Part shown: positions 1 through 38,638 of the stretch, one piece after another
How the letters are laid out: every line of letters begins with the position of its first letter
Numbering within the stretch: the stretch's first letter is position 1
IMG/VR virus record: IMGVR_UViG_3300046536_000176
Coordinates: 1-38,638 of that record
Reading direction: 5' to 3' (one strand)
Length of the DNA stretch: 38,638 nucleotides
Source: a virus
The notes under the pieces: model-generated
The model's input: the letters and a program-made list of their open reading frames with translations, nothing else
What the model was told of the DNA's origin: nothing
Database searches by the model: none
Program-made: the position numbers and the translations under genes

Positions 1-1371
1 CTGATCGAGTCCCTGATCATCGACGACGGCGCCACCATCACCGCGCTGTTCTCCCGCCAGTCCGGCAAGTCCGAGACCGTGGCCAACTGCGTCGCCGCCT
101 GCATGATCATGCTGCCGAGGCTGGCGAAGATCTTCCCCGACCTCCTGGGCAAGTTCAAGGAGGGCCTGTGGGTCGGCGCCTTCGCGCCCGTCGAGGAGCA
201 GGCCGACAACCTCTACGGCCGCATCGTGGCCCGCCTCACCAGTGAGCACGCCCTGGAAATCATGGCGGACCCGGAGATCGACGAGACCGTACAGGGCAAG
301 GGCCGCTCGATCACCCTCAAGCGCTCCGGCTCCCTCGTCCGAAAGCAGACCTGCCACCCGCGAGCCACCATCGAAGGCCGCACCTACCACCTGATCCTCA
401 TCGACGAGTGCCAGGGCGCCGACGCCAAGATGGTGAACAAGTCGATCGGCCCGATGGGCGCCTCGACGAACGCGACGATGGTATTCACGGGAACGCCCAC
501 GTACGAGAAGGGCGTCTTTTACAACCAGATCCAGATCAACCGGCGGACGGCAACCAGACGCGGCGCCCGGCAGAACCATTTCGAGGCCGACTGGAAAGAG
601 GTCTCACGGTGGTCCGACTACTACCGGAAGTTCGTCAAGAAGGAACTCCTGCGCATCGGCGAGGACTCCGACGAATTCAAGTTGTCCTACAGGCTGATCT
701 GGCTGCTCGACAAGGGTATGTTCACCACCTCCGAGCGGCTTGATGAACTTGGCGACACCTCGATGCAGATCGTCCCGGCCTACCACTCCAGCCCGATTGT
801 CATCGGCATCGACCCGGCCCGCAAGCAGGACTCCACCATCGTCACGGCCGTGTGGGTCCGGTGGGAGCAGCCCGACGAATACGGGTACTTCGAACACCGG
901 ATCCTGAACTGGCTCGACCTCGCAGGAATGGACTGGGAAGCCCAGTACTTCCGCATCGTCGAATTCGTGAACAACTACAACGTGATGGCCATCGCAGTCG
1001 ACGAAGGCGGTGTCGGCGACGTCGTCATATCCCGGCTCAAGGTCCTGCTGCCACATATCGACATCGTCCCCATGTCCTCCCAGCGCCCCGAGCAGTCCAA
1101 GCGCTGGAAGCACCTCATGGAACTCATGGACCGAGGGCACATTTCCTGGCCCTCGCACGCCTACACCCGGCGACTGAAGTCCTACAAGAGGTTCCGCCAG
1201 CAGATGGAAGACCTGGAGAAGAAATTCGAGGGCCCCTACGTGCTCGCCGAGGCTCCTCGCGCGGCCGACGCCCACGACGACTACGCGGACTCCCTGGCGC
1301 TCGCCTGCGTCCTCACCAAGGACTACACGATGCCCGAGGTCGAGGTTTCCAACTCTCCCTTCCAGCGCTAA
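1..1371 (+). CDS. terL: Terminase large subunit, 5' partial
   Basis: This is the packaging motor ATPase and nuclease that docks on the portal and cuts and translocates DNA. The frame is open from the first base of the window, so the true start lies upstream. Counting from the first visible codon, the ATPase Walker A motif SRQSGKS is at about residues 18-24 and Walker B with the catalytic acid (LILIDE) is at about 131-136. The C-terminal RNase H-like nuclease shows its three acidic clusters: IGIDPARKQDS (Asp about 271), AIAVDEGG (about 335) and AHDDYADS (about 427). Both domains look intact. Only the N-terminal region is missing. It is followed nine bases later by a small structural gene. The family assignment is secure; the packaging type (cos or pac) cannot be told from this fragment. 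Confidence 0.95.
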   Translation: MIESLIIDDGATITALFSRQSGKSETVANCVAACMIMLPRLAKIFPDLLGKFKEGLWVGAFAPVEEQADNLYGRIVARLTSEHALEIMADPEIDETVQGKGRSITLKRSGSLVRKQTCHPRATIEGRTYHLILIDECQGADAKMVNKSIGPMGASTNATMVFTGTPTYEKGVFYNQIQINRRTATRRGARQNHFEADWKEVSRWSDYYRKFVKKELLRIGEDSDEFKLSYRLIWLLDKGMFTTSERLDELGDTSMQIVPAYHSSPIVIGIDPARKQDSTIVTAVWVRWEQPDEYGYFEHRILNWLDLAGMDWEAQYFRIVEFVNNYNVMAIAVDEGGVGDVVISRLKVLLPHIDIVPMSSQRPEQSKRWKHLMELMDRGHISWPSHAYTRRLKSYKRFRQQMEDLEKKFEGPYVLAEAPRAADAHDDYADSLALACVLTKDYTMPEVEVSNSPFQR

Positions 1372-1379
1372 GGAACGAC

Positions 1380-1799
1380 ATGGCTGACGACTACTACGGC
1401 GACGAATGGGGCACCCTCGGCTGGACGGCACAGCAGCCATCCACCGTGGCCGGTGCGCAAACGCCCGCCACATCCCTCCCGCCGAACTTCACCTCCGTCA
1501 CCGTCACCGCGAAGTACGTCGATGGTGAGGGCGACGCCCTGAATGGTTCCATGGTGCGCTTCCGGCCGTCCGAACGCCGGGTCACCGACGGGGACACCGT
1601 GGTGTGGCTGCGCGCGATTCACGCCTGGATCGAGAACGGTGTCCTGACCGTCGATCTTCTGGCGACCGACGTTTCCGGCGTCACCCCGGCATTCACCTGG
1701 CACGTGAAGGAATGCTTCCCGGGCGGCGAGGAGTATGACATCACCGTCCCCTCCGCCACCGTTTCCCCAGTCAGCCTGTTCTCCCTTCCCCGGGCATAG
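1380..1799 (+). CDS. Ig-like beta-sandwich protein, probable decoration or minor structural protein
   Basis: A 139-residue protein starting at an ATG nine bases after the terminase stop. Its core runs VTVTAKYVDGEGDALNGS, later AWIENGVLTVDLLATD, then a proline- and valine-rich end. This pattern of alternating beta-strands (a V-T-V-T opening, a 'G..L.G.V.F.P' strand, a 'G.L.V.LLATD' strand) resembles small Ig-like domains repeatedly found in tail and head appendage proteins of Streptomyces phages. That family link is from memory of the pattern, not from a search. The N-terminal 30 residues are acidic, aromatic and probably flexible. Its place between terminase and portal fits a capsid or neck decoration better than a tail fibre, but this is inference. 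Confidence 0.6.
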   Translation: MADDYYGDEWGTLGWTAQQPSTVAGAQTPATSLPPNFTSVTVTAKYVDGEGDALNGSMVRFRPSERRVTDGDTVVWLRAIHAWIENGVLTVDLLATDVSGVTPAFTWHVKECFPGGEEYDITVPSATVSPVSLFSLPRA

Positions 1800-1812
1800 C
1801 GGAAAGCGTGCA

Positions 1813-1880
1813 TTAACAAAGCCTTCGGTAATCCTCCTACGCTTGAGGGTGTTCCCTCGCTATCGGAAGAGGATTACGGA
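1813..1880 (+). promoter_or_regulatory. Short AT-richer gap with a possible weak promoter
   Basis: The 81-base gap before the next gene is richer in A/T than its surroundings. It contains TTAACA (1813-1818) and TACGCT (1838-1843) with a 19-base spacer, a poor match to a sigma-70 type promoter. A small GAGGG-TGTT-CCCTC hairpin lies at 1845-1858, and a good ribosome-binding site (GGAAGAGGA) precedes the ATG at 1881. I regard promoter function as possible only. Confidence 0.25.
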
Positions 1881-2282
1881 ATGGCTGGAAATCTCGCACC
1901 CGACCCGCAGTTTCAGGAGCGCGTCGGCACGGTCTACGAGCGGAAGTTCGGTGACAACCCCTCCCGGCGCGGTCCTCTCCGCTTCGAGGAAGGTGTAGCC
2001 ACCGACACCGACGTCCCGAATGAATTCACCAAGGGCGTCATGCAGGGGTACATCACTGCCCCCGGTCGGCCGAACCACAACGCGAACGTCTACGAGAAGT
2101 TCCCGCAGGAGACCATGGCGGAGCGAGTTCACGTCGGCTCTGCCGCGTGGGTCGAGGCTCCGACGTACCTCGGCGAGTTCTCGCACGGTTCGTTCTCCGA
2201 CTACGCGGCCGTCTCCTACGAGGAGGTCGTGCGCAACGGCAGCCGCTACGAGCGCCTGTCCCCGGCGGTAGTGGACGACTGA
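1881..2282 (+). CDS. Hypothetical head-region protein (133 aa)
   Basis: Starts at an ATG with a strong upstream ribosome-binding site (GGAAGAGGA). The protein is hydrophilic, with no membrane segment or signal peptide. It has many Glu, Tyr and Arg residues, begins MAGNLAPDPQFQERVGTVYE and ends in two aspartates. I recognise no catalytic motif. It sits between terminase and portal with the next small gene four bases downstream, a place where actinophages often keep small conserved proteins of unknown role. Its codon use (GTC, GAG, CGC) matches the neighbours, so it looks genuine and native. A minor virion or packaging accessory role is inferred only from position. Confidence 0.7.
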   Translation: MAGNLAPDPQFQERVGTVYERKFGDNPSRRGPLRFEEGVATDTDVPNEFTKGVMQGYITAPGRPNHNANVYEKFPQETMAERVHVGSAAWVEAPTYLGEFSHGSFSDYAAVSYEEVVRNGSRYERLSPAVVDD

Positions 2283-2285
2283 TCC

Positions 2286-2579
2286 ATGGTTGCGTTCCAT
2301 GACCGCCGCAGGGCACCCAAGGCGACCGTCGATGAGGTGCTTCCCAAGCTGCCCCTCTCCAAGGGGGACACGGTTGGGAAGCACCTGATCGACGAGCGCT
2401 ACCTGGTGCGAGGCATTCCCGTAGAGGCCGAGGACGGCTCCAAGAGCCGCCAGTACTTCCTGCACGAGGTCCTGCCCAACGGCAGCGTCGTGCAGCGCGG
2501 CGAAGAGCCCTTCGAGAGCCGTCGCGCGGCCAAGAAGTCTGCACGTTCCCTTGCGCCCACGCGCGTCGTCGAGATCTAA
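2286..2579 (+). CDS. Hypothetical small basic protein (97 aa)
   Basis: Starts at an ATG just after the previous stop. The sequence is charged, with a basic N-terminus (HDRRRAPKA), a beta-rich centre (YLVRGIPVEAEDGSKSRQYF) and a strongly basic C-terminus (SRRAAKKSARSLAPTR). No cysteine motif, helix-turn-helix or membrane segment is visible. The basic tail could bind nucleic acid or the portal, but nothing in the sequence proves this. It lies 18 bases before the portal gene, probably in the same transcript. Function unknown. Confidence 0.65.
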   Translation: MVAFHDRRRAPKATVDEVLPKLPLSKGDTVGKHLIDERYLVRGIPVEAEDGSKSRQYFLHEVLPNGSVVQRGEEPFESRRAAKKSARSLAPTRVVEI

Positions 2580-2597
2580 AGTCGGAGTCGTTTACCC

Positions 2598-4319
2598 ATG
2601 AGCGGTGCAATCTCATTCGCGAGCCCCAGCATGCGGGCTTCGGGGTCGGACCTTACGGTGTCGATCTCTCCTCTCGGCCTGGTCGAATTGGCCGACGAGG
2701 AGTTTGAGGTGCACGGCCCTCGCCTCAATAGGTACAGCCAGAACTTTGCATACTACCTGGGTCATCACTGGGGGTACCGGAGAGAAGCGGGCGAGGCCCA
2801 GATCACGTTCAACTACATCAAGGCGTTCGCCGACTACATCAACAATTTCACATTCGGCAGGGGCGTTCACTTCAAGAGCGTCAAGCAGTACGAGCACATC
2901 ATCCCGGGCCTTTTGAAGAGGGCCTGGGAGGTCGACAACCGCAAGGAGCAGTTGCTGTGGGAGATGGGCCAGCAGGGTGGCATCTCCGGCGACTCCTTCG
3001 TGAAGGTCGCGTACGAGCCTGGATTCGTAGATAACCAGGGACAGCCACACGCCGGGCGCGTTCGTATCCTTCCCCTGAATTCCTCCTTCTGCTTCCCGGA
3101 GTGGCACCCCCACGACCGGGACCGTCTGATCCGCTTCAAGTTGAAGTACCGCTTCTGGGCGACCGGTGAAGACGGAACGCGTTCGGTGTACACCTACGTG
3201 GAAGTCCTGACGGACGACACGATCGAGGAGTATCTGAATGACGAGTTGATCGACTCCCGGCCGAACCCGCTCGGGACCATTCCGGTCGTGCACATCGCCA
3301 ATTCTCAGGTCTCCGGTTCTCCGTGGGGGCTGTCGGACATCGCCGACATCATCTCGCTGAACCGTGAGTACAACGAGAAGGCGACCGACATCAGCGACAT
3401 CATCAATTACCACGCAGCCCCGGTGACCATCATTTCCGGTGCGAAAGCGAGCAACCTGGAGAAGGGCCCACGCAAGGTGTGGGGTGGCCTTCCCAAAGAC
3501 GCCCAAGTGTACAACCTGGAGAATGGCGTCGATCTCGCTGGACCGCTTCAGTACCTGGAGATGATCAAGCGCTCGATGCACGAGATCACAGGTGTTCCGG
3601 AAACGGCCCTGGGTCAGATGCAGCCAGCGTCGAATACCTCGGGCGTGGCCCTGGCCATCATGTACCGGCCGATGATGTCCCGTTACGACCAGAAGAAGAT
3701 GCAGTACTCCGTCGGTCTCCAGAAGATCAACGAACTCATCCTCAAGACGCTGTTCACCTTCGAGCCCGAGACGCGGCTTTACGACCCGTCCACCGAGGGC
3801 ATCATGAAGGACGACCAGCCGCCGATGGTCGACGTTCTCGACCCCATGGCCTACTTCACCGAGTGCGAATGGCCAGCCCCTCTCCCGGTCGACACCCTCA
3901 TCAAGTTGAACGAGATCCAGGCGAAGATGTCCATGGGCCTTGAGTCCATGCGCGGCGCCCTCCACGACTTGGGCGAGGAGTTCCCGGACGAGAAGGTGCG
4001 GGAGATATTCGAGGAGCAGATCGAGGACGCCAAGCAGCAGGGCGCCCTGCGAATGCTAAAGGCTCAGATAGATTCGAGTATTCTCCAGTTGACGGGAATG
4101 CCGCCCGATGGGGCGGAGGCGCCTGCACCCCAGACTGACGCAGACGGGAATCCCGTCGGCCCGCAGCCTGGTGGTCCGAATCCGGTGACGCTTCCCGGTG
4201 GTGTCGAACTCGGCAACATCACAGCGCCTGAGATTCAGAAGATGACTAACGAAATCGTGACACAGGCATACGGCCCACGCGCTGGGCTCCGCCGCGACCC
4301 GGACAAAAGCACCGACTAG
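2598..4319 (+). CDS. Portal protein
   Basis: A 573-residue protein forming the dodecameric DNA entry and exit ring at one capsid vertex. The N-terminal part (about residues 45-110: NRYSQNFAYYLGHHWGYRRE, then FNYIKAFADYINNFTFG) is typical of SPP1/gp6-type portals. The central segment HIANSQVSGSPWGLSDIADI followed by LNREYNEKATDISDIINY is the conserved wing/stem region. Then comes the MIKRSMHEITGVPETALGQ helix with the 'ASNTSGVALAIMYRPM' stretch that typifies this family. The C-terminus is Pro/Gly/Asp rich and probably disordered. Length is normal for the family. The ATG at 2598 has a modest GGAG ten bases upstream. Position after terminase and before scaffold and capsid agrees. Confidence 0.93.
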   Translation: MSGAISFASPSMRASGSDLTVSISPLGLVELADEEFEVHGPRLNRYSQNFAYYLGHHWGYRREAGEAQITFNYIKAFADYINNFTFGRGVHFKSVKQYEHIIPGLLKRAWEVDNRKEQLLWEMGQQGGISGDSFVKVAYEPGFVDNQGQPHAGRVRILPLNSSFCFPEWHPHDRDRLIRFKLKYRFWATGEDGTRSVYTYVEVLTDDTIEEYLNDELIDSRPNPLGTIPVVHIANSQVSGSPWGLSDIADIISLNREYNEKATDISDIINYHAAPVTIISGAKASNLEKGPRKVWGGLPKDAQVYNLENGVDLAGPLQYLEMIKRSMHEITGVPETALGQMQPASNTSGVALAIMYRPMMSRYDQKKMQYSVGLQKINELILKTLFTFEPETRLYDPSTEGIMKDDQPPMVDVLDPMAYFTECEWPAPLPVDTLIKLNEIQAKMSMGLESMRGALHDLGEEFPDEKVREIFEEQIEDAKQQGALRMLKAQIDSSILQLTGMPPDGAEAPAPQTDADGNPVGPQPGGPNPVTLPGGVELGNITAPEIQKMTNEIVTQAYGPRAGLRRDPDKSTD

Positions 4320-4332
4320 GAGTTCGTCGCTC

Positions 4333-5193
4333 ATGACGCTTAATACCTCGGGCATCTCGGTGCCCGCCGCCACGGTCCTCGGTTACCGCAAGGACGGCCG
4401 CCCGATCCACCCCATCGCAGGTGGCGCTCCGCAGCCCGGCGAGGGTGGCGAGCCTGTCGTCACCGTTCCGGCCGCTGTCGTCGAGACCCCTGCCCCCGCC
4501 CCGGCCGAGCCCCGCTTCACGGCGGAGGACATCCAGCGCGCGAGGTCGGAGGAGAAGGACAAGTTGTACAAGCGCCTCCAGACCGTCGAGGAGCAGAACA
4601 AGCAGTTCCTCGCGGAGATCGAGGCCCAGCGCAAGGCGCGCGAGGAGGCCCAGGCCGAGGAGGAGCGCAAGCGCCAGGAGGCGGCGGCCGAGGCCAAGCG
4701 CAAGGCCGAGGAGGACATGTCCGCCAAGGACCTGCTCCAGCAGAAGGAGCAGGAGTGGTCCCAGCGCTTCGAGCAGATCGAGCGTCAGCGCGAGGAGGAG
4801 CGCCTGCTGTTCCAGAAGGAGCAGGAGTTCAACAACCTCCAGTCCTACATCCAGCGACGCGTTGCCGAGGAATCGGAAAACGTCGCTCCCGAACTTCTCG
4901 ACTTCGTCGGCGGTAATTCGCCGGAGGAGGTCGAGGCTTCCATCGCTACAGTCAAGGCCAAGACCCAGGCTATTCTGGAATCGGTCCAGCAGGCCGCTAT
5001 TCAGCAGCGTGCTTCCATGCGTGGTGTGAGCCCCACCGGCTATTCCACCACGGGACCGATGGACACCGATCCGGGCACAAAGTCGTACTCCCTTTCTGAC
5101 CTCCGCGACATGCCGATGTCGGAGTACGCCAAGATTCGGGGCCAGTTGGGCGTCGGACAGGCAGCCCAGAACCAGCGTGGACTGTACTCGTAA
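4333..5193 (+). CDS. Capsid scaffold protein
   Basis: A 286-residue protein expected to fill the procapsid and guide shell assembly. The first 70 residues are Pro/Ala/Val rich and flexible. Residues about 75-175 form one long charged coiled coil (QRKAREEAQAEEERKRQ and similar). The C-terminal part ends in MSEYAKIRGQLGVG, the short helical motif that scaffolds use to contact the capsid protein. It lies directly between portal and major capsid genes, as expected. The ATG at 4333 is chosen because AGGAG (4319-4323) precedes it. Codons 3-5 are the CTTAATACC nonamer, whose codons are unlike the rest of the gene. The ORF is intact. Confidence 0.88.
   Translation: MTLNTSGISVPAATVLGYRKDGRPIHPIAGGAPQPGEGGEPVVTVPAAVVETPAPAPAEPRFTAEDIQRARSEEKDKLYKRLQTVEEQNKQFLAEIEAQRKAREEAQAEEERKRQEAAAEAKRKAEEDMSAKDLLQQKEQEWSQRFEQIERQREEERLLFQKEQEFNNLQSYIQRRVAEESENVAPELLDFVGGNSPEEVEASIATVKAKTQAILESVQQAAIQQRASMRGVSPTGYSTTGPMDTDPGTKSYSLSDLRDMPMSEYAKIRGQLGVGQAAQNQRGLYS
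4339..4347 (+). repeat. CTTAATACC nonamer, copy 1
   Basis: Six bases after the start codon of the scaffold gene, read as Leu-Asn-Thr (codons 3-5). Confidence 0.85.
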
Positions 5194-5228
5194 TTCGGTC
5201 GAGTACCCGTAACTAAGGAAATCCAAGT

Positions 5229-6212
5229 ATGCCAAGCGCGATCACTGGTACCCCGAACCTGTCGGCTTCTCCGACGAACTACTCGGGCGCCAACAGCACT
5301 CTCGGTGCGGCCATCCAGACCATCTGGAGCAAGGAGATCTTGTTCCAGTCCATGCCGATTCTCCGCTTCGAGCAGTTCGCGGTGAAGAAGACCGAATTGG
5401 GCGTTCAGCCCGGCCTCACGATCAACTTCATGCGGTACAACAACCTGGGCTCCGCCAGCCAGTTGGTTGAAGGCGTCCGCATGCAGACCAACGCCCTCTC
5501 GGCCAGCCAGTTCTCGATCACCGTCGCGGAGCACGGCTACGCGGTCGCGGTCTCGGAACTCCTGCTCAACGCTTCGTTCGACGACGTCATGGCGTCGGCC
5601 AGCCGCCTCCTGGGCCGCAACATGGCCCTCTACCTGGACCAGTCCGCCCGCGACACCCTGCTCCAGGCGTCCTCGAAGATCTGGGGCTACAACAAGTACT
5701 CCCTGACCTCGCGTACCGCGATCTCGCCGTACGACCACGGCACGGCGGCCACCTCGACGGACGGCCTGGACGGCACCTACGACTTCACCACGGCCCTGGT
5801 CAAGGACGCCGTGGAGACCCTGGCGACGAAGAACGTCCCGCGTCTGGGCGAGACCTACGTCTGCTTCGTCCACCCGCACCAGTCCCGCAAGTTGCGTGAT
5901 GACCCGGAATTCATCGAGGTCACCAAGTACGCGGCCCCGGGGAACTTCCTTTTGGGTGAGATCGGCCGCCTGAACGACGTGGTCTTCATCGAGACCACTC
6001 AGGTCAAGCAGGTCACCAACGCCTCCGGGAAGACGGTTTACCAGTCCATCTTCCTGGGCGACAACGCCTTCGGCCACGCGATTTCGCTGCCGGTCGAACT
6101 GCGCGACGGCGGCATTCTCGACTTCGGTCGTGAGCACGCGCTGGCCTGGTACGCGATCTGGGGTCTCGGCCTCATCACCGACCAGGCGGTCCTCATCGCG
6201 GAGACCAACTGA
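5229..6212 (+). CDS. Major capsid protein, N4-gp56-like
   Basis: A 327-residue shell protein of the HK97 fold. The N-terminal half (AIQTIWSKEILFQSMPILRF, then FAVKKTELGVQPGLTINFMR and LVEGVRMQ) has the order seen in the N4-gp56 family: a helix named by 'L..a.P.l.feqF', a 'G.ti.f.R...l' strand, then 'L.EGv' and a 'v..yG..v.vSdll' segment (here VAEHGYAVAVSELLLNASFD). The second half has HPHQSRKLRDDPEFIEVTKY and ends QAVLIAETN. No cleaved delta domain is apparent because scaffold is a separate gene. The ATG follows a good AAGGAAA site. The hairpin after it suggests abundant, bounded expression. Family call is from pattern memory; capsid role is secure from synteny. Confidence 0.93.
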   Translation: MPSAITGTPNLSASPTNYSGANSTLGAAIQTIWSKEILFQSMPILRFEQFAVKKTELGVQPGLTINFMRYNNLGSASQLVEGVRMQTNALSASQFSITVAEHGYAVAVSELLLNASFDDVMASASRLLGRNMALYLDQSARDTLLQASSKIWGYNKYSLTSRTAISPYDHGTAATSTDGLDGTYDFTTALVKDAVETLATKNVPRLGETYVCFVHPHQSRKLRDDPEFIEVTKYAAPGNFLLGEIGRLNDVVFIETTQVKQVTNASGKTVYQSIFLGDNAFGHAISLPVELRDGGILDFGREHALAWYAIWGLGLITDQAVLIAETN

Positions 6213-6368
6213 GCCTGCGATTCCGAAAGGAATCCAAGTTGAGTTGGTAGTCGCGGTAACCGACTAGTCCACGGGTTAGGGGAGCGGTTTTCTGGATTAC
6301 CAGGACCGCTCCCCTTCCTCGTTAAAGTAGTACCGCTTCACATACCTGAGACGCACCCGGAGAAAAAC
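6213..6368 (+). promoter_or_regulatory. Intergenic region after the capsid gene, with two hairpins
   Basis: A 156-base gap. TAGTCG (6248-6253) pairs with CGACTA (6261-6266). A stronger hairpin follows at 6279-6314. Downstream the sequence is AT-richer (GTTAAAGTAGTACC at about 6321-6334), but I see no convincing -35/-10 pair. The next gene has CCGGAG before its ATG at 6369. Confidence 0.45.
6279..6314 (+). terminator. Probable (partial) terminator behind the major capsid gene
   Basis: GGGGAGCGGT (6279-6288) pairs perfectly with ACCGCTCCCC (6305-6314). Inside, CTGG (6292-6295) and CCAG (6300-6303) form an inner stem. The following TTCCTCGTT is only weakly T-rich, so this may attenuate transcription or protect the 3' end rather than stop it fully. 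Confidence 0.6.
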
Positions 6369-6746
6369 ATGCCTGCACGTAATGTCGCCCGCCCCGGAGA
6401 CCTCACCGGCCGCACCAAGGCCGCGCTCGCCAAGGAGAACGCCGAGGAACTGGCCCGCCGCGAGGGCGAGATCGCTCTGATCAACGCCGCTGCGGCCGAG
6501 GAGAAGTCCAACACCGTCGTCGAGGTCAAGCCCCGCGACCTGTCGGCCCCTCCGGCCCCGGCCCCCATCGAGGTCGCCGACGCGGTCGAGGTCGAGACCC
6601 CGATGCGTGAGTTCCGCGTGAACACCGCGCTGGAGAACATGACCTTCGGCCACGGAAACCACTTCGACTTCGAGGAGGGCGTGCGCTACAAGGCGCCGAA
6701 GGCCCTGTACGACCACCTCGACTCCCTCGGCTACATCTGGCACTGA
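6369..6746 (+). CDS. Hypothetical head protein (125 aa)
   Basis: Begins MPARNVARPGDLTGRTKAAL, followed by an Ala/Glu-rich helix (about residues 15-45), a Pro/Ala linker (about 58-68) and a compact C-terminal domain. That domain contains MREFRVNTALENMTFGHG, FDFEEGVRYKAPKALYDHL and the end SLGYIWH. The C-terminal part reads like a small beta-barrel with a closing helix, a type often found just after the capsid gene in actinophages. I do not recognise a named family. It is intact, with native codon use. A head accessory role is inferred from position alone. Confidence 0.68.
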   Translation: MPARNVARPGDLTGRTKAALAKENAEELARREGEIALINAAAAEEKSNTVVEVKPRDLSAPPAPAPIEVADAVEVETPMREFRVNTALENMTFGHGNHFDFEEGVRYKAPKALYDHLDSLGYIWH

Positions 6747-6766
6747 TCGGCTCAAGGAGAGCACTG

Positions 6767-7063
6767 ATGACTACTCCCGCCCCCTCCCCGTCCATGGGTG
6801 AGGCGTACGTGCTGGAGAACGCCGAGGGCCACGGAGCCGGACTGGGTCACCTGCCCACCGGCTCCACGGTCGTCGTGGTCGACGTACACCCGGCAGGCAC
6901 CGCCGGTATCGGCCACGCAGGCGAGGACTCCGTCCTGCTTGCCTACGAGTTCGACACCCATGTCCTCACCGACGATGGCGACCACGCGCCGGGCAAGTCC
7001 GTCCGGCTCTTCTCCCTGCACCTGTCTGACTTCGCGCGCATGTTCAAGAAGGTTGATGCCTGA
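6767..7063 (+). CDS. Hypothetical protein (98 aa)
   Basis: Starts at the ATG after AAGGAGAGC, a strong ribosome-binding site. The sequence is beta-rich and Gly/His rich (GHLPTGSTVVVVDVHPAG, later LLAYEFDTHVL), then ends in a helix with MFKKVDA. The hydrophobic VVVV run is too short and too close to charged residues to be a membrane segment. The stop codon shares its last base with the next start (TGATG), so the two genes are probably translationally coupled. No family recognised. A small head or neck protein by position. Confidence 0.65.
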   Translation: MTTPAPSPSMGEAYVLENAEGHGAGLGHLPTGSTVVVVDVHPAGTAGIGHAGEDSVLLAYEFDTHVLTDDGDHAPGKSVRLFSLHLSDFARMFKKVDA

Positions 7064-7482
7064 TGGCCGGTACGAACCCCGTATGGGCTGGTAACGCCCT
7101 GGACCTGCTCACCGGCCGGGCTGTCGCCCTCGCGTCGCCGCGTACGACCTACCTGGCCCTGCTGATTTCCGACCCGACGCAGGAGGACGGCTCCTACGAC
7201 ATCACCGCCCTGCCGGAGGTCTCCACCCCCGGCTACGCGCGGCAGCAGGTCGTGTGGACCGCCCCGTCCGGCGCTCCGATGACCACGGCCAACAACGCGC
7301 TGCTGTTCTTCGGCCCGTTCACCGCAGACATGACCGACTCGGCCACCTTCGCCGCGCTGGTCACCTCCGCGTCCGGCACGACCGGCGACGTGATCTACGC
7401 GTGGCCGATCGACAGCCCGCTCCAGGCGGCGACGAACGAGTCCCTTCAGATCGCCGCTGGCGCGCTGACCCTTAATACCTGA
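7063..7482 (+). CDS. Structural protein of Gp80-like beta fold (139 aa)
   Basis: The pattern TYLALLISDPTQ, later GYARQQVVWTAPSG, then NNALLFFGPFT, then GDVIYAWPIDSP and the end LQIAAGALTLNT is shared by a group of small phage structural proteins. In that group a strand 'lylaLlt.dPt' is followed by 'gYaRq.vtf..ps...nt..v.FgP' and 'a.G.l.fa.GaLtl'. I recall these as Gp80/tail-fibre-like. Here the gene sits in the head-neck cluster, so a decoration or connector role is equally plausible. It overlaps the previous stop by one base. Its last three sense codons are the CTTAATACC nonamer, directly before the TGA. Confidence 0.7.
   Translation: MAGTNPVWAGNALDLLTGRAVALASPRTTYLALLISDPTQEDGSYDITALPEVSTPGYARQQVVWTAPSGAPMTTANNALLFFGPFTADMTDSATFAALVTSASGTTGDVIYAWPIDSPLQAATNESLQIAAGALTLNT
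7471..7479 (+). repeat. CTTAATACC nonamer, copy 2
   Basis: Forms the last three sense codons (Leu-Asn-Thr) of the preceding gene and lies 25 bases before the ATG at 7496. Confidence 0.85.
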
Positions 7483-7495
7483 TCGGAGTCGCGGA

Positions 7496-8305
7496 ATGGC
7501 CACTCTTGAGGACCTGCGGTCGCGGGTGCGCAGCGAGCTGGGCGACCGGCTCACGCCGTTCCGCGACACCATCCGGGGCACCGGGGACGTCGCTGAGTAC
7601 GAACTGAGCGCGAACAACGTCACCGGACTGGAGGCCGTACAGGTCGTCGGCACCACACAGACGGTGCTCACCGCCAGCGACTACGTCCTGGACGCGCCGA
7701 ACGGCATCCTCACGCTGAATACCCCGCTGCCCCTGGACGCGCTGCTGCTCGTCTCCGGGCAGTCCTTCAGCCTGTTCGCCGACGACGAGTTGGACATCTA
7801 CATCAACGATGCGTTCGCCCAGCACAACCGGGGCCGGACGATCTCCGTGCGGTACAGGGAGCCCAACGGCTTCATCCGGTACGCCGAGGAGCCGGTCGAG
7901 TTCGCCACCCTCCCGCCGGAGGAGGACGTCATGGTCGTCATGCTCGCGTGCACCGAGGCGATGTGGGCGATGGCCACCGACGCGGCGACCGACATCAACG
8001 TCCAGACCGCCGACGGTACCTCCGTCGACCGGGGCCAGCGGTTCGCGCAGATCCAGAAGCAGATCGAACTGCTCACCGACCGGTACAAGATGCTGTGCGA
8101 GAAGATGGGCGTCGGCCTGTACGCGATCGAGGTCACGAACCTGCGCCGCGTCAGCCGTACGACCAACCGCCTCGTGCCGATCTTCCGTGAGCGCGAGTAC
8201 GACGACTACTCCCTGCCCACGCGGATCCTGCCTCCGATCGGACCGGGCCACCAGAACGACGACGAGTCCGGCATTCCGTCGCAGACGTGGGGCGGGTACT
8301 TCTGA
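7496..8305 (+). CDS. Head-tail connector (adaptor) protein
   Basis: A 269-residue protein. The opening MATLEDLRSRVRSELGD is a common start of head-tail adaptor proteins that bind under the portal. A beta-rich N-terminal domain (to about residue 90) is followed by helices with DDELDIYINDAFAQHNRG. The helical core (about 150-215) contains MLACTEAMWAMATDAATDIN and QKQIELLTDRYKMLCEKMG. The C-terminus is Tyr/Pro rich and probably extended. Order portal-scaffold-capsid-adaptor-stopper is the usual one. At 7718-7726 it carries CTGAATACC, a one-base variant of the nonamer in the same codon phase. Connector role is inferred from synteny and fold pattern. Confidence 0.7.
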   Translation: MATLEDLRSRVRSELGDRLTPFRDTIRGTGDVAEYELSANNVTGLEAVQVVGTTQTVLTASDYVLDAPNGILTLNTPLPLDALLLVSGQSFSLFADDELDIYINDAFAQHNRGRTISVRYREPNGFIRYAEEPVEFATLPPEEDVMVVMLACTEAMWAMATDAATDINVQTADGTSVDRGQRFAQIQKQIELLTDRYKMLCEKMGVGLYAIEVTNLRRVSRTTNRLVPIFREREYDDYSLPTRILPPIGPGHQNDDESGIPSQTWGGYF

Positions 8306-8817
8306 TGGGTCGCCTCGACTGGAAGCGCTCCGGCCGCTTCAACGCCAACTACGAGACCACCGAGATCATGGCGTCCCTGCGGGGGCGCCAGCACGAGATC
8401 GGCGAAATGGTCGAGTACTACCGCTACTCGCACACCGACCCGGCCGGGGACGACCTGTACGACGAGGCGACGGGCCAGGGGAAAACCTTCATCGGTCCGT
8501 ACCGGATCCCGGCCCTGCACGTCATCCACAGCCAGGGCGCCTCGCAGGACACCCCGCAGGGTCTGTACACCGTGGACAACCTCTCCATCACCGCGTCATT
8601 CGACTCGCTGCGGAAGATGGGGTTCACCGATCAGGACATCAACCACGGGCAGTACCTCGTCGACCGGATCGTCTATGACTCCTCGGTTTTCCGGGTCACG
8701 TCCATTTCCGTACTGGGCCAGATTCAGAACCGGGACATCATCGTCGGCATCGAGTGCGTGCAGATGAAGCCGGACGAGTTGGTAAACGACGCGCAGTTCG
8801 CGCACTGGTCCCAGTAG
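8305..8817 (+). CDS. Neck / head-closure protein (170 aa)
   Basis: I take the ATG at 8305, which overlaps the previous stop (TGATG), rather than an in-frame GTG at 8287 inside the upstream gene. The N-terminus is basic (GRLDWKRSGRFNANYE). A central beta-rich domain contains GKTFIGPYRIPALHVIHSQG and VDNLSITASFDSLRKMGFTD. The last third has VDRIVYDSSVFRVTSISVLG and IIVGIECVQMKPDELV. This is the general build of stopper or tail-terminator proteins with an SH3-like barrel, but I cannot assign a family by motif. Position between adaptor and sheath supports a neck role. Confidence 0.65.
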   Translation: MGRLDWKRSGRFNANYETTEIMASLRGRQHEIGEMVEYYRYSHTDPAGDDLYDEATGQGKTFIGPYRIPALHVIHSQGASQDTPQGLYTVDNLSITASFDSLRKMGFTDQDINHGQYLVDRIVYDSSVFRVTSISVLGQIQNRDIIVGIECVQMKPDELVNDAQFAHWSQ

Positions 8818-8885
8818 CGGTTTACAAACTTTCCCGTCTTTCTTGGGATCCTGATTGGCGGAAGACTTCTGCTATTCGAGATCCC

Positions 8886-9533
8886 GTGAGGCCCGCTTTG
8901 CCATGGCTCATCAACGAGGACCGCGCCGTTAAGGCGAAACTCCAGGGCCTCTCTGTCACCGACGCGAATGCACCGGACGGACGACCCGTTCCGGTGCGCT
9001 ACCGCATCCCCGAGGTGGAGCTGGCGACGCAGACCTTCCCCCTGATCGTCATCGAGCACGCGGGCATCGAGAAGGCCGACGAGCGTGAGCACCGTGGCCC
9101 CGTCTACCTGCCGTACGCCCCAGAGGGCACGAGCGGCTGGTGGGCGGACGGAGACACCTCCTACGACGTCACGCAGTCCCCGTACCTCGTCGAGTACCCG
9201 ATCCCCTTCGACCTGCGGTACCGGGTCATGGTCTTCACGCGTCTCGCGGAGCACGACATCGCGCTGGCGTCTTCGATGATGCAGCGCGACCGTCTCCCGG
9301 CCCGGTTCGGATTCCTGGAGATTCCCGAGGACGGAACGGTACGACGCCTGGATCTTCTCGGCGGCCCCGAGCTGGCCGACACCCGCGACGAGAACGGAAA
9401 ACGTCTGTTCCGCCGCGAATACCTCATTTCCGTGTCCAGCGAAATGCTGCCGTCTGTTGCCGACGCATACGTGAAGGCGACCAGCGTGGCGCTGGACTTC
9501 GAGTACTTCACGGACCACGTAATCCGCCCATGA
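8886..9533 (+). CDS. Probable tail terminator / neck protein (215 aa)
   Basis: The frame is open much further upstream, but there it overlaps the preceding gene. The first sensible start after that gene is GTG at 8886, giving MRPALPWLINEDRAVKAKLQ; GGCGGAAG at about 8859-8866 is rather far upstream. A TTG at 8898 is an alternative. The protein is mixed alpha/beta, with RYRIPEVELATQTFPLIVIE, then VEYPIPFDLRYRVMVFTRLA and DRLPARFGFLEIPEDGTVRR. The 'yPiPfdl.Y.v.v.t....d...L...ml...P.rfgfl.' pattern suits a tail-terminator type protein that caps the sheath and tube. Gene order just before the sheath agrees. Start uncertain. Confidence 0.65.
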   Translation: MRPALPWLINEDRAVKAKLQGLSVTDANAPDGRPVPVRYRIPEVELATQTFPLIVIEHAGIEKADEREHRGPVYLPYAPEGTSGWWADGDTSYDVTQSPYLVEYPIPFDLRYRVMVFTRLAEHDIALASSMMQRDRLPARFGFLEIPEDGTVRRLDLLGGPELADTRDENGKRLFRREYLISVSSEMLPSVADAYVKATSVALDFEYFTDHVIRP

Positions 9534-9586
9534 TCCGGACCCAGGATTCGTAACCCCAGGAATTCACCTTCACCCAGGAGAAACAC

Positions 9587-11131
9587 ATGACTGTCTACAA
9601 GCGGCCTGGTGTCTACATCAGCGAGACGCTGACCCCGCTCAGCCAGACCGTGGAGACGCCCGGCGAGTCCGTGGCGGCCTTCGTCGGCACCAACAAGCAG
9701 GGAGGCCCGCTGGCCCCCACTCTGGTGTCCTCGTGGTCGCAGTACGTGGCCACCTTCGGCGGCTTCGGCGACACGAGCGAGTACCTGCCGTTCGCGGTGT
9801 ACTCCTACTTCAACAACGGTGGCAACTCGGCGTACATCGTGCGTGCGGCGGCCTCCGACGCGGTCGCGGCGTCCGTCACCCTGGAGGACACCGAGGCGAC
9901 TCCGGAGCCGACCCTGAAGATCACCGCGATCTCTCCGGGCTCCTGGGGCAACACGGTCTACGTGGACGTCACTGCGGCCTCGTCCGGCAACGGTCGCTTC
10001 GACCTGTACGTCTACGTCGGCGGTTCCACGGCGGCCTTCCTCAAGGAGCGTTTCACCGACGTCTCCCTGGACCCGGCCGACTCCCGCAACGCCACCGCGC
10101 TGATCAACTCCCCGGTCACCGGCTCGGCCTTCATCCAGGTAGAGAGCCTGCTTAATACCACGTGGGCCACGTCCCACGCCCCGGCCATACAGTCCGGCAC
10201 CGTCCTGGCGGGCGGCTCGGACGGCGTGGCGGCTGTCGACCTGGCCACCGCGACGGAACGTCTGGAGATCGTCGACCAGAACCTGATCCTCAACCTCCCG
10301 GGCGTCACCGACGCGACCGTGATCAACCCGATCATCGAGTGGGCCGAGGCGCAGGGCAGTGTGTTCGTCGTCGTGGACGGCGTGAAGTCGACCTCGGCCG
10401 ACAACTCCCACTCCTACGCGCTGTCGCTCCAGGGCATGTCCACGGGTGGCTCCGCCATCACCGCATCCTCCTACGCTGCGGTCTACGGCCCGTGGCTGAT
10501 CGTCAACGACCCGGCTACCGCCGCGTCCGGCTCGGCGCGTCTGCTGCCGCCTGGCGGTGCGGTCCTGGGCCAGTACTCCCGTACCGACGCCTCGCGCGGC
10601 GTGCAGAAGCCTCCGGCCGGTATCGACACCGTCCTCAAGGGCGTGCTGGACGTGGAGTTCCGCTTCTCCAACGACGACCAGGACACCCTGAACGTCGCGG
10701 GCATCAACGTGATCAAGTCGCTGCCCGGCACCGGCTTCGTCATCTACGGCGCCCGGACGCTGTCCACGGGCATGCCGGACCGGTACGTCTCCATCCGCCG
10801 CTCGCTGATGCTGATCAAGAAGGGCATCCTCGACGCGACTCGCTTCGCGGTCTTCGAGCCCAACGACCAGATCCTGTGGGATCAGGTCAACGCGGTCATC
10901 TCGCAGTACCTGCTCACCCTGATGCAGACCGGCGTGCTGGCCGGGTCCACTCCGGACCAGGCGTACTTCGTGACCTGCGACTCCTCCAACAACACCGCCG
11001 CTTCGGTGGCCAACGGCGTCGTGAACATCTCCGTCGGCGTGGCGCTCCAGACCCCGGCCGAATTCATCGTGATCGAGATCGGCCAGTACTCGGGTTCGTC
11101 CACCGCGACGGACTCGACGGCCACTTCCTGA
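9587..11131 (+). CDS. Contractile tail sheath protein
   Basis: A 514-residue sheath subunit whose contraction drives the tube through the cell envelope. The N-terminus VYKRPGVYISETLTPLSQTV is the classic sheath opening ('y..PGVYi.E'). It is followed by VAAFVGTNKQGGPLAPTLV and by YFNNGGNSAYIVRA, the hallmark 'yFfnnGg..ayvvRv' motif. The C-terminal domain has NVAGINVIKSLPGTGFVIYG, GARTLS and RYVSIRRSLMLIKKGIL, matching the conserved 'iN.ir...g.g..vwGaRTl' and 'yv.vrRl...ie..i' motifs. Length is usual. AGGAGAAACAC precedes the ATG. Codons for residues 189-191 are a CTTAATACC copy. It shows that the virion has a contractile tail. Confidence 0.96.
   Translation: MTVYKRPGVYISETLTPLSQTVETPGESVAAFVGTNKQGGPLAPTLVSSWSQYVATFGGFGDTSEYLPFAVYSYFNNGGNSAYIVRAAASDAVAASVTLEDTEATPEPTLKITAISPGSWGNTVYVDVTAASSGNGRFDLYVYVGGSTAAFLKERFTDVSLDPADSRNATALINSPVTGSAFIQVESLLNTTWATSHAPAIQSGTVLAGGSDGVAAVDLATATERLEIVDQNLILNLPGVTDATVINPIIEWAEAQGSVFVVVDGVKSTSADNSHSYALSLQGMSTGGSAITASSYAAVYGPWLIVNDPATAASGSARLLPPGGAVLGQYSRTDASRGVQKPPAGIDTVLKGVLDVEFRFSNDDQDTLNVAGINVIKSLPGTGFVIYGARTLSTGMPDRYVSIRRSLMLIKKGILDATRFAVFEPNDQILWDQVNAVISQYLLTLMQTGVLAGSTPDQAYFVTCDSSNNTAASVANGVVNISVGVALQTPAEFIVIEIGQYSGSSTATDSTATS
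10151..10159 (+). repeat. CTTAATACC nonamer, copy 3
   Basis: Inside the tail sheath gene, far from any start codon, read as Leu-Asn-Thr. Confidence 0.85.
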
Positions 11132-11145
11132 GAGGTAACTGACTG

Positions 11146-11697
11146 ATGGCTACGACCACTTCGACCGTGGGGCACATCGCCACGGACCCGCTTCGGAACT
11201 TCAAGTTCCAGGTCCAGATCCAGCACCCGGGCATCAAGGGCTTCGCCCGCATGGGCTTCATGTCCGTTTCGGGTCTGAACGTCACGACTGAGGTCATTCC
11301 ATACCGTGAGGGCGGTATGAACACAACGACCCAGAAGATGCCGGGGCAGAGCGACTTCGCCCCCATCACCCTCTCCAAGGGCCTCGCGGTCGGTGACTCG
11401 CAGATGATGGACTGGATGCGCCAGTTGTTCACCGTCATCCAGGGCACCGGCTCCGGAAAGGCCGGGCAGGAATTCCGGCACATGGTCGACATCAAGGTGC
11501 TCGACCACCCGGTGACTTCCGGCAACACTCCGGCCAAGGCGGCATTCCGCGTCTACAACGCCTGGCCCACGGCGGTCGCATTCTCGGACCTCGACGCTGG
11601 CGCCAACGCGATCATCGTCCAGCAGATGACCCTCGCTCACGAGGGCTTCGAGTTCAAGTTGGCTAACAGTGTCGGGTCGTCTTCCGTTAGTTTCTAA
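11146..11697 (+). CDS. Tail tube protein, T4 gp19 type
   Basis: A 183-residue protein that polymerises into the inner tube within the sheath. The pattern DPLRNFKFQVQIQHPGIKGF, then GFMSVSGLNVTTEVIPYREG is the signature of the T4 gp19-like tube family ('dp...f.F.v.i....g..gf..vsGl....e...yreG'). The strand IVQQMTLAHEGFEF matches the family's closing 'i..i.l.hEg.e'. It lies 14 bases after the sheath stop, as in other contractile tails. The gene ends with two adjacent stops (TAATAG). Length is normal. No anomaly. Confidence 0.94.
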   Translation: MATTTSTVGHIATDPLRNFKFQVQIQHPGIKGFARMGFMSVSGLNVTTEVIPYREGGMNTTTQKMPGQSDFAPITLSKGLAVGDSQMMDWMRQLFTVIQGTGSGKAGQEFRHMVDIKVLDHPVTSGNTPAKAAFRVYNAWPTAVAFSDLDAGANAIIVQQMTLAHEGFEFKLANSVGSSSVSF

Positions 11698-11734
11698 TAG
11701 CGGAATTCCCGAGACTCGACTAGGAGCATAACTA

Positions 11735-12601
11735 GTGGCTACCGACCTTAATACCGAGGGGTACACCAACCCCCTTGCGAACCCTGGTGCCGCCAACGCG
11801 CAGATCGCTGCGCTTCTGGCCGACGCCGGGGCTCCGGTCGCCAAGCCCGAGATCGCCCTCCCGGCAGGTGGCAATTTCAACCTGCCGGGAGGCTACGTTC
11901 TGGGCAGCGACTACACCTCCGTCCGCTACGACGCCGAGGTCCGCGAACTGACCGGCGCCGACGAGGAAGCACTGACCAAGGCCCGCCAGGCTGGCATCGG
12001 CAAGTACATCTCCACCCTGCTGTCGGCAGGCACCGTCTCCGTGGGGACCGAGGCAGCCAGCCCCCTCCTGCTGTCCAACCTGCTGCTCGGCGACCGGGAC
12101 ATGCTCCTGATGGAGATCCGGCGCGCGACCTACGGCGACGAGATCGTGTGGGACCAGTACACCTGTCCCTGGTGCGGCGAGGAGTTCCGCCTGTCCATCA
12201 CCCTGGACGAGATCCCCGTGCGCCGCCTGGACAACCCGGCCGACCGCATCTTCGAGGTGGAACTGCGCAAGGGCCGCAAGGCTCACGTCCGGCTCCCCGT
12301 CGGAAGCGACCAGGAGGCCATCCTCGCCGTCGCCGACCGTCTCAGCGAGCCCGAGCAGAACACCCTCCTGCTTTCCCGGGTTCTGATTTCCGTGGTCGAG
12401 GCCGACGGAACGGAGAACGCCGTCACGGGTAATCCGGACTTCGCCCGCTCGCTCGGTGTCGTGGACCGCAAGTCGATCCTCGACGCGATTGAGAATAAGC
12501 AGCCCGGCCCCCAATACAATGGGGTGAAGTTCACGCACGATTCGTGCGGGAAGGAGGTCCCCGTCTTCATCCAGGCAGGGGACCTGTTTCAGGGTCTGTA
12601 A
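11735..12601 (+). CDS. Tail assembly chaperone, zinc-ribbon-bearing (zero-frame product)
   Basis: Begins at GTG 11735 after TAGGAG. The 288-residue protein has a disordered N-terminus. A middle domain follows (YVLGSDYTSVRYDAEVRELT, then ADEEALTKARQAGIGKYI and LLLGDRDMLLMEIRRATYGD). This reads like the T4 gp26 / baseplate-hub chaperone family. An inserted zinc ribbon is suggested by CPWC at about residue 145 and HDSC near residue 270. Its position between tube and tape measure is where G/GT-type chaperones lie, and the following reading frame encodes a typical second-frame extension. The natural stop TAA is at 12599-12601. Codons 5-7 are a CTTAATACC copy. Function by synteny and pattern. Confidence 0.78.
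   Translation: MATDLNTEGYTNPLANPGAANAQIAALLADAGAPVAKPEIALPAGGNFNLPGGYVLGSDYTSVRYDAEVRELTGADEEALTKARQAGIGKYISTLLSAGTVSVGTEAASPLLLSNLLLGDRDMLLMEIRRATYGDEIVWDQYTCPWCGEEFRLSITLDEIPVRRLDNPADRIFEVELRKGRKAHVRLPVGSDQEAILAVADRLSEPEQNTLLLSRVLISVVEADGTENAVTGNPDFARSLGVVDRKSILDAIENKQPGPQYNGVKFTHDSCGKEVPVFIQAGDLFQGL
11747..11755 (+). repeat. CTTAATACC nonamer, copy 4
   Basis: Twelve bases after the GTG start of the tail chaperone gene, read as Leu-Asn-Thr (codons 5-7). Confidence 0.85.
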
Positions 12602-12755
12602 CTACTTCGACACGTACTTCGAATACGAGCAACTAGTCGAGCTATCCCCGGCTTGGAGCCTCAGCGAAATTCGCCGGTTGACCGTACGTGAGCGCCTGCA
12701 CTGGGTGAAGTGGTTCACGGCGCAACGCAATAGGCGAGTGGCTGAGGCGGAGTAA
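12528..12755 (+). CDS. Frameshift extension of the tail assembly chaperone (+1 frame)
   Basis: This frame is open from 12528 to the TAA at 12753-12755 but has no ATG, GTG or TTG before the overlap with the upstream gene ends. Past the zero-frame stop it encodes NYFDTYFEYEQLVELSPAWS, then LSEIRRLTVRERLHWVKWF and a charged end. This is a well-formed small helical domain of the kind found as the frameshifted tail of chaperones. Relative to the upstream gene it is +1 (equivalently -2). A ribosome shifting between 12528 and 12599 would give a 339-residue fusion. Its stop overlaps the tape measure start (TAATG), so it is probably translated. A TTG at about 12678 would give only a 25-residue peptide and is unlikely. 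Confidence 0.75.
   Translation, partial: SSRTIRAGRRSPSSSRQGTCFRVCNYFDTYFEYEQLVELSPAWSLSEIRRLTVRERLHWVKWFTAQRNRRVAEAE
12551..12590 (+). promoter_or_regulatory. Candidate +1 programmed frameshift signal
   Basis: Two possible sites are visible. One is AAGGAGGT (12551-12558), a near-perfect anti-16S match, placed two bases before the codon CCC (12560-12562) followed by G, so that slipping one base gives CCG; this resembles the RF2 layout of an internal ribosome-binding sequence just before the shift codon. The other is TTT (12587-12589) followed by C, where slipping one base gives TTC, the preferred Phe codon. TTT is rare in this genome. Confidence 0.5.
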
Positions 12756-15700
12756 TGGCTAACGAAGGTACGGTGGCGGGTCAGGGATCGCTCCTCGGTG
12801 TCAACAAGGCACAGGACGCGATCTCTGACCTCACGAAGAGCATCGCGTCGCTGAGCAAGGAACTGAAGGACGCCGCGTCCAAGTTCAAGTCGGTCGGCAC
12901 GGGTGCAGCCGGTCTCTGGCAGGGATGGAACAGTCACGGCTCCGGGTCCACTTCGGGCGCCCGGGGCTTTGGCATGCTCGCCAACGACATCTGGAACGGC
13001 ACCTCGAACTACGCCCACGGCCGTCCCAACGGTGGCACGGGCGCCCCCGCCACGGCTCCCCGGGCAGGCACGCCGCAGCAGCCCATGACGCGCTCTGCCA
13101 ACGGCGGTGGGGCCACGTTCTCCGGCGCGACCAACCAGGGCGGCGGGGCGGCCAACAACGGCGGCCAGGGCGGCTCTGGCGGCTCCGGCGGTTCCGGTGG
13201 TGCAGGCACCCCGCGTCTGGGCGGAGGCTCGTCGAACAACGGCGGCCGGAGGAGCCCCTACACGCTCAAGAGCGGCCTGAAGGACTTCCACGCCTGGGCC
13301 ACCAAGCAGATGCCCGACCAGGTCGTCATGGAGACCACGGCCTACCAGACCGGCCTGATCTCCTCGCAGTCCAAGGCCGCGAGCCTGAACCAGGGCTTCC
13401 ACAACAACCTCAACGCACAGAGCACGTCCGACGCCGCGTCGGCGTACGGGACGCTGGCCAACTCCACGGCCGGTTCCCCCGGCTCCGCTAGTTTCGGCAA
13501 CGCCTGGAACTACGCCAAGTCCTCCGGCTACCTCACCCCCGGCATATCCGAGGCGCAGCGCGCCCAGGCGATGACCGGCGCGTGGACGGCCTCCTCGTAC
13601 TACGCCAACCAGGCCATCGGCATTCAGACGATCAAGGGCGGCACGCGGCAGACGCCCCGGCAGATCGCCCAGCAGGTCATGCAGCGCTGGCCGCAGTTGA
13701 AGAACGTCAAGAACGCCGACCAGATCCACGACACCCTCAGCGACGGCTCGGCCGTGATGCAGTCGCTGGCGCGGACCCTGCCCGCCGACACCCTCCAGGC
13801 CGTCAAGGCCGAACTGACCGGCATGCTCAACGCCCAGATCAGGGGTGCCTCGCAGCAGCAGTACGTCTCCACGATGAACAAGGCCGCGAGCGGCAACAAG
13901 GACGCCCGCAACCAGTTGAAGAAGTGGAACATCGGCGACTCGACGGCCCAGTCCGTCATGGACCGCGCCGGGACGCTGCGCAACCAGGACGTCAACACCA
14001 ACGAGGCGTTCGCCGACGGCCTGAAGACCGCGACCCGCTACCTCGACAGTTTCTCCACCGCGCTCCAGAAGGTCCTCAAGGCCACGGGAGCGGACAGCGT
14101 CATCGGCTGGGCCGGTGGTGCAGGGTCCATGGTCGGCTCCGCTGTCGGATCCGGCCTAGGCACCATCGGAATGATGCGCGGCCTCGGCTCCATCGGCCGT
14201 CTCGGCGGATTCGGTGGAGGCGGCGGGGGTGGAATGCTCGGTGCTGCTCGCAGCGCCCTCGGTGGCGGCACGGGCGAGGCTGCGGGCTTCGGTGCGCTCG
14301 GAGGTGCACTGGACCTGTCCGGGGCCGCCCTGGGCGCCGCTGGCGGCTTCGGCCTGGCCGCGTGGGGCACGCACCACTTCGGCTCGCAGTTGGCGGACAA
14401 GTACACCAAGAAGGGCAGCAAGGGCAACAAGCTGGCCCACGTCGGCGTGGACGCGGCGACCGGCGCCCTGACGGGTGCTGCGGTCGGCTCCATCGTCCCC
14501 GTCATCGGTACCGGTGTCGGCGCGGCTGTCGGCGGTCTGATCGGTGCAGGTGTCGGCATCTTCGGTGGTGCCGGTGACTCCAACGCCTCGGCCGCCACCG
14601 GCACGGGCAAGTCCGGCGCGGTCGCCACCGGTACGTCCGGCGCGGGCAAGACGGCCGCTGCCGTCATCAAGGTCGCCATGAAGTACCTGGGCGTGAAGTA
14701 CGTGTGGGGTGGCTCGACGCCGAAGGGCTTCGACTGCTCGGGCCTGATGCAGTACTCCTTCCGGCAGATCGGTGTCTCCCTCCCGCGCACGGCGGCCCAG
14801 CAGCAGAAGGCGGGCAAGAAGGTCAAGCTCGGTTCCGAGCGGGCGGGCGACCTGCTGTTCAACGGCGACCCCGCGCACCACGTCGTCATGTGCATCGGTA
14901 ACGGCCGGATCATCGAGGCGCCGCACACCGGGGCCGTGGTCCGCATCCGTGCCTACCGCTCCGGCGAGTTCACCAACGCGGTGCGCATCCTCGGCGCGGT
15001 CGGCAACATGGACGATCTCGCCAGCGACGGCACGGACACCGCAGGTTCGAGCGACAACCGTCTGTCCAACACCGGCTTCGGTGGTGACGTCGGTTCGTAC
15101 GGCTCGATCGAGGAGGCCGACGCCCTCGCGGCCGGTATCGCCTCGGCCGGTTCGGCCAACGTCGGATCCGGTGTCGGCGCCGGGCAGGGCGCGGGGAAGA
15201 GCAACGACGACAACGGGGCTATCCCCGGGTCGATGCCGACCGGCAACCTCAAGGGCTGGATCAAGTCAGCGCTCGGGATCCTGCACCAGGACACGACGTC
15301 GAACGAGAAGTACGTCAACACGATAGCCATGCACGAGTCCGGTGGTAATCCGCACGCGCAGAACAACTGGGACTCGAATGCCAAGGCGGGCCACCCGTCG
15401 AAGGGCATTATGCAAACCATCGACTCCACGTTTAAGGCGTACTCGCTCCCCGGCCACAAGAACATCTGGAATCCCGTCGACAACATCATTGCCGGTGTGC
15501 GCTACGCGGACTCCCGATATGGCTCGCTGGCGAAGGTGCCCGGAATCAAGTCGATGGCGAACGGCGGATCCTACAAGGGATACGCAGTCGGCTCCACGAA
15601 TATCGACGTCGACCAGACCGCCCGCGTACACAAGGGCGAAATGATTATCCCGGCGCACCAGGCGGACGCAATCCGAAAGGCGCTGGCGAGCAATACCCCG

Positions 15701-15886
15701 CTCGCGAGCGGGCTCGGCGGACTTAATACCAAGGGTGGTGCGGCCACCCTCCACTTCCACTCCGGCTCCGTCGTAGTGCAGGTGCAGGGCGCCATGGACC
15801 AGACCTCGGCGCGAGACGCAGCGAAGCAGTTCATGACGGCGCTCGCCGAGGACAACCGGATCAACCTCATCGCGGCAGGAAACTAA
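12755..15886 (+). CDS. Tape measure protein with NlpC/P60 and lytic transglycosylase domains
   Basis: A 1043-residue protein that sets tail length and probably digests the wall during entry. Residues 1-150 are helical then Gly/Ser/Asn rich. About 150-480 is helical, and about 450-630 alternates Gly/Ala-rich helices that may insert in the membrane. An NlpC/P60 peptidase domain spans about 635-750 with Cys661 (FDCSG), His709 (AHHVV; His708 adjacent) and His724 (APHTG). A goose-type/SLT transglycosylase domain spans about 840-950 with Glu861 (MHESGG) and GIMQTIDSTFKAY. The C-terminal 100 residues resemble the tape-measure ends seen in siphoviruses (VHKGEMIIPA). It overlaps its neighbours at both ends (TAATG). 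A nonamer copy lies near the 3' end. Confidence 0.95.
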   Translation: MANEGTVAGQGSLLGVNKAQDAISDLTKSIASLSKELKDAASKFKSVGTGAAGLWQGWNSHGSGSTSGARGFGMLANDIWNGTSNYAHGRPNGGTGAPATAPRAGTPQQPMTRSANGGGATFSGATNQGGGAANNGGQGGSGGSGGSGGAGTPRLGGGSSNNGGRRSPYTLKSGLKDFHAWATKQMPDQVVMETTAYQTGLISSQSKAASLNQGFHNNLNAQSTSDAASAYGTLANSTAGSPGSASFGNAWNYAKSSGYLTPGISEAQRAQAMTGAWTASSYYANQAIGIQTIKGGTRQTPRQIAQQVMQRWPQLKNVKNADQIHDTLSDGSAVMQSLARTLPADTLQAVKAELTGMLNAQIRGASQQQYVSTMNKAASGNKDARNQLKKWNIGDSTAQSVMDRAGTLRNQDVNTNEAFADGLKTATRYLDSFSTALQKVLKATGADSVIGWAGGAGSMVGSAVGSGLGTIGMMRGLGSIGRLGGFGGGGGGGMLGAARSALGGGTGEAAGFGALGGALDLSGAALGAAGGFGLAAWGTHHFGSQLADKYTKKGSKGNKLAHVGVDAATGALTGAAVGSIVPVIGTGVGAAVGGLIGAGVGIFGGAGDSNASAATGTGKSGAVATGTSGAGKTAAAVIKVAMKYLGVKYVWGGSTPKGFDCSGLMQYSFRQIGVSLPRTAAQQQKAGKKVKLGSERAGDLLFNGDPAHHVVMCIGNGRIIEAPHTGAVVRIRAYRSGEFTNAVRILGAVGNMDDLASDGTDTAGSSDNRLSNTGFGGDVGSYGSIEEADALAAGIASAGSANVGSGVGAGQGAGKSNDDNGAIPGSMPTGNLKGWIKSALGILHQDTTSNEKYVNTIAMHESGGNPHAQNNWDSNAKAGHPSKGIMQTIDSTFKAYSLPGHKNIWNPVDNIIAGVRYADSRYGSLAKVPGIKSMANGGSYKGYAVGSTNIDVDQTARVHKGEMIIPAHQADAIRKALASNTPLASGLGGLNTKGGAATLHFHSGSVVVQVQGAMDQTSARDAAKQFMTALAEDNRINLIAAGN
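15722..15730 (+). repeat. CTTAATACC nonamer, copy 5
   Basis: Near the 3' end of the tape measure gene, read as Leu-Asn-Thr, 164 bases before the next start. Confidence 0.85.
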
Positions 15887-16668
15887 TGGCAGCCAGCAAG
15901 ATCGAAGACAACGGACCTTTCGACCCTCGGATACTGAGCATCCCATTCCTTCAGAAGGACGGGAACAGTTTCGACACCAGCAAGAGGCTGACTCGCGGTT
16001 TCATCGTCATGGAGAAGCCGATCAATGGTGTGCGCTACCGAACCAACTTCCTGTACAACCCGAGCGCCATCAGCCTCACGCATTCCATCGACACGGGAGT
16101 CCTCGCCGACCAGAATTCCCAGTTGAAGAACGACGTCACCGCCGGAGACTTCATTCTCCCGCTCCAGCAGACGCTTTCCTTCAGCCTGCTTTTTGACCGG
16201 ACCTACGAATTGTGGGATCCCTCGAAGTTGTACGGCGACGCCCTCACCTGGGTGCCGTCGTTCGGTGCGGCCTACGACGTCCTGTCCCTGTACAAGATGA
16301 CCGGCATCGCCACGGCGATGAACGTCTCCGGAGACAACGGCACCGACGTCCAGGGCGCCATCGACAACTTCAAGAAGGGCGAGTTCGCCCACGGCCCCGT
16401 CGGCCCGATGATCTACACCCCGGTGTTCATCGTCATCGGCTCCACGCTGTCCTACTACGGCGTCATCCAGGAACTCGACGTCCAGTACACCCACTGGACC
16501 CAGCAGATGATCCCCTCGCGCTGCCAGGTCTCCATCAACGTGACGCTGCTCCCGGCGCCGAAGGGCGGCAACAAGTACCAGCCGATCATCGGCCCCCGGC
16601 TGCCGAACTGGGGAGACCCGCTGTCGACGTCCGAGCAGTTGGGCAAGAACGGAGTGGCAGGCCGATGA
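15886..16668 (+). CDS. Contractile-tail tube-associated protein (CIS tube / gp53-like)
   Basis: A 260-residue protein starting at an ATG overlapping the tape measure stop. The stretch FLYNPSAISLTHSIDTGVLA, followed later by LPLQQTLSFSLLFDRTYELW, matches the 'f.fNP..is......' and 'sfsL.fd.t.e' segments typical of contractile-injection-system tube-initiator proteins. In other systems this part is fused to a LysM domain. Here the LysM part is a separate gene directly downstream, overlapping by four bases (ATGA). It probably links tube and baseplate hub. No catalytic residues. Family call is by pattern and synteny. Confidence 0.72.
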   Translation: MAASKIEDNGPFDPRILSIPFLQKDGNSFDTSKRLTRGFIVMEKPINGVRYRTNFLYNPSAISLTHSIDTGVLADQNSQLKNDVTAGDFILPLQQTLSFSLLFDRTYELWDPSKLYGDALTWVPSFGAAYDVLSLYKMTGIATAMNVSGDNGTDVQGAIDNFKKGEFAHGPVGPMIYTPVFIVIGSTLSYYGVIQELDVQYTHWTQQMIPSRCQVSINVTLLPAPKGGNKYQPIIGPRLPNWGDPLSTSEQLGKNGVAGR

Positions 16669-16937
16669 TCACCTCGAACTCGCGGTACGCCAACTCCAAC
16701 CTGACCCTCGTGCCCTCCGCCCGTGGCACCAACCTCGCGGTGGTCCCCGGCCAGCAGCGCGAGTGGTCGTTCAACTTCACCTACCACCAGATCGACGGCG
16801 CCGACCGCATGGACCTGCTCGCCGAGCAGTACTACGGCGACGCCCGGATGTGGTGGCACATCGCCGACGCCAACCCCGAGGTCATGGACTGGACCGTCCT
16901 GACCCCGGGCCAGATCATCAGGATCCCCAGTGTCTGA
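16665..16937 (+). CDS. LysM-like baseplate protein (90 aa)
   Basis: Starts at ATG 16665, overlapping the previous stop by four bases. The second half, DRMDLLAEQYYGDARMWWHI, then ADANPEVMDWTVLTPGQIIR and IP, is a LysM-like fold ('D.l..lA..yYGd..lWw.Ia.aNp......l.pGq.i.iP'), as in gpX/gp53 baseplate proteins. The N-terminal 40 residues are a beta-strand region beginning MITSNSRYANSNLTLV. In phage baseplates this module usually binds the tube or hub rather than peptidoglycan. It overlaps the following hub gene by eight bases, so it is co-translated with its presumed partner. Confidence 0.85.
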   Translation: MITSNSRYANSNLTLVPSARGTNLAVVPGQQREWSFNFTYHQIDGADRMDLLAEQYYGDARMWWHIADANPEVMDWTVLTPGQIIRIPSV

Positions 16938-18081
16938 GCAAGCACCTGTCACCCGCCTGTCGATGGGCAACGACAGGGTCCGCGACCTGATCTCCCGGGT
17001 GGAGGTCCGCGAGGGCTACGGCGTGCACTCGATGGCCATCATCGACGTCACCGCCCCGCCCACGTCCAAGAGCCCCTACAGCGAGCTGACGCCTGTCGTG
17101 CTCGACTACGGCCGCGCCCCGAACGACCTGGTGCGCTGGAACGGGTACGTACACCACTCCAGCGCGCTCGCATCCGCCGACACCCGCAACGTCACCGTGC
17201 GGTACATCTGCATCGGCACCACGCTGCCCATGAACACCCAGCGCACCCGGTCCTGGAAGAACATCTCACCCACGTCGATCGTCCGCCAGGTGGGCCGGGA
17301 GAACGGCCTGCGCACCGTCATCTCCCCATCCGCCCGGCGCCTGACGTACTGGGCCCAGACGGGCCAGTCGGATTTCAAACTGGTCAACGACCTCGCGTCC
17401 GAGACCGGATTCCGTTTCTGGGTGGAGGGCACCACCCTGTACTTCCTCGACCCGAGAGTTCTCCTGCTCGGGCAGAAGCAGCAGGACATCCCGGTGTTCT
17501 CCAAGAACCAGACCCCGGGAACGTACGACACCCTGCGCAGCCTTTCCATCCTCACCGGAACGATGATCCCCCGCAGTAACGGGACGACAGCCACATCGGT
17601 GATATCCGGCCTGGATGCGAAGACCGGAAAGGTAATCAAGGCGTCCTCCACCTCGGACACGGGAATCGGAACGTTCCTGAATTCCATCAGCACCGCTCGG
17701 GCGGTCGACAACTACGCCGACGCGCAGGCTCTTATGGAGGCGCGCACGCTCGCGTCCCGTGGGTGGATCACCATGCAGTCCGAGATCTACGGCACCGCGA
17801 AAGTCGCTCCCGGAACGCTCATCGGAATCTCCGGCAGTTCCGTCGCGGTGGAAAACAAGGGCCGGTGGATGGTGACCGGCACCAAGCACGTCATCAACCG
17901 CGACAAGAGCAACAAGGGGCTGATGTTCACGACGACCGTCGATGCGGAAAGGGACCAGCCCTACGCGGTAACATTCCGGAGCGATGCGAACAAGCGATTC
18001 AAATTCGACACCGTCCCGGCTGTGCTGAGGAACAAGCAGTTCTGGGAATCGAGTCTTCTGGAGGACATCAATGTCGGCTGA
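16930..18081 (+). CDS. Baseplate hub protein, gpD / late control D-like
   Basis: A 383-residue protein using GTG at 16930 (overlap of eight bases with the LysM gene). The N-terminal region forms a beta-barrel (RVRDLISRVEVREGYGVHSM, then VVLDYG and WNGYVHH). The middle section has NISPTSIVRQVGRENGL, then LTYWAQTGQSDFKLVNDLAS and ETGFRFWVEG, the well-known 'q...sdw.fl..la...G..f....g.l.' signature of gpD/gp27/VgrG-type hubs. A C-terminal segment has PGTLIGISGSSVAVENKGRW. It should form the trimeric platform between tube and spike. The next gene, an OB-fold spike, overlaps by 11 bases, the usual partner order. Confidence 0.9.
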   Translation: MSEQAPVTRLSMGNDRVRDLISRVEVREGYGVHSMAIIDVTAPPTSKSPYSELTPVVLDYGRAPNDLVRWNGYVHHSSALASADTRNVTVRYICIGTTLPMNTQRTRSWKNISPTSIVRQVGRENGLRTVISPSARRLTYWAQTGQSDFKLVNDLASETGFRFWVEGTTLYFLDPRVLLLGQKQQDIPVFSKNQTPGTYDTLRSLSILTGTMIPRSNGTTATSVISGLDAKTGKVIKASSTSDTGIGTFLNSISTARAVDNYADAQALMEARTLASRGWITMQSEIYGTAKVAPGTLIGISGSSVAVENKGRWMVTGTKHVINRDKSNKGLMFTTTVDAERDQPYAVTFRSDANKRFKFDTVPAVLRNKQFWESSLLEDINVG

Positions 18082-21000
18082 TCCGGTGCTGGGAATGTAC
18101 CGGGCGAGCGTTGCCAATAACCAGGACCCGCTGAATGAGGCCCGCACCACGCTGCTCATTCCGCAGGTTCTCGGAAACGCCGAAAGCGCCTGGGCCGTGC
18201 CCGCCTCCCCGACCAACACGATCCCGCCGGTCGGGCAGACGGTCTGGGTGCAGTTCTCCGGCGGAGACATCACCAAGCCGGTCTACAGCCCGCTCGGCAT
18301 CAAGGACGTCCAGGACCAGGTGGCCTCCGGCAGCGAGCTGGACTCCCTGCCGCCCAAGGAGCCGACCGCCCTGACTCTGTCTACGGTGCAGTACGTCACC
18401 GACGAGGGAGTCACCCGGGCCCGCGTGACAGCGAGCTGGACCCCGCCGACGGAGAACCAGGACGGGACCGCGCTCAACGACCTGTCCCACTACCTGCTCC
18501 AGACCTCCTACGACAACACCAACTGGAACGGCGGCTTCGTCACCACCGAGGACCTGGTCCTCCTCGACGGGCTTAATACCGGCGTGGCCTTCTACGTGAG
18601 GGTCGCGGCCATCGACACCAGCAACAACCCCTCTCTGTGGGCGACCGCCAACGTCACCACGGCGTCCGCGTCCACCCCGCCTCCGGTGCCCTCCGCGCCG
18701 GGGGTCGTCGGCGTGCTCGGCGGCCTGCGCGTCACCTGGGACGGCCTGGACTCCACTGGCACCGCCATGCCCGCGATCTTCTCCCACGTGCAGGTGCAGC
18801 GCGACACCGACGTGGCCTTCTCCAACCCGGTAGTCGTCGGCTCCCTGCCCGGACCGGACTTCCTGTACGACTCCGTGCAGAACTACGGCGTCGCCTACAA
18901 CTACCGTCTGGTCGCCTACTCCAAGGTCGGCATCGCCTCCGCGCCGTCGGCCGCGCACTCCGACACACCCAAGCAGGCCGGTACCGGGGACATCGCGGCG
19001 AACTCGGTCACCGCCAACCAGATGGCGGCCGGGACGATCACCGCCCAGTCCGGCATCATCGCCTCCATCGACGCGTCCAAGATCACCGTCGGCAAGCTCA
19101 CCGCTGCACAGATCGACGCCACCAACCTCCAGGTGTCCGGCGCCAACGTCACCGGCACGCTGGACGCCAACAACACCAACGTCGTCAACCTGGACGCGGC
19201 GAACATCAAGGCCGGAACCCTGACCGTCGACAAGTTCAGCGCCGGGCTCCAGGGCACCGTAGGCCAGAAGTTCTACGACTTCGGCCAGCAGGCCAGCAAG
19301 TGGAGCAACGGCAACTCCACCGGCACCATGACCACGGTCAGCATCAGCGATGCGGCGTCCGGCGGTACCGTCATGCGCTGCGTCGGATACATCCAGGGCG
19401 CCTACCGGCCGGACATCCTCATCCCCTTCGACCCGGGTGTCACCTACCGCGTCACCTGCCGACTGCGGCAGACCGTAGCCAACGCCGTCACCGGCACCAA
19501 CCAGAACGTCTACATGGGCGTCACCGGCATCGCGTCCGACGGCGTGACGCTGGTCAACTCCACCGGAGCCAACGCCCGCTCCAGCCAGCACTACTGCGCC
19601 GCCACGGCCACCTACATCAACACCGGCTCCGGTTGGCAGACCTTCACCGGCTACATCAAGGGCACGGCCGCGACATCCGACACCGGAGCACACACCAGCC
19701 CGCTCAGCCCGATGCGTCTCCACCAGAACGTGAAGTACATAAGCCCCTGCCTGTACGCCAACTACAACGGCGGCACAGGCACGGTCGAGGTGGATATGTT
19801 CACCATCGAGGTCGTCGAGACCGGCTCGGTCAACTCGGCCAACATCAACCTGGGCAACGTCAACGCCTCACACCTGTCCCTGGGCACCGTCTCCGGCAAC
19901 CTCGTCGCCAACCCCGGCTTCGAAGACGCCTCCCGCGCCGGATGGACCCTGACCCAGAGCGACAGTACGTTGGCCACCACCCAGGCCAAGATCGAGATCG
20001 CTCAGGGTGGATACCCGGCACGCTCCGGCCAGGGAAAGGCCGCCCTGGGCGTGAAGAACACCGGCACAGCGACCATCACCAGCAACGCGTTCCCCGTCAT
20101 CGCAGCCCAGACGTACATGTTCCGGTACTGGTACTACGGCGTCGGGCACCTGCACGTCACCTTCGAGACCAGCCCGGACGGCGTCACCTGGACCGACCAG
20201 ATGGCAGGAGCCAACGACGTCACCTACAACTCCAGCGCGTACACCGAGGACATCTTCGAGATGACCGCGCCGACCGGAGCACTGTGGGGGCGCGTCTCCT
20301 TCCAGCAGTTGAACCCCGGCTCGTACGGCCTGTCCACCACGGCGTTCTCCTACATCTGCGTGGACGACGTCATCGTCATGCAGGAGGGCTACGGCGCCAC
20401 GGACATCTCGGCCGCTGGCGTCCGGCTGTACGGTCCGGACGGCACCCTCGCCACGGAACTGACCACGGCCAACGCCTACGCCACCTTCGCGGGCGGCAAG
20501 GCCAGCATCGACCCCAACGGCGTCGGCACCTTCAACTCCATCTGGACCCCGCAGCGCCCCAGCGGTGCAGCATCCGATGACCCGACCGGGCAGATCTGGT
20601 ACCAGGGTCAGGAACTGGGCTCCCTGTTGTGGAACATGCCGTGGGGCATGGTCACCTACGAGCGGGGCTGGACCCAGAAGCCGACATCCACGACCTACTA
20701 CATGAAGGACTCGCTCAACAACCCGGACGCATCGTTCGGCCTTATCGAGTTGTCCTTCGAGGCTGTCGAGGGTCGCATGTACCGCATCCGGGCCAGGTCC
20801 CAGTTCGACTTCACAGGCGGCGGAAGCGGGCCAGCAGTTTCCGAGTTGGAGAATGCAATCCAGGCGTCCGGCACGACGTCATCCCTGAACGGCTGCACCA
20901 TCCTCACGCCAAACGGGGCCAGCCCCACGGTGTCCGACACGACGCTTGGTCGCAATTTTGGGGTGTCCTACGACGGCGCGGGCAGCGACTTCACCTGTGA

Positions 21001-21739
21001 CGTGGAGGCCATCCTCGTCTGCTCCACTGACCCGGGCGGCCTGTACGGGGCCACCACGGGCCTCGCGCCGGGTACTCACCGCATCCTGTGGGTCGGCCGT
21101 ATCCACGCTGGCCCGGCCACGGGATGGGGCCTGCGCAGTTACTCTCCAGCCCAGTCCTCGGACTTCTACGTCGAGGACATCGGTCCGGCCGTTCACGAGG
21201 GCGGTGTCTACAACACGGGTGGCCAGGTCGTCACGGCCACGCAGACCTACACCAAGACGTACAACGCGGTGTGGTCCCGCCGGTTCGGAAACGCCGGATA
21301 CACCGACGGCACCGTGTATCAGGGCTACTACTCCAGCACCTGGGGCACGCAGAAGTCGATGATCTACTTCGGCACCCAGCCGTACACCGACATGGGTTCT
21401 ACGGCGAAGGTCTCCAAGGTCGAGGTCTACCTCTACAACCAGCACTGGTACTACAACGGCGGCGGTACGGCGCACATCGGTGCATTCACCGGCACGACCG
21501 AGCCGACGTCGTTCTCCGGCAGCGGAGTGAACCTCACGGTTTCCTCCTGGCCCGTCGGCGCCGGAAAGTGGGTGACCCTTCCGTCGTCCTGGAATTCAAC
21601 CTGGAACGCGAGCACCCCGTACCGTGGAATTACGCTGGGTGCGGATCTCGGCTCCAGTACCGACAAGACCTACTACGGATACTTCGCTGGCGTAGGGGAT
21701 TCCCACCCTCCGCAGTTGCGTATCACCTACACCAAGTAG
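18071..21739 (+). CDS. Baseplate spike OB-fold fused to FN3, fibre repeats and adhesion domains (1222 aa)
   Basis: Residues about 1-85 are a gp5/gpV-type OB fold (ARTTLLIPQVLGNAESAWAV, later PPVGQTVWVQFSGGDITKPV). Two fibronectin-III-like domains follow at about 95-300. A threonine/alanine/isoleucine repeat stretch at about 310-400 (SVTANQMAAGTITAQSGIIA and similar 'agtIta..I.a..v.a' repeats) is typical of trimeric fibre shafts. Next come beta-sandwich carbohydrate-binding-like domains (about 400-560 and 610-780), a further beta-domain (about 830-1040), and a C-terminal DNRLRE-like domain from about 1050. Normal spikes are a few hundred residues, so this is a spike-adhesin fusion. It carries a nonamer copy at 18572. 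Confidence 0.85.
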   Translation: MSADPVLGMYRASVANNQDPLNEARTTLLIPQVLGNAESAWAVPASPTNTIPPVGQTVWVQFSGGDITKPVYSPLGIKDVQDQVASGSELDSLPPKEPTALTLSTVQYVTDEGVTRARVTASWTPPTENQDGTALNDLSHYLLQTSYDNTNWNGGFVTTEDLVLLDGLNTGVAFYVRVAAIDTSNNPSLWATANVTTASASTPPPVPSAPGVVGVLGGLRVTWDGLDSTGTAMPAIFSHVQVQRDTDVAFSNPVVVGSLPGPDFLYDSVQNYGVAYNYRLVAYSKVGIASAPSAAHSDTPKQAGTGDIAANSVTANQMAAGTITAQSGIIASIDASKITVGKLTAAQIDATNLQVSGANVTGTLDANNTNVVNLDAANIKAGTLTVDKFSAGLQGTVGQKFYDFGQQASKWSNGNSTGTMTTVSISDAASGGTVMRCVGYIQGAYRPDILIPFDPGVTYRVTCRLRQTVANAVTGTNQNVYMGVTGIASDGVTLVNSTGANARSSQHYCAATATYINTGSGWQTFTGYIKGTAATSDTGAHTSPLSPMRLHQNVKYISPCLYANYNGGTGTVEVDMFTIEVVETGSVNSANINLGNVNASHLSLGTVSGNLVANPGFEDASRAGWTLTQSDSTLATTQAKIEIAQGGYPARSGQGKAALGVKNTGTATITSNAFPVIAAQTYMFRYWYYGVGHLHVTFETSPDGVTWTDQMAGANDVTYNSSAYTEDIFEMTAPTGALWGRVSFQQLNPGSYGLSTTAFSYICVDDVIVMQEGYGATDISAAGVRLYGPDGTLATELTTANAYATFAGGKASIDPNGVGTFNSIWTPQRPSGAASDDPTGQIWYQGQELGSLLWNMPWGMVTYERGWTQKPTSTTYYMKDSLNNPDASFGLIELSFEAVEGRMYRIRARSQFDFTGGGSGPAVSELENAIQASGTTSSLNGCTILTPNGASPTVSDTTLGRNFGVSYDGAGSDFTCDVEAILVCSTDPGGLYGATTGLAPGTHRILWVGRIHAGPATGWGLRSYSPAQSSDFYVEDIGPAVHEGGVYNTGGQVVTATQTYTKTYNAVWSRRFGNAGYTDGTVYQGYYSSTWGTQKSMIYFGTQPYTDMGSTAKVSKVEVYLYNQHWYYNGGGTAHIGAFTGTTEPTSFSGSGVNLTVSSWPVGAGKWVTLPSSWNSTWNASTPYRGITLGADLGSSTDKTYYGYFAGVGDSHPPQLRITYTK
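18572..18580 (+). repeat. CTTAATACC nonamer, copy 6
   Basis: Inside the first FN3-like region of the spike-adhesin gene, read as Leu-Asn-Thr, far from any start codon. Confidence 0.85.
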
Positions 21740-21751
21740 CGAGGAAGACCC

Positions 21752-22054
21752 TTGACCGACATCACCGTTTCTATCCCGGACGAGTACTGGCCCCGGGTCG
21801 CTGCTGCGTTCCACACCACGTACCCGAATAACTCGGGTACCCCGGATGTCGACCTCGTGCAGTTGGCTGTGAAGTCCTACATCCGGGACATCTGGGTCAG
21901 CAATGAGCAGGCTCAGAATCAGAACGCGGCGGCCTCGCTGTACAACCAGGCCGCCCAGGACTACACCAACGCGCGGCAGCAGGTCGACGCTCAGATCCAG
22001 GCGGAGAACGAGCAGGTGCTCGCGGATTCCCAGGCCGCCTTCCCTGGTATCTGA
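21752..22054 (+). CDS. Hypothetical small baseplate-region protein (100 aa)
   Basis: Starts at TTG 21752 with GCGAGGAAG upstream. The N-terminal half reads TVSIPDEYWPRVAAAFHTTY and DLVQLAVKSYIRDIW, a compact helical unit. The C-terminal half is a long Gln/Ala/Asn-rich helix (QNQNAAASLYNQAAQDYTNA, then RQQVDAQIQAENEQVLADSQ) that likely forms a coiled coil. Such small helical proteins occur near tail fibre genes and may serve as fibre chaperones or linkers, but I recognise no family. TTG starts are less common, though no better one is present. Its stop is 50 bases before the gp25 gene. Confidence 0.68.
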   Translation: MTDITVSIPDEYWPRVAAAFHTTYPNNSGTPDVDLVQLAVKSYIRDIWVSNEQAQNQNAAASLYNQAAQDYTNARQQVDAQIQAENEQVLADSQAAFPGI

Positions 22055-22065
22055 CGCAGAACCGT

Positions 22066-22125
22066 AAGTGCAATCTCGGTAGGCATTCCTGGGAGAATGC
22101 AAGCATGCCTACCGAGATTGCATTT
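22066..22125 (+). promoter_or_regulatory. Perfect 18-bp inverted repeat enclosing the gp25 start codon
   Basis: TGCAATCTCGGTAGGCAT (22069-22086) is the exact reverse complement of 22105-22122, and A66/A67/G68 can pair further with T23/T24/T25 (one G-U). In mRNA this is a stem of about 21 pairs with an 18-base loop. The loop holds the ribosome-binding site (GGGAGAA, 22091-22097). The ATG itself is the first codon of the right arm and is fully paired. It could block or gate translation of the gp25 gene, or be a protein-binding operator. Confidence 0.85.
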
Positions 22126-22524
22126 CCGTTTCGCCTAGCGTCCGACGGGACCATCGCCGTCGAGACGAATCCGGACAGGCAGATCGCCCAGCATGTGAAT
22201 GCGCTCATCGGCACGCAGCCGGGGGAGCGGGTCATGCTCCCGGATTACGGGGTTCCCGTGGCTGATCTGCTGTTCGACCCTGACGCGTCCTTTGTCGCGC
22301 AGGAGATCAGCCGTGCCGTAACCACGGCTTTCAATACGTACGAGCCCGGTGTGGTCCTCCAGAAGGCGACCCCTATCCCGGACTCCACGCAGATGTCCCT
22401 CGCTCGTATCGAGGTCGACTACATCCGCCGCGAGGACGGGGCGTCCCCTTCCAGCCTGGCTCTCCAGTCCAACACAGCAGTCGTCCGGGTCGGCGGCACC
22501 GTAAGCGAGGTCATCAGTGGCTGA
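22105..22524 (+). CDS. Baseplate wedge protein, gp25/gpW-like
   Basis: A 139-residue protein. The opening PTEIAFPFRLASDGTIAVET, then QIAQHVNALIGTQPGERVML and PDYGVPVADLLFDP, is the standard gp25-like pattern ('f.fp.......g.i........i.q.i..il.t.pGER.m.pdyG.pl..llf.p'), including the invariant GER. The rest (ARIEVDYIR) matches the C-terminal strand. It nucleates sheath assembly at the baseplate. The start codon lies in an 18-bp perfect inverted repeat, and the first ten codons are unusually rich in A/T (GAG ATT GCA TTT). It overlaps the J gene by eight bases. Confidence 0.93.
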   Translation: MPTEIAFPFRLASDGTIAVETNPDRQIAQHVNALIGTQPGERVMLPDYGVPVADLLFDPDASFVAQEISRAVTTAFNTYEPGVVLQKATPIPDSTQMSLARIEVDYIRREDGASPSSLALQSNTAVVRVGGTVSEVISG

Positions 22525-23989
22525 CGTTCCCGCGATCGACTACACCTCACGCGACTACGAGGGCTTCAAGTCGTCCCTGCTCGACTTCGCCTCGCGCGCC
22601 TTCCCCCAGTGGGTGCCCTCCTCCGAGGGCGACTTCGGCGTGCTCCTGGTCGAGCTGTTCTCCTACCTCGGGGACAGCCTCTCCTACTACGGCGACCGGC
22701 TCCAGCAGGAGTCCTTCCTGCCCACCGCGACGCAGCGGCTGTCCCTGCTCCAGATCTCCGACCTGCTCGGCTACCAGCCGTCCAACGGCGTACCGGCTAC
22801 CGGAACTGTCACCTTCCAGACGTCCAACCCGGGCCCGGCCGTCACCGTGCCTGCGGGCACCCAGGTCGTCACCGACTACATCGACACCATCGACTCGCCG
22901 ATCACGTACGAGACCGACACGGACGTCACCGTGCCCAAGAACGGTGGCACCGCGACCGTCTCCGTCACCCAGGGAGTCACCCGCACCCAGGTCAACGTCG
23001 GCACCAGCTCGGGCCTGCCGGTGCAGGAGTTCCGGCTGCCCGACGTGCCTGTCATCGGCGGCACGGTCCGCGTGTACGTGGACGACGTCGACACCCTCAC
23101 CGAGTGGACGTACATCGACTACATCGTGGACGCCGACCCGAGCGACCGCGTCTTCAGCACCTACCTGGACGAGGCGGGTGCCACGTGGATCCGCTTCGGC
23201 GACAACATCAACGGCGCCATCCCGACCACCAACCTGACCATCTACGCCACCTACCGAGTGGGCGGCGGGACGGTCGGCAACGTGAACGCGGGCGTGGTCA
23301 ACGCCATCGCGGACTCCACCCTGCCCGGTGTCACCTTCTCGCAGGACTCCAGCGGCAATGCGATCTCTTCCGTCATGACCGGCGGGGCTGACCCGGAGAC
23401 CAACGACCAGATCCGCGCCAACGCCCCGCGCATCTTCCGCACCCAGGACCGCTGCGTCACCCTGGCCGACTTCTCCGACCTCGCGCTGACCACCCCCGGC
23501 ATCGTCCGGGCCAACGCCATCGCGTCGACCTACACCTCGATCTCGGTGTTCGTCATCGGCTCCGCCGGAGGAACCCCGAGCACGACCACCCTCCAGAACG
23601 TGCAGACCAGCCTCCAGGCCAAGGCCCTGGCAGGCACCACGGTCACTGTGTCCGGCCCGACCACGGTCAAGGTGAACGTGGGCAACTCCTCGAACCCGAT
23701 CACCGTCGAGTGCTGGCCCCGCTACTCCCGGGCCTCCGTCCTCTACGACGTGCAGCAGGCGCTGAAGACGATGCTCTCCTTCGCGAACGTCGACTTCGGC
23801 ATGCGCCTGACCCTCTCCGACTTCTACAAAACGATCCTGGACGTGGAGGGAGTCCGCTACGTCGACATCCCCCTGATTGCCCGCGCCGACGCGGCCCAGA
23901 CCGGGACCGCCGACATCGTCATGCGCGCCTGGGAAATCCCCACGGTCGGCAACATCGCCAACATCACCATGACCGGAGGTATCGGCTGA
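22517..23989 (+). CDS. Baseplate wedge protein J (gp6-like)
   Basis: A 490-residue protein starting at GTG 22517 inside the gp25 gene end. The N-terminus IDYTSRDYEGFKSSLLDFAS, then GDFGVLLVELFSYLGDSLSY and YGDRLQQESFLPTATQRLSL, is the diagnostic start of baseplate J proteins in actinophages and contractile systems. Central beta domains (GTVTFQTSNPGPAVTVPAGT, GGTVRVYVDDV) and ANAPRIFRTQDRCVTLADFS, with a C-terminal 'v...tpg' section, match the family. It forms the wedge around the hub with tail protein I. Length is typical. Neighbours on both sides are baseplate genes with overlapping codons. Confidence 0.95.
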   Translation: MADVPAIDYTSRDYEGFKSSLLDFASRAFPQWVPSSEGDFGVLLVELFSYLGDSLSYYGDRLQQESFLPTATQRLSLLQISDLLGYQPSNGVPATGTVTFQTSNPGPAVTVPAGTQVVTDYIDTIDSPITYETDTDVTVPKNGGTATVSVTQGVTRTQVNVGTSSGLPVQEFRLPDVPVIGGTVRVYVDDVDTLTEWTYIDYIVDADPSDRVFSTYLDEAGATWIRFGDNINGAIPTTNLTIYATYRVGGGTVGNVNAGVVNAIADSTLPGVTFSQDSSGNAISSVMTGGADPETNDQIRANAPRIFRTQDRCVTLADFSDLALTTPGIVRANAIASTYTSISVFVIGSAGGTPSTTTLQNVQTSLQAKALAGTTVTVSGPTTVKVNVGNSSNPITVECWPRYSRASVLYDVQQALKTMLSFANVDFGMRLTLSDFYKTILDVEGVRYVDIPLIARADAAQTGTADIVMRAWEIPTVGNIANITMTGGIG

Positions 23990-24624
23990 TGGCCGCCGTC
24001 TACCCGAAGCAGTACAAGTCCTTCACCGTGCACAAGAACCTGGTGGAGGACATCGACGCGTCGCACGTCAACAACCTCCAGGACGAGGTGCTGGCCCTTC
24101 AGCAGACCCTGGGCATCCTGCCGCACCAGGACACCGGGCTGAAGATGAAGACCAACACCTACGCCTCCGTCGCGGCCCGGCTCGACGCCATCCAGCGCGG
24201 CCAGGGCATACCCGCCTGCTACGTCTCCAAGACGTCCGACAGCGTCAAGGGCGGCGCGACCAAGACGATCTCCTTCACCAGGCCGTCGGCGGCCCAGGAC
24301 CCCGAGGGACTGTTCAACGGCCACTCGATCACGGCCAACCGCACCGGCTGGTGGATCGTCTTCGGCCGGGTCATGTGGGCCAACGCCACCGGTTCACTGG
24401 CCACAGGAGCCGACCGGCAGATCAACCTCGCGGTCGGCGGCAGCCAGGTGATGTCACAGGACCTCCCTCCGATCTCCGACGGCAACACCCACATGCACAT
24501 CGGCTGGCAGGGCTGGGTCACCGCAGGCAAGGCCATCGACCTCACCCTCTACCACCCGCTCACCACCAAGACCCTTCAACTCCAGAACCTGCACCTGAGC
24601 GCGGTCATGATCCGGGAGGCGTGA
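23989..24624 (+). CDS. Tail fibre-like protein with C1q/TNF-like head (211 aa)
   Basis: I choose ATG 23989, overlapping the J stop (TGATG). The N-terminal 60 residues form a helix-rich attachment domain (EDIDASHVNNLQDEVLALQQ, then TLGILP), often seen at the base of short tail fibres in actinophages. A middle linker (TYASVAARLDAIQRGQGIPA) leads to a beta jelly-roll of about 130 residues: NRTGWWIVFGRVMWANATGS, LATGADRQINLAVGG and LTLYHPLTTKTLQLQN, ending LSAVMIREA. The pattern resembles a C1q/TNF trimeric adhesion head. It may contact the cell surface. The family inference is by pattern. Confidence 0.75.
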   Translation: MAAVYPKQYKSFTVHKNLVEDIDASHVNNLQDEVLALQQTLGILPHQDTGLKMKTNTYASVAARLDAIQRGQGIPACYVSKTSDSVKGGATKTISFTRPSAAQDPEGLFNGHSITANRTGWWIVFGRVMWANATGSLATGADRQINLAVGGSQVMSQDLPPISDGNTHMHIGWQGWVTAGKAIDLTLYHPLTTKTLQLQNLHLSAVMIREA

Positions 24625-24625
24625 C

Positions 24626-26608
24626 GTGGGAACGTACGGCGTCTCCATCTACGGGCTGTCGCAATACGGGACGGACGTCCACCCCGACTTCGACGTCAGC
24701 CCGTTCACAGCCACGCCCGTGGACTACTCCACCGTGCTCCTGGACTGGAAGTCCCCGGCCGGATCGTGGGACTCCCTGCGCCTGATCCGCAACAGATACG
24801 GCTGGGCCGTCAACGAGAACGACGGCGAGATCCTGCTCAACCAGACCCACGCCGCCACCTCGTTCTCCGACAAGGGCGTGGTCGGCGGCCACTGGCTGTA
24901 CTACACGATCTTCATCTCCGCGTCCGGCCAGTGGTCGAGGGCGGGCACCGTCTCCTGCCTGATGCCGAAGAACAACGGCTACACCCAGCGGCTGTACGAC
25001 CTGCTCCCCGACTACTACAAGGTCGACGTCCAGTCCGGCAACAACATCACCGACGACTCCAACACGCTCAACCCCTACCTGACCCCGTTCCTGTCGATCT
25101 TCGGGTTCGGGTTCGACATGGTGAAGAGCTACTACGACTCCAACCGGTACACCAACGACGCGATGCGCACGCGCTTCGACAACATCGCCCAGTTGGCCAC
25201 CCAGTTCGGGATCCAGTACGAGGCGTCCACGCCCGCCTACCTCTTCCGCCAGCGTGTGCGCGATGCCGCCACCCTCGGCCGACAGAAGGGCACCCTGGAG
25301 CAGATCCGCTCGATCATCTCCGAGACCACCGGCTACGACGCCGACCTGAGCATCGGCGACAACCTCATGCTCTCCGACGACCAGGCCGACTTCGACCACC
25401 CGACCTTCCCCCAGTGGGATCCCGGGGTGAACTACGCCTCCGGCGAGAAGGTGGAGTTCGGCTCGTACCTGTACCAGGCGGGCTCCTCCGGCGCGTACGG
25501 ACAGTCCCAGGCCCCCACCGGCACCAACGCCTCCAACTCGTACTGGACCGTCGTCTCGTACGGCACGGACTCCACCCTGGTCGACGCCAACGGGCACGTC
25601 GCGGGCTGGGAGGAGATCTCCTTCACCACGGGTGTCTCCCCGGGCTCGGGAGGTGTCCTGGTCGGCATCGGCGTGCAGAACCCGACCAACCCCGACGACA
25701 AGGCCGGGAACGCACTGTGGGTCCGCAACACCAACTCCGGCGGCTCGGTCGCCACGATGGGTGTGCGCTCCGTCGGCCGACTCTCCGGGCAGTCGACGAT
25801 GGACCCGCAGCAGCCGGTCCTGTTCGGCGTCCCTGTGCCGTACACCTGGCAGGCGTGGGACAACGACGTCGACTACCAGCCCGGCGACCTGGTCATCTAC
25901 CACGGCCGCGTCTACCAGGCGCTCACCGCGTCCTTGAACGTCGCCCCGCCGGACACCGCTACGGCCAACGCCCAGTGGACCCCGCTGGGCTACGACGACC
26001 GCGTGCAGATGTGCCTGTCCGGCTACGCCCAGGCGTATTCCGGCGAACAGGTCAACGTGTACCCGTTCGTCGAGTACTACGACAGCCACGGCTCCCTGAT
26101 CACCTCGCTGTACTCAGACGCCGTCCCGGCCTACCAGGTCCTGGACTCCTTCTCCCAGGGCTGGGCCGACTGGACCACCCGCACCACCGACCTGGGTGGC
26201 GCCTCCTGGACCGAGACCCTGGGCCAGTGGACCTCCGGCGGGTACGCGGGAGGCTCGGCCTACCCGGTCGGCAACACGGCTTCGATCGCCACGGTGCCCG
26301 GCCACGCGGACGGCACCGTGTCGGCCACCTTCCTGACCAGCCCGTCCAACTCCCTGCGGCAGGGCGTGGCCTTCCGGCTCCAGGACTCCGCCAACTACTG
26401 GCGTGCGGGACGTACGGGGCTTCACCGCATCGAGTCCGGGTCGTGGGTCGCCACCTACGCGTACTCCCAGTCCTTCCTGGACGGGGACCGGATCACGGTC
26501 GCCTTCTCGGGGAGCAACATCACCGTGCAGAGGAACGGAACCCAGGTGCTCACCCTCTCTAACTCGACGTTCAGCACGGCCACCAAGGTCGGATTGGTGG
26601 TCACCTGA
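24626..26608 (+). CDS. Tail protein I-like baseplate protein with chitin-binding-like modules (660 aa)
   Basis: Starts at GTG 24626. The N-terminus has GTYGVSIYGLSQYGT followed by an FN3-like domain. Residues about 125-250 contain YTQRLYDLLPDYYKVDV, then DAMRTRFDNIAQLATQFGIQ and TLGRQKGTLEQIRSIISETT, the gpI-like core that pairs with J. Two modules of CBM5/12 (ChtBD3) form follow: WDPGVNYASGEKVEFGSYLY at about residue 262 and WDNDVDYQPGDLVIYHGRVY at about 410. A C-terminal lectin-like beta-sandwich runs from about 505 (DSFSQGWADWTTRTT to VGLVVT). Such modules bind chitin or similar polysaccharide in enzymes. Here they may mediate wall attachment. Overlaps the next gene by one base. Confidence 0.85.
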   Translation: MGTYGVSIYGLSQYGTDVHPDFDVSPFTATPVDYSTVLLDWKSPAGSWDSLRLIRNRYGWAVNENDGEILLNQTHAATSFSDKGVVGGHWLYYTIFISASGQWSRAGTVSCLMPKNNGYTQRLYDLLPDYYKVDVQSGNNITDDSNTLNPYLTPFLSIFGFGFDMVKSYYDSNRYTNDAMRTRFDNIAQLATQFGIQYEASTPAYLFRQRVRDAATLGRQKGTLEQIRSIISETTGYDADLSIGDNLMLSDDQADFDHPTFPQWDPGVNYASGEKVEFGSYLYQAGSSGAYGQSQAPTGTNASNSYWTVVSYGTDSTLVDANGHVAGWEEISFTTGVSPGSGGVLVGIGVQNPTNPDDKAGNALWVRNTNSGGSVATMGVRSVGRLSGQSTMDPQQPVLFGVPVPYTWQAWDNDVDYQPGDLVIYHGRVYQALTASLNVAPPDTATANAQWTPLGYDDRVQMCLSGYAQAYSGEQVNVYPFVEYYDSHGSLITSLYSDAVPAYQVLDSFSQGWADWTTRTTDLGGASWTETLGQWTSGGYAGGSAYPVGNTASIATVPGHADGTVSATFLTSPSNSLRQGVAFRLQDSANYWRAGRTGLHRIESGSWVATYAYSQSFLDGDRITVAFSGSNITVQRNGTQVLTLSNSTFSTATKVGLVVT

Positions 26609-27834
26609 TGACGACGTACAACATCACCTTCGTCAACGACGACGACTTCTCCCCGGTCGTCGCCATCTCCGGTGGCATCGTCGGCCGCACCTTCCGGGTG
26701 ATCAGCCCGGAGATCAGTGGCCTGGTCACCCTCGATGGCACGCTGGCCATCAAGATCCCGCGCCCGCAGCCGCTCGAACCCGAGGCCGGGCAGATCTCCT
26801 TCCAGGGCCACCTCTCGGCCGGGGTGAAGGCGCCCGCCGCAGCGTTCAAGGACTTCTCTCACTACCCATACGCAGGCGTCGACCCGGCCATGGCGTGGAT
26901 CGGTATCAACTCCGGCACGCTGAAGTCAGCCGTCGCGGGCTCCTACAGCCGCCCCTACGCCGCGTTCACCGGCCCGGTGGACTATCCCGTCTCCGGTGGC
27001 GGCTACGCCTGGAAGCGTGCCGCGTACGCATCCGTGGGCTTCAAGTTCGCAAGCATGTCGGCGAACAAGCACCAGATCCTCGACGCCGTCCAGTTCGAGG
27101 CACTGCCCGTGGGGTCGACCGGCCCGAGCGCCTACCAGAACGCCCGCGAGATCCAGTCCATCATCAAGCCGACCCGGCTCAACTACGCCTCGAACCCCAA
27201 CTTCGAGAGTGGTCTGACCGGTTACGGCCCGACCGGTCAGGCCACGCACGCGATCGACACCTTCCACTGGCAGGGCACCCAGTCGCTCAAGGTCACCGTG
27301 CCCAGCACGGCCACGTCCGACAGCGGGCTGTCTCTCATGGTGAACGGCCTGATCCCGGGACGCACGTACACCATGAGCGCCCGCGTGGCCATCGCCCAGG
27401 GCTGCGGGGACATCACCCCGTGGTCCGGCACCGGTTCGACACAGACCACCTCGGCTAAGTGGACCCAGTCAGCCAACCGAACGGACCCGGCCAACAAGCG
27501 CTGGCGCACCATGTACGTCACCTTCACGACCCCGTCGTCCTCGCTGTACGTGGGCATGAACGTGCTCAAGTCCACCATGCCCTCGGGCACGGCCAGCATC
27601 TTCTGGGTCGACGGCGTGCTGGTCGAGGAGGGCACCGCCATCCGCGACTACTTCGACGGCTCCATGGGCGAGGACTACCTGTGGGAGCAGGGCGGCAGCC
27701 CCAACCTGACCCGCTCGTACTTCTACGAGAACTACGTCGAGCGGAGTTACCTCATCAAGACGCTGCTCGAAGAGAATGTTCCTTTGGGAATCACTTCCGC
27801 CGTGCCTCAATATGCCGTACTGCCTACCCAGTAA
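26608..27834 (+). CDS. Minor tail / adhesin protein (408 aa)
   Basis: Starts at ATG 26608 within TGATG. The N-terminus (YNITFVNDDDFSPVVAISGG) is beta-rich. Segments at about 60-185 have MAWIGINSGTLKSAVAGSYS and the end of the domain AYQNAREIQSIIKPTRLNYA, a linker typical of actinophage minor tail proteins. From about 190 a carbohydrate-binding-like jelly roll begins (NPNFESGLTGYG, GTQSLKVTVPS, TYTMSARVAIAQ, RWRTMYVTFTTPSSSLYVGM, FWVDGVLVEEG). The final section WEQGGSPNLTRSYFYENYVE is common at the end of such proteins. Probably a baseplate fibre binding the host wall. No enzymatic motif. Confidence 0.78.
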   Translation: MTTYNITFVNDDDFSPVVAISGGIVGRTFRVISPEISGLVTLDGTLAIKIPRPQPLEPEAGQISFQGHLSAGVKAPAAAFKDFSHYPYAGVDPAMAWIGINSGTLKSAVAGSYSRPYAAFTGPVDYPVSGGGYAWKRAAYASVGFKFASMSANKHQILDAVQFEALPVGSTGPSAYQNAREIQSIIKPTRLNYASNPNFESGLTGYGPTGQATHAIDTFHWQGTQSLKVTVPSTATSDSGLSLMVNGLIPGRTYTMSARVAIAQGCGDITPWSGTGSTQTTSAKWTQSANRTDPANKRWRTMYVTFTTPSSSLYVGMNVLKSTMPSGTASIFWVDGVLVEEGTAIRDYFDGSMGEDYLWEQGGSPNLTRSYFYENYVERSYLIKTLLEENVPLGITSAVPQYAVLPTQ

Positions 27835-27857
27835 TCCTGAACCCGTAAAGGAACACC

Positions 27858-28487
27858 ATGCTCTCCAACTACGCTGACGCGGGTGCGCTCGTCGTCGGCC
27901 TGGTCCTGCCCGCCGTCGTGGCAGTGTTCACCAAGCCGTCGACCAACTCCACCGTCAAGGGCTTCGCGCACGCCGTCCTGGCCGTCGCTACCGGCTCCCT
28001 GGCCGTCTACAAGCAGGACCCCTCGAACTTCGTGTGGGCGCCCGCCGTCATCGCGTCGTTCCTGGCCTGGCTGTCCGGCACCGCGTTCTACCACTCCTTG
28101 CTGAAGAAGTACTCCTGGTTCCAGACCGTCCAGAACCTGTTCGTGAAGGAGGCCGAGGTCGTCGTCGAGAGGGTGCTTAATACCTCCGACACCGGCCAGA
28201 TCGCCCAGTACTTCGCGCTGGCCCAGGAGGCCGAGGAGTCCGAGGACGCGGCGGGCATCGTCAACGACTTCCCCTTGAGCACCGACGTGATCGAGTCCGG
28301 CGTGGAAGAGGTCGTCAAGGCGGCCGAGAAGATCCCCGTCGTCGGCGCGGTCATCGGGAGCGCGGACCCCGTCGCCGTCCCGGCCCTCGTCCAGGCCGTG
28401 GAGGAAGTTGCGGCGCCGGTCGTCGAGAACTCCACCCCGGCCGTCACTCCGCAGCCGACCGGCGCCCTGGGCCCGAGGTCGATCTGA
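27858..28487 (+). CDS. Holin-like membrane protein with long cytoplasmic tail (209 aa)
   Basis: AAAGGAACACC precedes the ATG. Hydrophobic segments lie at about residues 9-25 (LVVGLVLPAVVAVF), 35-50 (FAHAVLAVATGSLAVY) and 58-74 (APAVIASFLAWLSGTAFY), followed by a charged turn KKYSW. The rest (from about 95) is a soluble acidic, Ala/Val/Glu-rich tail. Location right behind the tail genes and before the terminator fits a holin. The missing piece is an endolysin: none is beside it, although the tape measure has hydrolase domains. The nonamer copy at 28176 falls in the tail region. A non-lytic membrane role is the alternative. Confidence 0.65.
   Translation: MLSNYADAGALVVGLVLPAVVAVFTKPSTNSTVKGFAHAVLAVATGSLAVYKQDPSNFVWAPAVIASFLAWLSGTAFYHSLLKKYSWFQTVQNLFVKEAEVVVERVLNTSDTGQIAQYFALAQEAEESEDAAGIVNDFPLSTDVIESGVEEVVKAAEKIPVVGAVIGSADPVAVPALVQAVEEVAAPVVENSTPAVTPQPTGALGPRSI
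28176..28184 (+). repeat. CTTAATACC nonamer, copy 7
   Basis: Inside the holin-like gene, read as Leu-Asn-Thr. The nearest upstream copy is 9.6 kb away, the widest gap between copies. Confidence 0.85.
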
Positions 28488-28489
28488 TC

Positions 28490-28777
28490 ATGGACTGGTT
28501 CCGGCTGCTGCTGATCGCCTTCGCCACCTTCACCGCCTGGGAGTGGCTGCGCGACGTCCTCCCCTTCACCATCCCGGCCGGGCTCCAGCCGCTCGTCGTG
28601 GTGGGCCTGGCCTACGAGGCGCAGCGCGTTCCCGGCCCATGGCTGGCCGCTGTGGCGGCGGCCGGAGTCGTGGCAGTACTGCACACCCAGGTACGGGGCG
28701 GAGGGGGCGAGACGACCTCTCTGCGCCTGCCTCGCAGGCACCCGGCCACCGGGCGGAGAGTCCCTGACCTCCCCTGA
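28490..28777 (+). CDS. Small membrane protein (95 aa), possible second holin
   Basis: Starts at ATG 28490, two bases after the previous stop. Three short hydrophobic stretches appear: LLLIAFATFTAWEWL (about 6-20), LQPLVVVGLAYEA (about 33-45) and WLAAVAAAGVVAVLH (about 52-66). The C-terminus is basic (RLPRRHPATGRRVP), consistent with a positive cytoplasmic end. This is a common build for phage holins or holin partners, and the gene directly follows another membrane protein. No family motif is visible. It ends 16 bases before an intrinsic terminator, so it closes the late operon. Confidence 0.65.
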   Translation: MDWFRLLLIAFATFTAWEWLRDVLPFTIPAGLQPLVVVGLAYEAQRVPGPWLAAVAAAGVVAVLHTQVRGGGGETTSLRLPRRHPATGRRVPDLP

Positions 28778-28792
28778 TTGTCAAGCGCAAGC

Positions 28793-28819
28793 AAAACCCA
28801 GCTAGACAAGCTGGGTTTT
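28793..28819 (+). terminator. Intrinsic terminator at the end of the structural/lysis block
   Basis: AAAACCCAGCT (28793-28803) pairs perfectly with AGCTGGGTTTT (28809-28819) around a five-base loop (AGACA), followed by CTTGCTTTTAG. The U-rich end makes a strong rho-independent terminator. The next gene begins 20 bases later, so a promoter for the early block must overlap or read through; TTGTCA (28778-28783) is a weak candidate -35. Confidence 0.85.
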
Positions 28820-28838
28820 CTTGCTTTTAGAAGCCGTA

Positions 28839-30143
28839 ATGGCTAAGGTCTTCCTTGTTGCCGATCACGGCAGCGACCACCACGAACCTGGAGCAGACTT
28901 GAGCAAGCAGCCCATCACCCTGGCCTTCGCTGGTTCCGCCGACACCTCCCCGGAGAACGTCCAGGCCCTGCTGAACGACTGGCTCGGCTTCGGCGACGAG
29001 GACAAGGACGGCTTCTTCGAGCCCAGCGACCGCGAGATCAACCTGATCTTCCCGATCACCCGCGAGCACCTGTCCGACGGCCTGGAGGCGGTCCTCGCCT
29101 GGGCCGAGAAGGCGGACCTCCCCTACGTCGCGGTCGCCGACAACAAGCGCAGCCGGGCCACCGAGTCCTTCCTCTCGGACGCGGAGGAGGTCGTCCACGC
29201 CGCCAACGTCACCGCCGGGGTCGTCGACCTGCTCAAGAAGGCCGACAGCGTCGGCGACGAGGTCCACCTGATCCTGCTGTGGGGCGACGAGGGCAGCGAG
29301 CAGGCCGAACTCCTCCTGGACGCGGCCGAGCAGGCGGGCATCAAGGCCAAGGACCTGACGGCGGGGCTGGACGACATCTCGTTCGGCGAGCAGCCGCAGG
29401 CCGAGGAGCCCGAGCCGGAGCCCGAGCCGGAGCCCGAGCCGGAGGAGCCGAAGCGCGGTCGCCGTCGCGGTCGCCGCCAGGAGCCGGTCGAGGTCGAGCC
29501 GGAGGAGGAGCCGCTGACCGAGGACGAGCCCGAGGCGCCGAATGAGGAGCCGAAGGAGGAGCCGAAGCGCGGCCGTCGCGGCCGTCGCCAGGCCGAGCCG
29601 GAGCCGGAGGAGCACCCGGTCGAGCAGGACATCCGCGAGCAGGAGGAGGACGAGGACCTGGACCTGGAGCAGCAGATCAACCGCGCTGCGCAGAAGGTCC
29701 AGCGGGAGACCAAGCCGGTCTCCGACAAGGAGATCGACCTCATCCTGATCGGCAACGCTTTGGAGGGTGCCTACAACGCCTTCCGTCTGGAGGACGAGCG
29801 CAACGCCGTCATCAACCAGGCCGAGGTGCGGCACCGTCCGCTGACGGAACTGCTGGCCAAGGCGCTTAATATCGTGGCCGACGCGGTCCACGACGCCGAG
29901 GCCGCGAAGCAGGACGACCCGGCCGCCACGGCCGAGGAGAAGTCCGAGGAGCCGGAGGAGCAGACCTCCGGGCGCCGTCGCCGTGGCCGTCCGCGTGACG
30001 AGTCCAAGACGTTCGCCTTCCTGGTCGACGACGAGGGCAACTACACCCGTCGCGGCCGTGGCCGGATCCCGGCCGGATCGAAGGTCGTCCACCTGACCCG
30101 GGCGGAGATCGAGGAGAAGGGCCTCGAACTCGACTCGGAGTGA
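28839..30143 (+). CDS. Acidic/basic repeat protein with AT-hook-like end (434 aa)
   Basis: I take ATG 28839 (AKVFLVADHGSDHHEPG) rather than the TTG at 28821, which sits in the terminator tail. The N-terminal 190 residues look like a Rossmann-type alpha/beta domain (YVAVADNKRSRATESFLSDA, then VHLILLWGDEGSEQAELLLD). A disordered Glu/Pro-rich region alternates with basic clusters GRRRGRR and GRRGRR. A helical domain (about 280-360) follows, then GRRRRGRPRDES, an AT-hook-like core, and a small C-terminal beta unit. It may bind DNA or organise it; this is inferred. It is probably the first gene of the early block. Nonamer variant CTTAATATC lies at 29865. Confidence 0.75.
   Translation: MAKVFLVADHGSDHHEPGADLSKQPITLAFAGSADTSPENVQALLNDWLGFGDEDKDGFFEPSDREINLIFPITREHLSDGLEAVLAWAEKADLPYVAVADNKRSRATESFLSDAEEVVHAANVTAGVVDLLKKADSVGDEVHLILLWGDEGSEQAELLLDAAEQAGIKAKDLTAGLDDISFGEQPQAEEPEPEPEPEPEPEEPKRGRRRGRRQEPVEVEPEEEPLTEDEPEAPNEEPKEEPKRGRRGRRQAEPEPEEHPVEQDIREQEEDEDLDLEQQINRAAQKVQRETKPVSDKEIDLILIGNALEGAYNAFRLEDERNAVINQAEVRHRPLTELLAKALNIVADAVHDAEAAKQDDPAATAEEKSEEPEEQTSGRRRRGRPRDESKTFAFLVDDEGNYTRRGRGRIPAGSKVVHLTRAEIEEKGLELDSE
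29865..29873 (+). repeat. CTTAATATC nonamer variant, copy 8
   Basis: Inside the acidic/basic repeat protein gene, read as Leu-Asn-Ile, in the same codon phase as all other copies. Confidence 0.8.
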
Positions 30144-30148
30144 GTAAC

Positions 30149-30207
30149 GCAAAAGCCCCCGGCGCTGAAGAGGTTCGAGACCTCAATTCACTGCCGGGGG
30201 CTTTTGC
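30149..30207 (+). terminator. Long-stem terminator with a nested T-arm-like hairpin
   Basis: GCAAAAGCCCCCGGC (30149-30163) pairs over 15 bp with 30193-30207. Inside the loop, GAGGT (30170-30174) pairs with ACCTC (30180-30184). Read as GG-TTCGAGA-CC, that inner piece has the loop sequence of a tRNA T-arm. The right arm ends in CTTTTGC, giving a modest U-run. It separates the first early gene from the replication genes. Confidence 0.75.
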
Positions 30208-30257
30208 CCACCACACCCCGAGGCCCACCACAAACCCCGAGATGGGAAGAACCTAAC

Positions 30258-30305
30258 ATGTCGAGCCGACTTAATATCAACGGCGGACGGGGAGCCGCCG
30301 AGTGA
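30258..30305 (+). CDS. Leader minigene 1 (15 codons) before the replication initiator
   Basis: ATG at 30258 with GGGAAGAA upstream begins a 15-residue peptide, MSSRLNINGGRGAAE. Its TGA (30303-30305) overlaps the GTG start of the next gene (30302-30304) in a GTGA. The motif CTTAATATC supplies codons 5-7. Behind it, CGGCGG (30281-30286) pairs with CCGCCG (30295-30300), and the loop holds GGGGAG, the ribosome-binding site for the next gene. Translating the minigene would melt that hairpin. A coupling or leader role is inferred from this layout, which recurs at 35242. No protein-level function can be claimed. Confidence 0.6.
   Translation: MSSRLNINGGRGAAE
30270..30278 (+). repeat. CTTAATATC nonamer variant, copy 9
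   Basis: In leader minigene 1, read as Leu-Asn-Ile, starting exactly 32 bases before the next gene's GTG. Confidence 0.85.
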
Positions 30306-31309
30306 GCATCCTGATCATGTCGGAGGTGTTCACGAAGTCCGACACCCGCCTGGCCACGCGCCTCGTTCTGCTCGCGCTGGCGGACGCGGCCAACGACTCC
30401 CACCGCATGTGCTGGGAGTCCGTCGACACCATCGCGGCCAAGGCCCGGGTCTCCCGGCGGCAGTGCTTCACCGCGCTGTCGACGCTGGAGGACCGGCGCA
30501 TCGTCGAGCACGTCCCGGACGAGGAGAAGCCCGCCGAGGCGGAGCGGTACAAGTCTGTGGTCCGCAGGATCCTGCCGGTCTCGGAATGGCTCCCGGAGCC
30601 GACCAAGGGTGCAGAATTTGCACCCCCCTCTGAGGGTGCAGAATCCGCACAGGTGTCGAATTTTTCACCCAACCCCAATATCCAAGTTAGAGATATAGAA
30701 GAGACTACGTCTCTTCCACCGCGCCGGTCGGCACGGTCCAGTCCTGGCGAAGCCGAGGAGATCTCTACGAAGCCGGGTGCTCGTGGCTGGGGAGCGGTAG
30801 TGGCCCCCAAGCGTGGCGGCCGGAAGAAGACCCGGAAGCAGCAGGCCGAGGAAGCCGCCCTGGCGGAGAAGGAACTCGACCCGGCCTACGTCGTAGCCCA
30901 GGTCCTCGGCGGAGATGACTCGGAAACGGGCCAGGATGACCGTCTCCCGGCTTCGGACGACGACCTGGCCCCTCCGGTCCGGCGACCTCGTGAGAAGCGC
31001 TCCAGGAGGCCGTCGGAGGAACTGGCCGAGTTCTTCGACCGGCGGGCCCAGGAGGTAGGTCACCCGGTCCCCGGCGCCACCAACCTCGGAGCCCTCACCG
31101 GTAACTTCGGACGGTGGATGCGCGAGGGCTTGGAACGGGAGGCTGTCCGACAGATGATCATCACCTACTGGTCGGCGTCCTGGAACCGGTCGGAGAACGT
31201 ACCGGCCTGGAAGGACTTCCTCGCCGCTCGCGGTCTGCTGACGGAGCGGCTGGGCAAGGCCGAGAACACGATGGAGAAGCACCGGCACGACGAGTCCTAC
31301 TGGGACTGA
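30302..31309 (+). CDS. Replication initiator (helix-turn-helix protein, lambda O-like organisation)
   Basis: A 335-residue protein starting at GTG 30302 (an ATG at 30317 is an alternative). Residues about 1-90 form a winged helix (LVLLALADAANDSHRMCWES, then VDTIAAKARVSRRQCFTALS, TLEDRRIVEHV), the type found in phage replication organisers. The middle is a low-complexity linker whose DNA carries iteron-like repeats and an AT-rich tract (30607-30716). A basic segment (KRGGRKKTRKQQ) and a C-terminal helical domain (about 230-325, ending WKDFLAARGLLTERLGK) follow. The next gene is a DnaC-like loader, as P follows O in lambda. It probably binds the origin inside its own gene and recruits the loader and helicase. 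Confidence 0.8.
   Translation: MSILIMSEVFTKSDTRLATRLVLLALADAANDSHRMCWESVDTIAAKARVSRRQCFTALSTLEDRRIVEHVPDEEKPAEAERYKSVVRRILPVSEWLPEPTKGAEFAPPSEGAESAQVSNFSPNPNIQVRDIEETTSLPPRRSARSSPGEAEEISTKPGARGWGAVVAPKRGGRKKTRKQQAEEAALAEKELDPAYVVAQVLGGDDSETGQDDRLPASDDDLAPPVRRPREKRSRRPSEELAEFFDRRAQEVGHPVPGATNLGALTGNFGRWMREGLEREAVRQMIITYWSASWNRSENVPAWKDFLAARGLLTERLGKAENTMEKHRHDESYWD
30607..30670 (+). repeat. Iteron-like repeats inside the initiator gene
   Basis: GGGTGCAGAATTTGCACC (30607-30624) recurs as GGGTGCAGAATCCGCAC (30634-30650), 27 bases apart. A degenerate third copy, GGTGTCGAATTTTTCACC, starts at 30652. The first copy is itself palindromic: GGGTGCA, five bases, TGCACCC. In protein they read KGAEFAPPSEGAESA. 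Confidence 0.7.
30659..30716 (+). other. AT-rich tract and palindrome, candidate replication origin
   Basis: Directly after the iteron-like repeats the sequence turns A/T-rich for about 40 bases, unlike the rest of the genome. It then ends in a perfect hairpin: GAAGAGAC (30698-30705), TAC, GTCTCTTC (30709-30716). Iterons plus an AT-rich unwinding stretch inside an initiator gene is the lambda ori layout. Confidence 0.55.
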
Positions 31310-31318
31310 TGCCAACCA

Positions 31319-31346
31319 GGGGCGGGCTGCTACGGCGGTCCGCCCC
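31319..31346 (+). terminator. Hairpin, possible terminator after the initiator gene
   Basis: GGGGCGG (31319-31325) pairs with CCGCCCC (31340-31346) around a 14-base loop, followed by TTACGTCTTCTC. The run is only partly T-rich, so terminator function is uncertain. Confidence 0.5.
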
Positions 31347-31348
31347 TT

Positions 31349-31384
31349 ACGTCTTCTCAGATACGTCTTCTCAGATACGTCTTC
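31349..31384 (+). repeat. Tandem 14-base direct repeat
   Basis: ACGTCTTCTCAGAT occurs twice in tandem (31349-31362, 31363-31376) and then as a partial ACGTCTTC (31377-31384). The related ACGTCTCTTCC occurs at the candidate origin palindrome (30707-30717), so a shared binding protein is possible. Confidence 0.85.
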
Positions 31385-31446
31385 CGAAAGGCGTAATCTG
31401 TGGTAGCCTCCTGAGCGTTGAACCACCACCACACGAGGAGGCCACG

Positions 31447-32103
31447 ATGGCGACCGACCCCCGGGTCCACGCCCTGCGGCTCAAGGAGTACGGCATCCCC
31501 GCCCACTACCGTCACCTGCGGCTTAATACCGTGGCGGACACCGAAGAGTCCGCCGCCTGCCGTACCTGGCTCGACAACCTGCGGGACCACTACGTCACCG
31601 ACAAGCGGCCCCTGACGGAGTACCCCGAGGACTGGTCCCAGATCGGCAAGGGCCTGCTGCTGGTCGGCCCGCCCGGCACCGGCAAGACCACCCTCGCCAC
31701 GGCCACGCTGCTGGAGGTCTACTACGTCCACCGGCTCCCGGTGCACTGGCTGGCCTACGCCGACTTCGTGAAGGACTCCATCGAGAAGATGGGCCTCCAG
31801 GACCGCAGCGAGCCCGAGGCCGTCGCCCGGTGGTGGGAGATCCAGGACAAGATCGTGGCGGCCGAGAAGGCCCCCGTCCTCGTGCTGGACGACGTCGGCA
31901 AGGAGCACCGGACCAAGACCGGCTACGCCGAGGGACTGCTGGACACCCTGCTGCGCCAGCGGCACCGCGAGGCCCGGCCCACGATCGTCACCTCGAACCT
32001 CCCGCCCAGGGAGTGGGGCGCGGTCTACAACCCCACGATGGGTTCCTTCATCCAGCAGGCATTCACGCACGTCAAGTTGATCGGGAAGGACCGCCGTGGC
32101 TGA
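31447..32103 (+). CDS. DnaC-like AAA+ helicase loader
   Basis: A 218-residue ATPase that should load the replicative helicase at the origin. The Walker A motif GPPGTGKTT is at residues 74-82 and Walker B VLVLDDVG at about 144-151. The sensor region TIVTSNLPPREW with the following arginine-containing segment matches DnaC/IstB-type loaders. The N-terminal 65 residues vary in this family and would contact helicase or initiator. ATG 31447 is preceded by GAGGAGG. It stands between the initiator and the helicase. A nonamer copy (31522) encodes LNT at residues 26-28. It overlaps the next gene by eight bases. Confidence 0.9.
   Translation: MATDPRVHALRLKEYGIPAHYRHLRLNTVADTEESAACRTWLDNLRDHYVTDKRPLTEYPEDWSQIGKGLLLVGPPGTGKTTLATATLLEVYYVHRLPVHWLAYADFVKDSIEKMGLQDRSEPEAVARWWEIQDKIVAAEKAPVLVLDDVGKEHRTKTGYAEGLLDTLLRQRHREARPTIVTSNLPPREWGAVYNPTMGSFIQQAFTHVKLIGKDRRG
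31522..31530 (+). repeat. CTTAATACC nonamer, copy 10
   Basis: 75 bases after the helicase loader start codon, read as Leu-Asn-Thr within RLNT. Confidence 0.85.
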
Positions 32104-32320
32104 GCAACTGACCCTTCCGTTCGAGGACGAGGTTTTGGTGATTCTCTACAAACGCGAGGCCGAGTCCCGGGCCCTCCCGGCGTACTGGGACGCGCTGGAG
32201 TACACCGTCCGCGTCCGTGCCAAGCACCTCGGCTTCGTGATCAAGCGCTCCCGGAGGGACGCCTGGTACGAGGACGGGCGACTTAATATCCAGCTCCGCG
32301 TAGAGGCGGAGCGCACCTGA
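32096..32320 (+). CDS. Hypothetical protein (74 aa)
   Basis: Starts at GTG 32096, overlapping the loader gene by eight bases, and its TGA overlaps the next ATG by one base. The protein is helical at first (AEQLTLPFEDEVLVILYKRE) and then basic (VRVRAKHLGFVIKRSRRDAW). It ends with YEDGRLNIQLRVEAERT, a beta-strand pair. It may be a small nucleic-acid-binding accessory of the replisome, but I know no family. A nonamer variant lies just before its end. Codon use matches the neighbours except at the nonamer. Confidence 0.65.
   Translation: MAEQLTLPFEDEVLVILYKREAESRALPAYWDALEYTVRVRAKHLGFVIKRSRRDAWYEDGRLNIQLRVEAERT
32282..32290 (+). repeat. CTTAATATC nonamer variant, copy 11
   Basis: Near the end of the 74-residue gene, read as Leu-Asn-Ile, 38 bases before the next start codon. 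Confidence 0.85.
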
Positions 32321-32778
32321 TGCAGGGCGGCGACATCTCCAACGAGGTCGTCCCCCGCCTGGTCATCGCGTACGAAGGCATGCTCGGCGTCCTGCCGGAG
32401 AAGCCCGAGAAGTACGTCACCGAGCTGGTCGCCCGCAAGTTCGGACGCCGCGCTCGGCAGGCCAAGCGAACCGTGGACGCGTACGAGATCAACGACGCCC
32501 TGGCCCGGGTCATCTGGGACACCGTCTGGCGCTTCAAGTACTCGGTCGACGTCGTCACCTACCTCGGGGACGACGCTGTCGAGCCGCTGGAGGCCCGCCT
32601 GGACGCCGAGGGGCTTCCCATCGGCCGGGTGTGGGCCACGACCCCTGAGCGGCTGGCACGGCGCCTCCCATACATGCCGGACGTCGCCGCGATCTTCGAC
32701 AACGAACACCACCTGATCTACGGCAGCAAGGGCCGCGCCCTGCCTGCCAACCCCACCACGCTGATCGGAGCACTGTAA
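32320..32778 (+). CDS. Hypothetical protein (152 aa) between loader and helicase
   Basis: Starts at ATG 32320 (TGATG overlap). The N-terminal half is helical (VVPRLVIAYEGMLGVLPEKP, then EKYVTELVARKFGRRARQAK). The middle has NDALARVIWDTVWRFKYSVD and VVTYLGDDAVEPLEARLDAE. The rest, PIGRVWATTPERLARRLPYM, then AAIFDNEHHLIYGSKG, ends in a short hydrophobic stretch. I do not recognise the family. VVTYLGDDAVEPLEARLD and VAAIFDN hint at a nucleotide-handling alpha/beta fold such as a HAD-like pattern, but the key motifs are not complete enough to claim it. The conserved gene position suggests a replication accessory. Confidence 0.65.
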   Translation: MQGGDISNEVVPRLVIAYEGMLGVLPEKPEKYVTELVARKFGRRARQAKRTVDAYEINDALARVIWDTVWRFKYSVDVVTYLGDDAVEPLEARLDAEGLPIGRVWATTPERLARRLPYMPDVAAIFDNEHHLIYGSKGRALPANPTTLIGAL

Positions 32779-34047
32779 GTGGCTGACTTCGAGCGCTTGC
32801 TCGTGTCCCGCGTCATCCAGGACAAGGACCTGACTGACGTCGCGGAAGCGGGCATCACCGCCGAGTTCTTCGGCGACCCGGACAACAAGGCCGTCTTCAA
32901 GGCGATCCTGCGGCACAAGGCCACCTACGGCGAGGTGCCCAGCCTCGCCACCATCAAGACCGACTTCCCCACGTACAAGTTCGTCAAGGTCGAGGACAGC
33001 ATGAACGTGCTGACCGACCGCCTGCGCGAGCAGCACACCCTCGACCTGCTGGAGCAGGGCCTGGCCGACTCGGTCGACGCCCACGAGGAGGGCGACGCGC
33101 TGGCCGCCATGGCCGCGCTGCACAAGACCCTCGCGGACATCGCCTCGGCCGTGCCCAACGCCCGCGACACCGACCTGACCGAGACCGGCCAGGCCCGCCT
33201 CGCGCGGTACCTCACGCTCAAGGACCTGCCTGACGGGCTCCGGGGCATCCCTACCGGCTTCAACACGATCGACAGGGCCACCCAGGGCCTCCAGAAGGAG
33301 CAGTTGGTCACCTTCGTCGGCCCGCCGAAGGCCGGTAAGTCCACGCTGCTGCTGCTGGCCGCCATGGCCGCGCACCTGCACGGGGAGCGACCGCTGTTCA
33401 TCGGCTTCGAGATGAGCAACGAGGAGCAGGAGGAACGTTTCGACGCCATCCGCGCGGGCATTTCCCACGCCCGGCTGAGGAACGGAACGCTCAAGAAGTC
33501 CGAGTGGGACAAACTCGAAAGGGCCCTGCGGGAACTGGAGGCCATGCCTTCATTCTTCCTGTCCTCGGACTCCATGAATGCGACCACGCTTACCGGCGTG
33601 CAGTCGAAGATCGACCACATCCGGCCGACGATCGTATTCGTGGACGGCATCTACATGATGCAGGACGAACTCGGCGAGGCTCAGGGATCCAGCCAGGCGC
33701 TTACCAACCTCACCCGTGGATTCAAGCGCATGGCGAAGAACCTGCAACTCCCGATCGTCATTTCCACGCAGGTCCTGGAATGGAAGATGAACAAGAAGAA
33801 GGGCATCACGTCCGACTCGATCGGATATTCGTCCTCCTTCGCCCAGGACTCCGACGTGATTCTCGGTGTCGAGTCCACGGACGACGCGAACATCAACAAG
33901 ATCAAGGTCGTCCTGGCCCGTAACTGCCCGCCCCTGGAGACCTACTGCCAGTGGGACTGGGAGACCGGCAAGTTCGAGGAACTGAACGAGGACCCGTTCG
34001 CGATGGACGAGGTGAACGACGATGGTTATGTCGGCGCCTCCTTCTGA
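32779..34047 (+). CDS. Replicative DNA helicase, DnaB-like
   Basis: A 422-residue protein starting at GTG 32779. The N-terminal helical domain (about 1-115) is DnaB-N-like, with LVSRVIQDKDLTDVAEAGIT and FKAILRHKATYGEVPS. The RecA-like domain begins near residue 155 with GIPTGFNTIDRATQGL, a DnaB/RadA-type entry motif. Walker A GPPKAGKST is at 181-189, FIGFEMSNEEQEERFDAIRA is at 207-226, and Walker B IVFVDG is at about 285-290. The STQVLEWKMNKKKGITSDSI stretch matches the conserved loop region. It should unwind DNA for the primase encoded shortly downstream. Overlaps the next small gene by 26 bases. Confidence 0.9.
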   Translation: MADFERLLVSRVIQDKDLTDVAEAGITAEFFGDPDNKAVFKAILRHKATYGEVPSLATIKTDFPTYKFVKVEDSMNVLTDRLREQHTLDLLEQGLADSVDAHEEGDALAAMAALHKTLADIASAVPNARDTDLTETGQARLARYLTLKDLPDGLRGIPTGFNTIDRATQGLQKEQLVTFVGPPKAGKSTLLLLAAMAAHLHGERPLFIGFEMSNEEQEERFDAIRAGISHARLRNGTLKKSEWDKLERALRELEAMPSFFLSSDSMNATTLTGVQSKIDHIRPTIVFVDGIYMMQDELGEAQGSSQALTNLTRGFKRMAKNLQLPIVISTQVLEWKMNKKKGITSDSIGYSSSFAQDSDVILGVESTDDANINKIKVVLARNCPPLETYCQWDWETGKFEELNEDPFAMDEVNDDGYVGASF

Positions 34048-34324
34048 GCCACGGCTGGTGGTTCTCGCCGGGAACTACCGGGAGTTCCTGTTCTGGTGCC
34101 GGGAGAACGAGCGCAATCCTCGTGACCGGTCCCTCATATACCCGAGCGACTGGTGGCGACTAAGGGGCCTAGGTCCTATCCGGGTAATCCGATACGGCAC
34201 CTGGTACATGCGCCGCGACATCGCCCGGATCGAAGAAACCATTTACATCCTGGAAAGGAGATACCAGTGCCCCGAGCAAAAGCCGGATGGGACGCAATCG
34301 GAAACCCCATCCCTGGAAACGTGA
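34022..34324 (+). CDS. Hypothetical protein (100 aa) overlapping helicase and primase
   Basis: Starts at ATG 34022 (a second ATG at 34028 is possible) within the helicase gene end, and overlaps the primase start by 58 bases. The core reads LVVLAGNYREFLFWCRENER, then DRSLIYPSDWWRLRGLGPIR and IARIEETIYILERR. The strand-helix-strand order, with an AGNYREF loop, resembles small proteins that other actinophages keep next to replication genes. I cannot name a family. The long overlap on both sides and clean codon use support it as real. A role with helicase or primase is only suggested by location. Confidence 0.62.
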   Translation: MVMSAPPSEPRLVVLAGNYREFLFWCRENERNPRDRSLIYPSDWWRLRGLGPIRVIRYGTWYMRRDIARIEETIYILERRYQCPEQKPDGTQSETPSLET

Positions 34325-35232
34325 CCGCGTGCCTGGATACGCTCGGCCTTGACTACAAGGTCCAGGGCGATGAGATTCACATGCCGTGCCCCATGCACGA
34401 GGCGCGCACCGGAAAGAAAGACTCGCACCCATCCTTCTCTATAAACTTCGACGAAGGCTATTTCAACTGCTTCTCCTGCGGCTACCGGGGGGCCTTCTGG
34501 GTCCTCGTGCGGGACGTCCAGGACACCACCGAGGCCGACGCCAAGAACTGGGTCCGGCGCCGGGGCGGAGCGGAGCGGGTGCGGAAGTACCTGGAGAAGA
34601 AGAAAGAGCAGCGCGCCGACAAGGTCGACACGACCAAGCAGATCAATGAGGCGTCGCTGGCCCTGTTCACCACGCCGCCGCTGACCCCCTGCACCGACCG
34701 GCTCTTCCTGCCGGAGGACGCCGAGGCGTGCGGGGTGCTGTGGGATCCGGCCCGGGACATGTGGATCATCCCGGTGCGCGACCCGGACACGGGGATGCTG
34801 TGGGGCTGGCAGGAGAAGAACGCCCGGTACTTCCGCAACCGGCCGCCGGGCATGGCCAAGTCCAAGACGCTCTTCGGACTGCACACCTACGACGACGACG
34901 TGGCCGTGCTGGTCGAGTCGCCGCTGGACGTGGTCCGGCTGTGGACGTGCGGGATCAAGGGGGGCCTGGCCTCCTACGGCGCAGGAGTCTCCGACGCACA
35001 GATGTCCCTGATCCGCGACCACTTCGACACCGTGATCATCGCCCTCGACAACGACGACGCCGGGGCCGAGGCGTGCAAGCGGCTGCTCAACGAGTGGACC
35101 GGCCGGGGCCTGACCCTGAAGTTCCTCGACTACTCCGTGGCCCCCAAGGCCAAGGACCCCGGCGACATGACCGCCGACCAGATCAAGGCCGCCGTGCGCG
35201 GCGCCTACTCGTCCATCCTCGCTCGCTTCTAG
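34267..35232 (+). CDS. DNA primase, zinc-binding CHCC and TOPRIM domains
   Basis: I take GTG 34267 because GGAAAGGAG ends six bases upstream; the longer open frame lacks such a site. The 321-residue protein has a zinc motif of Cys41-x2-His44 and Cys68-x2-Cys71 (PCPMHEARTGKKDSHP to NCFSCGYRGAF), then a linker rich in Lys/Arg. A TOPRIM domain follows: the Glu of VLVESPLDVV near 217, the DND-D cluster in IIALDNDDAGAEACKRL at about 258-274, and KDPGDM near 303. These are the metal-binding residues for primer synthesis. The TOPRIM-type primase lies directly after the DnaB-like helicase, a standard replisome pair. Confidence 0.9.
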   Translation: MPRAKAGWDAIGNPIPGNVTACLDTLGLDYKVQGDEIHMPCPMHEARTGKKDSHPSFSINFDEGYFNCFSCGYRGAFWVLVRDVQDTTEADAKNWVRRRGGAERVRKYLEKKKEQRADKVDTTKQINEASLALFTTPPLTPCTDRLFLPEDAEACGVLWDPARDMWIIPVRDPDTGMLWGWQEKNARYFRNRPPGMAKSKTLFGLHTYDDDVAVLVESPLDVVRLWTCGIKGGLASYGAGVSDAQMSLIRDHFDTVIIALDNDDAGAEACKRLLNEWTGRGLTLKFLDYSVAPKAKDPGDMTADQIKAAVRGAYSSILARF

Positions 35233-35241
35233 GAGATCACC

Positions 35242-35286
35242 ATGACCCGGCTTAATACCTGCCCCCGCAAGGGGGACCACCGATGA
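35242..35286 (+). CDS. Leader minigene 2 (14 codons) before the HNH-like gene
   Basis: ATG 35242 after AGGAG (35231-35235, spacing six bases) encodes MTRLNTCPRKGDHR; the TGA overlaps the next ATG (ATGA, 35283-35286). CTTAATACC supplies codons 4-6. Immediately after it a CCCCC-GCAA-GGGGG hairpin (35262-35275) hides GGGGGA, the ribosome-binding site for the next gene. The layout repeats that of the minigene at 30258: motif 32 bases before the next start, hairpin, overlap. A leader or coupling function is inferred; the peptide itself may have none. Confidence 0.65.
   Translation: MTRLNTCPRKGDHR
35251..35259 (+). repeat. CTTAATACC nonamer, copy 12
   Basis: In leader minigene 2, read as Leu-Asn-Thr, exactly 32 bases before the next ATG. 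Confidence 0.85.
35262..35275 (+). promoter_or_regulatory. GNRA-tetraloop hairpin masking a ribosome-binding site
   Basis: CCCCC (35262-35266) and GGGGG (35271-35275) close the tetraloop GCAA. The G-run is the only plausible ribosome-binding site for the ATG at 35283 (7 bases away), so it is hidden unless the minigene's ribosome opens the hairpin. Confidence 0.75.
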
Positions 35287-35579
35287 AGGCACCCGAGGGC
35301 TACGAGCACCTGGGCGAGGAGTTCTGGGCCCGCGTCGAGCCGGACCCGGACAGCGACTGCCTCATCTTCCAGTCCACCGCGACGCGGCCGTACTACCAGG
35401 GCAAGACCTTGCTGTCCTTCCTGACCGGCGGGGACGGCCGCCAGAAGCACCGCGCGTGCAGGCGGAGGATGTGCGCCAACCCGGACCACATCCAGGACGG
35501 GCACTTCGACATGGGGACGCCGTACGCCCGGCGCCCCCGGTCGCGGTCGCAGTTCTCCCGTCAGTACTCGCAGTGCTGA
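35283..35579 (+). CDS. HNH-endonuclease-like protein (98 aa)
   Basis: Starts at ATG 35283 overlapping leader minigene 2. The central motif HRACRRRMCANPDHIQDGHF matches the core of HNH proteins with the 'C...C.NPdHl..Gt' pattern: two cysteines, the NPDH segment and a trailing basic region (YARRPRSRSQFSRQ). The usual N-terminal histidine pair is not clear, so catalytic activity is uncertain; the first 40 residues are acidic (ARVEPDPDSDCLIF). Free-standing HNH genes are common in phages for homing or packaging. This one lies between primase and helicase, away from the terminase. It overlaps the following gene by seven bases. Confidence 0.7.
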   Translation: MKAPEGYEHLGEEFWARVEPDPDSDCLIFQSTATRPYYQGKTLLSFLTGGDGRQKHRACRRRMCANPDHIQDGHFDMGTPYARRPRSRSQFSRQYSQC

Positions 35580-37213
35580 CCGTCGACCTCCACGGCTACC
35601 AAGAATCAGCGGTCGACCGTGCCGTGGAGCGCGGCTCACTCCTGATCGCGTACGAGATGGGCCTGGGCAAGACCGTCATCGCCCTGGCCGCCATCGAGGA
35701 GCTGCTGGAGAAGGGGGAGGTCGAGACCGCCGTCATCGTGGTCCCGGCCAACCTGAAGTACCAGTGGGCCAAGTCCATCGCCCGTCTCACCGATGTGCCG
35801 ACCCGCGTGGTCACGGTGCGCGAGGACGGGCTGAAGCAGGAGATCACCGTCCCGACGGAGGAGTACTGCGTCCTGATCGACGGCGACGCCAAGAAGCGCG
35901 CCGGGCTGTACGCCAAGGTCAAGACGCTCCGGCCGGACTACGTGATCCTCGGCTACGAGAACGTCGTCAACGACTGGAACTTCGTCAGGAGGATCAAGCC
36001 GGAGTGCATCGTCCTGGACGAGTGCACGGCCATCAAGACCTTCCGGGCCCAGCGCACGCGGAAGATCAAGAGGCTCACGGCGCCGTACCGCTTCGGCATG
36101 ACCGGCACCCCGGTGGAGAACGGGAAGCCCGAGGAACTGTTCTCGATCATGCAGTGGGTCGACGACCAGGTCCTGGGACGGTTCGACCTGTTCGACAAGA
36201 CGTACATCGTGCGCAACAAGTTCGGCGGGGTGCAGAACTACAAGAACCTGCCTGTCCTGCACGCCAAGCTGGCCGAGGTCATGGTCCGCAAGACGCGGCT
36301 GGACGAGGACGTACGGCCCTACCTGCCGGAGGTCCAGGAGTCGATCATCCCGGTCGTCATGGACGGCAAGACGAAGAAGGCGTACCAGGCCATCGCGGCC
36401 GACCTGCTGGCCGAGCTGCACGCGGCCGGGCCGACGATGGGCGACTTCGATCTGTTCGCGCACTACCACGGAGGGGAGCAGGCCAACGAGAACAGCCAGC
36501 AGGGCAAGATCATGAGCCGCATGCAGGCGCTCGACATGCTGCTGAACCACCCGGACCTGATCGTCATGTCCGGGCAGCAGTACGAGGAGAGCCAGGAGGC
36601 CCGCTCGCGCGGCGCCGAGAAGAAGGTGTGGCCGGGCTCGAAGTACGCCTACGAGGTGTGGCAGAGCGGGCTCCTGGACGACGTCACCACGAGCCCGAAA
36701 CTGGACGCCGTGGCGGCAGCGATCGAGGACATCCTGGCGGTGCCCGGCAACAAGATCATCGTGTTCTCGGTCAACCCCGACATGCTCGACCTGATCGGGG
36801 ACCGGCTGCTGGAGAACTCCTTCGTCACCTACACCGGGCGCATGTCGAGCGCAGCCAAGGCGTATGCCGCCCAGCGGTTCGAGTCCGACGAACAGTGTCG
36901 GGTGTTCCTGTCCTCGCACGCGGGGGCGTTCGGCACCGACCTGTACATGGCGAACTACCTGATCAACTACGACCTCGCCTGGTCGGCCGGGAAGCAGGAC
37001 CAGATCAACGCCCGGCACAACCGAGCGTCGAGTCAGTTCAAGGACATCTACATCCTGAACGCCATCACCTCGGGCACCACCGAGCCGCGCAAGCTGGCGA
37101 TGCTGGCGCACAAGCGGAGGGTGGGCAGCGCCATCACGGACGGGCGCGGGGCGGATGCGAAGGGCCGGATCGAGAACGACGTCCAGACCCTGACGCAGTG
37201 CCTGGAGGCGTAA
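35573..37213 (+). CDS. SNF2/DEAD-type DNA helicase (546 aa)
   Basis: I take GTG 35573, inside the end of the HNH-like gene; the frame is open further upstream but without a better start. Motif Q/I region: LTVDLHGYQESAVDRA and AYEMGLGKT at 26-34. Motif Ia: VVPANLKYQW at about 56-65. Motif II: VLDECTAI at about 147-154. Motif III: MTGTPVENG at about 176-184. The second domain has IVFSVNPDMLDLIGDRLLEN and FLSSHAGAFGTDLYMANYLI. The last motif, WSAGKQDQINARHNRASSQF, matches the SNF2 arginine motif. It probably remodels or unwinds DNA during phage replication or recombination. Length fits compact phage SNF2 helicases. Confidence 0.92.
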   Translation: MLTVDLHGYQESAVDRAVERGSLLIAYEMGLGKTVIALAAIEELLEKGEVETAVIVVPANLKYQWAKSIARLTDVPTRVVTVREDGLKQEITVPTEEYCVLIDGDAKKRAGLYAKVKTLRPDYVILGYENVVNDWNFVRRIKPECIVLDECTAIKTFRAQRTRKIKRLTAPYRFGMTGTPVENGKPEELFSIMQWVDDQVLGRFDLFDKTYIVRNKFGGVQNYKNLPVLHAKLAEVMVRKTRLDEDVRPYLPEVQESIIPVVMDGKTKKAYQAIAADLLAELHAAGPTMGDFDLFAHYHGGEQANENSQQGKIMSRMQALDMLLNHPDLIVMSGQQYEESQEARSRGAEKKVWPGSKYAYEVWQSGLLDDVTTSPKLDAVAAAIEDILAVPGNKIIVFSVNPDMLDLIGDRLLENSFVTYTGRMSSAAKAYAAQRFESDEQCRVFLSSHAGAFGTDLYMANYLINYDLAWSAGKQDQINARHNRASSQFKDIYILNAITSGTTEPRKLAMLAHKRRVGSAITDGRGADAKGRIENDVQTLTQCLEA

Positions 37214-37234
37214 CTTCCAGGATCTCACGAGGGG

Positions 37235-37300
37235 CGTCGAGTGGTTCTAAAGCCGTAATTGCATGGCACCATCAAGGCATGCGAGAAGAACCACTCGACG
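37235..37300 (+). promoter_or_regulatory. Perfect 14-bp inverted repeat around a small-gene start
   Basis: CGTCGAGTGGTTCT (37235-37248) is the exact reverse complement of 37287-37300. The 38-base loop holds GCCGTAATTG and the ATG (37279). The right arm forms codons 3-8 of the 44-residue gene. The design parallels the inverted repeat at 22066, though here the start codon is in the loop rather than in the arm. Confidence 0.85.
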
Positions 37301-37413
37301 TCCTGCTTCGTGAGGGGATTGAGGACGTCATACGCCCACCGGAGGAGCAGGAGGACTGGGATCTGACCCCCGTCCGCCTGGCGCTCCGAGGTGCCCCAGC
37401 CGACCGCTGGTGA
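37279..37413 (+). CDS. Small acidic protein (44 aa)
   Basis: ATG 37279 begins a short acidic peptide: MREEPLDVLLREGIEDVIRP, then a stretch of Glu/Asp (PEEQEDWDLTPVRLAL) and RGAPADRW. No membrane segment or motif is visible. It has its own upstream AT-richer stretch and an inverted repeat over its start, and codon use is normal. It lies upstream of a RelE/DUF4258-like protein. An acidic partner next to a basic toxin-fold protein would be consistent with an antitoxin-like or inhibitory role, but this is speculation from location and charge. The coding status is supported by length, start and codons only. Confidence 0.55.
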   Translation: MREEPLDVLLREGIEDVIRPPEEQEDWDLTPVRLALRGAPADRW

Positions 37414-37414
37414 C

Positions 37415-37448
37415 CTTGTAAAACGGATTCGTTAGATCCGTTGACAAG
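37415..37448 (+). promoter_or_regulatory. Hairpin overlapping a promoter -35 element
   Basis: CTTGT (37415-37419) pairs with ACAAG (37444-37448), and AACGGAT (37422-37428) with ATCCGTT (37436-37442). The right arm covers the TTGACA (37441-37446), so the site could be an operator or an attenuator. Confidence 0.6.
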
Positions 37449-37469
37449 CGCATATGCCGAACGTAATGT
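37441..37469 (+). promoter_or_regulatory. Sigma-70-type promoter
   Basis: TTGACA (37441-37446) and TAATGT (37464-37469) with an ideal 17-base spacer. The -10 region contains CGTAATG, also seen near the other early promoters. It would start transcription about 50 bases before the ATG at 37525. Confidence 0.7.
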
Positions 37470-37524
37470 CGTCCTCACGGCAAGCGAATCGAACGAAGGA
37501 TCGAACAGTACGCAGGAGGACAGC

Positions 37525-37878
37525 ATGACCACCATCGCTGAAGCACTCGGCATCACCTGGGGCAACAGCGTCACTGACGCCCCCGAGTATCGGCTGACCT
37601 ACCACGCACAGAAGCAGGCCGCCCTGAAGGGCTGGAGCAGTGCGCAGGTCCTGGAGGCCGCGAACCGTCCGCAGCACACCTCTCCGTCCAGTCGGTTCCC
37701 CGGCCAGTGGCGCCACGTCCGAGGCGAGATCGTCGCCGTCGTCGACCCGGCCGACCGCCGCGTGATCACCGTCTACCAGGACGTGGCAGAGACCAACCTC
37801 CGCGCCGACCAGACGGACCGCGACGCCCAGCAGTACGCCAAGCGCCACTACGGCCGTGAGATCGGCTGCAAGTCCTGA
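37525..37878 (+). CDS. DUF4258 / RelE-like fold protein (117 aa)
   Basis: I take ATG 37525 (AGGAGGA upstream), not a TTG at 37441 within the promoter. The core EYRLTYHAQKQAALKGWSSA, then QVLEAANRPQHTSP and WRHVRGEIVAVVDPADRRVI, matches the 'HA..R...RGi...eV..al..P' to 'v....g..i.VvvD.....ViTvy' pattern of DUF4258 and RelE-like mRNA interferases. In those, His, Arg and Lys residues act in RNA cleavage; here His and Arg are present, but activity is unproven. A strong promoter drives it. An antitoxin candidate (44 aa) lies upstream but is transcribed separately. Confidence 0.72.
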   Translation: MTTIAEALGITWGNSVTDAPEYRLTYHAQKQAALKGWSSAQVLEAANRPQHTSPSSRFPGQWRHVRGEIVAVVDPADRRVITVYQDVAETNLRADQTDRDAQQYAKRHYGREIGCKS

Positions 37879-37903
37879 CAACGCCTTCAAGAAGACGTAA
37901 TCG
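37875..37903 (+). promoter_or_regulatory. Promoter candidate (tandem, first)
   Basis: CTGACA (37875-37880) and TAATCG (37898-37903) with 17 bases between. It overlaps the stop codon of the preceding gene. Its -10 lies in CGTAATCG. Confidence 0.5.
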
Positions 37904-37907
37904 GGTA

Positions 37908-37936
37908 TAGACAATCCCGAACCCGTAATGTAGAGT
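37908..37936 (+). promoter_or_regulatory. Promoter candidate (tandem, second)
   Basis: TAGACA (37908-37913) and TAGAGT (37931-37936) with 17 bases between; TAGAGT is a good actinobacterial -10. It is closer to the 37987 gene and is preceded by CCGTAATG. Confidence 0.55.
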
Positions 37937-37973
37937 CGGACCTGCTCAACCGACCTACTACTCCGGCAGAAAG

Positions 37974-37986
37974 AGAGCCCCGCTCT
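37974..37986 (+). promoter_or_regulatory. Short hairpin touching the 37987 start
   Basis: AGAGC (37974-37978) pairs with GCTCT (37982-37986) around CCC, ending right before the ATG. It would partly sequester the AAAGAGAG ribosome-binding sequence (37970-37977). Confidence 0.5.
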
Positions 37987-38463
37987 ATGGCTACCGTGCA
38001 GCGACGAACCACCCGTCGCGTCGAGCGCCCCATCTCCCTCGACCAGGCCGCGCCCTGGGAGAAGACCCGCCAGTTCCTGGCCCTGAAGTTCCAGGAGACG
38101 GACATCGTCACCCGCAAGAACAAGTTGCGTGACGAGGTCAGCGTCCACGTGGACGCCAACGGCGAGGTCGACGAGAAGGGCAGCAAGTTCTGGAAGTTGG
38201 ACCCGCCCATCGAGGTCAACGGCCAGAAGTTCACCGAGGTCAAGCGCGAGCGCCGCGTCAGCGTGAACCTGGACGAAGAGGCCGTCGAGACCCTGGTCAA
38301 CGCCAAGGGGATCCGCGACCGGGTCTTCAAGCAGGTCACCCAGGAGGTCCTGGACCAGGACGAGTTGTACGTCCTCAACCAGGAGGGCGTGATCTCCGAC
38401 GCCGAACTGGACGGCCTGTTCACCGAGACCGAGTCCTTCGCCTTCAAGCCCATCCGTGGCTGA
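37987..38463 (+). CDS. Hypothetical early protein (158 aa)
   Basis: ATG 37987 follows two promoter candidates and a small hairpin, so it seems independently controlled. The N-terminus is basic (TVQRRTTRRVERPISLDQAA). Next comes PWEKTRQFLALKFQETDIVT and RKNKLRDEVSVHVDANGEVD, then an interrupted beta/helix part (KFWKLDPPIEVNGQKFTEVK) and a helical C-terminus (VETLVNAKGIRDRVFKQVTQ). I know no family name, but the compact, charged, mixed fold is like the conserved proteins preceding DNA metabolism genes in actinophages. No catalytic motif. Native codon use. Confidence 0.68.
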   Translation: MATVQRRTTRRVERPISLDQAAPWEKTRQFLALKFQETDIVTRKNKLRDEVSVHVDANGEVDEKGSKFWKLDPPIEVNGQKFTEVKRERRVSVNLDEEAVETLVNAKGIRDRVFKQVTQEVLDQDELYVLNQEGVISDAELDGLFTETESFAFKPIRG

Positions 38464-38478
38464 TAGGAGCCCCACCAC

Positions 38479-38638
38479 ATGAGCACCATCGCCGACAGCA
38501 TCGACCAGGCGTTCGCCGAGATCGGTGAGCAGTTCTACCCCGGATCGACGCGCCCCCTGGTACGTCACCGCAACCGGCTTAATACCGAGGCCGCCCCGTC
38601 GGCGGCCGACCCCGGAGCATGGGACGCCAAGCCCCGTA
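38479..38638 (+). CDS. Unidentified gene, 3' partial
   Basis: ATG 38479 with AGGAG (38465-38469) upstream opens a frame running off the right edge. The visible 53 codons read STIADSIDQAFAEIGEQFYP, then GSTRPLVRHRNRLNTEAAPS and AADPGAWDAKPR, a helical start followed by a Pro/Ala-rich segment. Nothing in this piece identifies the protein. The last nonamer copy (38578) gives RLNT here. Only the N-terminus is present, so length and function cannot be judged. Confidence 0.65.
   Translation, partial: MSTIADSIDQAFAEIGEQFYPGSTRPLVRHRNRLNTEAAPSAADPGAWDAKPR
38578..38586 (+). repeat. CTTAATACC nonamer, copy 13
   Basis: In the 5' part of the last (partial) gene, 99 bases after its start codon, read as Leu-Asn-Thr within RLNT. 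Confidence 0.85.

Follow-up and report, generated by a model that had tools for sequence, protein, structure and literature searches.

Frameshifting in tail assembly chaperone genes is best known from the G/GT type, represented by phages λ (G/GT), P2 (E/E+E′), HK97 and Mu, in which two overlapping ORFs lie 5′ of the tape measure gene, the second has no start of its own, and a fused product is deduced; the type is further defined by production of both forms at a fixed ratio and by their absence from virions. These systems usually shift by −1 on a heptamer, and Mu shifts by −2; G-T frameshifting has been described in a 2016 review as widely conserved except in T4 (PMC5009743). Neither +1 frameshifting in tail chaperones nor UUU_Y as a +1-prone site is new, the former being known for the tail chaperone of HSTV-2 and UUU_Ynn being especially prone to +1 shifts in bacteria, even without a stop codon (PMC5009743). 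A comparison of six genomes in the HF1 group of haloarchaeal myoviruses led to the proposal of TTT-CGC as their chaperone shift site (PMC7230728), and we note that the annotated +1 chaperone fusion of HSTV-2 reads TCC TTT CGC AGA near the end of frame 0 (L118, 15482–15515). Its TCC TTT CGC core is the same as that of influenza PA-X, where slippage on UUU_C has been shown by mass spectrometry and a P-site slip from UUU to UUC is the favored mechanism (PMC3498833). A chaperone frameshift is also annotated in ErnieJ, a relative of the cluster C mycobacteriophage Bxz1. The hub assembly chaperones listed for T4 include gp26 and gp51 (PMC3004832).

The window, by which we mean the whole 38,638-nt stretch of DNA analyzed here, belongs to a contractile-tailed phage, with recognizable terminase, portal, capsid, sheath, tube, tape measure, hub, spike and baseplate J genes, and the closest isolates for its chaperone gene are Streptomyces phages. 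The genes of interest all lie on the plus strand in the order sheath (9587–11131; Pfam Phage_sheath_1, E = 1.8e-12; phrog_23, E = 1.6e-53), tube (11146–11697; T4 gp19 family, PF06841, E = 2.1e-31), chaperone (11735–12601) and tape measure (12755–15886; NlpC/P60 and SLT domains), so that the chaperone sits between tube and tape measure, as in the G/GT type. The frame-0 ORF begins with GTG, encodes a 288-residue protein with a zinc-ribbon-like CPWC motif, and stops at the TAA at 12599. Overlapping its end in the +1 frame is an open stretch (12528–12755) bounded by TGA at 12525–12527 and TAA at 12753–12755, the latter overlapped by the ATG of the tape measure gene; this stretch contains no ATG, GTG or TTG before a TTG at 12678, which is inside the conserved core. 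The putative shift site, TTT-C, occupies 12587–12590 at the codon for frame-0 Phe285, and 3′ of it the +1-frame extension (12591–12755) comprises 54 codons and the TAA and encodes a DUF6760-like C-terminal domain (RVCNYFDTYFEYEQLV...WSLSEIRRLTVRERLHW...). Reading TTTC at 12587 as a single Phe gives a fusion of 339 residues (F285 plus 54 from TTT-C), the length stated in the initial annotation, which had also correctly described TTT as rare here (14 TTT vs 317 TTC among the Phe codons of the main genes). Its description of a start-less overlapping frame encoding a 54-residue domain that runs to the tape measure start is borne out as well, with homologs at the same place in relatives.

The frame-0 protein matches Pfam PF12322 (T4_baseplate) with 47.8 bits (E = 1.9e-12), above the curated cut-off of 24.5, and phrog_150 (baseplate hub) with E = 1.3e-14. 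An AlphaFold model of the frame-0 part only (pLDDT 85) matches predicted T4-like baseplate hub assembly proteins (E = 1.9e-20) and gp26 of Aeromonas phage 25 (E = 6e-6); its best PDB match in Foldseek is the HK97 tail assembly chaperone 2ob9, a weak one (probability 0.96, E = 0.23). Phage_TAC_7 is matched by a related Streptomyces gp26-like protein (E = 2.2e-7), with no match from the window's own protein. A G/GT-like role for the gp26-like chaperone is likely on these grounds. T4 gp26 likewise carries the T4_baseplate domain and is shorter; no frameshift in T4 gp26 itself is known to us. The first ORF here, gp26-like and 288 residues long, also sets the locus apart from the G/GT systems named above.

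Using tblastn we found both parts in six Streptomyces phage records (BRock twice, LuckySocke, Alone3, pSt2308 and GiJojo), with 42–44% identity in the chaperone and the identical +1 relation in every one. About 100 further loci came from scanning viral and bacterial contigs, among them sites in the genomes of Streptomyces, Nonomuraea, Actinomadura, Terracoccus and Saccharothrix. In the public records OR725497, OR725492, PP725410, KX925554 and PV588686 the +1 domain appears as a short separate hypothetical gene that starts inside it, as in BRock, LuckySocke, Alone3 and GiJojo, or is missing, as in pSt2308. One contig labeled as a Bacillota MAG (L098) has a high-GC chaperone locus of actinobacterial type with TTTC, and is probably mis-binned or a misassigned phage contig.

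Conservation was measured over the 107 loci with a complete junction, which fall into 29 groups with representatives <70% identical. TTT is present at the homologous codon in all 107 and is followed by C in 106, the sole exception reading TTTT; all phage-type loci read from a later, more distant scan also have TTTC, a few of them repeating genomes already counted. Elsewhere in the genes of the 29 representatives, Phe is encoded by TTT in only 28 of 178 codons and by TTC in the other 150 (84%). When the per-gene chances are multiplied, retention of TTT has a probability of about 10^-23, with shared ancestry within the 29 left uncorrected; inheritance alone has little room as an explanation because the loci are spread across host genera and identity between groups is low. 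The codon 5′ of TTT may be CTG, TTG, CTC, ATC, ACC, GCG, GTG or TTA (CTG or TTG in 99 of the 107 loci), and the one 3′ CAG, CTC, CGC, CCG, CCA, CTT, CAA or CTG. Since these flanking codons vary, TTT is not kept by a constraint on the peptide. The codon lies 3–7 codons 5′ of the frame-0 stop throughout the 107 loci. In many of them a +1-frame stop occurs only 8–26 nt 5′ of TTT; in four the distance is 8 nt, and the shift must therefore take place at or after that point. The +1 extension is conserved in all complete loci.

Comparison of the window with 11 close relatives points to the same position. In the +1 frame 3′ of TTTC, pN is 0.066 and pS 0.296, a ratio of 0.22, versus 0.139 and 0.171 (ratio 0.81) just 5′ of TTT, and so +1 coding begins at about TTT. 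By this measure the extension is no chance open frame but conserved coding sequence kept by purifying selection, while the open stretch 5′ of the site (12528–12590) has no coding signature and is apparently untranslated. Taken with the relatives, this makes a programmed +1 frameshift in the tail assembly chaperone, as the initial annotation had proposed, the best explanation of the locus.

We consider it highly probable from these comparisons that two proteins would be made from one start, the longer by a +1 slip of tRNA-Phe from UUU to UUC at 12587. Most ribosomes would stay in frame 0, stop at its TAA (12599) and make the 288-residue chaperone. In a minority, tRNA-Phe (anticodon GAA) on the UUU at 12587 would slip by +1 and re-pair with the overlapping UUC; its pairing with UUU is a wobble and that with UUC is full, so a slip in the P site would improve pairing. 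Translation would then continue in the +1 frame to give the 339-residue protein with its 54-residue DUF6760-like C-terminal domain. Such a junction would yield the tryptic peptide ...EVPVFIQAGDLFR, in place of the frame-0 C-terminus ...GDLFQGL; the BRock counterpart would be ...GILFANSNYK. By analogy with λ G/GT, coating of the tape measure may fall to the short form and recruitment of tube subunits to the extended one. The overlapping frames, the invariant UUU-C, the selection on the domain only 3′ of UUU and the in-frame fused homologs are observations, from which we infer that the slip occurs, that it is by +1 rather than −2, its efficiency and its role. Low efficiency, as for a minor fused form, may be expected because no stimulator was found: downstream RNA structure is on average absent (mean folding z-score 0.02), and an apparent excess of Shine-Dalgarno-like sequence near TTT disappears against synonymous recodings (mean p = 0.44), amino-acid constraint being sufficient to explain it. 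A phage-borne tRNA-Phe (gaa) called by ARAGORN at 19198–19273 on the minus strand is a false positive, with no Rfam tRNA match even at E = 10 and a position antisense within a long ORF.

With respect to known classes, the locus shares with the G/GT type a second overlapping ORF that lacks its own start and is conserved as protein, together with a conserved slippery site in the overlap. It also belongs with the UUU_C sites, having a frame-0 UUU followed by C such that re-pairing to UUC is possible. The PA-X type has UCC before UUU and CGN after it, whereas here CTG or TTG mostly precedes and CAG, CTC, CGC and others follow. Codons such as CAG, CTC and CGC are ordinary in high-GC genomes, which, like the lack of a visible stimulator, counts against a slip. 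The HF1 group (HF1/HF2, Serpecor1 and HSTV-2) is similar in its contractile tail, its chaperone between tube and tape measure, and its +1 frame, but those viruses have archaeal hosts, their chaperone belongs to phrog_12163 with no match to Pfam T4_baseplate, and their extension has no DUF6760 match; that work covered six genomes, whereas >100 loci, in which the next codon varies, are compared here.

The C-terminal domain has homologs in contractile injection systems. A profile of the extension matched DUF6760/injection-system C-terminal domains with a probability of 94.7% (E = 5.8e-8), versus at most 0.71% for ten column-shuffled controls. At the 27-bit cut-off of PF20546 (DUF6760) the window has no match and the BRock domain, with 12.4 bits, falls below; at the profile-profile level homology to DUF6760-type domains is clear. 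PF12322 picked out 30 Streptomyces loci, in 26 of which the gp26-like part and the C-terminal domain form one uninterrupted ORF, and such single-frame loci (L125, 5370–6107; L126, 1349–2236; L207–L236) occur in Streptomyces and other injection systems; one in-frame locus, whose translations were read by eye, adjoins sheath and tube genes and an AAA ATPase and is injection-system-like. When the phage fusion is aligned with the in-frame proteins, the alignment crosses the junction (probability 99.6%, E = 1.3e-24) with a three-residue gap shortly after Phe285. Relatives that carry both parts in one frame, which had been named beforehand as a finding that would speak against a frameshift, thus do exist, though only among these distant injection systems; the close relatives all need the +1 shift, and no in-frame fusion turned up in isolated phages when the fused injection-system protein was used as a tblastn query. 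The Streptomyces injection systems carry the same two domains in one ORF or in overlapping ORFs, have no need of a +1 shift, and apparently make only the fused or only the split form. Their in-frame genes show that the fused product is a natural protein.

Other relatives appear to reach this product by other decoding routes, and this favors the view that the fusion is a functional unit. In two Streptomyces genomes (L220 and L228, from G628 and G685) and at L237 near 10154, the gp26-like gene ends in AAT TTT TTA G, which contains the −1 heptamer U_UUU_UUA. At these loci the DUF6760-like domain continues in the −1 frame, and a −1 frameshift in the same gene pair is likely; the L220 chaperone matches both T4_baseplate and Phage_TAC_7, the family of the P2 E and Mu gp41 chaperones. 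Loci in Ramlibacter (L100/L117), a Burkholderiales MAG (L101) and a related viral contig (L124) have a run of T8–T9 at the end of the gp26-like gene, behind which L100/L117 and L124 carry the DUF6760-like domain in the −1 frame, likely read by −1 ribosomal or transcriptional slippage. In Streptomyces genomes at L113–L116, the gp26-like gene is followed by DUF6760 as an ORF of its own, which overlaps it at GTGA or ATGA and has a GGGGGAA ribosome site, and this is translational coupling and not frameshifting.

These coupled ORFs, and the short ORFs annotated in GiJojo, BRock, LuckySocke and Alone3, would fit a reading in which the +1 domain of the phages is also a gene of its own, with reinitiation or internal initiation following the stop of the chaperone. 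Such an arrangement is nevertheless very unlikely here: 15 of 37 representatives have no +1-frame ATG, GTG or TTG near the junction and one (L079) has none in the whole ORF, the starts present in the others are inconsistently placed, the annotated starts cut the conserved domain, and the invariant TTT is left unexplained. A −2 shift at or near TTT-C would reach the same frame as +1 and has a precedent in the tail genes of Mu (PMC5009743). It would require tRNA-Phe to pair with UGU, UCU, CCU or CGU across the relatives, of which UGU offers poor re-pairing, and would have no need of the conserved C after TTT; we judge it very improbable.

The initial annotation had also offered a second candidate site, a +1 shift at CCC-G helped by an upstream AAGGAGGT in the manner of release factor 2. 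The motif is at 12551–12558 and CCC-G at 12560–12563, with one base between them and not two as given there. Strong anti-Shine-Dalgarno pairing is indeed present 33–36 nt 5′ of TTT in the window, and AAGGAGGT occurs in 65 of 119 loci, mainly in the near clade; beyond this clade the site as a whole (12551–12563) is not conserved. In-frame CCC-G is found in only 4 of the 119, a +1 stop within 18 nt 5′ of TTT would terminate ribosomes shifted at the CCC equivalent in 25, and the +1 frame between CCC-G and TTT has no coding signature. As a shared mechanism it is refuted by the relatives, and even for the window it has hardly any probability left, so that of the two proposed sites TTT-C stands. Nor does TTT-C itself follow the release factor 2 layout, the stop being several codons 3′ and not adjacent and Shine-Dalgarno-like sequence showing no excess beyond amino-acid constraint. 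The window comes from an IMG/VR-type virus record, probably assembled from environmental DNA, which might raise the thought that the gene is decayed or that an error arose in sequencing or assembly. Phage isolates that were sequenced independently share this frame relation, as do about 100 other contigs, and the domain is under purifying selection; this explanation is refuted, its probability being negligible.

What appears to be new, then, is that actinobacterial contractile phages keep UUU-C universally in their gp26-like family; in the literature we searched, coverage of which is incomplete, we found a frameshift described neither for the T4 gp26-like family nor for these Streptomyces phages. 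The +1 slip on UUU-C would settle where the shift lies in a large, unannotated group of such phages, with which all 107 loci agree. It would also supply a second natural collection of UUU-C +1 sites, far larger than the first, in which the neighboring codons vary and no stimulator is visible and which could be used to learn what makes UUU-C slip. The T4 gp26 family, so far outside the G/GT rule, would be linked to a fused chaperone whose nature is visible from its in-frame injection-system homologs. More broadly, the T4 gp26-type chaperone may be a true G/GT equivalent across contractile tails, to which an ancient DUF6760-like domain would be added at a controlled ratio in phages, by the UUU-C +1 shift or by −1 slippage (U_UUU_UUA or T8–9 runs), and in frame or as a coupled second ORF in injection systems. 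We regard the case for and against this wider proposal as evenly balanced; if it is true, the stated T4-family exception to the rule of tail-chaperone frameshifting would be gone.

Follow-up and report, generated by a model that had tools for sequence, protein, structure and literature searches.

A minigene ahead of the replication initiator gene

The window, the whole stretch of DNA analysed here, corresponds to a single virus record of IMG/VR, 38,638 bases long, with genes for terminase, portal, major head protein, tail sheath and baseplate, followed by genes for a replication initiation O-like protein, a DnaC-like loader and DnaB and SNF2 helicases. Streptomyces phage BRock is the closest named phage found by the major head protein (74%). 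The O-like protein (HTH_36; phrog_391 match, 5.6e-11) is encoded at positions 30302-31309 of the + strand. Its GTG start codon (30302-30304) overlaps the TGA (30303-30305) of a 15-codon minigene that begins with an ATG at 30258 and codes for MSSRLNINGGRGAAE. This minigene (30258-30305, + strand) carries in frame 0 the nonamer CTTAATATC (CTT-AAT-ATC; 30270-30278, + strand), called the word below. The hairpin CGGCGG-ACGGGGAG-CCGCCG follows at 30281-30300 of the + strand; its stem, which begins 11 nt downstream of the word's first base, pairs 6-bp arms (CGGCGG at 30281-30286, CCGCCG at 30295-30300) around a loop of 8 nt. A second minigene of the + strand, MTRLNTCPRKGDHR (35242-35286), has the word in the form CTTAATACC at 35251-35259, followed by a GCAA-loop hairpin, and its TGA overlaps an ATG at 35283.

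An inverted repeat (CAAAAGCCCCCGGC at 30150-30163, GCCGGGGGCTTTTG at 30193-30206) with an inner GAGGT/ACCTC hairpin separates the gene at 28839-30143 from the first minigene. It looks like a terminator, so that the minigene may open a new transcript.

The first-pass annotation had reported a 15-codon ORF holding the nonamer and ending inside the initiator start codon, and both its coordinates and the TGA/GTG overlap are confirmed. It had also placed the ribosome-binding sequence of the initiator gene in the hairpin, masked by it. The hairpin is real, but the Shine-Dalgarno-like GGGGAG sits in the 8-nt loop and not in the stem, and masking is not a conserved property: GGAG is in the loop in the window and absent from the loop of locus L019.

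The layout itself, which that annotation had proposed to look for in relatives, is kept in 19 (window included) of the 24 viral loci that have the region; one of the others has the word without an in-frame start, four have no word, and a further locus, outside the 24, lacks the minigene region. Constant over the 19 loci are the ATG, the in-frame word and the overlapping stop/start (GTGA, TTGA or ATGA), and a fold after the word is kept in most of them (weak in L019, -5.0). The encoded peptides vary (MSSRLNINGGRGAAE, MAVSLHTYCFPGAAR, MPLPLHTYRLGRAGN, MSSRLNINHFLAVTE, MSSRLNINGGVAE), and a conserved peptide outside the word, as expected of a regulatory leader or attenuator, was not found over these loci.

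The minigene had been read as an ordinary leader, or a device for translational coupling, specific to the initiator gene. A translatable minigene in a layout suited to coupling is indeed present, and the NTGA overlap kept in 19 of 24 loci speaks for it. A dedicated leader of replication initiation leaves unexplained the 12 further copies in the window and those in unrelated genes (tail, sheath, helicase-loader, DNA-polymerase and many others), which lie mostly mid-gene. As a full account this reading is highly improbable. Since the ATG, the word and the stop/start overlap are kept in 19 of 24 loci while the peptide changes, coupling to the initiator is plausible, yet the feature is a global one, and the leader idea is plausibly part of something larger.

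Copies of the word, their stems and two dialects

CTTAATAYC occurs 13 times on the + strand of the window and 0 times on the - strand. Allowing up to one mismatch, the nonamer has 14 matches against 1.69 in shuffled sequences, and none of 100 shuffles reaches 14. All copies outside the two minigenes are likewise on the + strand. In the structural region, CTTAATACC followed by a hairpin is found at codon 3 of gene 4333-5193 (4339-4347), in the tail sheath gene (10151-10159), at codon 5 of gene 11735-12601 (11747-11755) and in gene 12755-15886, which has minor tail and tape-measure matches (15722-15730). The same form has a weak stem at the end of gene 7063-7482, where LNT is followed by TGA (7471-7479), an irregular strong fold in tail gene 18071-21739 (18572-18580) and no good stem in gene 27858-28487 (28176-28184). 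CTTAATATC recurs with a short stem in gene 28839-30143 (29865-29873) and with a hairpin near the end of gene 32096-32320 (32282-32290), where the stem is just before gene 32320-32778. Two more copies of CTTAATACC with a hairpin are in the DnaC-like helicase loader gene 31447-32103 (31522-31530) and in a gene truncated where the contig stops (38578-38586). In a simple perfect-stem search, the score averages 15.4 after the 13 copies and 8.6 at random positions (resampling, 0 of 20,000), with values of 11 or less at four of the copies (7471, 18572, 28176 and 29865). The copies of the word in the window and their stems are not due to chance.

Among the 24 viral loci gathered by the initiator protein, 16 have CTTAATAYC, on the + strand only, and 8 have 0 copies. 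In these 8, CTTCATAC is strongly over-represented on the + strand, and several of its copies stand at matching distances from the initiator in the 5 loci with positions compared. The comparison was extended to 23 whole or large records, the window included, which fall into two dialects: 11 use CTT-AAT-AY (Leu-Asn, dialect A) and 12 use CTT-CAT-AY (Leu-His, dialect B). Relatives of 72-110 kb have 22-40 copies each. Altogether the 23 records hold 547 copies, one off-dialect copy (G019 57754) included, with 479 in same-strand called genes and 68 outside called genes; many of these records are close relatives and some may overlap, and the 479 copies, which are not as many independent events, correspond to 75 distinct homologous positions, the distinct sites by sequence being 437.

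CTT-AAT occurs 247 times in dialect A and is followed by A(C/T)N in 244; CTT-CAT occurs 289 times in dialect B and is followed by A(C/T)N in 281. Off-dialect dicodons amount to 0 CTT-AAT in B records and 2 CTT-CAT in A records, and no enriched use of CTTGATAY or CTTTATAY, which would be third and fourth dialects, was seen. In protein alignments the 75 site positions divide into 32 common to both dialects, 20 found only in A and 23 only in B, 16 of the latter varying within B. At the 32 shared positions Asn and His are swapped between the dialects, across unrelated proteins. Phage-encoded tRNAs were considered as an explanation and set aside: Asn, Leu, Phe and Pro tRNAs are found in two records only, one per dialect, and none in the other pieces checked. 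The two records have them as a four-tRNA cluster (Pro, Phe, Leu-CAA, Asn; G004, L046 7113-8279, and G007, L038 246-1451). ARAGORN also calls a tRNA-Phe antisense in a tail gene of the window (19198-19273, - strand), likely a false call.

The stem has a preferred position. Among 166 distinct sites examined, 162 were scored; the most frequent start of the stem, seen at 64 sites, is 2 nt beyond the nonamer and thus 11 nt from the first base of CTT, and at 44 more sites it starts 0-1 nt beyond the nonamer, where it may extend outwards. At 37 positions where the word is polymorphic, the stem score is 8.8 with the word (n=154) and 3.5 without it (n=211), against a background of 3.6 (p=1e-12, Mann-Whitney; 0.0016, site-wise Wilcoxon over the 37 positions), being higher with the word at 23 positions, lower at 10 and tied at 4. 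A strong stem follows 47% of the 437 distinct sites against 8% of background. Pairwise compensation between relatives is weak (72 compensatory changes, 51 G-U, 85 A-C, 303 broken), and our claim is therefore limited to the presence of a stem and does not extend to its conservation.

Of 526 in-gene core sites, the 10 opening codons of genes have 72, against 25 expected, and the 15 closing codons have 81, against 38; most sites are mid-gene. Even spacing along the genome was not found; copies are random or clumped, and the longest word-free gap measures 15-18.7 kb in all 9 records of about 76 kb or more. In the gap of record G018 (72.3-87.6 kb), the 8 genes tested are all without known function, two of them matching DUF families.

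The phage word resembles the DNA uptake sequences of Neisseria and Haemophilus, which are also genome-wide short words with dialects; unlike it, these are not known to be tied to the sense strand, the reading frame and a stem.

CTT is a classic +1 slip codon, as in prfB and Ty1. The word, with its heptamer-like CTT-N core and a stem some 5 nt beyond the A-site codon, could accordingly be taken for a signal of programmed ribosomal frameshifting, in which the stem would stimulate a slip at CTT. The most frequent distance of the stem from the P-site codon is indeed that of frameshift stimulators, and passages of PMC7282821 place the stems of the dnaX and HIV frameshift and pausing signals 11-12 nt from that codon. 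Unlike these signals, the word is not confined to a single recoding gene but is present in dozens of unrelated genes per genome, mostly mid-gene, with no clear sign of an alternative-frame product; nor would frameshifting lead one to expect two dialects. No pattern of early stops was found downstream of the word in the other frames, which are somewhat more open than in the control, with median distances to the first stop of 43 against 33 and 85 against 60 codons (n=305). Frameshifting appears to us very doubtful.

The word is locked to the reading frame

Over the 23 records, every one of the 479 copies that lie in a called gene of the same strand is in frame 0. Genes were called by our own codon-model script trained on the same records, and a preference of the caller for word-bearing frames could have raised these counts, but most sites are in long, high-scoring ORFs. 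No copy runs antisense to a called gene, and the 8 found on the reverse strand all lie in or beside genes of that strand. Orientation thus follows genes locally, and together with the frame lock this led us to set aside a primase, nicking or Chi-like DNA signal.

Arrays of this kind evoke the stoperators of cluster A mycobacteriophages, where a repressor binds a word in double-stranded DNA and stops transcription. In two reports (PMC6550527, PMC9283540) these are described as short asymmetric sites, tens of them in each genome, that point along transcription and have a consensus that varies by phage group. The phage word matches this description in copy number, asymmetry, single orientation relative to transcription and group-dependent consensus, and a gene of repressor type (HTH_31, DUF5753) was identified. 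A DNA site would presumably be indifferent to reading frame, whereas all 479 copies are in frame 0, including those of dialect B, where the other frames hold no stop; the DNA reading also leaves unexplained the stem tied to the word and the ATG minigenes that supply it outside genes. We regard it as unlikely.

Another reading takes the word as a nut-like or other RNA element, acting in antitermination or RNA binding without translation, frame 0 being only a consequence of codon constraint. The 7-nt core is in frame 0 in 244 of 244 cases in dialect A and 281 of 281 in dialect B. In dialect A one of the other frames gives a TAA stop and the other gives TTA, a codon that is nearly absent (0-0.05 per 1000), so that codon rules alone could force frame 0. 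New sites also often arise at existing Leu-Asn-Thr or Leu-His-Thr peptides, and the commonest 9-mers at homologous positions without the word include CTGCACACC (18, A records) and CTGAACACC (9, B records). Dialect B is free of this constraint, as neither of its other frames contains a stop. The word nevertheless occupies 281 of the 316 frame-0 places where Leu-His-(Thr/Ile/Met) is coded CTN-CAY-AYN (a comparison of use and not a pure mutation rate, the 316 including word-born sites), and 0 of the 24 and 61 places where synonymous changes could produce it in the other two frames (0/85). An element that acts untranslated would, moreover, need no in-frame ATG outside genes. Among 51 distinct copies outside called genes, 21 have an ATG within 10 codons in the frame of the word, against 0 and 2 in the other frames. 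Many of the remaining ones have an in-frame GTG or TTG or are at record ends, and some may lie in genes missed by the caller. An untranslated element is, on balance, rather unlikely.

That the word is read in frame is well supported at the level of sequence. The extragenic ATG minigenes, that of the initiator included, look like devices for getting the word translated.

A HicA-like candidate reader and a proposed mechanism

The two dialects were compared for 130 protein families, and the widest gap between A and B is that of a small HicA-like protein (69-97 aa; 4 A and 5 B members), with identities of 85% within A, 82% within B and 40% between them, without overlap. A B member matches Pfam HicA_toxin (PF07927) at 5e-5 and 23.7 bits, under the cutoff of 27; a score above the gathering value was not obtained, the member of phage G042 scoring 18.2 bits and the A member tested and the member of G031 giving no match. 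The predicted fold, of the mRNA-interferase / dsRNA-binding type, is helix, three strands, helix (H-E-E-E-H, alpha-beta3-alpha; mean pLDDT 71.8). Foldseek against the PDB gives 1whz as best match (probability 0.97), with several HicA chains among the best, all at E > 0.05. An Asn-His pair is invariant in the 8 aligned proteins.

The gene ends in the word of its dialect in all 5 B members and in 1 of 4 A members. The other 3 A members end in Leu-Asn-Leu, and the only 3 CTT-AAT-CTC of the A records fit these. In record G018 it is about 1.4 kb from the repressor-like HTH_31/DUF5753 gene, and an integrase is encoded in the same record. The HicA-like profile was found in 10 of 28 records, namely 9 dialect records and G031, which we take to be a prophage of Terracoccus sp.; it is missing in 8 fragmentary dialect records, 7 other phage relatives and 3 host genomes. 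The protein is also encoded by phages G042 and G053. The profile has 0 matches in 295 Streptomyces genomes, and two members searched against named phages gave no match.

In the lineages tested, this gene goes together with in-frame words that begin with CTT. With one gene caller, a dicodon beginning with CTT is enriched in frame in 7 of 7 HicA-positive records tested, from 16.8- to 132-fold: 57- to 92-fold in 4 dialect records, 132-fold in G031 (CTT-CAT, 14 copies, with a weak stem of 6.1 against 3.9), 27.7-fold in G042 (CTT-CTA, 35 copies, no stem) and 16.8-fold in G053. In the latter, ATT-CAT comes first (35-fold, 7 copies) and CTT-CAT second (9 copies, A next in 8), and all 8 in-gene copies of the core CTTCATA are in frame 0, one more copy being antisense. 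In three HicA-negative relatives, all of similar G+C, no dicodon exceeds 10.5-fold and none of the top four starts with CTT. A cruder gene caller, the only one applied to the HicA-negative records G033 and G036, ranks a CTT dicodon first in 4 of 7 HicA-positive records, with a weaker contrast, and failed on the known positive G015. The presence pattern of the HicA-like protein is that of 8 of 208 conserved query proteins, which make up about six families, its own and that of an Lsr2-like protein included, so that we consider the HicA-like protein the best candidate for a reader but not the sole one.

A precedent for action in phase with codons is E. coli HicA, which, according to PMC8546651, cuts strongly before the first position of codons, a phasing that made the authors question its independence of the ribosome. 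We privilege the hypothesis, to which we give a probability of about one half, that the minigene carries one copy of a genome-wide, translation-dependent tag of phage mRNA, read by a trans-acting phage protein for which the HicA-like protein is the best candidate. The tag would consist of the three codons CTT-NAT-A(C/T)N and of a stem that typically begins 11 nt downstream of the C of CTT. Once CTT occupies the P site of a ribosome and NAT its A site, the stem would reach the mRNA entry and hinder binding of the A-site tRNA, keeping the phage-specific codon in an open A site. There it could be read by the trans-acting protein, possibly the HicA-like protein coded in the repressor region of relatives, which, by analogy with E. 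coli HicA, would cleave directly before NAT, or else would hold the ribosome, the transcript being silenced or processed. A cut at CTT^NAT would require the word in frame and would meet the base that distinguishes the dialects (A or C) just after the cleaved bond. The minigene would make ribosomes cross the tag shortly before they reach the initiator gene, to which the stop/start overlap would then pass them.

In this codon-phased action on mRNA the proposed reading resembles that of the RelE family and of E. coli HicA. Known toxins of this kind cleave a large part of the transcriptome, at weak motifs; in the phage, the target word and the stem are built into its own genes. The purpose could be, in the manner of stoperators (PMC6550527), to silence lytic genes in the lysogen, together with those of superinfecting phages of the same dialect, or to process mRNAs at defined times. 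The first option can be pushed further, to immunity at the level of translation: the in-frame word would serve as a password displayed by the pausing hairpin, and the HicA-like nuclease would cut the transcripts displaying it, so that the prophage stays silent and the mRNA of same-dialect superinfectors is destroyed. A and B would then be immunity types, and a switch of password would drag dozens of genes through a concerted Asn/His replacement. This elaborate form of the hypothesis is tentative, and we would give it rather less than even chances.

A word of this type would represent a genetic signal whose reading takes place on the ribosome, neither on DNA nor on naked RNA. If the HicA-like protein is its reader, an orphan HicA fold would have gained a self-directed regulatory job, phages would have an RNA-level counterpart of repressor stoperators, and the system would offer a direct test of the need of HicA enzymes for the ribosome. 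No report of such a signal was found among the papers listed from the open-licence PMC literature, where the letter strings of the word appear, among the matches listed, only in papers unrelated by title.

The Lsr2-like protein, encoded at 94926-95297 in G018, has homologues in G031, G042 and G053. G042 (L287-L291) has a strong preference for T-ending codons ahead of CTA (CTT-CTA 35, GAT-CTA 21), without stems, which may reflect a codon-pair bias or a word of a third kind.

Follow-up and report, generated by a model that had tools for sequence, protein, structure and literature searches.

A frame-locked nonamer and its downstream hairpin suggest translation-dependent mRNA control in a soil phage family

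Analysis of the window, a 38,638-nt stretch of viral DNA (IMG/VR record IMGVR_UViG_3300046536_000176) that is a fragment of a phage genome of roughly 105 kb, revealed a dispersed nine-base element, the nonamer, that is read in a single frame throughout a group of related phages. Comparison of the genomes shows, as properties of their sequences, exact nucleotides, a sense orientation, frame 0, an open translated frame, a hairpin, and an in-place A/C switch between two clades. The element is very probably dependent on translation, and nonamer and hairpin together suggest an unrecognised form of mRNA control on the ribosome. The nonamer would imply a sequence reader on translating ribosomes with 9–10-base specificity, a level of gene control that would be new for phages. 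We found no description of such a frame-locked element in the open-access literature, and no other dispersed phage element tied to one reading frame is known to us.

Copy number, letters and reading frame of the nonamer

Close relatives of the window are numerous in IMG/VR, and no match to GenBank phages was found at the DNA level. By primase and terminase, the closest named phages are Streptomyces phages LuckySocke, Alone3, GiJojo, pSt2308 and BRock, with identities to the nearest of them of about 40–44% for primase and about 61–63% for terminase; going by these relatives, the host is probably Streptomyces. The gene families that five large nonamer genomes share and four relatives lack include a tyrosine recombinase and a serine recombinase, and the nonamer clade therefore looks temperate.

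We surveyed 14 genomes, whole or in large parts and including the window, with genes called by a simple home-made caller; nonamer sites of related genomes are not independent of each other. The strict nonamer occurs 421 times, at a density of ~35 copies per genome. In ten genomes one strand carries 27–39 copies and the opposite strand 0 or 1; the two opposite-strand copies placed in detail, those of genomes G001 and G005, are within small minus-strand genes, in frame 0. A phage-encoded antisense guide was rejected, with no other complement of the nonamer present. In the window, CTTAATAYC occurs 13 times, always on the + strand (Table 1), and its 7-base core CTTAATA likewise occurs 13 times, against 0.25 expected, and on that strand only.

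Table 1. Coordinates of features in the window
Feature	Position	Strand	Basis or remark
Nonamer, codon 3 of scaffold-position gene 4333–5193, then 6-bp stem	4339–4347	+	
Nonamer, last three codons of gene 7063–7482	7471–7479	+	
Nonamer, codon 189 of gene 9587–11131 (tail-sheath position)	10151–10159	+	
Nonamer, codon 5 of gene 11735–12601	11747–11755	+	
Nonamer, codon 990 of gene 12755–15886, then 8-bp stem	15722–15730	+	
Nonamer, codon 168 of gene 18071–21739	18572–18580	+	
Nonamer, codon 107 of gene 27858–28487, weak hairpin	28176–28184	+	
Nonamer CTTAATATC, codon 343 of gene ending 30143	29865–29873	+	
Second minigene MSSRLNINGGRGAAE, overlaps GTG start of gene at 30302	30258–30305	+	sequence
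Nonamer CTTAATATC, frame 0	30270–30278	+	sequence
Hairpin CGGCGG-ACGGGGAG-CCGCCG, Shine-Dalgarno in loop	30281–30300	+	sequence, folding
Nonamer, codon 26 of DnaC-like gene 31447–32103, then 9-bp stem	31522–31530	+	
Nonamer CTTAATATC in gene 32096–32320, then GCTCCGC..GCGGAGC	32282–32290	+	
Minigene MTRLNTCPRKGDHR, 14 codons plus stop, nonamer in frame 0	35242–35286	+	ATG 35242 to TGA 35286
Nonamer CTTAATACC, read CTT-AAT-ACC	35251–35259	+	sequence, frame statistics
Hairpin CCCCC-GCAA-GGGGG, 2 bases past nonamer	35262–35275	+	sequence, folding
HNH-like gene after minigene	35283–35579	+	PHROG endonuclease matches, E 0.0014 and 0.023
Candidate trans-acting factor (fam14), DUF4258/BrnT-like, predicted RelE/ParE/colicin E5 (BECR) fold	37525–37878	+	
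Nonamer, codon 34 of gene starting 38479, then GGCCGCC-CCGTC-GGCGGCC	38578–38586	+	

The nonamer exists in two versions of equal density, CTTAATAYC in clade A, to which the window belongs, and CTTCATAYC in the sister clade C. At many sites the same codon of orthologous genes holds a nonamer in both clades and only the fourth letter differs (fam47 at codon 3, fam57 at codon 5 and fam22 at codon 14 are examples); since the switch is made at dozens of places at once, it points to a trans-acting reader. There are 108 distinct site positions (clade C only, 44). Sites can also move, within a gene as in fam39, where the codon is 57 or 124, and between neighbours, the nonamer being found at about codon 205 of the clade C primase and in a minigene after the primase in clade A.

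Single-base variants of the nonamer occur at or near background, with the exception in clade C of those ending in T or G. Alternative codings of the peptides LNT, LNI, LHT and LHI are likewise at background level, and selection for a Leu-Asn/His-Thr tripeptide was rejected on this ground; judged by these counts, it is the nucleotides, not the peptide, that matter. At position −1 a purine is favoured (81%, controls 41%), and at position −2 either G or C, giving the extended motif RCTTMATAYC. A different in-frame nonamer was sought in the distant relatives LuckySocke, G011, G015 and G018, and none was found.

All 374 strict nonamers inside genes of the 14 genomes are in sense orientation and in frame 0, where they read CTT-AAT-AYC or CTT-CAT-AYC. 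For each of the 47 outside called genes, frame 0 is open around the nonamer and has a start codon upstream, in many cases that of a minigene; the carriers include tiny open reading frames such as MKTIRLHT, MRRLNT and MRLHTYGGPC, each ending at a stop codon. Of 41 sites in an earlier set, all outside genes of at least 50 codons, 25 have a start codon with a ribosome-binding site in frame 0, compared with 1 and 7 for the other two frames. Retention of the nonamer in a translated frame even between genes, proposed in the first-pass annotation from the window, is on these counts the central fact. When other last bases are allowed, two off-frame matches appear in G020–G022, the genomes read last and not used in finding the frame rule: one is in G020 and the other, CTTCATATT, is in the clade A genome G022.

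Avoidance of stop codons and of the rare TTA codon would be enough to force the frame of CTTAATA (98% frame 0 expected), but fails for CTTCATA. For CTTCATAYC, codon usage forecasts 32% of copies in frame 0 and 59% in frame 2, with the antisense orientation 3.7 times commoner than the sense; frames 1 and 2 of the clade C nonamer contain neither a stop nor TTA, yet 177 of 177 in-gene copies are in frame 0.

Three further observations concern the distribution of motifs. A 15-kb run of small genes in G001 (72.6–87.6 kb; contigs L057 and L058) is free of nonamers, with similar gaps in G004 and G005; possibly the genes of this stretch must stay expressed. Near the terminase of clade C contigs L185 and L189, the sequence CCGCAGGG is repeated 13–14 times on a single strand, against an expectation of about 1. 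The family fam42 (L057 10527–12062, +) is a conserved 512-aa protein with a nonamer element at codon 94; by eye it is like tRNA-guanine transglycosylase/DpdA proteins, and it has no significant Pfam match.

The downstream hairpin and a candidate reader

The 30 bases 3′ of the nonamer fold with a mean of −10.5 kcal/mol, versus −6.5 kcal/mol in codon-aligned controls (375 sites, p 1e-69), and no such excess is found in windows upstream of the nonamer. The hairpin most often starts 2 bases downstream, its first paired base being base 12 counted from the C of CTT. By established work on the ribosomal helicase, this is the point at which a ribosome with CTT as its P-site codon and AAT or CAT as its A-site codon encounters a hairpin. 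Across orthologous groups, 95% of pair cells are conserved, and compensatory changes on both sides are seen in 10 pairs. The hairpin is present at most nonamers, including in-gene copies far from any ribosome-binding site, while a strong one is wanting at some, for example at 28176.

Two structured RNAs of other kinds were seen in these phages. A c-di-AMP (ydaO) riboswitch (L058 15912–16051, +; E 1.9e-12) precedes a LysM/NlpC-P60 gene of one phage genome. In distant relatives (L208 17416–19134, L213 14365–18776) a structured RNA that includes the segments GAAGATATAGTC and AGAAATGA is present in several copies and resembles the conserved core of group I introns.

The best candidate for a reader is encoded about 2 kb downstream of the 35242 junction, next to a helicase gene and a Gam-like gene. 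The protein matches Pfam PF14076 (DUF4258) over profile positions 1–70 of 71 with an E of 0.0018, below the curated cut-off; DUF4258 is counted among the BECR-fold toxin families and is experimentally undescribed (PMC11980606). The AlphaFold2 model has a mean pLDDT of 69.7, with residues 21–50 and 61–80 above 85. Structural neighbours of this predicted model are mostly ParE, RelE, YafQ, YoeB, HigB and colicin E5/D domains: Foldseek gives a probability of 1.00 and an E of 0.02 to CdiA toxin chain 5i4q, a modest fold similarity, and the top rows of VIA-align are almost all BECR toxins, at a modest Z of 5–6 (best 6.0). The neighbours mix RNases and gyrase inhibitors (ParE), which the fold does not separate.

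The candidate gene was found in 39 viral loci, all 39 with the nonamer, and in every nonamer genome whose contig spans the locus, and in none of 12 nonamer-free relatives. Two apparent exceptions, G021 and G022, were discarded, as the neighbouring helicase is missing there too and the contigs are incomplete at that point. The gene belongs to a set of 35 families that five large nonamer genomes share and four relatives lack; the co-occurrence thus amounts to one evolutionary event shared with 34 other families, and the association alone is weak. In clade C the reader gene itself bears a nonamer at codon 50. Invariant residues of the protein include R63, H64 and Y84. At residue 44 clade A has E or D and clade C has L or R, a split that could be due to phylogeny alone. 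A scan of bacterial genomes found no relative of the protein, and in the Faust-group phage TunaTartare, which has a BrnT-like relative, no such motif was found within the 30 kb read. About 1 kb from the reader gene lies fam20 (L056 6955–7185, +; G001), a small protein for which a HicB-like antitoxin match, though a weak one (E 0.025), was obtained.

Readings of the element on the ribosome

In our leading though still tentative reading, each nonamer copy would be a translation-dependent mRNA element at which the hairpin pauses the ribosome and which the candidate protein reads and cuts. A ribosome translating the nonamer would run into the hairpin while CTT occupies its P site, the A-site codon being AAT in clade A and CAT in clade C, and would pause there; a trans-acting, ribosome-associated factor, perhaps the phage's own DUF4258/RelE-fold protein, would then recognise the phased R-CTT-MAT-AYC and cleave this phage-encoded message at the A-site codon or close to it. 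The purpose may be the shut-off of lytic mRNAs, perhaps in lysogeny.

This reading leans on precedents. YafQ cleaves at in-frame AAA-G/A (PMC4996492); RelE acts in the A-site codon on the ribosome (PMC5224514); and T4 RegB, which has a RelE/YoeB-like fold, cuts T4's own early mRNAs at an 11-base site, GG*AGRAYARAA (PMC3014915). On the strength of RelE-type in-frame cutting and of RegB acting on its own phage's mRNAs, a hairpin-paused ribosome would present RCTTMATAYC to a nuclease. Judged from sequence only, the nonamer shares with RelE-family targets the feature of being recognised in the reading frame, and YafQ and RelE match the proposal in their frame dependence and in the fold predicted for the candidate (PMC4996492, PMC5224514). 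The known members of the family are general toxins that read about one A-site codon, compared with a phased site of 9–10 bases at about 35 places per genome here. That known RelE-type nucleases read about one codon, and not nine bases plus a −1 purine, speaks against this reading. RegB is closer in being a phage protein of the fold predicted for the candidate, with its own mRNAs as target, a long recognition sequence with a 3′ contribution and a likely link to the ribosome. Compared by description rather than by sequence, it differs in that its sites are mostly Shine-Dalgarno GGAG sequences in initiation regions, a motif other than RCTTMATAYC, with no frame lock reported and no fixed downstream hairpin (PMC3014915).

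The strongest rival keeps the translation step and swaps cutting for pausing or binding: the element would be read on the ribosome without being cut, and a pause, an RNA-binding regulator or the tRNA supply would tune elongation or translational coupling. We regard this as a genuine possibility, and the position of the hairpin at the ribosome entry fits it. In the tRNA variant, a phage tRNA-Asn would read AAT and a tRNA-His CAT. Both alternative middle codons are indeed NAU, a tRNA-Asn(GTT) is present in all tRNA-bearing genomes examined, and an unusual tRNA-His(GTG) occurs in three clade C genomes. Two other genomes of clade C, G004 and G020, lack this tRNA-His, however, so that we rejected it as the trans factor of that clade; one tRNA leaves the −1 purine and the exact AYC codon unexplained, and generic slow codons would need no exact nonamer. 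The tRNA-His(GTG) itself, of 86 nt, is found in G002, G003 and G005 (L060 9573–9658, L079 1737–1822 and L081 8973–9058, all −) and combines a long variable arm (class II-like, on a Leu-like body) with a His-type acceptor, G at −1 and C73.

With two natural alleles and one candidate protein, the element offers a clean system for studying in-frame mRNA recognition, and possibly a tool for cutting chosen mRNAs solely while they are translated. A broader proposal, which we consider unlikely, is that the element is a post-transcriptional counterpart of stoperators: a temperate phage would tag the majority of its lytic genes with the codon-phased element, and its own RelE-fold nuclease would cut their mRNAs on the ribosome and thereby enforce lysogeny and superinfection immunity; CTTAAT and CTTCAT would then define two immunity groups.

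Much less probable is a true stoperator- or nut-like transcription element, either DNA to which a repressor binds or an RNA signal for RNA polymerase, whose frame would be imposed by codon constraints. The nonamer does occur in many copies of one orientation relative to transcription, has clade-specific variants and belongs to a clade with integrases, and the Streptomyces temperate phage R4 uses stoperators (PMC10276819). In the sections available on Cluster A mycobacteriophages (PMC6550527) and on R4 (PMC10276819), stoperators are likewise tens of asymmetric copies, mostly in one orientation, with clade-specific site variants comparable to CTTAATA and CTTCATA, but they are double-stranded DNA sites of a transcription-stopping repressor, and those sections report neither a frame rule nor a hairpin. 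A stoperator would be expected to work independently of translation and to obey no frame rule, whereas the nonamer is bound to frame 0, even in clade C where frames 1 and 2 are free, its intergenic copies sit in minigenes, and a hairpin follows 2 bases downstream.

The junction at 35242–35286 and its companion at 30258

The first-pass annotation described at 35242 a 14-codon minigene with a strong ribosome-binding site, and this arrangement is present in every part: TAGGAG sits just upstream of the ATG, the nonamer CTTAATACC starts at 35251, exactly 32 bases ahead of ATG 35283, the G5 3′ arm of the hairpin is the ribosome-binding site of the next gene, and the 4-base overlap ATGA serves as stop of the minigene and start of the HNH-like gene. 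The same architecture had been claimed for the minigene at 30258, which has orthologues in both clades (fam140, fam149). There the 32-base distance recurs (30270 to GTG 30302), but the ribosome-binding site is not hidden, as the Shine-Dalgarno GGGGAG lies in the loop. If the element depends on translation, a copy between genes would still need to be translated, which would account for minigenes such as 35242–35286; at this junction the hairpin may also couple the HNH-like gene translationally to the minigene.

In 8 of 8 clade A variants the 35242 junction retains its minigene, its nonamer, the stem and the spacing of 32 bases; the minigene of L015/G001 has lost one codon through an in-frame 3-base deletion, and the stem persists across the loop variants GCAA, GCCA, GCGA and ACAGC. 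This conservation does not extend to clade C. G002, L040 and L048 have another minigene (MNNRLHTW...) with 25 bases to the start and a stem GGCGG-AGG-CCGCC; in L036, L043, L045, L063 and L102 the junction has a small gene of ordinary kind, with a nonamer near its start; and G004 and L049 show nothing at this place, the primase gene of G004 carrying a nonamer in place of the junction copy. The minigene is thus just one way to keep a translated nonamer copy in the junction region. With 25 bases at the orthologous junction of clade C and 23–47 bases at other sites near gene starts, the fixed 32-base distance was discarded as a general rule and is local only.

Attenuation by a leader minigene, in which minigene and hairpin would mask the ribosome-binding site of the following gene and act on that gene alone, fits the 35242 junction and its conservation in clade A, but we hold it to be very unlikely as an account of the element. 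A short open reading frame precedes one regulated gene at a minority of copies only; most lie inside structural and replication genes, with a similar hairpin and no start codon to control, so that the suggested ribosome-binding-site switch does not hold as a general architecture. The Shine-Dalgarno in the loop at 30258 and the replaced or missing minigene of clade C also count against it.

Least credible is a programmed ribosomal frameshift signal, with CTT, a shift-prone codon, as slippery P-site codon: an in-frame, heptamer-like sequence with a hairpin beyond it, where the ribosome entry lies, does recall hairpin-stimulated frameshifting, but the nonamer lacks a slippery sequence (+1 would re-pair on TTA or TTC, and −1 gives TAA in clade A and TCA in clade C), shows no consistent alternative frame or early stop, with distances to the stop in the +1 and −1 frames like those of controls or longer, and lies in many unrelated genes, with about 35 genes per genome.

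Two minor features of the window may be added. ARAGORN calls a tRNA-Phe at 19198–19273 (−), antisense within a large tail gene and probably a false positive. A strong, terminator-like hairpin, AAAAGCCCCCGGC...GCCGGGGGCTTTT, lies at 30147–30210, between the gene end at 30143 and the 30258 minigene, so that this minigene may open a new transcription unit.
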